The position numbers and the translations under genes are program-made. Of a stretch of 64,000 bases of DNA, positions 1 to 64,000 are shown one piece after another. A model generated the notes under the pieces. That model worked only from the letters and a program-made list of their open reading frames with translations, was not told the origin of the DNA and did not search any database. Position 1 is the stretch's first letter, and each line of letters opens with the position of its first letter. This stretch comes from Burhinus oedicnemus (lineage: Eukaryota; Chordata; Aves; Charadriiformes; Burhinidae), in contig VFFE01007068.1 of NCBI GenBank assembly GCA_008921705.1, positions 177,138-241,137 on the forward strand. Reading direction: 5' to 3'.

Positions 1-206
1 GTTCTTTTTCTTTTTCTTTTCCTTTTTCTTTTCCTTTTCCTTTTCCTTTTCCTTTTTCTTTTCCTTTTCCTTTTCCTTTTCTTTTCTTTTCTTTTCTTTT
101 CTTTTCTTTTCTTTTCTTTTCTTTTCTTTTCTTTTCTTTTCTTTTCTTTTCTTTTCTTTTCTTTTCTTTTCTTTTCTTTTCTTTTCTTTTCTTTTCTTTT
201 CTTTTC
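1..206. repeat. CTTTT/CCTTTT pyrimidine microsatellite
   Basis: Nearly pure pyrimidine on the + strand: imperfect CTTTTT/CCTTTT at the left edge, then about 25 clean CTTTT units. It ends about 48 nt before the acceptor of the first MUC6 exon. Its left end is outside the window. Confidence 0.95.
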
Positions 207-253
207 TCTTTCCTAACTTTCTGTGTTTAATGTCCATGTTTTATTTTCGTTAG

Positions 254-348
254 AAATATCTGCTGAGAGTCATTGCTCCATTCTTACCAAGAAGGGTACA
301 GTGTTCGAGAAATGCCATGCTGTGGTGAACCCTATTCCTTTCTACAAG
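254..348 (+). CDS. MUC6: MUC6 exon: C8 of D2, first part
   Basis: Acceptor TTTTCGTTAG and donor AAG|GTAGG. It reads [18 protein letters not shown] and ends FYK, the opening of a C8 cysteine module. It starts in phase 1 and ends in phase 0, matching the exon at 1010. Confidence 0.85.
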
Positions 349-3300
349 GTAGGAAATTAAGATAGACAGTGTACAGAGGGAGTCGAAATATGGACCAGAA
401 TGTACTCATATATGGTGTTCCACTCATTTGGATCAGCAATGCATAGAAGCTAAGGAACAAGTTTGGTTTTGAAAATTATGTCTCCACCACACTTAAAGTC
501 TGTTTCTTCATAGGCACCAGTCCCATCCCTATGAATCAGAAGGTATTTTTGCTCATGTTGCAGTTCTCCATGTCAAAAACTTTAACTATGCAAAGTACTG
601 ATTTTCCCATGTGCAGAATTTAGCTCATTATATTTGCAAATCTTCACAAAACATCTTGAAAATTAAAAAAGAAAAGCAGCGAATAAACAAAGGCATTTTG
701 GGGTACTAAGTATATTTTATTCATGTCAATCAGGCAATTAATCTGATCTTATTCATCAGTTTTAGCTATGCAATAATATGTATTTTGCATGACTTACCTC
801 TGCAATTCAGCACAAAATCATAGAATCATTTAGGTTAGAAAAGATCTTTAAGATCGTCGAGTCCAACCGTAAACGTAACGCTGCCAAGTCCACTACTAAA
901 GGATGTCCATAAGCGGCACATCTACAGGTCTTTTAAATAACTCCAGGGTTTAGCACTTGCAAATGTCTGCTCCCCAGTAACAGAGTACTCTCCATGTATT
1001 GGGTTTCAGAGATGTGTCTACCAAGCCTGTAATTATGAAGAGACCTTTCCTTATATTTGTTCTGCTCTGGGATCGTATGCACGAACATGCAGTTCAATGG
1101 GTTTAATCCTTGAGAACTGGAGAAACAGTATGGACAATTGTAGTAAGTACCTGAACCAACTCTTAATAGTCTGCCATCAGATGAGTGCATGCATACAGGT
1201 CTATCTGTTTCCTTTTAGAATATTCTCATGTTTGATTCACCTATGACAAAACTGAATAAGAGCAAGAACATATTTTAAAATGACTTGTCAGTTATTAAAA
1301 AAGAACTACTTATTGTTCAAATAGGCCAACTAACAGGTATAAAAGTCATAATCCCAGGAGCTGCTGACTTCACAGATGTATCATAACACAACAAAAAATA
1401 TAAGTGGTAAAGCAGTATTCTAAACAGTGTCCAAATCATCCAAAGAGTAATGAGAAAAGTAGTGAACAGAAAGAAGAGGAAAGCAGAAATGGGATAACAG
1501 ATATCCAACTCCTGAATATTCTTCTAGTCTGTTTCAGAAAAGGATTGCTATTTTAAGACTACATGAATAAGATTACTCATATGCTTTAAGGTGAGCATGT
1601 GGATGCTTCCAGGACTTGATAATTAAGTGATGGAATAGGCAGATAATAAAGCTATACTGTACTGTAAGATGAGAAAGAACTAGGAAAAACTCTGGTTGCA
1701 GATGTGATTTTGCGATTATGCAACTTAGACATAGGCACAGGTTTCACAGTTACTCAAAAATATATTGTTGTTTCTGCAAAGCTTCTCTTTGCATTATTTT
1801 ATTCCAAGATACACAAAGAAGCAATAAGGTATTTAACCTTCATAAAACTTCCAAACAGCTACATGGTTGGTGTTCAGCCCTGGTCTGCAATATATTTTGC
1901 TAGAGCTCCACATCCACAGGAAGAGAAGCAATAGGAAGCATTGAGCATTGAAGCTGTTGACACAGTACATGCAGCACATTATGAGCACAGTTATCTTTCA
2001 CAAGGAAGAGGATAAGGAAATGAAGTTTAACATACACTCTTGTCTTGTTTTACAGCCATTACTTGTACTGGCAATCAAACATTCAGCTACAACACTCAGG
2101 CATGTGACAGGACATGCTTGTCACTCTCCAACCGAGCCCTGGAATGTCATCCAACTGACATCCCTATTGAAGGCTGCCATTGTCCTGAAGGAATGTACTT
2201 GAACCACAAGAATGAGTGTGTTCGTAAATCATATTGTCCCTGCTATTTAGAAGATAGAAAGTACATCTTGCCTGACCAGTCCACAATAACTGGTGGGATT
2301 ACCTGGTAAGTGTGTCAAGTTTAAAGATTAACAAACAAAGTGGAGACAAGGGAACTTCACGTGCCTCTGTGGAGGGTTAATGGCAGTAAGCAGCTAAGCA
2401 CCACACAGCCACTTGCTCACTCCCCTTCAGCTAGATGCAGAAGAACATCAGAAGGGCAAAGACAAGAATATTTGTGGGCTGAGATAGAGACAGTTTAATA
2501 ACTTCCTTTATTATTAATAAGCAAAAATAAGCTTATTTCATAAGCAAAGCGGCATGTGCAATCAAAGCTAAGTAAGGAATTAATTCACTACTTCCCATCA
2601 GCAGGCAGATGTTTAGACATTTCCAGGAAAGCATGACTTTGTCATGCATAATGGTTACTTACGAAGACAAGCACCGTAACTCTGAACATTCCTCCTTCCT
2701 CCATCTTTAACTGAGCTTTTATTGCTGAGCATGATGTTGTATAGTATGGAATATCTCTTTGGTCAGTTCAGGTCAGCTGTTCTGGCTGGGTCCCCTCCCA
2801 GCTTCTTGTGCACTCCCAGCTTACTCACTGGCAGGGCAGCATGAGAAGCAGAGACGGCCTTGACATTGTTCAGCAGTAGCTAAAACAACATCATGTTATC
2901 AACACTGTTTTGGTGACAAACCCAAAACATAGCACCGTCGAGCTGCTACGAAGACAAGTAACTTCATTCCAGCCAAAATCAGTACAGTCTCTTACTTTTA
3001 ATAGCAAAAGTTTATTTTTTAAGACATCTTTTTTGCCCTTTCCTAAAATATAAAAATTCTTAAATGAACTAAGAGCATTTAACTTACCTTAAGCTTGGAA
3101 ATATTAAGGAAAAAATTAGAAATAGGTAAGATCTGATTATTCATAGTAGGACATTTTGTCAACAGCATCTGGACAGCTATATATAAACCTCAAGAATGAC
3201 TTGATAGGCCATCATAACAGTTACGTTAAAAACTGATGTTACTGTATACTACAGAAAGTAAAGAGAGGCAAGTTGACTCATTCCATTTTGAAGGATGGGG

Positions 3301-6300
3301 AGGAGCTAGTAACATAAATGAAATATTTCCAGTGGTGAGAAACATGAAGCCATTTTGCAGAAAAATTAAAATTTCTTTCTTAGGAGAGAGGAGAGAATTG
3401 CATTGAAATTCTTTTTTTTTTTTCCCCTAGCTACTGCGTTAATGGGAGGCTAAGTTGCACAGGCAAACCTCAAAATCCTGCAGGTATGGGTCTGTTGTGG
3501 TTTACTTGGGAACATACTCTTTTCCCCTCTGTTGTAAAATTGCTACTTCATAATCTCTCCAATGTTTGTTTTTCCTCCTTTTTCCTAGAAAGCTGCAAAG
3601 CTCCGAAGAAATATGTATCATGTTCTGACACTTTAGAAAACAAGTATGGAGCTGCATGTGCCCCTACCTGTCAGATGCTGGCTACTGGAATTGAATGTGT
3701 AAGTTTCACAGCTCTGGGATATTTATCCTCTTGAGAGAGGAAGAATAGTCTAGTTGTTACTTAGAACCTGACTATGTTCCTTCTAGTGAAACGAAAGGAG
3801 ATATTTCTTCTAACGTGATACAGTTAAACATCAGACTTTTCCACAGACTCTGGACACTAAAAAATTACATATATTCAAGAAGTGATTAAAGTAATTAAAT
3901 TGAATGAATTAATGAATGAAATTCTATTAAATGCATATAATAAAAATCCATTAAGGGTTCTTAACTACATGGCTATGACCTCTGGCTCAGGTATTCCATA
4001 AGCTGCATGTCACTGGAAACGGATAGAACATGTGGTTTATTCTTCCTGTTCTATTCTTTCCCAGCTATCTGCTGCTCATAGTCACAGGATGCAAGAGACC
4101 TAGGCTAGGTGGATTTCTGCTCTGTCCTGATAGGGTTATCTTATGCCTTTATATTAAGGAAACAGACTAATTGGAAGAATTGTAATAAGCTTCCTTGATA
4201 AAAAGAAACTTTTGTTGTACTTTGTCTGAAAGATCAGTAGCCATGAAAGATAAATTTTTCAGAGTCTTCAAGTCTGTTTAATATCTCACACAATAGGTAT
4301 ATCTTACAACTTCAATGAAACTAGTTCAATTGACTAGTATATTAGTACAAAGAAAATTACAAAACTGAAATCAAGTCAAAACTAGAACTTAGCACAGGGT
4401 CACTTTTGACACCATTCACATACAAGATAAAATGCATCTCACATTTGTTTTCATTTTGCAACCTGTTGATCTTTACCAGATACCCACCAAATGTGAATCA
4501 GGCTGTGTCTGTGCTGATGGGCTATATGAAAATCTCGATGGCAGGTGTGTTCCAGCTGAGGAGTGTCCATGTGAATATGGTGGTCTTGCTTATGGAAAAG
4601 GTGAACAGATCCAAACTGAATGTGAGATCTGGTAAGAATCACACAGTTTTCCATTGCAGAACCTCTGTTTCACTAAACCGTACAGCTACATAACGAAAGT
4701 GTTTAGCTGACAGAAGAGTAGGAAACAGCAACAGCTGAATGGAAGGCAAAGCACAGAGGTAATAAAGAGAAGCTTAACATTTGACAATATATACATATAG
4801 ACAAAAGAGTCATGGTACTGGCTTCAGGGATAATTTCTGCCATATGCATATGCAGGATTAAGGGCATCCAGTAGGGCCTGTAACACTAAACTACATAAGG
4901 TCAAGGATTAACAGCTCCAACTAAACAAAGATGAGGGCACAATCTTCCTTCTTTTCTGTAGATAAAACCAACACCCCCCCCAAAGATTGTTTTCATCTCT
5001 TTTTAGCAGCATCCTCAAAGTACTTTATTCCCTTTCCAGTTACTAATCTAGTATTTAAAAACCACCACCACCACCCAAACTACACAGAACAGTGACATCT
5101 GTTCTCATTAAGAGCAAAAATAAGTTATTTTTATATTCTTTCTTTCATGACAAAAGAAGGCAAAAATGACTTAAGATTTCTTTATCATGAGTTCATTTTC
5201 TAGACAGTCCATAAGCTTTAGTTATGATTCTTGCATTAATTGTAACTTGGTCACAGTGTACACAAGTCAATTAAATGAACATTTTATATGTGAAAATGCA
5301 TATATGTAAAAAGAAGTAGGTTAAGGTTTTCTTTGAAATCTGAATATGGTTTCTCTTCTCATTCCCAGCACTTGCACAAAAGGCAAATGGAAATGTGTTC
5401 AGAAATCAAAGTGTTCCTCAACATGTAATCTGTATGGAGAAGGCCACATCACCACTTTTGATGGACAGCGTTTTGTGTTTGACGGCAACTGTGAATACAT
5501 ATTAGCTATGGTAATCTGCCTCTTACTGCTTGTTTTGGCAGTATCTTAGCATCAGGAAATAGCTTGATTTAAATGGCTAATAAAAATATCCTAAGATGCA
5601 TCTGTAACTAATAGAGCAATTTGAATCTTTATAAATATTTTATGTGGTTTTATATTTTCTGCTTATTTCAATACTTAGGATGAAAAGACTTCACTTCTGA
5701 AAACACAGTTTTTTCATGCAATTACAACCAATTTTAGATTTAATAACATGTTTAAATAGTTATTGAATCATATGTATTCTGTACCAGCCAACTATATATT
5801 TCAGGGAAGTGATGTCAGTTTGACTACCAAATCAGAGGTCATCAACTCCCAAAACAGGCAGAATCAAAATAACGACATGTTTAAGCTTTCTTTACTTTTT
5901 TATGCTTTTTTTTTTATGTTGGAAGACTCCAGACACGGAGTTTATTGGGTCTTTGTGCTTTTTGTGGTTTGCTTTATTTTCTTTTTAGGATGGCTGCAGT
6001 GTTAATAGACCTGTTTCCTCTTTTAAAATTGTTACTGAGAATGTCATCTGTGGGAAATCAGGGGTTACATGCTCCAGATCCATCAGCATTTACCTTGGGG
6101 TAAGATCTTAATTCTGTTGTTATCCAGTGGAATAGGTATTTTAAGCCCATGTTTGCTTCCCTTTTGGAAGCTTTATGTGTGTATTTGAAGTGATATCTTG
6201 TAAGTCAAATTATGTGCTGAATTTCAGTTTTAGTAGGAATTGCCATCAGGTTTTCTTTCAATTCTCATGTCGATGTTTCAGTCCCCAAACTTCTTGCTTG

Positions 6301-9300
6301 TGTAGAAGCTGTACAATTTTGAACTTTACTGCCTCAGCAGTGAATTGCTCAGTCAAAAGATATTGATTTCCCCCGCTGCCAAAGTCAGGAAAACAATAAT
6401 ATCAAATCGAGGAATTCTCATAACGGATGATTAGCAAAATCTCTCCAAATTTCTCTAAGTCCAGGTAATATCTGCAATTCAAAATATATCCAGATCTTAC
6501 CTGAGATGTATCCGTGAAACTACAGCAATGAGCAGTTACCTCATTTCCACTGCTGTGTGACAGCTTCTAGAACTGGGTAAGTTTTACTGTTCGCAGTTCT
6601 ATGGGACAGTAATGCCCGGTAGTATCAGATTATCTTAAGAGTCCTTCATTATCTGAAAGAGAGAAGAAAATGGACAGATGAGATTTTATCCCAAGGAACA
6701 GTCACTACAAGCAGTACACGTTTGCCACATTGCTGACTAAATACTGAGTTTCACCGGTCAGTGCCATGCTGAAAAAGTTTGTTTGCTTAGGAACCAGTTT
6801 CATAAATGCATTCTCCAGCCAAACCTTTCTGTTGATTATCTAGACATTGAAACACTGCAGTATGACAGGAGTAATAAAAGTACACATGAGAGTGGGAGAC
6901 AGTAAAAGAGCTCAAGACAGAGTGCTATTTTCTCTGTAACTTTTTGATTATTCTTAGGAACACATGAAACAGACTTCCTCTACTCTCCTGGCTGCACGCA
7001 GATGACAATATTATTTCCACCAAATGCAGTCAGAGTGCTAACCTACCGAACAACAAGGGTGGAACAATGACAGATATTTATGTTTCCCATGAACATTTGC
7101 ATAAGCATACAAAATAATTCCAAGGGGGTAAAAAAGCCTCTAAAATAGAATCATAGAAGAGAATAGAATCATAGAATGGTTTGGGTTGGAAGGGACCTTT
7201 AAAGGTCATCCAGCCCAACGCTGCTGCAATAAGCAGGGACATCTTCAACTAGATCTGGTTGCTCAGAGCCCTGTCCAATCTGACCTTGAACGTTTCCAGG
7301 GATGAGGCATCAACCACCCCTCTGGACAACTTCTTCCAGTGTTTCACCGCCCTCAGCGCAAAAAATTTCTTCCTTGTATCTAGTCTAAATCTACCCTCTC
7401 TTAATTTAAAACCTCGTCCTATCGCTACAGGCACTACTAAAAAGTCTGTCCCCATCTTTCTTATAAGCCCCCTTTACGTACTGGAAGGCCGCCATAAGAT
7501 CTCCCTGGAGTATTCTCTTCTCCAGGCTGAACAACCCCAACGCTCTCAGCCTTTCCTCATAGGAGAGGTGTTCCAGCCCTCTGATCATTTTTGTGGCCCT
7601 TCTCTGGGCCCCGCTCCAACACGTCCACGTGTTTCCTGGGCTCAGGGCTCCAGAGCTGGACGTAGTATCAGGGTCTCACCAGAGCGGAGTAGAAGGGCAG
7701 AATCATCTCCCTTGACCTGCTGGCCACACTTCTTTTGATGCAGCCCAGGATACAGTTGGCTTTCTGGGCTGCTCGTGCTCATTACTGGCTCATGTACAGC
7801 TTTTCATCTACCAGTACCCCCAAGTCATTCTCGGTAGGGCTGCCCTCAGTCTTTGTCCCCCAGCCTGTATTCATACCGGGGGTTGCCCAGACCCAGGAAG
7901 AGGCCCTTGCACTTGGCCTCGTTGAACCTCATGAGGTTCACACAGACCCACTTCTTGAGCTTGTCCAGGTCTCTCTGAATGGCATCCCATCCCTCAGGTG
8001 TGCCAACTGCACCACTCAGCTTGGTGTCATCTGCAGCCTTGCTGAGGGTGCATTCAATCCCATTCTCTACATCGTCGATGAAGGTATTAAAACACCATTC
8101 ATCCATCTGGACATTGAGCCCTTGAGCACTACTCTTTGGATGCAACCATCCAACCAATTCCTCCTCCACCAAACAGTCCAGCCATCAAATCCATCTCTCT
8201 CCAAGTTAGACAGAAGGATGTTGTGGGGGACCATGTCAAAGGCCTTACAGAAGTCCAGATAGATGACATCCGTAACTCTTCCCTTGTCCACTGATGAAGT
8301 CACTCCATCACAGAAGGCCACTAGGTTGGTCAGGCAGGACTTGCCCTTGGTCAAGCCATGCTGGCTGTCTCAAATCACCTGCCTGTTCTCCATGTGCCTT
8401 AACATAGCTTCTAGGAGGATCTGTTCAACGACCTTCCCAGGCACAGACGTGAGTCTGACAGGCTGGTAGTTCCCAGGATCCTTCTCTCTACCCATTTTAA
8501 AAATGGGTGCAATGTTTCCCTTTTTCCACTCACTGGGGACTTCGCCTGACTGCCGTGACTTTTCAAAAATAAGTGGGAATGTCAAGACAGTCTGTAATAG
8601 CACAGCATCTGATCAAAAGCAATGTGACAGAGAGTAAGGAAAATACTGAAACTTGTTACGTTATAACATCCAGATAAATTTTATTCCAGAATTTGACATT
8701 CATACTGCGAGATGAAACATTCACTATTTCTGGGGAAAATTCTGGAGTACGATATAACGTGAAAAAGAATGCCCTTCACCTGATGTTTGATATCATTATC
8801 CCAGGAAAATACAACATGACCCTTATCTGGAATAAGCACATGAACTTCTTCATCAAGATCTCTAGAGAAACACAGGTATTGCAGAATAACTTCGTCAGTA
8901 AACTGTCCTTCAATTCAGACTGAACTGCACATTTGGTGACAGTTGCCTTGACTCTATATGATGGCAAAAGTTTTTCAGAGATGCTACTAGCAATTAATTT
9001 TCATCATTATCTCCAAAACAACACAGATTTTCACTAGAGGCTGATTTTTGAGTGATTACCCTACTGCATTCAGGAAATTTTTGAGTTAAATGCTTACATT
9101 TTATATAACTGCATGGTTGAATTTGATCTCTAAATGATGACGGTTTACATTTTAGAGGAGAAACACATTCATCCACTGATGAAGAGAACCTCATGCACAA
9201 GATGCTAAGAATGTACGAGAGAGTATTTGTAGATCACATTCACTACTAAAGCACAGGAAACTGTCAGTAATCAAAAGGGAAGGCAAGTAATTGTAACTTG

Positions 9301-12300
9301 CTGAACTGACATTGCTGGTTTCATTTAATCTAGGAAACTATATGCGGTTTGTGTGGGAACTATAATGGCAATATGAAGGATGATTTTGAAACTCGAAGCA
9401 AGTATGTGGCATCAAATGAATTGGAATTTGTCAATTCTTGGAAAGAGAATCCTCTGTGTGGGGATGTGTACTTTGTAGTGGATCCCTGTAGCAAGAACCC
9501 TTATCGTAAAGCATGGGCAGAAAAGACGTGTGCCATCATCAACAGCCAAGTCTTTTCTGCCTGTCACAATAAGGTAAGAATTGTTTCGGCTTTCTTTTTA
9601 TTTATAGGCACAATCTGTATTCTACCAAAATGTCCACACTCCAACACTTGATTATCTCTTCCCCAAAATGCTTTAATAATATATATAAAAAATGTTTTAT
9701 GGCTATGTTTTAATAAAATATATATAAAATGTTTTATGGCTCTCATGTATGTTAATCTTCATCCTCTATTATTTGCACTTCACCAGCCCTTTTGTAAGCC
9801 CAAAAGCTAAGTATGACATTAACTAGTTAGTTAAAAATATCAGAGTGAAAAAGTAACAGAAATTAGTCAGTCTATTGATGATACATGATACTGATCAATG
9901 CACTGTTTACTCTCTTGAAATCACTTAGCCTTTGTTAGAAAACCAAACTTAAGGAAAGCCTGAAAACACTTGTTCTTATCAGTAAATCAACAGTATTACT
10001 TAGAACATGCACATCAGCCCAAGAGCAAAGTATCATCAACCCCCTTATTTGTTTTAAATTACCCACTTTGTTGAAATGAAAATATCACAAGGTTCATCAC
10101 AACCAGGCCTTCTAAACAAAACCATCCATTTTCAGGAGGTGGAAACAAGTGAGAAATGTGGATAATGCTGCAGTGCTCATGCATGTCCATGGAAGGTGTA
10201 CAGCTGACAAACTTAGACACTTGTGCCTGAATGAATGTGGGGGTTTGCGTTTTTTTTTTAGCTGACTATACATAATATGTTCAGGACTAATATGAATTTA
10301 GAAATACGTATCTGGCTAAACATCATCAGTTTCTATTGTTGATGTGGAGACACATTCTTGCTAAGATTTGTATGAAGTAGGACTGCAATGGCTTTGACAA
10401 GTGTTCAGAGGAAGTACTAGTTACTCTCACTTAAAGGAACACGTATTGTTTAGCCCAGGGAAAAACACCTTCTTAACAAATAGGCACAAAAGAATCCTAG
10501 AAAATTCCTTACTTTGTTTTCCAATGCAGGTGAATCGTATGCCTTACTACGAGGCCTGTGTTCGAGACTCTTGTGGTTGTGACATTGGAGGGGACTGTGA
10601 ATGTATGTGTGATGCCATTGCAGTATATGCCATGGCATGCTTAGATAAAGGTATCTGCATTGACTGGAGGACCCCCGAGTTTTGTCGTAAGTTTCTTTAA
10701 GCTCTCTTTAAAAAGGTTTAAGAGATTATTATTGTTACTGTGAGTATTATTAATATAGCAACATAGGTAATTTCTTAATAAGCACCTCCTAAGTTGCATT
10801 TTCTTTATGGGCAAATAGTTGACTTCAGTCAGCTGAGTTCTGAAATCTGTAGTTTTCATTTATGCTAAATTAACCAAAATATTATATCTCTTTTTACCAT
10901 GGAGTAAGGAGAGAGAAAATAATGTGGTCACAGAAGGCAGACTGTTTCTTTTGCTGCCACTGTATAGTGAACTGTCAGTTTGTCAGCAGGAGTATGAAGC
11001 TGTAAAAAAATGTGTTTCATTTTAGCTATGATGAAATCACCTTCTGTGTGGATGTCAAGGAAATAAAGACAGCTGTGTTGGCTGGAACACTGTAAAACGG
11101 GAAAAAGATACCAAGGTGTTCCAGAGCACCATATATGGAAGAAAAAAGAAGATGAGTGTGTTATAAATCAATGCTAGAGTTGTCATCTTTGATGGCTTCT
11201 TTTCAATATTTGACTACATTATGCATTAAAAATTGTGGAAATGCCTGTGTAGTGCATTTGCAAAAAGGAAACTGACTTCACTGGAGAGTAGATTTCAATT
11301 TGCATCAGAAGCTAATAATTTCAGTGACAAAATTTTTGATTCAAACTGTTTATTAATTTTGTCTTCCCTTTAGTCCTTTGAAAATAACATGCCATTAATT
11401 TGAAAAATTCTGATTTCTCTCTTGCTTTTACCTTTTTTAGCTGTCTATTGTGAGTATTACAATTCTCATAAAAAACCAGGAAGTGATGATGCTTATTCCT
11501 ATGGCTACAACAATGACAACTGCACCTGGCATTACAGGCCTTGTAATTGTCCAAATCAAAACTACAAATATGTCAACATTGAAGGTAATAAACTATACTA
11601 GTGTAAACCAGGAAATAGTAACACAGTAGTTATTTTCAATGCTGTTTTTTAAATCAGTCATACCACAGTTAAATAATGGTATTCTAATTGAGCCTATTTT
11701 TCAAGCAGTTTTGCTTGCTACTACTGCTTTAAATACATAATCAATTCACTACCTGTACTACATCTAGCTTTATATTGAGCTCAGCTTATCTTGAGGAGAA
11801 ATTTTCTGACTTGCACCAAATCAAAAGAATACACTGTACTTAGGTAAGAAAACATGTGGAGAGAGCAGATAATATTCTTATTATAAAAATGGGAATAGTT
11901 GGAGAAACCAAAAAAATTACTACATAGGCAGACCCTTCTTCTGAGAATGACATTGGAAATGCTTACCTGAATAGATGTTGTTGCAATCGATACAATTTTT
12001 TAATAACAGAACTGTAAGATATTAGATTATAAATATTATAAATTAAATGCTGTTCTCTGAGAAATGTAAAAGAAACTTCTCTTCCCTTTTTTTCAGGCTG
12101 TTACAACTGCTCTCATGATGAATACTTTGACCATGAGAAAGAAAGATGCATGCCATGTGGTAAGCAGCAACATATATACTCATTCTCTTTCTCCACAGTA
12201 GCTGGAAAACAATACTAAAACATTTGTATGTTCTCAAATAAGGTATTTTTCCTAGTACATCTTAATTAATGGTGAAATACTGGAAGAGGTTGCCCAGAGA

Positions 12301-15300
12301 GGTGGTAGATGCCCCATCCCTGGGAACATTCAAGGTCAGGTTGGACGGGGCGCTGAGCAACCAGATCTAGTTGAAGGTGTTCCTGCTCATTGCAGGAGGG
12401 CTGGACAAGGTGACCTTTAAAGGTCCCTTCCAACCCAAACTATTTTATGATTCTATGATACTAATGAACGTTCATCCCAACTTCCTTCAAAATAACCCTA
12501 TTACTGTACTGCTAGTATGTAAAACTTCAGTTGATAAATAAAGGAACGAAAAAAACTAATTAAAAGAAGGATTAGGGTAGGGAATGCTATAATACAGAAG
12601 CTGGATGAACCTGACATTAGTTAGCAACATGAAAAGTTACGTTCATTGTAAATGTGAGTACTTTTCAAAATGTGGGTCTTCCTGAAAGCATATTGGTGTT
12701 CTGATCTGCGTGAGGGACTGACCCAGCAAAGCTATGGGTCTCAGATACATTCAACAGCTTTCACAAAAAAAGAGAACATACAAAATAGGATCAGACCTAG
12801 CTAATGGACTCTGCTTAGCAAATCTCTTTTTAGAGATTTTTTAAAACATTATTTTAACTTAAGGTTTATTACCATATGGTTTACTTCAATGAAAACCTCT
12901 TATTAAAGAATGTTTTGGATAGACTCTGTCTGCACAGTTTGGATTTTCATGCAGATGTAAAAAAAGTCAAGGACAATTTTTCTCATATTACAGAATTCTA
13001 ACCTGTGTAACCAGGTTCTCAGCTAGTGATCTACATTTACATCTGATTATGTGATTTACATACAAAAAAAAAATGTTTCCATTATCCCTGAAAAGTGGGG
13101 TGCCCTTAAGCATAAAAATCAAAAAGGTAGCAAAAACTTACTCCTGATTATTATTATTATTATTATTATTATGAGCTGTACTGATTGTCATTGTTTAAGT
13201 CCTTTGAGGTGAAGTTTATGACTGAAATATGTAATATTAAGCATTTTCAGGAATATCTCACTAATTAACACAAACCCTAGAATCCAATATGAAATTTGCC
13301 TTATTTGGAATATTTTAATATGCTTTCATTCACAAACGCAACCTGTTCTACCTTTACACAACAGGACACGAAAGCACTAGTACCACACCTGCAACGTCTT
13401 CACCTTCAACAGGTTAGTTTATGTAGTTGACCAAACTAGTACTTACACTCTGGTATATGTCCTGATATGTGTTTATGAGGTAAGCAATACCCTTTTTTGA
13501 AGTTTCAAATGCATAAGGTGCAATGATGAAAAATAACTTGGTATCATAATGATCACAAAAATTTTCCCAGAAATATTTGTTAGACATCTTAAGAAAAAAA
13601 ATTACTGAGAGAACAGTTTCCTGAGTGTACTTAGGCACTTCCAGATATCAGTAATGAAATATCTCCGTTAGTGAATAAATACTTCTGTCTTGTCTCTGAT
13701 GAACAGTGGGATCGAGCGCATCCTCAGCAAATTTGCAGGTGACACCAAGCTGAGTGGTGCAGTTGGCACACCTGAGGGATGGGATGCCATTCAGAGAGAC
13801 CTGGACAAGCTCAAGAAGTGGGTCTGTGTGAACCTCATGAGGTTCAAGAAGGCCAAGTGCAAGGGCCTCTTCCTGGGTCTGGGCAACCCCCGGTATGAAT
13901 ACAGGCTGGGGGACAAAGACTGAGGGCAGCCCTACCGAGAATGACTTGGGGGTACTGGTAGATGAAAAGTTGTACATGAGCCAGTAATGAGCACGAGCAG
14001 CCCAGAAAGCCAACTGTATCCTGGGCTGCATCAAAAGAAGCGTGGCCAGCAGGTCGAGGGAGATGATTCTGCCCTTCTACTCCGCTCTGGTGAGACCCTG
14101 ATACTACGTCCAGCTCTGGAGCCCTGAGCCCAGGAAACACGTGGACGTGTTGGAGCGGGGCCCAGAGAAGGGCCACAAAAATGATCAGAGGGCTGGAACA
14201 CCTCTCCTATGAGGAAAGGCTGAGAGCGTTGGGGTTGTTCAGCCTGGAGAAGAGAATACTCCAGGGAGATCTTATGGCGGCCTTCCAGTACGTAAAGGGG
14301 GCTTATAAGAAAGATGGGGACAGACTTTTTAGTAGTGCCTGTAGCGATAGGACGAGGTTTTAAATTAAGAGAGGGTAGATTTAGACTAGATACAAGGAAG
14401 AAATTTTTTGCGCTGAGGGTGGTGAAACACTGGAAGAAGTTGTCCAGAGGGGTGGTTGATGCCTCATCCCTGGAAACGTTCAAGGTCAGATTGGACAGGG
14501 CTCTGAGCAACCAGATCTAGTTGAAGATGTCCCTGCTTATTGCAGCAGCGTTGGGCTGGATGACCTTTAAAGGTCCCTTCCAACCCAAACCATTCTATGA
14601 TTCTATGATGTAAAAAATTCCTCAGAAATTGCATCACAGTTCTTAGTGGTGACTGGCCGTATAACACTTTGACAATTTAAGAAAGTCTTCTACAGCCTGA
14701 TCCAGGAAAGGAATCTATATATACTGATCTTAAATTTGTTAGAAATGGTATTGATTTTCCTGAAGATATATGGTATTGGGAAAATGTTACACTGTCAGCT
14801 GTGTGAATAATAAAATATAATTCCATCTCTGCTTCTATGCACAAGTATTTATGCCAAATTCACTTTAAAATGATGAAGAGAAATGTATAAAGCTTCTGTA
14901 AGAATTCCTGTTTAATGTATTCACTGCACATAACAGCAAAGGAGTAGATGGATAACTTCTGCCAAATGTTTCCTCTAAAAGGTAGTGGTTTTTAACAGTA
15001 GTTACTACTAATATTTATTAAGACAATGTTTTTACTTCAGAAAATAATTTTCAATTTATATAGGTATGTTATAAAGAGAATATCAGGAACTATTTCTTAT
15101 CCTTTGATTATTTTTTTTCTCTTATTAACAGCAGCGCAGCCTGAAGTAACGAGAACCTCTACCACAAGTACCCTACCAACAGTACCTAGTATTTCTTCTG
15201 CAGCTACTGTATCAACTGAAACTACAAATCCAACCGTAACCTCAAAAATCACAGTTCCAAGAACTTCATCAGCATCACTTCTTGTCACAATAAAGTCAAC

Positions 15301-18300
15301 AACTGGTAGGTTTTTAGTGTTACTAAAATAAATTATAGCAAACCCACTCTATGCATAGTTGAGATATCACTCTATTAAGAAAGCATTGCAAGCTGTCTCA
15401 ACACCCAAGAATAAGACTCCAAATCATGAATTAGGCAAAGCAGGCTTCCAGAAAGGAGTTTGTAAACCAGAAATGTTCGGAAGTATGGATCGAAAGTGCG
15501 TGGAAAGAGAAAAGATATAGACAGTAGCTTAAAAATACAACCAAAAATCACTTGTGTGACTCGTCTGAGAAGCACATTGGTTCTGTAAGTAGTGAGCGAG
15601 CTCAGCTCCAGTTGAATATAGTAGCTCAGCTTCAGCCTCTTTTCCACAACTGGTTCAGTTATGCAGTCATATTCAAGGAGCACCCAACATATTAATTCTG
15701 AATAATGTAGGCAGGCTCCAGAGTGGAATCACATGGGTATCAATGCAGTAGATTTGTCTAGGATTCTAGAGTCCTGCTCTCGGGAGGATGGCTCCTCCAA
15801 CATAAATCACTTTCTGATTCTATTGCTTGTGGAGACTCATAAAAACATGTAGCTTCCCACCAACATGCACTTCAACTAATAAGCCATCCTGGACCCAGGC
15901 TAATCAGGGAAAGCAAAGTTAAAAAGAGGTCCCACAGGAGTCAAAACACAACTTCAAAGGCTGCCATTGTGACAGATGATTTATGCACTGGAACAAGGGA
16001 AGTCCTATAGTATAATGTTATTTAGCTTTGTAATATGAATTACAGAAAGATGAATCTGTGGCTGATTTGGAATATAAGAATAGCCAATGAAATTGTCATT
16101 TGGGCAAAGTCTGTACAGACTTTAGCCAAAAAGTGACAACAAAGCTAACTTCTTAGAAAAATTATATAAAAAATAATCTAATACAGGAAAAATACAGAAA
16201 ATGAGAACAAAGACAGATATGAGACAATACAAAACAAATACGAGTAGAGAAAGATTTGGCAAGCTTATGAGAACATGAATACAAACAATTACACAGAAAA
16301 TATTCAAAAGATCAAGGGTGAAAATTAGGTCTCTGCAATATGGGTAGCTTCTTCATAATTTATCTATTTTTAATTATTCAATTAATTGATTACTCACAGT
16401 ATTTATTTACCTTTCCTCCAAAAGAACATACAACATCCATTTTTACCACACCAAACATGACTACAACCATCACTACACCTTCCATAACTACCTCAACAAA
16501 AAGAACCATGACCACGAAGCCAAAGCCTACACCTGTTGCCTCATCAACTGCTGCTTCAACAGAGACAGAAAAAGTAAAGTTCACCATACCACCCTTCAAG
16601 ACCACTACCAAAAAGGAAACAACAACCACCTCAATACTTACTCAAACGACGTCTCAGATCACAACTTTCAGCAAGCCTAAACTAACAACAGTAGGTAAAT
16701 ATCACTTTTTGATGTCCGCCGTATGAAGCCATCACTCACAAGACATATGTCAATGTATTCCTTATAAAAAACCAAGCATTCTTACTAGGTGTCTTAACAC
16801 TGCAAATAGATAGGAAAGGACATGGATAACTAAAGAAGCATGATAAAAATGGAAATGTATGCGTCTTGCCAATGGAGCAAGCATCTGACATCCAAATGCC
16901 ATCTTAAACCTAACATTTCTCTTTGAGGCCATACTATACACTTACCTCAAATTCAGGCAAAAACTATGCTTCAACGTGAGTTCTTGAAAATTCACAGATG
17001 GCAGAATATGTGTCCCGCCTAGCCATTGTAACAAATTCTCCCAAAAATAAATATTGAAAAAAGGAAATTACACTTCAGGATGGCAGGTACTCCATATGCC
17101 AACAAGGACAGTCTCCTCCGAGGCTGTATGACAATGTGAATTGTTAGGTCAGCAACTGACATCAAAGGGTGTCGGTGTGTGGGAGGAAGTCTACTGTAGT
17201 GAGAGGGCAGGCTCTCTCCCAATCCATACGTCTCCCACAAAGTACTGTTGGGGTGTACACATCTGGGTCTTCCTGTGACAGCGAACACAGCTTCCTCTGA
17301 GTAAGTATTACCACCCACTTTAACTAGGAACCTTACCAGCTCCCAAGCATTACTGATATCCATTACAGAGAGTGAGGGAACCCAAGCAACCACTCAGCAC
17401 CGCCAAGTCCCAGTAGGTGAGTAAAAGGGAGCTGAGAGATTGCCTTGGCCTAAGACTCTGCTTCACTTACCCCAGCTCACCAGGATGATGTTCTTCCCCA
17501 GTCTGGAACAGCTTGGAGGGGAGTCATGCACACCCAAAGAGCTGCTTGTTCCCTCAGGAGCTCCAGAAGAGGCAGGGGGTGCTGAATTGTCAGAGGGCAC
17601 ACTTCAGGTGCCATTCTTGCCCCATATTTTTGGGGGGGAGGGAGCCATTGGCCCATTTCTCCCACTTGCCCAGTCAGACTCAGTGGGGTCTGGTCCTGCC
17701 TTTCTTGCCTGCATCCATACCCTGGGGCTTCTGCCTGGGAATTGCCCACCTCCTTTGCCTTCCCCTGGCACCCTCAATCAACGTGGGCTTTTCTCTCTGT
17801 AGTTGTCACCCACAGAAGACCAACATCACCACATGTTGTGCAGCATCTGGTGACGCAGAAGACCACCCCTGCCATGTCCACCAGCAGCACCTCTGGCCTG
17901 AGAGAGGCCAGCCCTGCCAGCAGCCCAGAAGTTCCACTGACAAGGATGTCTCCAAGCCCCAGCATTTTACCTGACACCTCAGCCTCAACTGCTTCTTCCC
18001 CCTCCTCAACTGTGTCCTCAACACAGTTGAGACCATCACATCCTGGTAAGGCTCCCTCCTGCCCTTCCTGCTGCTCTGCCTGCTACTTCCAGCTCCCAGC
18101 ATTCTCTCCTAAGCAGCACGTCCTACAAAGGATTCAGTTTTGGTATTCATTCTTAATTCCCACTGCCCTTGCCATGGGAATCCTGGGGCCCAGGCAGGTC
18201 CTGGGACATGACCCTGCACATGAATGACCCTGACTGCATCCTCCTCCCTTGCCACTTCAGGGGTTTAGCTCTGGGGCACAGGCCTTTATTAGGGTAAAGA

Positions 18301-21300
18301 CATTTGTGACTTCCTGCCCCACAGCTAACAATCAGAAACAAGCTAACACATGCTCCCTCCCTTTACAGTGGTGCCCTGAGAATGCACAGTCTGGGGAACA
18401 TAAGGCAGTGAAATGGAAACCTGGCCCTAGTTTACACCTCAGGACAGTTTGGGGTGAGAGAAAGGACTCAAGGCATGCTCTCCATCCAATGGATGCCCAG
18501 GCCCTGGCACACCCATTACAATGTTGGTCAACAAATGCTACCTCCTTGACCAATGCTGACCCCGGGTGGAAAAGAGACACCAGTGGAGGGTGGGCAAAAA
18601 GCTGTACACTCAACTCCAGGCTAAAATTCTCCCACTTAGACCCATAGGTCTCCACATGCCTGGGTTGTCTTGCTGTTGAACAGGACAGGCTACTTTGAGG
18701 AGATACCACAACATGCTTTGCCTAGAATCCTTCCCAAGACTCAACCACTCTTTTCTCTCGTCCCTTTCTTTGTAGCAAGGGAGCCAACCAGAGCTAAGAC
18801 TCCAACTAGTAAAGTAGTAACAGGTGAGTGCTCTGGTCAGGAGAGAGCTAAGAGTCATCCATGGCCTATGCCTGTCCCTTCAATAGCCTCAGCTCTCCCA
18901 TGGACATTTTCCAGCACAGTCTGCAGCAGACAAATGGTAGATTACCTGTCAACCACTGGAATTGCACATGAAAGTAGCGGTACAACTCTTACCCTCTGAG
19001 GAGCACAAGGAGGAAGGAGATAAATTGCTAGAGGACATCCTTAACAACCATCACCAGCCTGCAATTCTCAGAAGCAGCAGGATGGGATACGACATGCTGG
19101 GTGTCACGGTCCCATTCATTCATCTTTAAAGCAACCAGATTTACGAAACTCAGTCCTGCCTTACTTCTCTATAAAGTTTCTAAACCCAGCAGTGCCAACA
19201 TAACTCACCTTTAAAGCTTAATTGGCGATCCTCACCGGAATTGTACTTTCCTCCTGACAGCCTTCACCCACGAAAAGACAACCGTGCCACACATTGTGCC
19301 GCCTCTGACCACGCAGAAGACCACCGCCACCACCTCTGCCAGCAGCACCTCCAAGACCTCTGTCTCCAGAGAGGCCAGGCCCGCTAGCAGCACAGAAGTC
19401 CCTCTGACAGGGACCTCTGCAAGTCCCAGCTCTCTGCCTGCTCCCAGCCGCCCGCTCAGCACCCGGCTGCCACCTGCCACCACTTCCACAGTCTCCTCCA
19501 CATCTATCCCCAAACCTACGCCTACAAGCCTTAGGCCCAGGCTCTCTTCGACGACGACGAGTGCTCCAAAAGAGTCGCCTGCATCCGAGTCCTCCGCACC
19601 CTCCACAGCCAGAACCAGCCCGCTGCCATCGCCTGCTTCTTCTCCCTCCTCAACTGTGTCTTCAACATGGCGGAGTTCCTCACAGCCCGGTAAGGCTCCT
19701 CCTGCCCATTCCACGGCTCTGCCTGCTCTTCCCAGCTCTCATTCTGCCTTCTTTCCTTCCTCCTTCCTTGCTAGCAGTGCACAGTGCTTGGGCTGTTGTT
19801 TTAGTGCTTGCCCTCCATTCCCACTTCCTTTGGCATCGTCACTTTGGTATGGCCTGCCCTCTGGTGTGGCCCTGGGCGCAGGTCTCTCCCACGCAGCCTT
19901 GCCTGCTAGTCTGGGAAGGGGCAGATGGTATGCTGTGCCTCTTCCTTGGAGGGAGACAAGCCTATCTGCAGAGGCTTCTGTTCCAGGGAGAGGCAGAGGG
20001 TGCTTGCGTGTTGGACGGCACCCTTCAGGTGCTGTCCTTGCCAGATGCTGTCCTTGTCCCCCTTTTTGTGGGACAAGCCAGACGGGGAGGCTAGGGGAAG
20101 GGCCAGAGGCCCACTCCTCTGTCTTGCCAAGCAAGACGCAGTGCTGCAACACGCTGCCTTTCTTGCACATGCCCCTGCGTCACGGTTTAGCGCCAGCTGG
20201 CAACTAGGACCATGCCGCCCCTCGCTCACTCCTCCCACAGCAGGATGAGAGAGAGAATCAGAAGGGTAAAAGTGAGAAAACCCCTGGGGTGAGATAAAAA
20301 CAGTTTAATAAGTAAAGCAAAAGCCGCGCACGCAAGCCAAGCAAAACAAGGAATTCATTCGCTAATTCCCGTTGGCAGGCAGGCATTCAGCCGTCTCCAG
20401 GAAAAGCAGTGCTCCATCAAGCGTAATGGTAACTCGGGAAGACCAACGCCACAACTCCAAATGTCTCCCGCTCCTTCTCCTTCCCCCAGCTTTATGTACT
20501 GAGCATGACGTCATGTGGCATAGAATACTCCTTTGGTCAGTCGGGGTCAGCTGTCCTGGCTTTGTCTCCTCCCAGCTTTCTGTGCGCTCCCACCCTGCTC
20601 AGTGGTGGGGCGGTGTGAGGAGCAGAAAAGGCCTTGACTGCTCAGCCACAACCAAATCAATCAGTGTCTTACCAGCACTGTTTTCGTCACAAACCCAACA
20701 CATGGCACTATACAAGCTGCTAGCAAGAAAGTCAACTCTGTCCCAGCTGAAACCATGACACCCCGGACCAGGGATTCTGGCCACCTCCTTTGCCTTTCCC
20801 TCTTGACCTCATCCTCAGTTGACCTCCGATTTCCTGCCAGCAGGCTCCACCCACGAAAAGACAACCGTGCCACACATTGTGCCGCCTCTGACCACGCAGA
20901 AGACCACCGCCACCACCTCTGCCAGCAGCACCTCCAAGCCCTCTGTCTCCAGAGAGGCCAGGCCCGCTAGCAGCACAGAAGTCCCTCTGACAGGGACCTC
21001 TGCAAGTCCCAGCTCTCTGCCTGCTCCCAGCCGCCCGCTCAGCACCCGGCTGCCACCTGCCACCACTTCCACAGTCTCCTCCACATCTATCCCCAAACCT
21101 ACGCCTACAAGCCTTAGGCCCAGGCTCTCTTCGACGACGACGAGTGCTCCAAAAGAGTCGCCTGCATCCGAGTCCTCCGCACCCTCCACAGCCAGAACCA
21201 GCCCGCTGCCATCGCCTGCTTCTTCTCCCTCCTCAACTGTGTCTTCAACATGGCGGAGTTCCTCACAGCCCGGTAAGGCTCCTCCTGCCCATTCCACGGC

Positions 21301-24300
21301 TCTGCCTGCTCTTCCCAGCTCTCATTCTGCCTTCTTTCCTTCCTCCTTCCTTGCTAGCAGTGCACAGTGCTTGGGCTGTTGTTTTAGTGCTTGCCCTCCG
21401 TTCCCACTTCCTTTGGCATCGTCACTTTGGTATGGCCTGCCCTCTGGTGTGGCCCTGGGCGCAGGTCTCTCCCACGCAGCCTTGCCTGCTAGTCTGGGAA
21501 GGGGCAGATGGTATGCTGTGCCTCTTCCTTGGAGGGAGACAAGCCTATCTGCAGAGGCTTCTGTTCCAGGGAGAGGCAGAGGGTGCTTGCGTGTTGGACG
21601 GCACCCTTCAGGTGCTGTCCTTGCCAGATGCTGTCCTTGTCCCCCTTTTTGTGGGACAAGCCAGACGGGGAGGCTAGGGGAAGGGCCAGAGGCCCACTCC
21701 TCTGTCTTGCCAAGCAAGACGCAGTGCTGCAACACGCTGCCTTTCTTGCACATGCCCCTGCGTCACGGTTTAGCGCCAGCTGGCAACTAGGACCATGCAG
21801 CCCCTCGCTCACTCCTCCCACAGCAGGATGAGAGAGAGAATCAGAAGGGTAAAAGTGAGAAAACCCCTGGGGTGAGATAAAAACAGTTTAATAAGTAAAG
21901 CAAAAGCCGCGCACGCAAGCCAAGCAAAACAAGGAATTCATTCGCTAATTCCCGTTGGCAGGCAGGCATTCAGCCGTCTCCAGGAAAAGCAGTGCTCCAT
22001 CAAGCGTAATGGTAACTCGGGAAGACCAACGCCACAACTCCAAATGTCTCCCGCTCCTTCTCCTTCCCCCAGCTTTATGTACTGAGCATGACGTCATGTG
22101 GCATAGAATACTCCTTTGGTCAGTCGGGGTCAGCTGTCCTGGCTTTGTCTCCTCCCAGCTTTCTGTGCGCTCCCACCCTGCTCAGTGGTGGGGCGGTGTG
22201 AGGAGCAGAAAAGGCCTTGACTGCTCAGCCACAACCAAATCAATCAGTGTCTTACCAGCACTGTTTTCGTCACAAACCCAACACATGGCACTATACAAGC
22301 TGCTAGCAAGAAAGTCAACTCTGTCCCAGCTGAAACCATGACACCCCGGACCGGGGATTCTGGCCACCTCCTTTGCCTTTCCCTCTTGACCTCATCCTCA
22401 GTTGACCTCCGATTTCCTGCCAGCAGGCTCCACCCACGAAAAGACAACCGTGCCACACATTGTGCCGCCTCTGACCACGCAGAAGACCACCGCCACCACC
22501 TCTGCCAGCAGCACCTCCAAGACCTCTGTCTCCAGAGAGGCCAGGCCCGCTAGCAGCACAGAAGTCCCTCTGACAGGGACCTCTGCAAGTCCCAGCTCTC
22601 TGCCTGCTCCCAGCCGCCCGCTCAGCACCCGGCTGCCACCTGCCACCACTTCCACAGTCTCCTCCACATCTATCCCCAAACCTACGCCTACAAGCCTTAG
22701 GCCCAGGCTCTCTTCGACGACGACGAGTGCTCCAAAAGAGTCGCCTGCATCCGAGTCCTCCGCACCCTCCACAGCCAGAACCAGCCCGCTGCCATCGCCT
22801 GCTTCTTCTCCCTCCTCAACTGTGTCTTCAACATGGCGGAGTTCCTCACAGCCCGGTAAGGCTCCTCCTGCCCATTCCACGGCTCTGCCTGCTCTTCCCA
22901 GCTCTCATTCTGCCTTCTTTCCTTCCTCCTTCCTTGCTAGCAGTGCACAGTGCTTGGGCTGTTGTTTTAGTGCTTGCCCTCCGTTCCCACTTCCTTTGGC
23001 ATCGTCACTTTGGTATGGCCTGCCCTCTGGTGTGGCCCTGGGCGCAGGTCTCTCCCACGCAGCCTTGCCTGCTAGTCTGGGAAGGGGCAGATGGTATGCT
23101 GTGCCTCTTCCTTGGAGGGAGACAAGCCTATCTGCAGAGGCTTCTGTTCCAGGGAGAGGCAGAGGGTGCTTGCGTGTTGGACGGCACCCTTCAGGTGCTG
23201 TCCTTGCCAGATGCTGTCCTTGTCCCCCTTTTTGTGGGACAAGCCAGACGGGGAGGCTAGGGGAAGGGCCAGAGGCCCACTCCTCTGTCTTGCCAAGCAA
23301 GACGCAGTGCTGCAACACGCTGCCTTTCTTGCACATGCCCTCTGCCTGGGACTTTTGGCCACCTCCTTTGCCTTTCCCTCTTGACCTCATCCTCAGTTGA
23401 TCTCTGCTTTCCTGCTGGCAGCCTTCACCCAGAAAAAGACAACCGTGCCACACATTGTGCCGCCTCTGACCACACAGAAGACCACCGCCACCACCTCTGC
23501 CAGCAGCACCTCCAAGACCTCTGTCTCCAGAGAGGCCAGCTCCTCTAGCAGCACAGAAGTCCCTCTGAGAAGGACTTCTGCAGGTCCCAGCTCTCCGCCT
23601 GCTCCCAGCCACTTGTTCAGCACACGCCTGCCACCTGCCACCACTTCTACATTGTCTTCTGCTTTGGTCCCAACTGCCAGCCCAGTGCCTACAACCCTCA
23701 GTACTTCCATATTTAGGTCTGCTGAAAGTACTACGTATTTTCCCTCTCAAAACACCACATTTAGTCCACATGGCAAAACGTCTTCTTCAGTAATTCCTAC
23801 CAGTATCTCTGCCAAGTCCACTTCAGTTTTTATCCCAAGTGTTTTATCTACAATTACTTTTGCTCCCAGCGTTATTACTACTGCTTCTACAGAGTCAGTT
23901 GAATGGACTTCTTTGCGAACAACAACATTAACCACTACCCGCACTACGTCATCTCCTTCTTTCACCCCTAGACTTTCAACATCCTTGTCTTCTGTTGTAC
24001 CTTTAACAGTGCCACAAGGTAAAGTACATTCATATCATTTCCTCTACCATGCTTTTGTTTTTAGCACATCTTTTCTGTCATGCATATATTAATTCTTACA
24101 TTACATATTAATTGTCTAGGATACCATTTGTATGTATGGGCTCCATCTTTTCTTTTTGTCCTTTCTGCAGCTATTTTTTGTGGAGTACTTGTCTCAAGTC
24201 TTTGATTTCATAACAACATATTCCCTGCAATATACTGATATAAACATTAAAAAGTGTGAGTTAAGGAGGCTGAAATTATGCATATCAGGAGAGTCACAGA

Positions 24301-27300
24301 ATCATTTGTTTTTAGATCTTAAAATCCTAGTTAAGCAGTGTAAGAAAGATACCTTTTATTTGGATAGGCTATCTCTTGACTTACCCTGCAGCCCTCCTGT
24401 TAGCTCTCATATAATCTTTCTGCACACTTCAGCAGTTTTTGGTACCTCTTCTGCAGGATACTATTTTCTCAGTTTTCAAGATACAGTGATGTTTTTTGGC
24501 TCCTTTGCATAATTCAAATCTAATAAGTTTTGACTGAAAGAATACCACATTCTACAATTTCTGCACAATTTCATGTAAAGGGAGGCACACAAAGTAACAC
24601 CCTCTCTAATGGTTTTAAATGGAACTGTCCTACTTTGGTATCTCCAGTATAGGAGTCAGGAACACTGGCGTGGATGCACAAGAGATATCTATACATTTTT
24701 AACTGTATTTTGTATAAGTAGCAGAGGCCTAGTTTCTAGTTCTATTTAGAAACAGTGAGGCAGACAGTCATTATTCAATGCTTCCTAGGATATGGATTAA
24801 CCCTTCTAAGAATAAACCAGAATGACATATCACCGAATCATAGAATCAGCTAGGTTGGAAGGGACCTTTATGATCATCGAGTCCAACCATGAACCTAACA
24901 GCCAAAACCACCACTAAACCATGTCCCTCAGCAACACATCTACCCATCTTTTATATACCTCCAGGGGTGGCGATTCCACCACTTCCCTGGGCAGCCTGTT
25001 CCAATGCTTGACAACCCTTTTCGTGAAGAAATTTTTCCTTACATCCAACCTAAACCTCCCCTGGCACAACTTGAGACCATTTCCTCTTGTCCTATCGCTT
25101 GTTACTTGGGAGAAGAGACCAACCCCCACCTCTCTACAACCTCCTCTCAAGGAGTTGTAGGGAGCGAGAAGGTCTCCCATGAGACTCCTTTTATGCAGGC
25201 TAAACAATCCCAGTTCCCTCAGCCACTCTTCATAAGACTTGTGCTCTAGACCCTTTGCCAGCTTTGTTGCCCTTCTCTGGACACACTCCAGAATCTCAAT
25301 CTCTATCTTGTAGTAAGAGGCCCAAAACTGAACACAGTATTAGAGGTGTGGCCTCACCAGTACAGGGGGACAATTACTTCCCAAGTCCTGCTCACCACGT
25401 TATTCCTGATACAAGTCAGGATGCTGTTGGCCTTGGCCACCTGGGCACACTGCTGGCTCATATTCAGCCAACTGTCAACCAACACCCCCAGGTCCTTTTC
25501 CACCAGGCAGCTTTCCAGCCACTCTTCCCCAAACCTGTAGCGTTGCATGGGGTTATTGTGACCCATGTGCAGGACCCGATACTTGGCCTTGTTGTACTTC
25601 ATACCGTTGGCCTTGGCCCATCGATCCAGCCTGTCCAGATCACTCTGTAGGGTCTTTCTACCCTCAAAGTGGTCGACACTCCTGCCCAACTTGGTGTCAT
25701 CTGCAAACTTACTGAGGGTGCACTCCATCCCCTCATCCAGATGATTGATAAAGGTATTAAACAGAACTGGCCCCAATACTGAGCCCTGGGGAAGACCCCT
25801 TGTGACCGGCCACCAACTAGATTTAACTCCATTCGCCTCCACTCTGTGGGCCTGGCCTTCCAGCCAGATTTTGACCCAGCAAAGCGTACACCTATCCAAG
25901 CCATAAGCAGTCAGTTTCTCCAGGAGAATGCTGTGGGAAATGGTGTCAAAGGCTTTACTGAAGTCCAGGTAAACAAAATCCACAGCCTCATCCACCAAGC
26001 AGGTCACCTTGTCACAGAAGGAGATCAGGTTAGTCAAGCAGGACCTGCCTTTCATGAAACCATGCTGAATGGGCCTGATCACCTCGTTGTCCTGCATGTG
26101 CCATGTAACGGCACTCAGGAATATCTGCTCCATAATCATCTTTGTCACTGAGGTCAGACTGACAGGCCTGTAGTTCCCTGGATTCACCTTCTGGCCCTTC
26201 TTGTGGATAGGCATCCCATTTGCTAACCTCCAGTCATCTGGGACCTCCCTGGTTAGCCAGGACTGCTGATAAATTATGGAAAGTGGCTTGGTGAGCACTT
26301 CCGCCAGCTCCCTCAGTACCCTTGGGTGCATCCCATCTGGCCCCATAGACTTGTGTGTGTCTAAGTGGTGTAGCAGGTCCCTCACCACTTCCCCTTGGAT
26401 TATTGAGGCTTCATTCCGCCACCCCCATCTACTAGCTCAGGGGGCTGGGTACTCGGAGAATAACTGGTCTTACTGTTAAAGTCTGAGGCAAAGAACGCAT
26501 TAAGTACCTCAGCCTTTTCCTCATCCTTGGTCACTATGTTTCCACCCCTGTCTACTAAAGGATGGAGATTATCCTTCGTTCTCCTCTTATTGCTAATGTA
26601 TTTGTAGAAACTTTTGTTGTTGTCCTTAACATCAGAAGCCAGATTAAGTTCTAGTTGGTCTTTGGCCCTTCTAATTTTCTCCTTACATAGCCTCACAGCA
26701 TCTTTGTAGTCCTCATGAGTGGTCTGCCCCTTCTTCCAAAGGCCATAAACTCTCCTTTTTTTCCCTGAGTTGCAACCATAGCTCTCTGTTCAGCCAGGCG
26801 CTCCTGTGCCTTTAAGACTTCCTTCTTGACAAATGTCCAGCCTTCCTAGACTCCTTTGCCTTTCAGGACTGCCTCCCAAGAGACTCTGTCAACCAGGCTC
26901 CTGAAAAGACCAAAGTCCACCCTCTGGATGTCCAAGGCGGCAGTTCTGCTGACCCCCCTCCTTGCTTCTCCAAGAATCGAAAACTCATTTCATGACCACT
27001 GTGTCCAAGATGGGCTCCAACCATCACATCCCCCACAAGTCCTTCTCTGTTCACAAACAACAGGTCCAGCAGGGCACCTTGTGTAGTCGGCTCCCTCACC
27101 ACCTGTGTCTGGAATTTATCTTCCACACACTCCAGGAACCTCCTAGACTGTTCCCTCTCTGCTGTATTGTATTTCCAGGAGATATCTGGTAGGTTGAAGT
27201 CCCCCACAAGGACAAGGGCTAGCAATCTTGAGACTTCTCCCAGCTGTTTACAGAATATTTCATCTGCCTCTTCATCCTGATTGGGTGGTCTGTAACAGAC

Positions 27301-29919
27301 TCCCACCATGATGTCTGCCTTGTTGGCCCTCCCCCTGATTCTTACCCCTAGACACTGAACCCTATTGTCACCATCATTTAGTTCTAGACACTCATAACAC
27401 TCCCTAACATACAGGGCCACCCCACCACCTCTCCTTCCTTGCCTATCCCTTCTGAAGAATTTATAGCCATCCATTGCTGCACTCCAGTCATGCGAGTCAT
27501 CCCACCACCTTTCCGTGATGGCAACTACATCATAGTTTTCCTGCTGCACAATGGCTTCCAGCTCCTCCTGTTTGTTGCCCATGCTGCGTGCGTTAGCGTA
27601 GAAGCATTGTTCATAGTTAGTGTAGTACTTTCAATCTGTGAATGGAAGGCAGATTTCCTGTGTGGTTCTTTTTTGTGTTTATTTCTTTTAACTACTGTTT
27701 GAGGACCCAGATAAGAGTTAACATTTCAATTTCAGCTACTTTCCTATTGCCTTCTCCACTGTCATATACCACTTCCACTGTTTGTTCTCCTTTTCTGTGT
27801 GTTTAATTCCTAAAGAAAGTGCAACCTCACCTCCAACAAGTTACAACCTTCTCTTTTTCAAGAATTGGGAGGGATATGCAGTGTCCTAATAGGCCTGCCC
27901 TTTTATACCCTACTTAATAATGAAAGTATTTACATCTTTTTGTCTTTGAAGCACGTGTTCAAAACTTTTCCAGACCTATATGCTATTTCCTTAGTTGTTG
28001 TGAATCTTCACACAAAGTCCTCCATTCCGTTGTTACAATCAGATGAACTGAACCAGAAACTTATCTCTAACAGCAACAAAAATGAACAAAGTGGAACACC
28101 ATGCTGAAGTCATCCAAGACATCACCTACTGAGTCTTACTCCAGAAGACTGATTTACACAAATTGTCCTAAATAACAACTAAGGAAACTGCATTTGCTAG
28201 TACTAGTACTCTCTAATGGTGATATGAGAATCAGTACATAACAGTGGATATAGTCACCTGTAGAAGAACCTTTCATCTCTGTTTTCACTGTTAACCTTGT
28301 CAGCAGAGCGCAGCTCATACAGGTCAGTCAGCTCAGACAGAAGGCATGGCAGAATTATCTGCCTGCAGAGCAAGCGATTAAATGCATAGTCTGTCCTTTG
28401 TCCCACTGTTACACAGGTGATGCAGTACCAGAGAGACTGGTTTCAGTTTTTTTACCAGAAAGGAGGCTCAAATTGACTATGTGAGCATTGGGAAATTACT
28501 TTGACCCAAGGAGATGGGATTCTTTCTATTGCCCCATTCCCTTTGACCCTGCTTTCCCTGCATCCTCATACTTTTCACCTCACAGAATGGGAATCCAAGT
28601 AGGAACTCTCATCAGCAAAAGAATTTTTCCCCAGTATAAATAAGGGTTTGGTGCCTGCTTTAGATTTTGTTCACATTCCTTTCCTAAGAGAAGTGCTTCA
28701 GAACAGTATCTTCCCATACTATTAGTGGCTTTGTTCCTTGCAGTTAACAGACAGTACCTCCCAGTATTTATTTCAGGAGTTCCGAAAGTTGCAAACAAGT
28801 TCTTCTCCTTTCTCTGCAAGCAATTCCGGTACTTTTCAGTCTTGCAGAATATTAACAATACCTTTCAGTCCAGAAAGAAAAGTTAAATACTGGCCTAGCT
28901 CCTAGCTCTTAATTTATGAGATACAGGTATAGTACCTTAGTCTAGTGTCCAGTTACTAACTGTCTGATTGTCCAATGACAAATTCCCAAATTCCTGCTAC
29001 AGTATTAAGTGAGCCTTCCCCACAACAATGTTCAGGTTTCATTCATAACCTTTCTTCAAGCAGGGAACCTGAATGTGCTCAGAAGTGCATTGTACAGAAG
29101 CAGTGCAAGAGGTGCATAAATTGCGTTCACAGTATTGAACATCTTTGTTCTCCTCAATATAAACTCCAAACACAGTCTTCAAACTCCTTGGAAAACCTGT
29201 GTTTTCAGTCAGCTTTTTGCTTCATAAAGTGCTTATTGTCTTGCTTCAGGTCAGGAGAAAATGCAAGATGAATACATATAATCACTACCTGCTATGTAGC
29301 ATTACCTATTCCATCTAGTAAGGAAAGACAGACTTTGGGCAGGCATTTCAGTTGTGAACTTCTGGATACCTGCAGATAAATAAATCCTTAAAATGGCTAA
29401 ATTAAACATTTTTCAAATAAGTAAAATCTATTACAAAGTCTGTGAACCAGAAATAATTCCACCAGAATTAGCCAGTTGGTTGTTTTATTTGCATCTTTGT
29501 GTTCTCATCAGTGGATTAGAGTTTTTTTCCTCCTGGACTGAATTTGCACTGTTTTCTTAACATGAATTTTTTTTCCCTCATTTATAATTCCAGTGACTTG
29601 CATTTTTTAGTTGTCCTCCAGGGTAACTATCTCATGCATCTTCAGTGCCTAGTTTAAAACCTCTTGCCGCATTACTCACTTGTGCCTTGTTGTCTCACGC
29701 AATAGGAATGGTTTTCCATGAAACACAGTAATGGAGGCTTTTGGCATCCAGCAAAGGTCACTCAAGATGACTACGATAGATTTCTGCTATAATTTTTTTC
29801 TTTTTATATTTGACAGAGCGTTGTAGAGAACTCGAATATGAAGAAAAAATAACTTACAAAGGGTGTTCTACAAATGTCACTTTAAGCAGATGTGAAGGAT
29901 CATGTCCATCTTCAACACA
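254..29919 (+). CDS. MUC6: Gel-forming mucin MUC6 (beta-ovomucin type), spliced, 5' end outside window
   Basis: Secreted gel-forming mucin; in birds MUC6 is the beta subunit of ovomucin and in vertebrates generally a gastric and glandular mucus polymer. I joined 23 exons with GT-AG sites and matching phases: C8 and TIL of D2 (254-2305), a linker (3431-3483), D' TIL (3589-4631), D3 VWD (5369-9573), D3 C8 and TIL-like tail (9334-12159), nine PTS exons (13365-24018) and a CTCK exon (29817-29919). D3 carries the CGLC motif typical of mucin D assemblies, implicated in disulphide-linked oligomerisation. The PTS region is about 890 residues without cysteine. All PTS exons start and end in phase 1, so skipping or duplicating one keeps the frame. 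MUC6 is preferred over MUC2/5AC/5B because no CysD, VWD4 or VWC is seen and AP2A2 is the convergent neighbour. The promoter, signal peptide and D1 lie to the left of the window. Confidence 0.9.
820..950 (-). mobile_element. CR1 LINE 3' fragment
   Basis: Contains the reverse complement of the CR1 tail (AATCATAGAATCATTTAGG) followed by the diagnostic GTCGAGTCCAACC. About 130 bp, strongly truncated, inside the intron of D2 C8. Confidence 0.75.
1010..1142 (+). CDS. MUC6: MUC6 exon: C8 of D2, second part
   Basis: Begins [11 protein letters not shown] and ends NSMDNC. Cysteine spacing is that of the second half of C8. Acceptor TTTCAG, donor A|GTAAGT, ends in phase 1. Confidence 0.88.
2056..2305 (+). 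CDS. MUC6: MUC6 exon: TIL module of D2
   Basis: Begins [10 protein letters not shown] and contains [10 protein letters not shown] and [10 protein letters not shown], a trypsin-inhibitor-like cysteine-rich module that follows C8 in mucin and VWF D assemblies. Acceptor TTTTACAG, donor TG|GTAAG (phase 2). Confidence 0.92.
2362..2986 (-). mobile_element. Old solo LTR of an endogenous retrovirus
   Basis: Related over most of its length to the 585-bp LTRs at 20176 and 21759: shared blocks include GACAGTTTAATAACTT, CTGAGCATGATG and GGTCAGCTGTTCTGGCT. On the - strand it starts TGTACTG. Much more diverged than those copies, so an older insertion. No internal viral genes are present. The left end is approximate. 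Confidence 0.75.
3431..3483 (+). CDS. MUC6: MUC6 exon: short linker after D2 TIL
   Basis: A 53-nt exon reading [19 protein letters not shown] when joined to its neighbours. Acceptor TTTCCCCTAG, donor CAG|GTATGG. Phases 2 in and 1 out agree on both sides. Confidence 0.85.
3589..3698 (+). CDS. MUC6: MUC6 exon: D' TIL, first part
   Basis: Reads [12 protein letters not shown] and [14 protein letters not shown], the first half of the D' TIL module. Acceptor TTTTTCCTAG, donor TGT|GTAAGT. Confidence 0.9.
4480..4631 (+). CDS. MUC6: MUC6 exon: D' TIL, second part
   Basis: Reads [16 protein letters not shown] then [18 protein letters not shown]. It closes the D' TIL and starts the stretch leading to VWD3. 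Donor TG|GTAAG, phase 2. Confidence 0.92.
5369..5510 (+). CDS. MUC6: MUC6 exon: start of VWD3
   Basis: After a short cysteine-rich lead it reads [20 protein letters not shown], the classic opening of a von Willebrand D domain. Acceptor ATTCCCAG, donor ATG|GTAATC. Confidence 0.93.
5989..6099 (+). CDS. MUC6: MUC6 exon: VWD3, second part
   Basis: Begins [19 protein letters not shown] and ends ISIYLG. It continues VWD3 in phase 0 on both sides. Acceptor CTTTTTAG, donor GGG|GTAAG. Confidence 0.92.
7147..8590 (-). mobile_element. CR1 LINE, 5'-truncated, reverse-transcriptase remnant
   Basis: The 3' tail (reverse complement of ATTCTATGATTCTATG) is at 7147-7180. Going up in coordinate on the - strand come the CR1 3' conserved region and broken reverse-transcriptase frames, including [27 protein letters not shown] and ADDTKLSG. 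Several frameshifts, so not active. It lies in the intron between MUC6 VWD3 exons. A near-identical copy in the opposite orientation is at 13697-14610. Confidence 0.92.
8690..8875 (+). CDS. MUC6: MUC6 exon: VWD3, third part
   Basis: A 62-codon phase-0 exon starting [15 protein letters not shown]. It lies directly after the CR1 insertion that enlarged the preceding intron. Acceptor TTATTCCAG, donor CAG|GTATTG. Confidence 0.92.
9334..9573 (+). CDS. MUC6: MUC6 exon: end of VWD3 (CGLC motif) and start of C8-3
   Basis: Begins [18 protein letters not shown], with the CGLC motif and the calcium-site-like GNYNG loop of D domains, then enters C8 of D3 ([17 protein letters not shown]). 80 codons, phase 0 at both ends. 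Confidence 0.95.
10530..10686 (+). CDS. MUC6: MUC6 exon: C8 of D3
   Basis: Begins [17 protein letters not shown] and contains [16 protein letters not shown], the second half of C8 in D3. Acceptor CCAATGCAG, donor C|GTAAGT (phase 1). Confidence 0.94.
11441..11584 (+). CDS. MUC6: MUC6 exon: end of D3 (TIL-like)
   Basis: Reads [20 protein letters not shown] and later [13 protein letters not shown], the segment that follows C8-3 in gel-forming mucins. Phase 1 at both ends. Confidence 0.9.
12097..12159 (+). CDS. MUC6: MUC6 exon: last cysteine-rich exon before the mucin domain
   Basis: A 63-nt exon, [20 protein letters not shown] and a final Cys, phase 1 at both ends. It ends the cysteine-rich N-terminal half. 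Confidence 0.88.
12270..12460 (+). mobile_element. CR1 LINE 3' fragment
   Basis: About 190 bp of CR1 tail ending CAACCCAAACTATTTTATG then ATTCTATGATA. + strand, 5'-truncated, in the intron between the last cysteine-rich exon and the first PTS exon. Confidence 0.9.
13145..13175. repeat. ATT trinucleotide microsatellite
   Basis: A short run of about eight ATT units in the intron before PTS exon 1. Confidence 0.8.
13365..13412 (+). CDS. MUC6: MUC6 PTS exon 1 (48 nt)
   Basis: Reads [16 protein letters not shown], 16 codons, phase 1-1, of almost pure Ser/Thr/Pro. Acceptor ACAACAG, donor CAG|GTTAGT. First O-glycosylation-type exon. Confidence 0.8.
13697..14610 (+). mobile_element. CR1 LINE, 5'-truncated
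   Basis: Reads from a reverse-transcriptase remnant ([19 protein letters not shown]) to the CR1 tail ATTCTATGATTCTATGATG. The derived peptides [18 protein letters not shown] and [18 protein letters not shown] are identical to those of the 7147-8590 element, so both belong to the same young subfamily. Confidence 0.93.
15132..15305 (+). CDS. MUC6: MUC6 PTS exon 2
   Basis: 58 codons starting [20 protein letters not shown], rich in Thr/Ser, no cysteine, phase 1-1. The acceptor is a NAGNAG pair (AACAGCAG), so one residue may be optionally lost. Confidence 0.82.
16425..16694 (+). CDS. MUC6: MUC6 PTS exon 3
   Basis: 90 codons starting [20 protein letters not shown], Thr-rich with several Lys, phase 1-1. 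Not repetitive with the exons further right. Acceptor TCCAAAAG is purine-rich near the cut, so the start is slightly less certain. Confidence 0.78.
17510..18230 (+). repeat. Diverged outer copy of the PTS exon-intron unit
   Basis: The intron before PTS exon 4 shares blocks with the array intron (CACTTCAGGTGCC; TGCCCACCTCCTTTGCCTTCC). The intron after it resembles the start of the array intron (GGTAAGGCTCC and TGCCCTTCCTGCTGCTCTG). An older copy of the same exon-plus-flanks unit. Confidence 0.65.
17803..18045 (+). CDS. MUC6: MUC6 PTS exon 4, diverged copy of the array exon
   Basis: 81 codons in phase 1-1. It aligns with the 143-codon array exons at both ends ([16 protein letters not shown] near the start; [11 protein letters not shown] near the end) but lacks about 60 central codons. 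Its flanking introns are also recognisably related to the array introns. Confidence 0.8.
18776..18823 (+). CDS. MUC6: MUC6 PTS exon 5 (48 nt)
   Basis: A 16-codon phase 1-1 exon reading [16 protein letters not shown], the same size as PTS exon 1. Acceptor TTTCTTTGTAG, donor CAG|GTGAGT. Real by splice sites and phase, but short enough to be doubtful without RNA data. Confidence 0.6.
19261..19689 (+). CDS. MUC6: MUC6 PTS exon 6 (array unit 1)
   Basis: 143 codons, phase 1-1. It reads [20 protein letters not shown] and continues Ser/Thr/Pro-rich with no cysteine to SSSQP before G|GTAAGG. Near-identical to the exons at 20844 and 22427. The frame stays open through the donor for about 500 nt into the intron. 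Confidence 0.85.
20176..20760 (-). mobile_element. Solo LTR of an endogenous retrovirus (copy in unit 1)
   Basis: 585 bp. On the - strand it starts TGTCATGGTTTCAGCTGGG and ends GTGACGCA, giving TG...CA termini. It is flanked by CCCC on both sides, a likely short target duplication. An ACATAAAGC TATA-like box and a TATTAAACTG stretch lie in the expected order. Antisense to MUC6. No gag/pol/env sequence. Confidence 0.88.
20844..21272 (+). CDS. MUC6: MUC6 PTS exon 7 (array unit 2)
   Basis: Same 143 codons as unit 1 apart from the first residues (GST for FT-type start) and one Thr-to-Pro change at 20939. The acceptor is a NAGNAG (CCAGCAG). Phase 1-1. Confidence 0.85.
21759..22343 (-). mobile_element. 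Solo LTR (copy in unit 2)
   Basis: Same element, same flanks and same position in the intron as the unit-1 copy. It arose by tandem duplication, not by a second insertion. Confidence 0.9.
22427..22855 (+). CDS. MUC6: MUC6 PTS exon 8 (array unit 3)
   Basis: Third near-identical 143-codon exon, with the same NAGNAG acceptor as unit 2 and Thr (not Pro) at the position that differs in unit 2. Phase 1-1. The intron after it lacks the LTR. Confidence 0.85.
22427..23421 (+). repeat. Tandem unit 3 (995 bp): PTS exon and intron, no LTR
   Basis: Matches units 1 and 2 up to GCACATGCCC, where they carry the LTR. It then runs on through a slightly diverged intron end to the next exon. Represents the empty site. 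Confidence 0.9.
23422..24018 (+). CDS. MUC6: MUC6 PTS exon 9, long last mucin exon
   Basis: 199 codons, phase 1-1. The first ~75 codons match the array exon ([20 protein letters not shown] again). The rest is a different Thr/Ser-rich stretch with Phe and Ile (for example [18 protein letters not shown]). It ends CAA G|GTAAAG, which joins in frame to the cystine-knot exon. Confidence 0.85.
24019..29816 (+). other. Last long MUC6 intron (PTS exon 9 to CTCK)
   Basis: Holds the CR1 at 24836-27615. Outside it I see no exon that joins in frame on both sides. Two weak candidates are discussed under findings (28990-29270) and rejected items (27736). The flanking exons splice directly in phase 1. Confidence 0.6.
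24836..27615 (-). mobile_element. CR1 LINE, 2.8 kb, endonuclease and reverse transcriptase, frameshifted
   Basis: The 3' tail is at 24836. Above it on the - strand come the 3' conserved region, a reverse-transcriptase frame at 25354-26388 (344 codons, with [16 protein letters not shown] and FADDTKLG), a short broken frame at 26400-26696, and an AP-type endonuclease frame at 26863-27582 ([24 protein letters not shown]). Frames change between blocks, so the ORF2 protein is broken. 5'-truncated. A different subfamily from the 7147/13697 pair. It lies between the last PTS exon and the knot exon. Confidence 0.95.
29817..29919 (+). CDS. MUC6: MUC6 exon: C-terminal cystine knot, first part
   Basis: Joined in phase 1 it reads [20 protein letters not shown] then [14 protein letters not shown], the first half of a CTCK domain, which in gel-forming mucins forms the dimer in the ER. 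Acceptor TATATTTGACAG, donor CA|GTAAGG (phase 2). The remaining knot cysteines must come from one or more later exons. Confidence 0.92.
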
Positions 29920-30023
29920 GTAAGGATAGTTGAGAGATCATATAGTACTAAAGTTGTTTCTTTCTCTTATTTGGCCATCTGTAACTAGTGATATTTGTTA
30001 ACTACCACTCCTTTATAATTCAG

Positions 30024-30111
30024 GGATAAAAATGTGGTTGGCATCTACCCAGCAACACAATGTTGCAGCATAAGCCAGCTAACTAGAAACAATGCTACCA
30101 AGGTCATTTAA
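30024..30111 (+). CDS. Candidate next MUC6 CTCK exon, ending at TAA
   Basis: After the acceptor TATAATTCAG a single G completes the split codon (phase 2 in). The frame reads DKNVVGIYPATQCCSISQ before TAA at 30109. The Cys pair sits 17 residues after the last Cys of the previous exon, which from memory is where the CC of a knot CxCC motif falls. But the first Cys of that motif is Thr, and the closing cysteines are missing. Either a degenerate terminal exon or chance. Confidence 0.3.
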
Positions 30112-30158
30112 TACATAGGGATTTACAATTTAAACAAGGAATGTTGTCTCACTTTCAA

Positions 30159-30183
30159 TTTTTTTTTTTTTTTTTTTTTTTTT
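30159..30183. repeat. T25 homopolymer between the convergent genes
   Basis: Twenty-five T on the + strand, so A25 on the AP2A2 sense strand, just past the candidate MUC6 stop. Confidence 0.95.
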
Positions 30184-30409
30184 AAACACAGCAGGGCATT
30201 TGTAACATGACTAAACACACCAACAAAAAAAAGCCATAAACAAACTCACTGGGACAGCAGAGATTTGCAGGCCAGGTAAGACTCAACTGAACACAACCCA
30301 CCAGTAGTTTGCAGGAAAGAATTTACCATTACACATCAATTGTTTTTCCATAACCAACATTCTGTGCAAGTCTTCTTTACACTTCCATGCCCCCAGACAA
30401 AAAAAGGAC

Positions 30410-32969
30410 AGTTTTATTACTGTTTAATCATTTATTTAATCTTAATACGTTTTTCTGATGAATATAGTCTAATATATAGTCTTCTATATGAAAATTCTCC
30501 ACTTAGTTTGACAGAAGTTTGTTTTATACAAATAAGACAATCACCATAGATGTTACATACTGGAGTGTAGGTCAAGAATGAACATGCGCTACCTGTTTTG
30601 CTATTCAGTTATTTTCACATGTCAATGCCTGAAAATACTGTACTTAAACAATAACACTGTTTATTGCAGAAATTACTTTGTCTGCTTGACAGGATACATC
30701 ACTTTGGTAAGCTAACCATCATTCACAAAAAAAATACTCAAGTATTTGTCCTTAATTTTTTCATGTTTCTGCTCATGACTTCATTGAGCTGACATTTAAT
30801 ACAAAGTGTGAACAGTCATAAGCTTAACACAGTCACCACTGAAAAGACGCTTTCCCCTACCCCCCTCCTTCCCACATTTTAGCACAGCTTCAACCAAAGC
30901 AAAGTGAACTAAAGTAGTGCAGTGTCTCAAGGTGTCCTTTAATGAGGGCACAGAACACTTCCAGGGCAACAGATACACAACACGATTTGGAAAAAATGAA
31001 ATAGAAGCTCCTCCCCTGTCTTTGCTAAGACTCCTTTCAGTTCAGCACATCAAATTTTTAACACAGCAGCCACCAGCATGGTTAAGATAACAGGACTAAT
31101 GAAGAGACACATGGCATCCAAAGGACAAAACATAAGGTAGTCCATTAGCATTTTGTCAACTGCCCAACCTGACTGTAGGAACTGCTCATGAAGATTTTCA
31201 AAGATAATGTTTGTGATCAAAGAGTCTTCATTAGCTACTTGAAAGGCTATAAAAGGGCCAATTGTTCAAGAGAACTTTTGCAGAAAGACCAGGTCTATAG
31301 CTGAGCCTTCAGTCATAACATCCATAGTTACCAGCCACTTCTGGAAAAATAACACAAAAACCTCACAAAATCTACACATCACAGCCAAACCTTTGCTCCT
31401 CGTTTTTCACTTGCACTCAAACCAAATTGTAATTACCCTGTTCCATCATTTAACTCAAAGCACTGGGGAAAAAAAAAGCATGCTCAATCATGTAGAATGC
31501 TGTCCCCTGCTGTGCACTGGGCAGCATGACAGGAGCTTCATTTAAATGTATTTTCAATGTCATCACTATCACTGAAACCCTTTATTTCATGGGCATATTT
31601 GGCTGTATGTGTTGTAAGACACCAGTCCCAGGCTTTCTTTAAATAACCTTAAGGAAATCTTGATCTCAGGTTCACTTCTCATGTCACAAGCAGCTGACAT
31701 TCATTGAGAGCTGCAGTACTCACTGTCAACTGCCCACAGTTTCTAACTGCGCTACCTCACCTGCTTTGTTTTAGCAGCTTTTGTTGCATCTCAAGGCTTG
31801 AAGAGTGTGAGCCAGAGTTGCATCCATTTACTTCTGCAGAGAGGCTGCAAAGAGTTTGCTGATGTGGAACAAGTTACAAAGGCTTTGATTGTAAAAACCA
31901 CTGTAACAGCTGAACTTTTTTGGCCTTTCTACTCTTGGTCTCAACACAAGTCTTCTACACCATGTTGGATATTTTTACCACCACTGACAGGAAAGCGTTC
32001 AGATATCAGTTATTCAGCCTTTCAAGTTTTAACATTACTGTACACTGGGGAAAAAAAAAGTATTGTTTAAAATTACATTTTCATCTAAGAGTGCATGCCT
32101 TACAACCCTTCAAGGGCCCTTTTATTCCCACTTCTCCTTTTATACAACACCAGACTCTGCAGTTAGTTATATCACATCATTAGCACTAATACTTGCTAAG
32201 TCTGATGGGAAACAGAAAAAAAACCACAGAACTTCATTTGACTAACAATGAACAAGCATGTACTCATTCACTGCCTACCAGAGAAGCTCACCTTGTTATT
32301 TGAGATAAGCAGAAGGGCTACGAAGAGCTTGTGTTCAATCCACTTTCCAAAGATGAGAAAACATTAAGATGTAAAGGATTACAAGACTAATACTTTAAGA
32401 CTCTGGTCCTGTGGCATTTTTCAGATACAAAGATTGGTGACACTCAACATAAACATTCACTTGAATCAGATTCAAACACATCTTGGAATCTGCCCTTCCA
32501 TCAAGACTTGCAGCAATGTTCAACTTCCTGAAGTTTTGACTGTACATTAACATCTGAATTAACCTTACTGAGCAGCATTACATTGGTTTCTTTCAGCTCA
32601 GAGCAGACGAAGTACCTGTTAAAGGCACTAAGGCAGAACGTTACTAGCCATTTCCAGTTGAAATCCTTGATTACCACATCTAATCAATTTCCCCTTAACA
32701 AATTTAAAAGCCTGACCTCTGGAAAAAAAAAAAAAGAGCACAAGACAGCCCTCCCACCCTTTGTGTAACACACTAAAATCCATAGTCAATGTGAAAAGTC
32801 GTTTCCCTGTACTGTACACATTATAGTCTTAATTTCAAACAAGGGTCAAGTTCTATTAAGGCAGGGAGCTGGTTAACATTGCAGTACTCAGACAGTGATG
32901 TACAAGACATTTATTTGCAGTATAATGACAGCGATATAAATGGAAAAACCAAAACTGACATGGTTAATA
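30410..32969 (-). other. AP2A2: Probable AP2A2 3' UTR region with several poly(A) signals
   Basis: On the - strand, canonical AATAAA hexamers occur at 32910-32915 (55 nt after the stop), 32121-32126, 31581-31586, 30660-30665, 30431-30436 and 30413-30418. The real 3' end could be any of them. No protein homology is visible on either strand here. Confidence 0.45.
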
Positions 32970-33047
32970 TTAAAACTGTTCTGACAGCAATTCACACAAT
33001 CTCTGAGATACAGCTTCTTTACTTGTTCGTAGCGTGAGCCTGTACAT
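32970..33047 (-). CDS. AP2A2: AP2A2 last coding exon
   Basis: Encodes [18 protein letters not shown] and ends ELLSEQF-stop, the end of the ear. Acceptor CTTTTTCAG. Confidence 0.96.
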
Positions 33048-36000
33048 CTGAAAAAGAACATAAAATACAATTTACTTTGTAAACACAGTTTGGCACTAAA
33101 TGAACACACGTTCAACTAGTGAAAGCTAGCAGTTACCTCTTATTCTTTTCCTAGATTTGGTAGGAAAAAGACCTCAAGTTAAAACACTCAGAGGCAGCCA
33201 GCCACTGAGTAATACAGCTTTTTTAAACCATAGGCTAGAGTACATCTTCAAGCCCTTGTTGAGAGTTACCATTGTGCTAATATTTTTAAGCTTTAACAGC
33301 AAGGTGTTGTCCAAAGCTTTTCTTTAAGAGGAGTAAATGCTGTGTGGAAAAGTCTAAAGACTCTCCACCACCACTTCTTCAGAAAACAGGAGACTTACCA
33401 CCCAAAACTTATTTTTAGTCCTCAGTTAGCTTTGATAAAACATTTATCAAAATGCTTGAGGGAAAATACTCTTAACATTGTGTTCATTTTCTTTTTTCTC
33501 TTTTAGCCAATCATTCTTTTATTAATTTAAAATGGCAAAGGGAATTATACTTAATCTTGTCCAATGTGCACAAAACAAACATTAAACGTTTCCAGCTTTC
33601 GAGAAGATGAGACTCCAATGGACAGTCCGCAATAATACAGTTATCTCTTCCAACAGGAAAAAGAATTGCTATGAAGCAGCAGCTTACCAAACTGGGCCAG
33701 GACCAGCTGCTACAATTTCATTTCTTGTTGGAGTCTATGGTCACAATTAGCTATTGCTATAGTGATTTTTAATTAAAAACTTTAAGGCGTTCCAAATACA
33801 GAGAGATATTTAGTGCAAACAATAACTTGTATTCAAGCTGTAAATACTTAAACAGATACCTGAGCCTGGAGGTTGGGTTCAAGGCGCAGCAAGCATCCAA
33901 TCTGAGTAGTTTTTGTATGTATGATACCAGCACCAACAAAGTTAGCAGGATTGGGATCAACCTCCTCAAGTAGGGCTGATCCAAAGCCAATTATCTATGA
34001 AAGAAACCCAGAAGATTTAGATGTGGGGACAGCAGGACACCAATACCAAGTCTACCCAAGCACAGCCACCACCAACTAGCAAAACAAGTAAGAGTAATTT
34101 TTATTTGAAGTGTTCAAGACATTAAAGAATTATCCAATAGCAATTTTATTACAAGAAATTTTTGAAGTGACAGAGTGACCCTGATAATGAGCTGTTCCTG
34201 AAAAAAAGAAGTTCTTCTCAAAAATAACTGAGAAATAAATTAGATTCAACATAAGTATCTCCTGTTTTTGATAAAGCCATTCCTGTCTTACACTAGTCAC
34301 TTCTGTTTTGCCTAAGGCAGCCAGTTCTACAAAAGTCACTTGTTTTCTTTTGTAACTGGTAACTCTAGCATAAATTAAGGCATGAAGTATCTTCCAGTTC
34401 AGTTTTAAGCAGCGAATTGGTGTTTTCTTAAATAGCTTCAAGTTTCCAGCTACTACTGAAGACTATATCTAAATTCAAGCCACACTGAGAAACAGTCCAT
34501 TCAACGCAGCACTGCCAAGGGTCTGTTACACAATATGGACTTACACTTTAAGAGGATGATTCAACTGCCATATAAACCAAGATGAACGAAGTTTGCTTAC
34601 ACCACTACGCTTACACTACAAATTAAAAGGACCACACTAGCACCCACCTTTGCTTTTGTGATCTCTGCATCCATTGGGTGTTTTGCTTTAAAGATATTCT
34701 GTACTTCTTGTTTTGGACTGCAAGACAAGGCAAGATGAATACATAGTATAACACATGTATTATGTACAGCATTGTTCAATAGCAACTAATTATACTGGGA
34801 TAGTTTATAACTCAGAGGATTAAGTATGGGATGGGGCACTGCACCAGCTACATTCACAATATACCCCGCCCCCCCCCCCCCCCCCGACCACCACAAGAAC
34901 CCCAGGCCCAAGCATACACAAATTCTTACTTGCTCAGTTGCTTCCAACGCTGAAAGAAGTCTTGAGAAGACATTTCTGTCGGCTGGAAAAATTTATTCAG
35001 TGTGATGGGTAATTTTACCGAAAGATTTTGAAACGTTCCACCATACCTGCATATGGAATAGAAAGAACACAGTGTATGCAGCACCGTGTCAGCAGTCTCT
35101 CAGCCTAAATCAACCAAGCAGTTGAGGATGAATAGCAAGATGCAATTGTTTACAGTTAAAATCCATCAACTGCAGATAAATGTCATCTCTAAAGACACAG
35201 TTTTAATCCACTGTTAAATATATTTATTTGCTCTGCTTAGGTGGCACATGAAAGTGAATTGACAGAACTTCTAATAAGGATCTCTCAGTTTCAGCATAGG
35301 TTGTTGTCCTTCCAGATAGCACCCATCAAAGGAGTGAAAATACATCACTGAAAACACACCAGTAAGAATCAGTTTAGACTAGAATAACAGAATGTAGCCC
35401 AGAAATCAGGATTTCCCAAAGGCTGATGTTGACTGGACATAACAAGATTCTATTTTTGGCTGCATGCATTTCCAGTCCAAGTTGTTTGCAGGAATGTTCT
35501 TGGTTTCCAGAAGGGAGAAGTTACTGTGTATATTCCTGTCACGATTTCTTAAGCAAACAGGAAGACTGTTTTATACATGCAGCAGAAAGAGAAGCCACGG
35601 AGACATTATATCAGCAGCTGCTTCTTAATTAGGTGGATTTTTTCGTTGTTGTTTTGTTTTATTTTTTTTTAAGCCACATTGTTCCAAGTGGATTCCCTAC
35701 CTCCCCTCATAGCTTAAAGCTTTGTTAGATTAATTTTTCAAGTAAGTTGTCTACCCAAGACAGCTTTGTGTGTGCATATTCTACAAATTTGCCCTGGTCT
35801 TCTGACTGAATTAACATCTTTCATCTAATTAATTCACTAGTATTTGAATCCTGTGTTTTACCTGAATTGAATGTTCAGGATTGGAGCTTCCATGAAGTCT
35901 GACACGCATTCGATGTTCACAACCTGTTGAACCTGTGCACCTCCATCCACTGTGGGGTCAACAGGTTTTGTCTGAAGATTCAGGCATAAGAAGTGATTAA

Positions 36001-39000
36001 GGAAACTGATCAATGAATTGATAACTTTTAAAAAACTTAGCAAATCCTCCAATAAGCTACATGAGGAATTAACATCGTGTCCACTTATTCTCTACACGCT
36101 ACCGAATACTCGAAGCTCAGTTCTTGTACAGCAAAAAAGGGTTGTTTTGTTTGGTTTTTTTTTCTCATACTGACATACCTACAAACAATAACCCCCACAA
36201 TTCTCAGTTACGTAGACATTCTTAAAGAAAGACGCTCTCAAAAAGGTATGAAGGCAGACAGACTTCACAATAAAGCCCACAAGACTATCTCATTTTTATG
36301 GGAACATTACACTGATGCTTTGAGTCAAACAAGTTTGATTACACAGTCTCCAAGAAATCCTAAATTTGCACTGCCAAGCATTAATTTAGAGTTTGTCCTT
36401 AAGAGCTTATTTTAAAGTATCATCATCTTTGTGTACGTGTTTTCTTCTACCTCCACCTCAAGTCTGAGGTTACCTGCTAATAAGGACTTGAAGGACACCA
36501 CATCTATACCCCTGGTACTTCATGGCAGTGGAGAAAGCTACAAAGTTACCTTACATATTTATTCAGCCTATTTTCTCCTTATTTCAACAGTAAATTTTGT
36601 GTTTGTAACCAGAGCTTTAAGAAGAGAATCTTCCATCTCTGCTCAAGAGTTGTTCTTTCTACAAGAAAGTTTACTTTAGAAAGTTATCAGCACGTTTCTC
36701 ATTTCTTCATGTTCAAGGACACCATGCCTTGATCCAGCAGCTTTATTACAATTTTGTGAAGCATAGAACACAAAACCCAGGTAAGAACACACACATGCTA
36801 CTGCATTTAAGGATATTTGACTGTAGGTCATCTGAGCAGATTACTGTTGGAGTAAAATTCAAGAACTGTGTTGATGTCTTATTACCATAGAATATGAACA
36901 TACGTCCTAGAAAGAAAAGAACAGAAGATAGCATTTTCAGGTACATTGCATGTAAACCATGATTTACATAGTTTATCTTACCAAGATATTCACCGTTTAA
37001 AATGAAATAGAAAATTAAAACAAATCAGACTTCTCCCACAGCAGCTGTCCCCCAGGCACTTGAATAATCAGTGGAAGTCTTTCAGTTGCCGGAGAACATT
37101 ACTATTTATGTAAACAAGCTATTATGGTACCAATAGTGATGCAGCAGGGGAGAAGCAACCAATTCTAGTGCTGGCCTGTTTTTGATTCCCCCTAGGTGCT
37201 TTCGGTGTCTTGTGCGTTAATGTAGTCTGATAGACGTGCCTGAAATGTATTGTGTATCATATTATTACAATAAGCTATACTGTAAGATATAAAAATTGAG
37301 GGGAATGGTCCTTTATAACCCTGGCTGTACCAGACTTACAACTAGGCAGCAAGAGCTGGAGCTTACAGTACCACTTAACACTCCCATTTCATCTCAGCTA
37401 CCGAAACAACCAAAAAATTTGAGGAAACAAGCCCACACAGACGCCAGGGACACACAAACAGCGAAGATCTTCAGACAGCTAAGGCCTGAAATCACATGTC
37501 CCTCTAAGTAGCTGAAAAGTCCTATCTGCAATATCAATGCTGGCATTGGGTTGATAACGCAGACAGCTAACTACTTGCCCTAAAAGCTCTTACCCAGGTT
37601 CTGCCGAAATTCAGATTTCAATCCAATTTGTAGCAACTGATTTTCAAATAAGACTCCATTATTTTTACACACAAACCTAGGGGAAGAGAGGGAAAACATG
37701 TTGTAAATTGACCCATATTAAATAATATTTAGAACCACAAAATTCAGGCTTTACACAGAGGATGAAGACTGGGGTTAACTTAAAGTGCATCTGTCTGTGA
37801 GAGAGGCCTTTGCAGAAAGTTGCAGTTAGAAGTGACAATTTTACAACCAAAACCACCGCTTGTAGGACACTAAAAAACATGAAATTTTTATTTGATAGGA
37901 TGTCTGAGAAACTATGAAGGAAGCCACAATATGCTCTATATGCACACACAGAGTCTATAAAGGACCAGGCAACAGACTAGGATTTTTCTTATTCATATTC
38001 TTGACAGCTTCTGAAACTCATTAGCTTGGTGCAGAATTGAAAACTTTGAAGCTTTGACTGTTTAAACCTGGAAGAAAAAAGAATCCCTTGTTTTATCAGT
38101 TCTGCATCATGTAAGTCAACTGAGAGCTGTATTTTATTTCCATTTTGAGAGAGGAAGCCCGTTCTGCAGTGATTTCAGTCCTTTCTGTCACTCTTCACTT
38201 AAAACTAGAAGAGGTGGTCAGCAAACATCATCAGCCTTTTGCATACAAGGCATTTAAAACATACTCCTAAATACCAGTACTTCTGACAACTTGCTCTTAT
38301 GTTTTTCCTTCTTTGTGAATAGTTGCAAAACTTAATACACAAGTGGCACTGCCTCATTTTAGAGCAGTCTGTGACAGCACTGACTCGTAAAGGCAGTTCT
38401 AACCTGTGTATTCATGAGCTTGTCATAAAAACCACAGCATCTACAGAGCTGTTCTAGTCACAAGTCTGACAGTACATGTTTCTCTCGTTTTGCTGGTATT
38501 AAGTTAATGCACAATATAGTTTTGCTTTGTAACTATATTCTGGAAGTTGCCCAGCCTTGCAAGGTTTTAGTATTGCTTACTTGTGAAAAAGCTCATCAGC
38601 ATCATGCACAGTATCAGCTGGTTCCTCAGAAACTACCTCAGATGAAGCCAGGTCAGGGCTAGTTCAGGCAGCACAAAGGAAGAAAGGCAGTAGCGACAGA
38701 GATAGCAGGAGTTAGTAAACACAGCTTAGTGCTTAGTTATTTCTTTTACCTCCTTCCGCAAAAATGGCACTGTTGAGTTTAACACATGAAAAATTTTTAG
38801 CTGCCCTAGAAAGGTATTAGGCAATGTTTTCCCCCATTTCTCTCCCCCACCCCACCCCTCCCTGATTGTTAGGAAGCAGCAATTCTTCCTGAAGACAGGA
38901 GACAGCTGAAGGTGTTCAGTAGCTTATAGATTTATAACTCTTAAAGAACCAAGTCCTTTTAGGTGTTTAATTGTGACAGCAAAAAAGTTTTCGTTCAAAA

Positions 39001-42000
39001 CCATAAATGTAGATGTATTTTAATTACTACAAATGTGCACTCTGAAGTGGAGGCCTCAGACACCTTAGTGGCACTTCTAACTACAGCTGCACAATCAGTT
39101 CTGAAAAACACACAAGTATTAAGTGCAGCCAAGAATGTATGAGCACACAGAGAATGACTTACCCAAGTAACAGATTAGAAACAAAAGTGACAACAGCACT
39201 AAAAAGAGGCAGGAAACTGTAAAAGGCAACTTCTCAGTATCATTAGAGAAGCATTTCAGCATCTACAGACAGACCAAGGGGTTGGGCAATGCTATACTTT
39301 CTTCTGCAGAAAGAGAAAACTCTTTTTAGGTAACTTTTACTTATGAAGCTACTAGGTATTGGTTTCTTTTTTATCCCTCTTTAAAAAAACAAAACACAAC
39401 CTCTAACAAGCTTGTGTATCTTCTTAAAGTCTTTGTATTGTGTAGCATGATTAAACATCACTTATTGCCTTCCAAGAGAAACACAGGATCAAGTCTTAAT
39501 TGCTGCAAACCTGCAACAATGCGTTGCCTAATATAAAATTTTGGTGAAAGTCTCAATGATCCAGGCAGATTAGTTTCACTAATTACATCTTTTATATTAA
39601 GATGCATTGCAAATTTGTCGTGACATCGTCCAAAATTTGGTCCTTGGCAATAGTAACATGTTCTTTGGCCAATGAGATGACAGATTTTTAAAGACATTGT
39701 GATCTTCTACTATTTATTTCCAAAATTTTAGCCAAATAACATTGAAGTGTAGCCACAGTGGCTTTTAATATTAAAGGGATTAACAACACATTGCATGTAC
39801 ACTACATAAAGTAATTAGGAAGATGCTTGTATCAAATCCCCTTAAAAAAAGCACTTGGTTTTTTTCCCCTTTTCACACCTGTTTGTCAGACAGTAGCAGA
39901 ACAATTTAAGTATATCTTGAAATTCTGAGAACCAGTATCTCTGAATATAATACATCTCACTGTTCCAATATCAGCTTGCCATAAGTGGAGAGACACAAGA
40001 ATACTTTATGGAAATAAGATAAGAATAAACATATTCATATCAGGCCAGATAACCCCCAAATTCAAGATGTATTGAGATGCACAAGCAGCTTAGTTTAACA
40101 AAGAAGCAAAACCAGCATGAAAACTAGGCAATACTGTGTGGCTAACACCCTCAGGCTGATTACTACAGACTGTTTTATCATGAACAGAGGTATTTAATAA
40201 AGACAGCACATCCAGCACAGAGTTCAAAAACACCTCTCGCTGCATAACTACCACCTAGGAGTGCATTCAATAAGCTGGAAGAAAACCAGAAGTTATTGTA
40301 TTTTTTTCCCTCTAATCCTGTTTTAACAGACAAATTCTTTTTCAAATTCCTTACAGCGTGACTTAATTACCTTGCAAAGTTGTCATCAGAACCAGGAGCG
40401 AGAGGTGCAACTGCAGAAGGTGAATCTGAAAATACATCCACCAGCAGGCTACCACTAGAGGACGGTGGGGGAGCTGAATTGGTGAGAGGGGCAGCACCCA
40501 GACCCAGCAGATCTGCAGATGGAGAAGGAGTAGACTAGGGAAGACAAGACATTTTGGTGTTACACTAGAGCAAAACCAAAAAACAAAGCTGTCTCTTTTG
40601 CACAGACAACTAAGCTATGACAAAGTCCCTCTCCCCACCTCAAAAATCAAGCTTTGAATGGACATAGGAGGCTTCATGAATGCAGTTATCACCTTGCATT
40701 TCAACTTAAGGTCATTTACAGATGAGGCTTTCTTTTTTTCCTTTGAAGAGAGTTATGCCCATCTAACCATTAAATAAAAAACCAAAATTCATCTGTCTAG
40801 AATCTGATTCTGCAGAAGATGACAATGTTGTTCCTCCTCTCTTCTCCCCTCCTAATTTCAAGGGAATTGTACTGTAGGGAATAAAATTCAAGTGTGTTGC
40901 TTTTCTTTCATGAAGAATCCAGCAAGAAAGGCAATGACTTTTACACAAACCTAAACTGAAACATCACAGCATCTTTAAAATTGACTTTCGGTTTAGTCCT
41001 GGGTTTTTAAAGTTCAGCAAAACAATATAAACAATGTAAAACCTAACCAGCACAAAAGCAGAGCCTGTAGCTACTTCAAGCTGCAAACAATAAAGGTAGA
41101 GGCAAGACCTTTAAATATTTTTTTTTCCTCAAATAGAACAAATCAAGTAGCCAGGACACAGAATCACACAAGCAGCCTCTGTTGCATGTGCCCAAGTCAC
41201 ATGCAAGAACCAAAGCACAGACTGTTAAACAAAATGTTGACTTATTAGACATTAGCAGCCTACAATATGCCAGATACACTGAAGATGAGACATGAGCTGC
41301 AATTGGATTGAGTCTGAAATCTTGTTTTTGTAACCCAACGCAGAGTTATATACTCCAAAAACTGAATTTGATAACGAAAAATTCCCTGGCAAAAAAATTT
41401 CAGAAACCAATCCGTAAGAAATACTGAAAACAAACAGTTGAACTCTAATTTGGAGCATATTCTCAGCATCTAAGCCAGGGTCACAGCAAAGCCACTCATG
41501 AAGGTAATATATAGCAGAGTTTCTTACACGGCTGCAACCCATAAAGTGAAGCTCATCACGCACAACACAATTTTAACTGTCAGTCACCTCAGTCAATTTG
41601 GCACGCAAAGAAAATTGGCAACTTTTCTGCTGGAAAGGTATTTCTGTCCATTCAAAGATGCTGCGCTTGGAACATCTACTCGTACATGCTGCAATGACTA
41701 AGAGTTAAAGAATTATGCTTTAACAAACTGGGCAGGGAGTGTCCTACAATATTTCCTCCTCTTGGGTAATCTACTACTACATCTCAAATGTAATTACAAG
41801 TTACATTGGTCATTAAAACCAGAAACAAGTATTACATTATGCGAATGAGTCACCCTACCAGCCTTAATTGACAACAATGAGAAGTTTCCGCTCAGAAAAA
41901 ACAAGTCTATGGCCTTGTCTGCCATAAGTGAACTGAAACAGTACTGTCAAATAGACAGTAACACCATTATATTGATTGAAGGACATCCACGTTAAGTCAA

Positions 42001-45000
42001 GTGTTGTCCATTTCCAGTAAAAACAGTAACAACCTGGAACAAGATGCAAACTATCTATCTACCATGTTAGACAAAGCAGAACAGCTGATACTTTGAAATT
42101 CAAGTTACTCCTTTTAAATATGTTAATTTTATCATCTCGCCTTCACAGCAATTACATCAGCAATGAAATTCCCATTTCTAAGTTTACAGCAATATTTTTT
42201 AAGGTAACAACGTAAAAGGGACTTTTTTAGGCTGCAGACATTTACATAAGATTTCCAAAGGAAAATTGCATCCAAGCACGCAGTGGGGGCAAAGCAGCTG
42301 TATGTTCCCCTGCTACTTTATGGCTAACACCCAGTGTCTCAAATTTGAGATGAGAAGTTTTAAACCCCTAAAAAGCCACTTTAAGGAAATCATTCTTTTC
42401 TCACTTGCACGCCATCTAAGTTAGCGAAATAACAGCTTTTAAACTCACAACAGCACTGGCATTGACAGAGGCAGGTTCAGCGCTTCCGTTCATATCAGAG
42501 CTCCTCTCCTTTTTGATCTCTTCCAGATCAGTAACTGTGCCTGGGCCTTTCTTCTTCTTGAGTTTAGCCAAAATAGAAGACTCCCTCTCTGGAAAGGGAG
42601 GCATTTCTTCCAGCACTGTAGCCTTACCATGGAGGGGGGGTGGGGGAAAGAAGTATTAAACTTACAGAAAGAGCCAAACTAGCTTCTGAGTCTGAAGATA
42701 TACACCCTTACAGATCACACAAGGCAAAAGCAGAAGTAATTATCACACAGAAAACAACTATATAGTTTATTGTATAGTGATGCAGTAGACTTGCTTTAAA
42801 AAAAGTTATTTAAAACTTTCCCCCCAAAGCAGTTGCTCAAGAGAACAGGAGCATATCACTTCTCTGGTACAGTGCTATTAAAATAAAAAAAAAAATTAGA
42901 TCACAGCAGACCTAACGGTCCTTAAGTCAAGCAGACCTAGACTGAAACCACAGAAAATTACCCAAGGATCTACTCAGACCTAACCATTTATTAGCTATTA
43001 AGGCTAAGTGTGCCATGCTCTGGCCAGACCTGAGAGTGTCACATTAGAACTGTGAACTTCTAGAGACAAAAAAACCAAAACAAAGCAACCCCCACCAAAT
43101 CAGCACAATTACAAGTTTCCTGGTGACCATCAAGTAAGTCCTCAAAACAAAGCACTAGCCTTTTGCTATCTGAATACTGTAGGACCCTGTATCACGCCAT
43201 CTTTCTCTGGCTTCCCAGCTCCAGATTAGCATGCTTTAACAGTCATTTGTCCTACTAAAGCAATAACAACTTTGATTTTAGCTGTAAATTAAGGATGACT
43301 GCAGCTGAGTTAGGTACACTAAAAGAATCAGCGCCCACATTGTGGATCCTTAATCCTGCATTAAGATTTCTGAGCAATCAGGTAAGGTTTAGTGGAGTTT
43401 ACTTGTTGACAGAGGACACAGCTAAAGAGTTCTGCATAATCAAAAAATAATCTTTATACCTACCAATATATCAGTACTTGCAATAGTACTGAGCCTCAAA
43501 TACTCAACAGCTCTCTGCTGCAGCTCAACGTCAGCATTCTTTAGCTGACTGTCACTGCGCAATACATCTTGAATTGTAGTTTTGATTTCTGGAAACAGGT
43601 TCACAAACTTGATGTAGGTAGACAGAAGCAGAGCTCGGGTAGGAACACTGCACAGATGAAACTTGGAATGTAGCAAGTTGAACTGGATGAGGGGACTTAA
43701 AAGATGGGAAGAGAAAGAATTTGTTCAGTTTTTGTAGACATGATAATTCTTAATGCATTACTAGCAAGAGCTGAACCATTTGTTAACTGGCCTTTCGGAA
43801 TATTAAATAGACATTAGACTCTTTACAGAAAGCGTTACTACTTCACTTCAGTGTTTTTGAAGGTGTTTTACCTTGATCTTGGATCACCTGCTATCAGATT
43901 TCCAAATTCTCCCAAGATGTAGCCACCTACTTTTACAAGATTCTCATGGCATGCTGGAGCTTGAAGGGCCTGTAAGAAAACATTAATAGTCAAGGATCTG
44001 TCATCTTTTCTGTCACTTCCATCTCCTGTTTCCTAGTCTACTTTCCTGTAAGAGCAGGCCATAGATCTAGGCACTACAGAGCACTTGAGAAAAGCACAAT
44101 AGGTAGCACGACTTTACAGAGGATTCTCTGACATAAGTATTACTTAAGAGAACTCTTAGGCCCATCTAGCAGCACTGTGCATTTCTGAGGACAGATATAA
44201 GCTGTTTAGGTTCCCCCTTACATCTTTAGGGATGTCAGAAGGATGTTAATACACTTAATTTAAACCTTGCAAGAACGTGCTAAAGTTGTCCAAGATAAAA
44301 ATACTGTCTTTATTGAGTATGAAAGAAACATATAGCAGGGATGAGTTCTGAAAGTCAGCTTAAACATTCAGGAAAGCAAATAAGAGTGGAGAGCCCATAT
44401 GAAGAATCCAAATGAAGTCAGAACAACAAGGCCAGACATTTGAAAGCGTTCTTCTTTAATAGTTCAAATTCCAGCTTTATCAGATCCTGAACGGAAGGAA
44501 TGGATGTATGCTTCTACAAGGATCAAGTTATCGTTTTGAGTGTTTTGGATTCCTGCATGCAGGAAACTCAAAAAAAAAAAGCAGCAAGCCACCCTGTAAA
44601 AGGCTTCTATTTTTACTACATTTCAGTAATTTTCTTAAGCCACCCATTCAACGCCCCACCAAAATAACAAAAAACCCAACATAACCCACCCTGTCCTCCC
44701 TCAACAAAAGCAGAACAGTACCAGGTGTTTTCTACATTACTTAAGCCAGAGAAGCTTCTCATCAACTTAATACAGTCTCTGGCTCTGAAAATCTACAATG
44801 CTAGTTTTACCGAGAGCTTCAGCAGTATTTTGTCGAAATATTGAGGATCATATTTTTCACTCTTCCCTAACATGGGGAAGCACACACACCTGCTAGATCA
44901 CATGGTGTCTACTTAATTCCTACCTTGTTTTGAAAGTGAATTGAAAACAGTTATTCTCACCTCAAAAACAGTCTTTGCTGCATACCCTTGAACATCATCC

Positions 45001-48000
45001 CTGTTGATGACAATCTGAATAACTCGGTACCACACTTCTTCACTGACATAGTCACCAGCAATGCGAATCAGATTCAAGATTGTATCCACATACCAGGTAT
45101 AATCCACTGCATACTTCTCAGCTAGAATTGCAACTTTCAGAACCTGAACACAAAAATAAAGAAGGTTGACTAGCTTCTACTATAAGCTACGTATCAAGTT
45201 TCACTTTTATGTACACCTAGTGATACCCCATGGTAGCCCAGAAGCCTCAGTTTCAGATGCATCAGCTTGCCTACTTGCTCCCACAGCTAAGGGGAAAGAT
45301 GAACGTTGAAATTCTGTGCCAGAACACACTAGTTGCCAGCTACATTAATGCTTTCCCCATAATGCATTCAAGTATGTTGCATCTGTGGCTTTTCCACTGT
45401 GTACCTAAGCAATCTGGAGCGATTTATTGAACATTTTTGTTTGCTATAAAAACACTATCTAAACCATCACTGAGACAGGACCAACTAGGAAATCGCAGGC
45501 ATCTAAAAAAAAAAAAAGAGGAAAATCAAACTAGCAGAGACAGAGCAGAGTCATCAAAATATAGCTGACTTTTTCAGGTCATACTAAGATTCCTATAACC
45601 TGAAGCAAATAATCAGCATAGGAAGAGGCCTCCACATAATTTGTTATCAGTTGCATTTATACTGACCTATTCTTTTAAGAAAAGTAAATTAACAGACTTA
45701 AATTCACATTATCTGCCAAGTCAGAAAAAACTAAGGAAACAAGTATCTCACAATTTCTTCTCTAATGGAATAATCAGCAGTCTCCAAGTAATTGAGCATT
45801 TCAGCCACAATCTGTTGGGCATTGCTTCGGTCACACATTGCATACAGGAGATCTACAGCTCTTTGTCGTACACTTACATCTCTTTCAGTCTGCAAAAGGA
45901 CACACAGCAAAAAGTCAAGGTGATTTCATCTTTATTTGGAAAGCACATGCAACTTACTGAGGACATGAAACTTACTATAATCAATAGTCAGATTTGAAAC
46001 AAATGCATTTTCACGATCTTTCAGATGCAGAATACTCTTCACATAAGCTATGAGTTTCTCATGTTATTCTCACTTTCAGTCACCTAGAAAGAGGTCACTG
46101 GAGACTCAGACAGCTTCCTACTCTTAGATAATATTACAAAAATTCGAATCATCAGGTTTTGTTTCTGTAGTATACATATCCAAATCTGTGCAAGTGCTGA
46201 AAGGATAGAGGAGTTTGTACAGAATACTCCATTACTACCCTAACTAGGGTGAACCAGATGGTGGACCACTGTGCACTGGCTAACTAGCATCACTGGCTAC
46301 AAATGCACTAACAACTGGCTGAAATTGTCATATTGTCACCAGGTCAATGGGCCATCGGATACCTGCAGGTTTAGAGTTGGGCTTACCCTGTGTCAACAGA
46401 AGTCCAGCTAGAAGAGATATGTACTTTAAAGTGACAAATATATTAATATGCTACAGTATGAACTTGGAAGAAAACAATACATGAAAACACTGAAGTGTGC
46501 AAGTAAATTTAGATGCAATTCAGTCTTCCTCTTTTGACTTCTGATAAACGTGGCCTGGGAATACGTCTTTCTGGTTTGCTGACTTTCTGATTCTGCAGCA
46601 GGAGTTGATCTACTCTACTGCTCCCCATAAGCTACTGCAGTGAAGGAATACTGTCTGAGACCAGCAAGACAGTAATAAAACAAAGTCTTCCCAGCATTCT
46701 CCATTTTGCAATTTCATGTTTTGAAAGAATTATTCATCTTCAGTCTACACCAAAGTGTTACAGGGGCCACAGCTACAAGTATCAGTACTAGTAAGCTGCA
46801 GAAATACACTGAATCTGACCTCCACCATTGCCAGCACAGCAAGATTTTGCAGGATTAAGGAAAAAACCTAAAGCAGACTTCTGAGAATAACTCATTTGGT
46901 CCCCAAGTAATATTAGCTTAATTGGGGATGGGGGTCTTGGGGCACTGGGGGAGAGGGCATTGAGACAGGGGAGAAGACGACACTCAAAACAGACTGCACG
47001 CTTAAATATTTACCTTCAATGCATTGATAACTGTTTCTATGTGTGTTTTCACAGCCTCATGTGAGAATTCAGAGCTGGCAAGCGTGCACATGCTTTCCAG
47101 TGCCAGGTAACGCAAATTAGTTTCTCGGTGCTGCAAGAACTGACCTAGCTGGTTACAGGCACGGACTAGTAGATTTGGCTCACTGCACAGAACAGGAGAG
47201 AAAGTGAAAGAGTTAAAAGCAGCAGGTTTGAGAACACCCAATACAGAATACTATTTTTGCAGTGGAAATTTCTTAAAATGCTTTAAAGTGTCTGCTAGAA
47301 TGCCCAGATGGAGAAATGAAAATTCACATACTGTGAGCAAATAATCTCTGTTGGATTAGAGTGGTGGGGTCAACACAAAACACCAAAAAAAAACTGCAGC
47401 AAGAAACAAAGCAATAAAAAAAAAATGCTGACAGCAACACAGTTTGTTAATACTGTTCAATTCCATTGCTGTGGTTGTATTCCAATCTAGCAAACAACTT
47501 CATACTCCGTTCTCCCCACTCCCCCCCAGTAAAATTCCCTTTAGCATTCAAGACAAAGCCACAGCTTTTCACCTAAAAAACCCCTCCTCTCATAATAGAA
47601 GTGTTCTCACAGCTCACCTGTCATGATGTATAATTAAGCTTATTGCCTCAAACAGCACAGCATTCTTTGCATTTGAGTGTTGTACTTTTTTTGACTTTGG
47701 TGGCTCCTGTGCTTTGTTAAGAATAGTTTCCAGGCATTCTGTTAGACGACCACGTACCGCAGGGTCTTCTGGAGAAGAATAAGCCATTGGACAACTTCAT
47801 TTTCCTCAACACCCTAATCCCTACTTTAGGCCTTCCACCTTGCTAAATCTGAATAAACTGAAGTACTCTGATACACTGAAAACAGTTCACCCTCCCCCAA
47901 TATACAGTTGGCAGAAGAATTCTAAGCCACAGTTCTATTTGGGTGAGAAAAAAAAAGCCAAATGCAATCTGCATTATGATATATTTCAAAGCTTAAATAT

Positions 48001-51000
48001 AGTTGACAACACTAAAGAATGTTCAAAATGGCAGTTGCAACTGGCTTGTAAGATGCACACTGGTTTCACACTTTGCTCTAAGCTATGTTAAAATTAAACA
48101 AAATAATTCAAAAGGCCACATTCTGAAACACTCAAGAGTACAGACTTCAGTATCCTTGTCTTAAGACAATGTGCTTGCACTCTAAGTTATGGTAACACTA
48201 CAGTACAGTAGCTCTTTGGACATAGTGTACTGCATAAAAGAGATGACTACTGTTGTGATTTGTGCATTACCTGGAGGTGGATAGCACTGTAACAGCCTCA
48301 GAAGTTTCACAGATAACCAAGGAGCAGGAACAAAGTAGTACGTATAGTCCTGAAGATCTGTTGATGCAGAAGTTACAATCTGTAAAATAAGCAGACAACA
48401 TGTCAGCTACTGAAGTTAAGAGATGCACAATCACAGGAAGGACCCAGAGAAGACTGTAGGTCACTTCTGACAGAGGCGTACAAAACTATGTCACTAGCAA
48501 TGTTTAATTCAGCAGATTAGTTAGGTGCAAGTTGTCACGCTATGCGTATACCATCAGGTTCCCTAGCAATAGAAATGCAGTTTTACAGATACAGTCATCT
48601 AGGAAGTCTCTTCCTGAAAGCATACTTGCTTTTCTTAAGAATGAAGATGACCATCTTGTAATGCCAAAACAGTTAACTAGAAGCTTGACTTTCTTTGGTT
48701 CAGCAGTTCATAGATTCAGCCAACAGAAAGCCTAGATATAGCATTATAGTTGACTGCTGACAGGTCAACTTGGAATTCAAGCACAAGATGCTATGACGGA
48801 CTGAACTAAAGCAGAAGGACCAACTAACACCTTCAGTAATATTCATATACCAGAGCAAAGAACAGATAGCTTTCACAGAAGACGTTTATACGCATAGTGA
48901 AATGTGGTAAGAATTACATTAGGTTTCAGAGGGAGTACCACTCTTCACTGTTTTCTTTTCCTCCTCTGATTCTAGGGTAAGCAGGAGTTTGGCACTAGCT
49001 TTGCTCAAAGAAATGCTATCTAATTGTTGCTGGTCCATTACAGAACAGCTTTGCACTTCCTCCAGCACTCCCTTGCTTTTTAACTATTAGACAAAAATCT
49101 TTATATTTGAAGAGAAATGAAATTTCTCTGAACTACAAGTAATTCTGGATATAACACTCAAATTTGGGTCTAAAATACATTTGCGAAATAATACTCTCAT
49201 GTCTTGCACACCTTCCAAAAGGCAAATCAAACAAAACAGTAACAAAGTTTTCTAGCATGAAGATGCTAATTTACAGAAATGTCTCTCCACTACTCCCTGC
49301 ACTCCCTGTCCCTGCTTAACCCCCTACACCTGTTTACAGAATATCAAATGCTATTATTAGCCTAGCAGCAGCTCAAAAGAGGGAATAGGAAGAAGATTCA
49401 CCTTGTAAGAAGCTTAGATAAAGTTAAAAATACAGCTGTATTGAAGGTTCTGAGGTTTGCAGACTCAGTCTTTGCTCCAACTATTCTTTTGTGTTAGAGT
49501 AACATAAAACAAGGATTAGAACCTCAACAGCATCATGTGCATGCTTTCAAATACAAGTAGCGAGAAAGACACCTTTTTGCTACATAGACTTGGAGCATAG
49601 CAAGGATTACAAGAAAGTTTGCGCTAACTAATACAGTTTTCTGCCCTGGTAAGCAACAAGGGTTAAAAGAGATTAGCTGAACCAGCTATATGAAGTGAAA
49701 CCAAATCATCTTCTCTTTTAATGGTACACTAAACTAATCTGACCTAGAAAGCTGAATAAATAAGCAACAGTAAGCTAACCTGACCTAGAAAGCCAAGTAA
49801 ATTAAGCAACAGTGAAGTGTTATCAGGGTTATCATTGGACTCACTCGGCTTAATCTAGACACTGCCAAGGAGACTGAAGTTTTAAACTCTTCTGGGTTCT
49901 TCTGTGCCAAAGTTGTAATCAGACTTGTAGCTGCCGTAACCACACCCTAGAAAAAAAAAAACACAAAGCAATAGATTCAGTTCTGTAACAGTTTAAGATA
50001 CTGACCATTAATATCTTTCACTTCAAGTATTTTTTTATTATACAACAAAACTAAGCTTATTGCCATGACAAAGTCCCACATTAAAAAGCCCTTTATTTGG
50101 CTACCAGCTAGACTAATTATACAGCTTCAAAATCCAACAGGATTTTCAACAACATGATACTTCCATGTTTCCAGTGCATTTCATGCTGGTTTTGTATTAG
50201 TTTTGCCTCATGTTTGGCATCTAAAATAACAGAGCTATATTAAAATAAAGTCTGGATTCAAATAAGAAACAAGAAAAGCATGAGTAGAAGAAACACAATG
50301 CAGCAGATCATCCAGGAAAGAATTCTGACAACCCAACATGAAGAGAGCTTTGTATAACACAAACATTTTATATTACTGCACACTAAAGCACTCTTATTAC
50401 TGCTGAAGCACAGGCCTTAATAGTCTTAATTTCATAAAGTAACTTGACAGGGCGAAAATAGAGTCTCTTCTCTAGAACAATAGGTTTTTCTGAACCAACA
50501 AGATAAGAATGGCAACATGGATACCACAAGACAAGGAAGTCCAAGCACTGACAAATCAGGCCTTGCATTTTTACTGCAGGTCTAATCTTAAAAGGCCTAG
50601 GAAAATTAGCATTACACCTATGCAATGTGACTTAGGATCACAAGGCACAAGATCAATTTATTTACAGCCAGAGCAAAAGAAGAACTTGTGCATACCATTC
50701 TTATATCTCCAAGAAAAAGGTAAATAAAGCTTTATTAAAAATTGATATATATGGCAACTAAAAAAGGACAACAACTCCTTCCATTTCTGTCCGAGCCTGA
50801 AGAAAACCGCAACCCACTGGCTTGAAAGACTCAAGAAGAAAGAAATTAATAGCGTATTTAACTGGAGAAGTGACATCATTCTCTACATAGAGTAGGCCTG
50901 AGAAGCATAATGAAGCTGATTTACCAAGTGCTGGTCATTGAGGAGATGCACCACTCTAGACGTCCAGTCTCCCATGGGAACAAGGTCAGGAGAAGTTCTA

Positions 51001-54000
51001 TATAAACGCAGCAAGCATAAGGCAGCGCTCTGCTTCACACTATCCATAGTATCTCTGGATTTAAAATACAGTGGTTAAGTCACAGCAATAATTGCAGGCC
51101 AGCATTATGCTAGTCTTTGCACTGACTCAGCATCCCTAGCCAGGTAGCATCTTGTCAACAAAAGTTGAAACAGAAGTTCACTAAATTCTTCCTGTGTTAC
51201 AGTATTTGTTCTTACTTTTATCCAGCAAGTTTAACTAGTCAAGTTTTCAACCATTACATATGCCTAATAGCCTCTGTAACGATTCTCTGCAACTTAAGAG
51301 TGACTTTTCACATCTTTTTAATCAGAATTGAAAGGTCATCATGAGATGAACACAAGCTCATCTAATCGCGAGAACAAGCTTCTTCCAAACTGACTGAGGT
51401 CAAACAGTTAAGGTACACTGTATTATGCATGTGACCAACGCTGATCTCCTGACAGGTCCTGCATATCAGATACAAATCATTAACTACTCAACAGCTTCCG
51501 TACCCACAGCTAGTATGCAAGTCAGTGAGCTATCATCAAGCATGCAACCCACAAATCTATTCACCTTGCCATCCGTGCTGCTGGCACAGAAATATACTGT
51601 TTTAAGAGCAGCATGCTACTATTGTACTTCAGTGAAATCCCTTTCACAGAGTAGTCAATTAAGCAGTTTTTATGTTACACAAACAAAAGCTAAAAAAAGT
51701 ACTGAGCACTTAAAAGTTTTAAGAGGCCGTTTATACTGTGCAACCTTGGTTAAATTGTTAAAATTGGTTAAGTGTTCAGAAACCTCCATAACCCCAGTAG
51801 AGGTTCAGCACACCTATTCTTTATGAATTTACCAGTCTTCCATGAGATGAAGTTGTACCTTAGTTTAAAAAAAAAAAAACAAACCAAAACCAAACACAAC
51901 AAAAAAAACCCCAAACCCCCCCCCAAAACCCCAAACCTGTTCCTCCCCTCCCTTCAACTTATATTCAAGTCAAGGGAGCTATGCTAAAGTTGCAAATGGA
52001 ACTGACAGTGCTCATTCTGCACAGATTGCTTAGATATGACATGTACGTATACACATTTTATATATATTCTCTTCGAAATGCAGAAGGAATGAGGCCCTGA
52101 AAACTGGTCTTGGAACATAAACACAGTTCAAAGTTCAAACACATCTGAAATAAAGGTGCTGTGCTCTATCTGCTATTGATGACCTGAAGTGAAGTTTCTG
52201 GAACTCTTTAAGGTTATCTTATTAAAACCCATGACTCATCATCACAGTGTTGTCTCCACTATGCTACATGGAGAATAGCACCTGGCAAGGGCAGTGCAGG
52301 ACAGCAACAGGCCTGACAGAGCTCCAGAACCTGCCATCTCTAAACATGCACCCTTATATAGGGAATTCCACGTTTGAGAAAGGTGGAATTACAGGATAGA
52401 TTCTCCTTCATTTCCTCCACCACACCCAACCCATACTGAGCATCAGGTGCTAGCTGCTTATTCTTCTCTTTCTGGCACATACTACATTTCAGCTCTGCAA
52501 AATAATAACAAAATGTTCAAGTGTGGCATTATAGACACACTATTTCAAGAGTTTAGAAGTATTGCTAAGATTTTTGCCACAACTAGATATCACACATTAT
52601 ATCCTTCCTCTTGTCGTCAACTCAGACCGTACACATAACAGACGCAGTCAGACTTAGTGTTGCATAAGCACATTTCCAACATTTGCAAGCTCCAGTGCTT
52701 GACATTCAGAGTATTAATAAAGTTCTTACGCAACATGTTACTTTTTTATATTAATGTAAGACATTAGTTTTTTTCATAAAATGAGATCCATGCATATTCC
52801 AAAACATTTTGTATCCATAAGAGTTTAAATGCAGTGTTCGTACTTGGACATTTTAAGTTTCAAATAAATTAGCCCTACAATCACAAGTTTCGTTTTAGAT
52901 TTATTTAACTACCATTCCAGACAAATACCAGGTCTGTTTAGAGACTTCTAGCAATACAAAGGGAAAGTTAGAAAGTTGTCACAGACTATTTGCAATTTAC
53001 AGGAATTGCTGTTTGCGTGGTTAGTAGAATCACAGGATCACAGGGGTTGAAAGGGACTTCTGGAGATCATCTAGTCCAACCCCCATGCCAGAGCAGGGTC
53101 ACCTAGAGCAGGTTGCACAGGATGGCGTCCAGGGGGGTTTGGAATGTCACCAGAGTCGGAGACTCCACCACCTCTCTGGGCAGCCAGGTCCAGTGCTCTG
53201 CCACCCTCAAAGGAAGGAAGTTCCTCCTCATGTTTAGACGGAACTTCCTATGGTCAAGTTTGTGCCTGTTACCTCTTGTCCTGTCACCGGGTACCACTGA
53301 AAAAGGACTGGTCCCATCCTCCTGGCACCCTCCCTATAAGCATTGGTAAGATTCCCCCCTCTGAGCCTTCTCTTCTCCAGACTTAAAAGACCCCAAGCCC
53401 CTCAGCCTTTCCTCATAAGAAAGAGGTTCCAGTCCCCTAATCATCTTTGTAACCCTCTACTGTACCCTCTCCAGCAGTTCCCTGTCCTTCTTGAACCAGG
53501 GAGCCCAGAACTGGACGCAGTACTCCAGATGCGGTCTCACCAGGGCAGAGTTGAGGGGGACGATAACCTCCCGCGACCTGCTGGCCACACTTCTTGATGC
53601 ACCCCAGGATGCCATTGGCCTTCTTTGCCACAACGGCACGTTGCTGGCTTATGGTCATCCTGTTGTCCACCAGGACTCCCAGGTCCCTTTCCACAGAGCT
53701 GCTTTCCAGCAGGTCAACCCCTAACCTGTACTGGTGCATGGGGTTATTCCTCCCCAAATGCAACCCTACACTTGCCCTAGTCATGAGGTTTCTCTCTGCC
53801 CAACTCTCCAGCTTGTCCAGGTCACACTGAATGGCAGTACAGCCTTCCGGTGTGTCAGCCACCCCTCCCAGTTTTGTGTCATCAGCAAATTCACTGAGGG
53901 TACACTCTAGCCCTTCATCCAGGTCATTAATGAATGACCCAGTACTGACCCCTGGGGAACACCACTTGTCACAGACCTCCAACTAGACCCTGTGCCACCA

Positions 54001-55819
54001 ATCACAACCCTCTGAGCTCTGTCTGCCAGCCAGTTTTCAATCCACCCCACCGTCCATTCATCCAACCCACACTTCCTAAGCTTGCCTATGAGGATGCTGT
54101 GGAAGACAGCGTCAAAAGCCCTGCTGAAGTCAAAGTAGACAACATCCACTGCCCTCCCTCATCTATTCGTCCAGTCACGCCATCGTAGATGGCTATCAGA
54201 TTAGTCAGACATGACTTCCCCTTGGTGAATCCATGTTGACTACTTCTGATAACCTTCTTTTCCTCCAGGTGCTTTGAGATGACACCCCGAATGAGCTGTT
54301 CCATCATCTTCCCAGGGATGGAGGTGAGGCTGACTGGCCTGTAGTTTCCTGGGTCTTCCTTCTCACCCTTTTTGAAGGGGAAGTAAGAAGGCTCACACAA
54401 CAAAACATTCTCACATTCCTTATGAAGTCAGGACTATTTAAATAAGAGCTTTAGTTTATAACAAAATTTGTAGTGTAAAGATCTGTTTAGGGTCATTTAT
54501 TTCTTCTTTTCACCAGGAGAGAAAAGGAAAGTAAAACATACGTATTTCAGGGGTGTTCACTGCCACACATTTATACAGAACAAAAACTTGATCGCAACAC
54601 AATGCTGTAAAAGCCTATTCAAGATATTGACATAGCGTTAGTTTCCATGTTGCATTTGTACACTTTTACAAGCAACTCCGTCCTCAGGGATATTAAAGTA
54701 TTTGCAGTTACTGGAAATTGTCACTATCTGTACTGCAAGCCCAGGGCTGTATAGCTCTAAGCAGGGATCAAGCTGCTGCAATGGAACCAAGTTGCTGAAA
54801 AGGTTTATTGGTGTTGTATTTGAAGGTGGCATGTCATACCTACCCAGCTACAAGTATTTTTGGAATTTCTCCAGCAAACGCTTCTGCCATCTCTCGGCTA
54901 CCCACATTAGCAATACAATGCAGAGCAAGCCCCATGAACGTGGGGTTGCGGCTGGCCAGGTCATTCTTGATCGCATTGTTTATTAAGCGAATCAGCTCAC
55001 TGTTAGAGTTCACTAGTACGGAGATGAAAAGATATCCCTGTGATTTAGAAAGAGGAAAATGAAAATTGATTTTAGCTGACTTAAATTATATTTTCTGTTA
55101 ATGTCACAAGTAATTCTTTGAGACATACAGCTCTCCAATACCAAACATATGGGCAGAAATAGATATTTAGATAGCAGAGCAAAGGCTAGAAAGATTAAGT
55201 GAAGTAAACAAAAAGGAGTAAGCTTAGTGTTACCCTAATTTCTCAGTTTAAGTGTTTCATCAATCTATTTGAGCATATACTTGATCGTTTTAGATGAATG
55301 GGAGCAAATCAAGAATTTGGCTTATCATTCAGAGACCAGTAAGTAATATGTGCCTGGTAAATACAACCGTACCTAGGAAGATTTAAAGAGATATTCTGAA
55401 AATTACAAGGTTACTTACCTTTTAATGCAAGACTCAAGGCAGTTTCTTAACAAGAGTAATAATTTTACACAGAGTGCACATTTTAGCTTTTAAAATTAGT
55501 ACAAGATTCCCTGTGCACAAAGTTGTTTGAATTTCCAAATCAATGCTAGATCCAAAATAAGGCTTTAAGCCAGGGGGGTGTGGTGTGGGAATGAAGCAAA
55601 GTGCTTTACAGACTACACAGCTGAGACAAGATATTAGACAGAGCATCTTATCTTTTATAGAGACTGAGTTACTCACGATTTGTTTCTCTGTATATCTGTT
55701 GGAACTGAGCAGGTTTACAGCTTCCATGTGACCAAAGTCAATATCATGTCCCAGGAGAAAGATGAAAAGCAGTTTGCAGACATATTTTTTCTTACTGTAA
55801 CCATCCAGAGCCTTGTCAC
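32970..55819 (-). CDS. AP2A2: AP-2 complex subunit alpha-2, spliced, first exons outside or not found
   Basis: Large alpha subunit of the AP-2 adaptor at the plasma membrane. It links clathrin, PI(4,5)P2 and cargo in endocytosis, and its ear recruits accessory proteins. Twenty exons join in frame from [16 protein letters not shown] (about residue 46) to the stop TAA at 32970-32972. They give 894 residues; adding the 45 residues upstream in the mammalian protein gives 939, the length I recall for human AP2A2. Order: trunk solenoid to about residue 620, a Ser/Pro hinge to about 705, then the ear. Oddities: an intron with U12-type signals (35986-36816) and an extra in-frame exon (38581-38658). 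AP2A2 rather than AP2A1 because of [15 protein letters not shown] and the MUC6 neighbour. Confidence 0.97.
33860..33994 (-). CDS. AP2A2: AP2A2 exon (ear, residues ~870-914)
   Basis: 45 codons beginning [19 protein letters not shown] and ending LEPNLQAQ, phase 0-0. Acceptor TTTCATAG, donor CAG|GTATCTG. Confidence 0.96.
34648..34717 (-). CDS. AP2A2: AP2A2 exon (ear, residues ~846-869)
   Basis: Reads [20 protein letters not shown] and KAK, then donor GTGGGT. 70 nt. Confidence 0.96.
34869..34885. repeat. C17 homopolymer (G17 on the AP2A2 strand)
   Basis: Lies in an AP2A2 intron about 45 nt downstream of the donor at 34929. Likely length-variable and prone to sequencing error. Confidence 0.9.
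34930..35046 (-). CDS. AP2A2: AP2A2 exon (ear, residues ~807-846)
   Basis: Reads [20 protein letters not shown] and [18 protein letters not shown]. Donor AA|GTAAG, phase 2. Confidence 0.97.
35862..35985 (-). CDS. AP2A2: AP2A2 exon (ear, residues ~766-807), 3' of the U12-type intron
   Basis: Reads [20 protein letters not shown] then [14 protein letters not shown] and NIQFR. Homology requires the exon to begin at or before CTG AAT CTT CAG, yet no AG precedes it. The start at 35985 is set by frame and by the 939-residue total. Confidence 0.9.
35986..36816 (-). other. AP2A2: U12-type (minor-spliceosome) intron of AP2A2
   Basis: On the - strand the intron begins ATATCCTTAA, matching the U12 AT-type donor. 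Near its end is TTTCCTTAATCAC, a close match to the U12 branch site. The branch adenosine is about 11 nt before the boundary that keeps the frame, where the intron ends CTTAT. Apparent termini are AT-AT. 831 nt. Confidence 0.75.
36817..36906 (-). CDS. AP2A2: AP2A2 exon (ear, residues ~736-766), 5' of the U12-type intron
   Basis: Reads [20 protein letters not shown] and VICSDDLQS. Acceptor TTTCTTTCTAG. It ends TCA A just before ATATCCTT. Confidence 0.94.
37594..37676 (-). CDS. AP2A2: AP2A2 exon (start of ear, residues ~708-736)
   Basis: Reads [20 protein letters not shown] and SEFRQNL. It takes a split codon from either the 40371 exon (giving NFAR-FVCK) or the cassette at 38581 (giving LFHK-FVCK). 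Confidence 0.96.
38581..38658 (-). CDS. AP2A2: AP2A2 cassette exon, 26 codons, probably alternative
   Basis: 78 nt in phase 2-2 between a good pyrimidine tract with CTAG and a strong donor CAA|GTAAGC. It reads [18 protein letters not shown] then DADELFHK, joining to FVCKNN. The constitutive product skips it: NFAR joins FVCK directly, and that gives 939 residues. AP2A1 long isoform ends its extra hinge segment with a similar ADELLNK before FVCKNN (from memory), so this looks like a paralogous alternative exon. Confidence 0.72.
40371..40534 (-). CDS. AP2A2: AP2A2 exon (hinge, residues ~654-708)
   Basis: Reads [35 protein letters not shown] and DDNFAR. The flexible Ser/Pro hinge; the LLGLG and LLVDVF stretches resemble clathrin-box type motifs. 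Confidence 0.96.
42449..42622 (-). CDS. AP2A2: AP2A2 exon (end of trunk/hinge, residues ~596-653)
   Basis: Reads [20 protein letters not shown], then [20 protein letters not shown]. 58 codons, phase 0-0. The acceptor lies after a C-rich tract. Confidence 0.96.
43464..43695 (-). CDS. AP2A2: AP2A2 exon (trunk, residues ~518-595)
   Basis: Reads [20 protein letters not shown] and ends [10 protein letters not shown]. Phase 2 in, 0 out. Confidence 0.97.
43872..43969 (-). CDS. AP2A2: AP2A2 exon (trunk, residues ~486-518)
   Basis: Reads [20 protein letters not shown] then [12 protein letters not shown]. Acceptor TTTTCTTACAG. Confidence 0.97.
44961..45143 (-). CDS. AP2A2: AP2A2 exon (trunk, residues ~425-485)
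   Basis: Reads [20 protein letters not shown] and [14 protein letters not shown]. 61 codons, phase 0-0. Confidence 0.97.
45752..45889 (-). CDS. AP2A2: AP2A2 exon (trunk, residues ~379-424)
   Basis: Reads [20 protein letters not shown] and [12 protein letters not shown]. 46 codons, phase 0-0. Confidence 0.97.
46924..46951 (+). other. G-quadruplex-type motif
   Basis: Four G-runs of 4-5 with loops of 2, 4 and 4 nt (GGGG-AT-GGGGG-TCTT-GGGG and CACT-GGGGG). It lies on the template strand of AP2A2, about 60-90 nt past the donor of the 47014 exon. Confidence 0.6.
47014..47182 (-). CDS. AP2A2: AP2A2 exon (trunk, residues ~322-378)
   Basis: Reads [20 protein letters not shown] and [24 protein letters not shown]-like helices of the trunk. 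Confidence 0.97.
47618..47768 (-). CDS. AP2A2: AP2A2 exon (trunk, residues ~272-322)
   Basis: Reads [40 protein letters not shown] and LIIHHD. Phase 1 in, 2 out. Confidence 0.97.
48271..48379 (-). CDS. AP2A2: AP2A2 exon (trunk, residues ~236-272)
   Basis: Reads [20 protein letters not shown] then [16 protein letters not shown]. Phase 0 in, 1 out. Confidence 0.97.
49845..49946 (-). CDS. AP2A2: AP2A2 exon (trunk, residues ~202-235)
   Basis: Reads [20 protein letters not shown] and ends AVSRLSR. 34 codons, phase 0-0. Donor CGA|GTGAGT. Confidence 0.97.
50925..51054 (-). CDS. AP2A2: AP2A2 exon (trunk, residues ~158-201)
   Basis: Reads [20 protein letters not shown] and [17 protein letters not shown]. 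Phase 2 in, 0 out. Confidence 0.97.
51850..51945. repeat. A/C-rich low-complexity tract
   Basis: A-runs and C-runs alternate (CCCCAAA and AAAACCCC blocks, one C9). The AP2A2 strand carries the G-rich complement. Inside the intron between the 50925 and 54844 exons. Confidence 0.85.
53022..54400 (-). mobile_element. CR1 LINE, 5'-truncated, reverse-transcriptase remnant
   Basis: Tail region at 53022 (AGAATCACAGGATCACAGG), then the 3' conserved region and broken reverse-transcriptase frames on the - strand: [47 protein letters not shown] and [11 protein letters not shown]. More diverged in its tail than the other copies, so a third subfamily. In an AP2A2 intron, same orientation as the gene. Confidence 0.93.
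54844..55037 (-). CDS. AP2A2: AP2A2 exon (trunk, residues ~94-158)
   Basis: Reads [40 protein letters not shown] and IPKILVAG. Phase 0 in, 2 out. Confidence 0.97.
55677..55819 (-). CDS. AP2A2: AP2A2 exon (trunk, residues ~46-93), first one seen in the window
   Basis: Reads [38 protein letters not shown] and RYTEKQI. It enters in phase 1. The lysine-rich YSKKKYVCK belongs to the N-terminal PI(4,5)P2-binding face of alpha-adaptin. Confidence 0.97.
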
Positions 55820-58800
55820 CTGGAAAGCAAGAAACAAAGAACAATTAAGCCTATGTTGTTCCTATGCCTGGTTCACCCCCCTCCTCAGTTCCACTGAGGT
55901 ACCTCATCACATCTTGCAGTAACAAGACTTACAATTGTACCTAGCAATTAAGACTGACATTTGATTCACTATGTATCACCCTAGAGAAGAGGGACAAACC
56001 TAGGATTCGGCTATTGCAGTACTTAAATTTCACAAACTTTAAATGTATTATTTCAGCTTTTATTCACTCTACAGTGAGCAAAATGCTAGATATATCCACT
56101 TATCTCTGACTTAAAGGACTACCAAGTATTTACATCATTTTGTGCTAAACACATGAAAGTTATCACAAACCATCATCAACAGATGTCAGACAATCAAACA
56201 ACTCCTGGGTTTTAAAAAAAAATTATTCCCAGTCATGGAACACAGGCAGCTTATAGCTCTTCCTAATAGCCCAAGACAGACAAATGTGTAACTCTAAAAA
56301 AACCTGAGCTGCCACTGAATCAACAAGCCATTCACATGACACTAGTTTTAAGTATTTATCTAAATCTGAAATTCATTTGTAACGAAAAAAAACCTCAAAA
56401 GCTGAAAATTCTAGTGTTAATACCATTTACCATTATCTATCCTAAAGGACAGCCATGAAATAATGCCATCATCTAGTCCCCAAATTATCCTGCTATGTCC
56501 TTAAAGTATTTTCTTGCTAAGAGGCAGTACACACATGTTTACTCAATTTTGATTTTCCTGTTTCTGTTAAGAGCAGCTATGTGTCTTCCATACACATTCT
56601 CTTGTTAAATCAGTTATCAAGCCTTTATCACAGTAAAAGGTCTTAACACACTTCCTGAACTACACCACAGTAGAGAACTCAGTAGCAACAAAATAAAAAC
56701 TGGAAGTCTTTTCACAAAAATAGAGTGATAGAGGTATATCCCAAAGCCTTGAAAAGACACATGAAATGAGATTACTTATAAGAGCTTTAAAGTGTTTGTA
56801 AAATGAAAGTATTCACAAGTGTTTCAGTTTTAGAAGAAAAATGCATCCTAAACAGGTTTGGCCTTATGTTGCAGTATTGCTGTCTTTTAGAAGCTTGTAA
56901 AAGCTACATGGAACAGTACAGCAGCTTACAGCTCATCAGGCAGACCACTTCTTTTCCTGAAGGGCTACATACGAACATAGGCTTTTTGCAAAACGTTCTC
57001 TCCCCACCCCAAATCAGGAGATAAAGGAGTATGCACTAAATCAGGCAAGCCTGAATGCTAGTGAGTTCAGTCAGGGTAGCAAAATCTTGATAGATGCTGC
57101 TGCCTAAAAGGCTATATAAGCTCCTTAGCCTTTGCATTCTGGGTACAGAATAACTAGTCTGTCAGATCAGTGCATTCCTTAGTGATGGGCAAGTTCAGCC
57201 AGAATAGCATTGCATAAAGCTTAAATAAGATATTCCCCACTCATTGCCCTTACCAAAAAAACCTCCAAGCTGCATTTTTTTTAAACTTCAAATTGATGTA
57301 ATAGGCAGCTAAGTATGTAATAAAGAATCTTAATAGTATAGAAGTTTCTCCTCCTTCCTTCTCATCCACTGGTGCAGAAGCAGGTTAGATTTCCCATGCC
57401 ACATGCATCTACAGCTCCCACAGATTTTTACACTAAATTCACTGACTGTATAAAAAGAATCAGAAACCTTACCACAATAAACTAAATTTACGGCTTGTGA
57501 AGGAATGAACACTACCATCAACGCGTGAAGCTACATAATGTTAGTGAATCAAGAGAAAGCACACCGACACATTGAAGCAGACAATGATAATGTCTACAGG
57601 CTGCAACTATGTATTTTGCAGGCGTTGCTTTCTATTTTGACTCTAGAAACTTGTTTTATGTAGTTTTATTTCAACTAAGAAAAATTTAAGCACACAACTG
57701 CCATTTTAATACAGAAAATGATACCCTTCAAATCTGAGTCTTTAGACACCTGTTGATTCTTTTATATATATTTTTAATTTTTTAAACTGGCATAGACAGC
57801 TTATCAGTTGCCAAGAAAAAGAAGCTTTACGTTAAAGCTATTTTTATGCTGCACAAAGAAAAGTTGCCTTCAGGTCCGTACCGCAGAAGCCAAAAGCCAA
57901 TACGTGTCATGTTCTACAGTGTTACTCAGGATACTCATGACAGTGAAATCCTGCTATACTGGATCCTGTCAAGATCCTCTGACAACACCCAGCTCTGCAA
58001 AAAGCTGCCCAAAGACATGTTTTCTTCAAGTCACATTTACAGCTTGCTGCCATAAGGCTATTTTCCTGCTGAGTTGGCAAACAAATCCAGGGCAGTTTGC
58101 TTGACTAGACATCTGAATTAACATTAGAAGAACCACAGCAAAACATCCAGACTGAAGGTGGGGGAAGGGGGAAGAAGGGGGAAGGTGGGTTGTTCCCCCC
58201 CTCTGCCTTGGCTTCTTTGGAAGCAATACGGCCAGAGGGAAAAGTAGATATTTCGCCATGTCTGTTTATCTCCCGTGACCTTCAAACAATGGCTTAAGCA
58301 GCAAAGGAATAAATTCTTCTGTATTTATAACAGGGGAAATAAATATCTCCTGTTATACTCTTTTCCCAATAAAATGGTACTCAAGAGCAGAAGCTTCCTC
58401 CCATCCCATCATGGTAGGGAGATGCAGATCAAATATAACTTCCTTAGGAGAGGCAAGAACAAAAATGCAGGAAGAGGCAGAGTGACAGCTTTCGTTTTTA
58501 AACATTTTTCAGCTGCTTAAGAGAAGTTTCTACAAGCTCTTACTATTTGATTTTCAATTGGTCTTCTGCATGAGGAAGGAAAAGAAATAATCAGTGAATA
58601 AACCAGGGGGTCTTTATATTGCTTAGCAATAAGAACATGCCAACTCATGACAAGCCAGCTGTTTCCAGGTGACTGATTAAAGGAACTTTATCAGATACTA
58701 CTATGATTCACAAAAGGAGACACTAAATCAGCTGAATCCATTTTAATCAGTGTTCCTCTAGTGGCTGAGAACCACATAACTGAAGACTTGCTATGGTATT

Positions 58801-61800
58801 TAATAGCATTAATATCATTAGTTGCTTCTCTCTGAGATATAGATACCAAAAGGCATCAGAAAGTAGCTTCACACGAACTTTACTGTAAGTGAAAAGATCC
58901 CAACCAGTCTCCAAGACTGGAGTTCCCAGGAGTTCAAGAGATTGAACTGCAGCTGCCTGTTAGTGTACAATCCATCAGCAACACGCAGAAGTCACAAGTA
59001 TAAACCCTGTTCTTTCATCTTCTCAACTGACTCTGGTGTTGACTTTGTGAGATCAGAAGGGAAGATGGAGTATCGAATACTGCAACACAATTGCTTAATG
59101 AAGAACACAAGCGGATTAAAGCACATATACCCTGAACCACATCGACTTTTACAACAAAATATTTGTCATGGTTTGGCAATTCCTTTTTTCAGGTTTAGGA
59201 CCCAGCTATTTAAAGCATTATATCTTTCCAAGATAGCAGTATTTTAAGAACTCAGATTAGCAAGGTCCTTGGATCTTGAGGTATTTGAAGCACTTTTGAT
59301 GCAAACTATGCCATGCATTCAAGCTCAAAATGTATTAACATCTACTAGCAAGGAAAAAGCAGCTTCCTTCTCCATCATGTGCTATCAAAGAATATTGTAA
59401 AAATCAGTAACTGAAACACTTTTTCTTACGACAGTAAAAAATAGTTCACTGACTGCTTTCAAAAGCTTCTCTCCCTTATGTGCAGAACTGAAAGCAACCT
59501 GAAAGTTTACAGTAACAGGCAGGCTTACAAACTAAGCCAAAGTAACAGTCACTAGAACTCTTCTTTAAAGCCTTATTAGTTCCCAGCAATAATAGAACAT
59601 CATTGTCTTTTTAAAAATTTTATTACTTAATTAGCTGAGCAATTTGAAAAAGAGCATTGCAGTCAAAGGTCTGACTGTAGCTGTCCAAATCCAGCTGTGT
59701 TTCGAAGAAGTCTTTGAATCAGATTCTTACTGAAATTTCAGGTTTAACTAATGAATGTGTCTCCCTCCCATGTAGCATTTACAAAGAGTTATAAAGCTTT
59801 TATTTTAAACATTACTAACAGGTCTCATTGCTTAAGTATGTGCTAAAATAGTACAGCTTCCCCCAACCTCGAGCAAACATCCAAGCAAGAGCAGAAGGAA
59901 GTCTCACACATTCTGTTATCTTTATTGCAATACACAATCATTTCCTTTAACTCAGCTCATTTTTAAATGCTTTCAGGAATATTTGCAAGTACTGCAAATC
60001 AAGTCAGCAGAAACAGGAAGGATTCAGAACACACATCAGCAGGTTTTGAGCACAGTGGGCATTTCAAAGGCTACGTGCTTTCCCTGGGAAGTTTATTAGT
60101 CATTTTTCTAAGAAATAAATTGTTAACAGCTGATCAGCAAATAGTACTATTATTAAGAAATAATTATCACTTTCACCTTTCTGTGCATCACCTCTCTACC
60201 ATTTCAACAGGGAAGTTTTGGTTTTCATTGCTCATAGATCTCTTTCATGCAGACTTCCAAAAAGGAAGAAGTAAGGCATAAACGCATTATGAGACCCTTT
60301 GGTTCCCAGGCAGCACCTTCTGCCTCTAATTTGGACCACGAATTAAAAAACAGCACCTGCTTTTGAATGTAATTCAGTATATTTAAAAAACAGTCTGCTG
60401 TACTGTTACAGAGCCTGCTAGAGAGACGGCAAGAACACTGTTTAGTCCTGTGGGATGTTGGGGGGTGGGGGGGCATGTAAGAGGTTAAGGAAGCCTGACA
60501 AGTCTAGTCTCACTAGCGTCCACATGATTGATTGCTATCTCAAAAGACAAGACAATCTCAGCTTTTAAAACTGCAGTAATGGCTTATGCAAAACAGAACG
60601 GACAACATCCTTAAGTATTTTCCATTCAGTGTGCTTCCTTCCTAGGTTCACACTGACCTATGTTCATGTAGCTGACAGCAATCCAGTGCTATACTGTATC
60701 GGAAGGTGTACTACTAGCTTAGAGGTTAAGAAAAATGAAGTTGCTTTTTATGAATGTATCTACACTTAGGGAAAGACAAATCTTATCTCAAAGAGTGATA
60801 GTCCAAGCCTTCTAAATGAAAGGCTGAATATTTATGGCAGACAACCCATACAAAACCATAGCATAGCATTTAGTTACCACACTACTACCACCAGAACAGA
60901 GTATTACTAGAGCAGCCCCACAACTCAGGTGATATTTGAAGCCTGGTTTTACTTCCAATGATTTACTTTGTCAGTGAAGACACCTTATTGTTTTATTGAT
61001 TGCATTCATACATCTCTTAGATGATCAGAAGACAGTACGATGAACCACACCCATCTGAAATATAAAGACTACACTTTCACAGCCTGCCAGGAAAGCAATT
61101 TGCTGTTACACAGCTTCTGTTTAAAACAGGTATTTAGAGGTATATCTTGAACTTCCTGCAAATGGTTACTGTGTAGTTTGGGACAATAGAGAAGACTTCC
61201 TTGAATCTGGGAAAACAAGTGAGCTGAAGTAAAAAAAACCAAAAAGCAGAGATTATCAACTGACATTGGGGCACTTCTGCACAAGACCAAACTAAGATAC
61301 ACTAGGATGTCTGAAATCTAGCAGCCACTCTTGTAACACAAACCCTATTAAGCAGTCAGAATGAAGTTAAAATCTAATGCCAGATGTGGAAAAAATGAAC
61401 AAGCCTGAATCAAGCAGAGAACAAAGTTCCTTTGACTGCAGAAACAGATTATATATTTGTGGGCAGTTTCATTAGTACACAAATTCCGCTCTAAGAGATC
61501 AAAATGAAACAACAAATTAATAAACCAGGTATTTTCTCACTCATTTACAAAGCAATTACTACTGACAGCCAGACTTCTAGTTTGGCTCAAGCATGAGAGC
61601 AAAATCAGCTTATAATCTGAACATGTAAAACAAAAGGAATAGTATTTCTCCACTTAACTCCTACAACTTCTGCTTTATTACACTAGTGCAGTTTCTCTCT
61701 GCTACATGCATTTTATCTCAGTTAATGCAGAAGCATTTAAAGCAACCGTCAAGGACACATTGAACTCAGCTATGGAGCTTCCTCATGCTGAAACAAGAGA

Positions 61801-64000
61801 CTAAGTCACCTTAAGTGCAGAGATGCTACATTCCTTCTGAGCTCAGAAGCCGGATCAGAACCCAATGCCAATGGCGTACATTCCATCAGTTCAAGAAAAG
61901 CATGGCTTTTCCAGAGATGTGCAGCCTCATCCAAGCCTATTAAGTACAAGTGTATTTTAAATAGCAGGTTACCCAACAAAAGGCGGCTGACAGGCTTGCC
62001 AGCTACTTGCATGATAGAACAAAAGTAGAAATACTTGGCTTCTGTCTGTAACAGTTTAAGAATGTATCTTGCAAGTTACATGCGGTGGGGGTCAAGATAC
62101 TGCAACAGAGTATGCCAAAGAGTGTAACAAGACTACAGGTCCAGAGGAAGGAAAGGACACTTGTGGTATACCAGTCTCTTATGCTAGTCTCAAGCAAGAA
62201 CGTATCCGTGTCAGGAGACACTACTGCCAACCTTGCTTCTTAGTCAGACCTTACCCTGGTTACAGCAATGCAGCCAGTCAAACATCTGCATCTTTGGACA
62301 GGCAATTAACCCAGGGCCCCAGTGTTCTCTGTTATTATGTAGCAAGGCACTCCATCTTAAATTCATGGTCACACATTTGTCTTAATCCAAACTATTTAAA
62401 AACATTTTTAAGAGTCAGAGCTACATAAAAAGAAACTGGGTTAAACTGAATGATCTCCACTTAAACCAAGAATAAACTGCATTATGAAAGTCTGCTTATT
62501 TTTATACAGCCCTTCTGCAAGGAAGAACCATGCAGCACAAAGCCCATGTAGAACTTCTGCAGCAGAAAGATACACAATTATCACATCCTCACACTCCCAA
62601 GGCCTCAAGCAGATATACAACAAGTTGTCCAAACTCAGCTTCTTCCAAACTCTGAACATTTATGTCTAGTTTCTGTTCAGGCTGTATCAAGTTATTGTCT
62701 TCAGTTAAGTTTTTTCACCTAAAATCCATACAAATTCAGTAATAAAGTAGCCATAATGAAGGTTATAGGAAGGTTTAGTCATCTTCATTCAAGCTACTGA
62801 ACGCGCACATACTGATACTTACTCAAAACTATTCAAACCGTCCTTAAAGGATGCTACACAAGGTATGCAGGCTAAAGTTATTGTTCTACTTTGCTGAAAG
62901 CACCTCTACTCTGATGATTGCCTGATTCATGGTTCTACACAGCCAAAGGTTGCTATGATAATTTCTCCCCCACACCAGAGAAGAATTTACCGTGCATGTA
63001 ATTTTAATTATTTTTGTACTTAAGCCACAAAATACCTTGCAAAACTGAGGAACAGAACTGAACGGGATTTTTTGTTTGGTTGGTTTGTTGGTTTTGTTTG
63101 GTTGGTTTTTTTATGAACTGTGCCATCAGCACCTCTAACATGTGATTACTCAGCGATATAACACAGCTACCAAACCATCCACGTTAACCAGAGAATGCTA
63201 TTCTGACAGAATTCAGTTCACTTAAGAGTTTCATCACTGTCAAGTTTTCTTAAAGTTAGTAATACAGTGTCTTTTCAAAGACATTCACAGAAAAGAACCA
63301 TTAAGACTAGCTCTATCACGTTAGGAAGCCTTTCACTAGACATGATATTGGCAACCTTCTGAACACACATTTGTTGACTCTTCGCAGGACAAGACTCAGG
63401 ATGACTGACGTTTACAAATTACTGAACTGTATGTCAGTGTTCATTCTGTAACCCCCACATAGGATTTATTGCACTTTACCAGTAAGTGCACTCAGAAGGC
63501 ATAATTATTATTAGCATTGATTTTAAAGGCTGCATTGATTGCTGTGAATCTGAATTGTTTGAGTACCACTTCTTTCACACAAGTATGCAGGTTAGTGTGT
63601 GCAGATGGACCCAAATGGAGTTTTAACTTGTGTTACTCAAAACACGTAAGGCATCATTTTTTCCAGAATGCTTGGCTTTCATATGGAATAGAGGTTTGAA
63701 TCTAGCTTCCCCATTTCAGTTTGTAGATTAAAGCTTTTCACATCAGGTGCAAACATAAGGAGTTGGACTAGTAAGCAGCAAGACACTAACTGCTCCTATC
63801 TAAAGAAGATTACTTTATAGTATTTGATCACAGCCAAACAGTAAGAACTGGACTATATACCTGCAAGTCAGTATTTAAACAGCCTTAATCATTATGAACT
63901 TTTCTGCAATTCCTTATTACCTTCCTTTACAACAACATGTTTAACTCTGGCAGTGAAGTAAGCAGGTCTGATAGGAACTCCACACTTCAAGCATGCTGGA
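55820..64000 (-). other. AP2A2: 5' intron of AP2A2
   Basis: 8.2 kb to the window edge. I looked for the exon encoding the [20 protein letters not shown] segment and did not find it, nor a start codon or CpG-rich promoter. No CR1 or LTR was recognised. A G-rich tract at 58160-58189 and a GGTT-rich stretch near 63065-63111 are the only structures noted. Confidence 0.6.
58160..58189 (+). other. G-quadruplex-type motif in the AP2A2 5' intron
   Basis: Three runs of GGGGG and a final GGG with A-rich loops of 2, 5 and 5 nt, followed by a C6 tract at 58195. Confidence 0.6.

Follow-up and report, generated by a model that had tools for sequence, protein, structure and literature searches.

The mucin (PTS) domain of MUC6 in Burhinus oedicnemus is encoded by an array of exon-plus-intron units, and it is very probable that this domain represents an old avian exon array, in which gene conversion and unequal crossing-over homogenise the core but spare the modules at its ends. 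The array was analysed in a stretch of 64,000 nucleotides, hereafter referred to as the window, in which three core module exons (U1, U2 and U3) lie between a diverged 5′ module exon (U0) and a 3′ terminal module exon (U4).

Judged by its matches, the mucin gene of the window is avian MUC6 (ovomucin beta), a gel-forming mucin found in egg white and stomach. The D3 exon (9334–9571, plus strand) covers the end of the VWD and the start of the C8 domain and has MUC6 matches as well as a Pfam VWD match. With 80 residues of this exon as query, the top 42 of the 120 matches listed (125 found) were all avian, with 95–99% identity; 39 of them carry the name mucin-6 or MUC6 and none is named mucin-2. 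The best 120 of the 125 matches comprise 105 entries named mucin-6 or MUC6, eight without such a name and seven named mucin-2, the latter being six rodent entries and one snake entry in last place. MUC2 had been the best match among solved structures and was dropped as the identity of the gene, since the D3-exon matches point to MUC6. Pfam matches to C8, TIL, VWD and C8 follow each other in this order from 1 to 10.7 kb on the plus strand, before the PTS domain. Furthermore, tblastn with black-headed gull MUC6 places the exons of this protein collinearly in the window, across the array and up to the first cystine-knot exon (29817–29919, plus strand; 97% over 35 residues to the gull protein). 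On the same strand they include a first short PTS exon (13366–13413, bounds approximate; 94% over 16 residues, gull residues 1196–1211), a PTS exon 5′ of the array (15131–15305, bounds approximate; 79% to gull residues 1212–1272) and a 48-bp exon with splice sites between U0 and the core array (18776–18823; gull residues 1359–1381). The final G of U4, which precedes a GT donor, and the AG that opens the cystine-knot exon together encode Glu, as in the gull protein, and the two exons are thereby joined in frame. Summed over 14 matched exons, the scores were 1739 bits for the gull, 1731 for the goshawk and 1726 for the crane, which narrowly suggests the black-headed gull as the nearest relative in the comparison.

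Exons of an alpha-adaptin gene lie tail-to-tail with MUC6 on the minus strand (33857–35980); the Pfam domains Alpha_adaptin_C and Alpha_adaptinC2 were detected there in one of the two minus-strand frames scanned from 29 to 44 kb. We take these exons to be AP2A2-like, and in mammals MUC6 has AP2A2 as its neighbour. By definition, MUC6 contains no CysD domain and its cystine knot comes straight after the PTS domain. Pfam scans of the plus strand from 24 to 64 kb in three frames gave no domain match and also missed the cystine-knot exon; with regard to CysD, the interval from 10 to 24 kb lay outside the frame-by-frame scan. An Rfam search gave no match.

The initial annotation had described three exons of 143 codons at a spacing of 1,583 bp with few differences per unit, and this description was borne out. 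U1 (19261–19689), U2 (20844–21272) and U3 (22427–22855), all on the plus strand, measure 429 bp each, have open frames and are flanked by an AG acceptor and a GT donor. The direct repeats begin at 19228, 20811, 22394 and 23389, and are thus spaced by 1583, 1583 and 995 bp. The third unit is shorter, as the U3 intron lacks an LTR-like insert of 588 bp, a feature that had likewise been recognised. U1 differs from U2 at 2 of 910 bp, at 1 of 588 bp in the insert and at 1 of 81 bp right of the insert, which amounts to 4 of 1,579 bp, and U3 differs from either of them at 1 of 910 bp. Repeats of kilobase length with more than 99% identity are not due to chance. A diverged unit on either side of the core was also found as proposed. 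U0 (17803–18045, plus strand, 81 codons) shares 69–79% identity with the core unit across the pieces that match, and 70% with the first module of the gull. U4 (23422–24018, plus strand, 199 codons) is 81% identical to the terminal module of the gull, and only its first part is homologous to the core (about 90%; 22 differences from U3 in 235 bp), the remainder being non-homologous. A search of the assembly of the same bird (1.17 Gb, 1504 contigs) with the U1 exon returned at least six matches, all of them at the MUC6 locus.

Each exon of the array carries one repeat and all exons are phase-compatible, which in the window was read directly from the DNA; the modules of other birds were seen as protein models. 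The core module has 142 full codons, including 38 for Ser, 28 for Thr, 23 for Pro and none for Cys. Because of the symmetric phase (1-1) of the exons, the gain or loss of a unit leaves the reading frame intact, and each copy adds 143 residues, 66 of which are Ser or Thr. The claims of a mucin domain, of growth by exon-plus-intron units and of a lengthening without frame cost stand. Additional units would extend the O-glycosylated stretch of each MUC6 monomer and with it the amount of sugar per gel polymer, and it is likely that the number of units affects the length of the mucin and the gel. All three core copies are probably spliced into the transcript, as the protein models of other birds indirectly suggest.

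The distribution of the few differences among the units allows the history of U2 to be read. The LTR-like insert is present in the introns of U1 (20175–20762) and U2 (21758–22345), the two copies being 99.8% identical, and is absent from the U3 intron. Its kind and its orientation on the minus strand were judged from its ends, and a relative with 71–74% identity lies at 2397–2981. The identity among the units breaks off sharply at two places. In the 37-bp acceptor region, U1 and U2 differ at 15 positions and U2 and U3 at none, and in the segment that leads from the insertion site to the following exon, U3 is only about 90% identical to both U1 and U2. U2 thus combines the head of U3 with the tail of U1 including the LTR-like insert, and is a mosaic of the two. 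An ancestor with two units, U1 with the insert and U3 without it, could have given rise to exactly this mosaic by a single unequal crossover, and we infer that such an event underlies U2.

Modules of this type were found in birds only. When the core module was queried as a delimited part of a longer frame, all 59 proteins found at E ≤ 0.001 were avian and 54 of them are named mucin-6 or MUC6; this search scored only the 7965 candidates that shared most words. The 142-residue module as the sole query had given no match at E ≤ 0.01, because candidates were limited to proteins of similar length. A motif count proved too strict for the comparison across birds and was replaced by an HMM, which detected at least one module in 31 of 32 bird MUC6 proteins selected by the D3 exon (one per species), the single exception being Zosterops. 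It detected none in the 78 non-avian proteins among the best 120 of 125 D3-exon matches, a set that consists mostly of mammals with a few reptiles and one amphibian, and from which crocodiles are absent. The bird proteins are mostly automatic database models and several are partial. With the last module excluded, full core modules number five each in gull, goshawk and crane, four each in condor and macaw, nine in pigeon, eight in zebra finch, seven in Prinia and six in chicken. Three crows have five (cornix), seven (moneduloides) and ten (hawaiiensis) core modules, and low counts were obtained for ptarmigan (3), Pyrgilauda (2), falcon (1) and Zosterops (none). As several copies are present across birds, including the MUC6 of tinamou and chicken, the module array appears to be old in birds. 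The multiplication had been called very recent; this holds for the last homogenisation, as the copies are near-identical, but not for the array itself, since copies of the module occur across birds.

To compare the modules within and between species, 49 of 61 bird proteins were used, one per species, with 12 isoforms or second models left out of the counts. From these, 13 birds were chosen as one species per family and combined with the window; except for tinamou and gull, the family assignments are our assumption. The final module of every array was treated separately, and modules short of the whole profile were excluded. The identity of core modules was 0.926 within species (n = 197) versus 0.698 between species (n = 2504), and the nearest neighbour of every core module (74 of 74) belonged to its own species, while 500 label shuffles yielded a mean of 3.3 and a maximum of 12 such neighbours out of 74. 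The core modules were monophyletic in 13 of the 14 species, although the support for the crow clade was 0.0. The exception is Pithys, whose protein has a core module at its end. When close relatives and terminal modules were left in (156 modules), the nearest neighbour was still from the same species in 121 of 150 cases. Terminal modules behaved differently, as 11 of 13 were closer to the terminal module of another species than to their own core. The exceptions are Pithys, the truncated protein of which has a core module in last position, and the tinamou (0.57 to its own core versus 0.54 to another species); chicken (0.59 versus 0.58) and goshawk (0.74 versus 0.72) passed narrowly. In the tree, the 12 terminal modules other than that of Pithys fall into one group. 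The comparison of the protein sequences thus indicates that the core evolves in concert within species and that the ends are less homogenised. Own-species neighbours in the core and cross-species neighbours at the terminus point to an old array that is homogenised within species. Unequal crossing-over together with gene conversion would keep the core uniform in each species, and the end modules would escape this process.

The base composition of the core is also distinct. Its exons have a GC content of 62%, whereas two further exons of the gene and a candidate exon have 41–42%. At third positions, the GC content is 0.63 in the core and 0.54 in U0; the candidate exon has 0.38, and the latter part of U4 has 0.28. 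GC-biased conversion would be a candidate cause of the high GC content of the core.

Part of these observations could have other origins. If U2 were an assembly or haplotype duplication, two core units (U1 and the LTR-less U3) would be present in the true haplotypes. The U1–U2 and U2–U3 junctions are indeed identical, a two-unit array already has every unique junction, and the difference of U2 from U1 given above may resemble ordinary heterozygosity. On the other hand, the models of gull, goshawk, crane, pigeon, zebra finch and crow hold five to ten core modules, which carries limited weight as the same errors could affect these models, and no match of the exon was obtained elsewhere in the assembly. 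We therefore regard a false U2 as unlikely. The mosaic structure of U2 does not decide this question, since two-unit alleles could differ. It is very unlikely that MUC6 is decaying in this bird and that the additional exons are unused. Such a decay would be in line with the last cystine-knot exon (about 57 codons), which was not found on either strand of the window. However, the 16 gull-aligned stretches outside the core array contain no stops (59–100% identity, the lowest values including intron), U4 joins the cystine-knot exon in frame, and U1, U2 and U3 have open frames as well as splice sites.

Species-specific clades of core modules would also be expected if each lineage had independently amplified one ancestral core exon, instead of inheriting an array and homogenising it. 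However, the multiple copies in tinamou, chicken, pigeon, raptors, parrots and songbirds would then require repeated origins. Moreover, the identity of core-module pairs in the chicken goes down to 0.66, so that not all copies there are new. The differing counts in the three crows suggest a turnover so fast that independent amplification and homogenisation of an inherited array merge. Taken by itself, independent amplification is quite improbable, and we maintain the reading of an old array with a homogenised core.

A mucin domain with one repeat per exon is already known from chicken MUC13, and a repeat region spread over several exons from chicken MUC2; bird MUC6 joins them. According to the accessible part of its description, the PTS domain of chicken MUC13 is encoded by many exons with one near-identical repeat each, as in bird MUC6, and its authors suggested that splicing controls its length (Lang 2006, PMC1552070). 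MUC13 is, however, a transmembrane mucin with at least 12 repeats of 20 residues (PMC1552070), whereas MUC6 is gel-forming with modules of 143 residues. Chicken MUC2 resembles bird MUC6 in being gel-forming, in belonging to the same gene cluster and in having multi-exon repeats; its 69-residue repeats extend over exons 32–45 with repeated elements in the DNA between them, and an in-frame splice variant was described (PMC3549977). It is a different gene with a different repeat, in which CysD domains separate the repeat blocks, and the accessible text makes no mention of a homogenisation of these repeats (PMC3549977). In the orthologous human MUC6, the mucin domain also varies in repeat number (PMC9712336, PMC6269512), but a single large exon, which contains 27 repeats in the genome examined there (PMC9712336), encodes it instead of an array of exons. 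A 2026 preprint on human mucins, as far as available, places the repeats of all canonical mucins in a large exon and describes the edges of the arrays as more degenerate in roughly half of the mucins, among which human MUC6 is not listed (PMC13345508). No description of the exon modules of bird MUC6 was found in the literature searched, the coverage of which leaves out most subscription journals. Added here are the record of concerted evolution across birds and a readable recombination history.

The kringle IV type 2 unit of LPA consists of exons plus introns; it encodes a folded kringle, whereas the MUC6 unit encodes mucin domain. Like the MUC6 unit, it is a large coding repeat (5.6 kb), and its number varies between alleles, from 1 to 40 per allele (PMC6314250, PMC11462820, as far as accessible).

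Bird MUC6 thus offers an alternative to single-exon repeats, in which the repeats are distributed over exons and the introns carry a datable kind of insertion. Each crossing-over is marked by introns, splice sites and the LTR-like insert, while repeats within a single exon retain less of their history, and the evolution of mucin length is thereby unusually readable in this gene.

Variation in the number of units may extend to alleles and transcripts. Successive core modules are linked by A or AA in the models of zebra finch (eight) and Hawaiian crow (two), as would fit phase 1-1 exons joined at a tandem acceptor; the acceptors of U2 and U3 are such tandems (cagcag). The models of the zebra finch differ from one another by whole modules, and so do those of the Hawaiian crow, but the models of both birds are automatic. 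The two zebra finch model sets, which may come from different assemblies, have no identical core module in common, and this is no more than suggestive of variation in unit number between alleles. There is about an even chance that the length of this egg-white and stomach mucin in birds is set by a germline exon-VNTR with alleles that differ in steps of whole units (1.0–1.6 kb and 143 residues here) together with exon skipping, which would entail variation within species and fast turnover among congeners. In wild birds and poultry, unit number could serve as a genotypable variable for the egg-white gel and the mucus barrier. For egg quality, coding indels in chicken MUC6 were proposed earlier as candidates, according to the accessible part of that study (PMC4136736).

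The array of near-identical exons in the mucin gene MUC6 (18000-24000) has a GC content of 0.54-0.57, compared to 0.35-0.47 in the remaining 2-kb steps of the window, and thus forms a local GC island. This island also takes in the introns and fits GC-biased gene conversion. Furthermore, an open, Thr-rich stretch of about 90 residues with a GT donor was detected at 16400-16695. Comparison with the MUC6 model of the black-headed gull revealed no close counterpart therein, and the stretch is possibly an exon left out of that model.

At the 3' end of the gene, the last cystine-knot exon (about 57 codons in gull) was not found on either strand within the window, including the remainder at 29920-64000. 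The preceding exon (29817-29919) shows 97% identity to gull MUC6. The exon may have been deleted, dropped out of the assembly, or lie at a greater distance.

The MUC6 introns also contain two oppositely oriented copies of one repeat (7253-8369 and 13648-14516), which we take to be CR1-like. Their translations are nearly identical, and they flank D3 exons with about 5 kb between them, representing a possible substrate for inversion. A relative of the array's LTR-like insert (71-74% identity) lies in an upstream MUC6 intron (2397-2981), and 39 tandem copies of TTTTC occupy positions 6-212.
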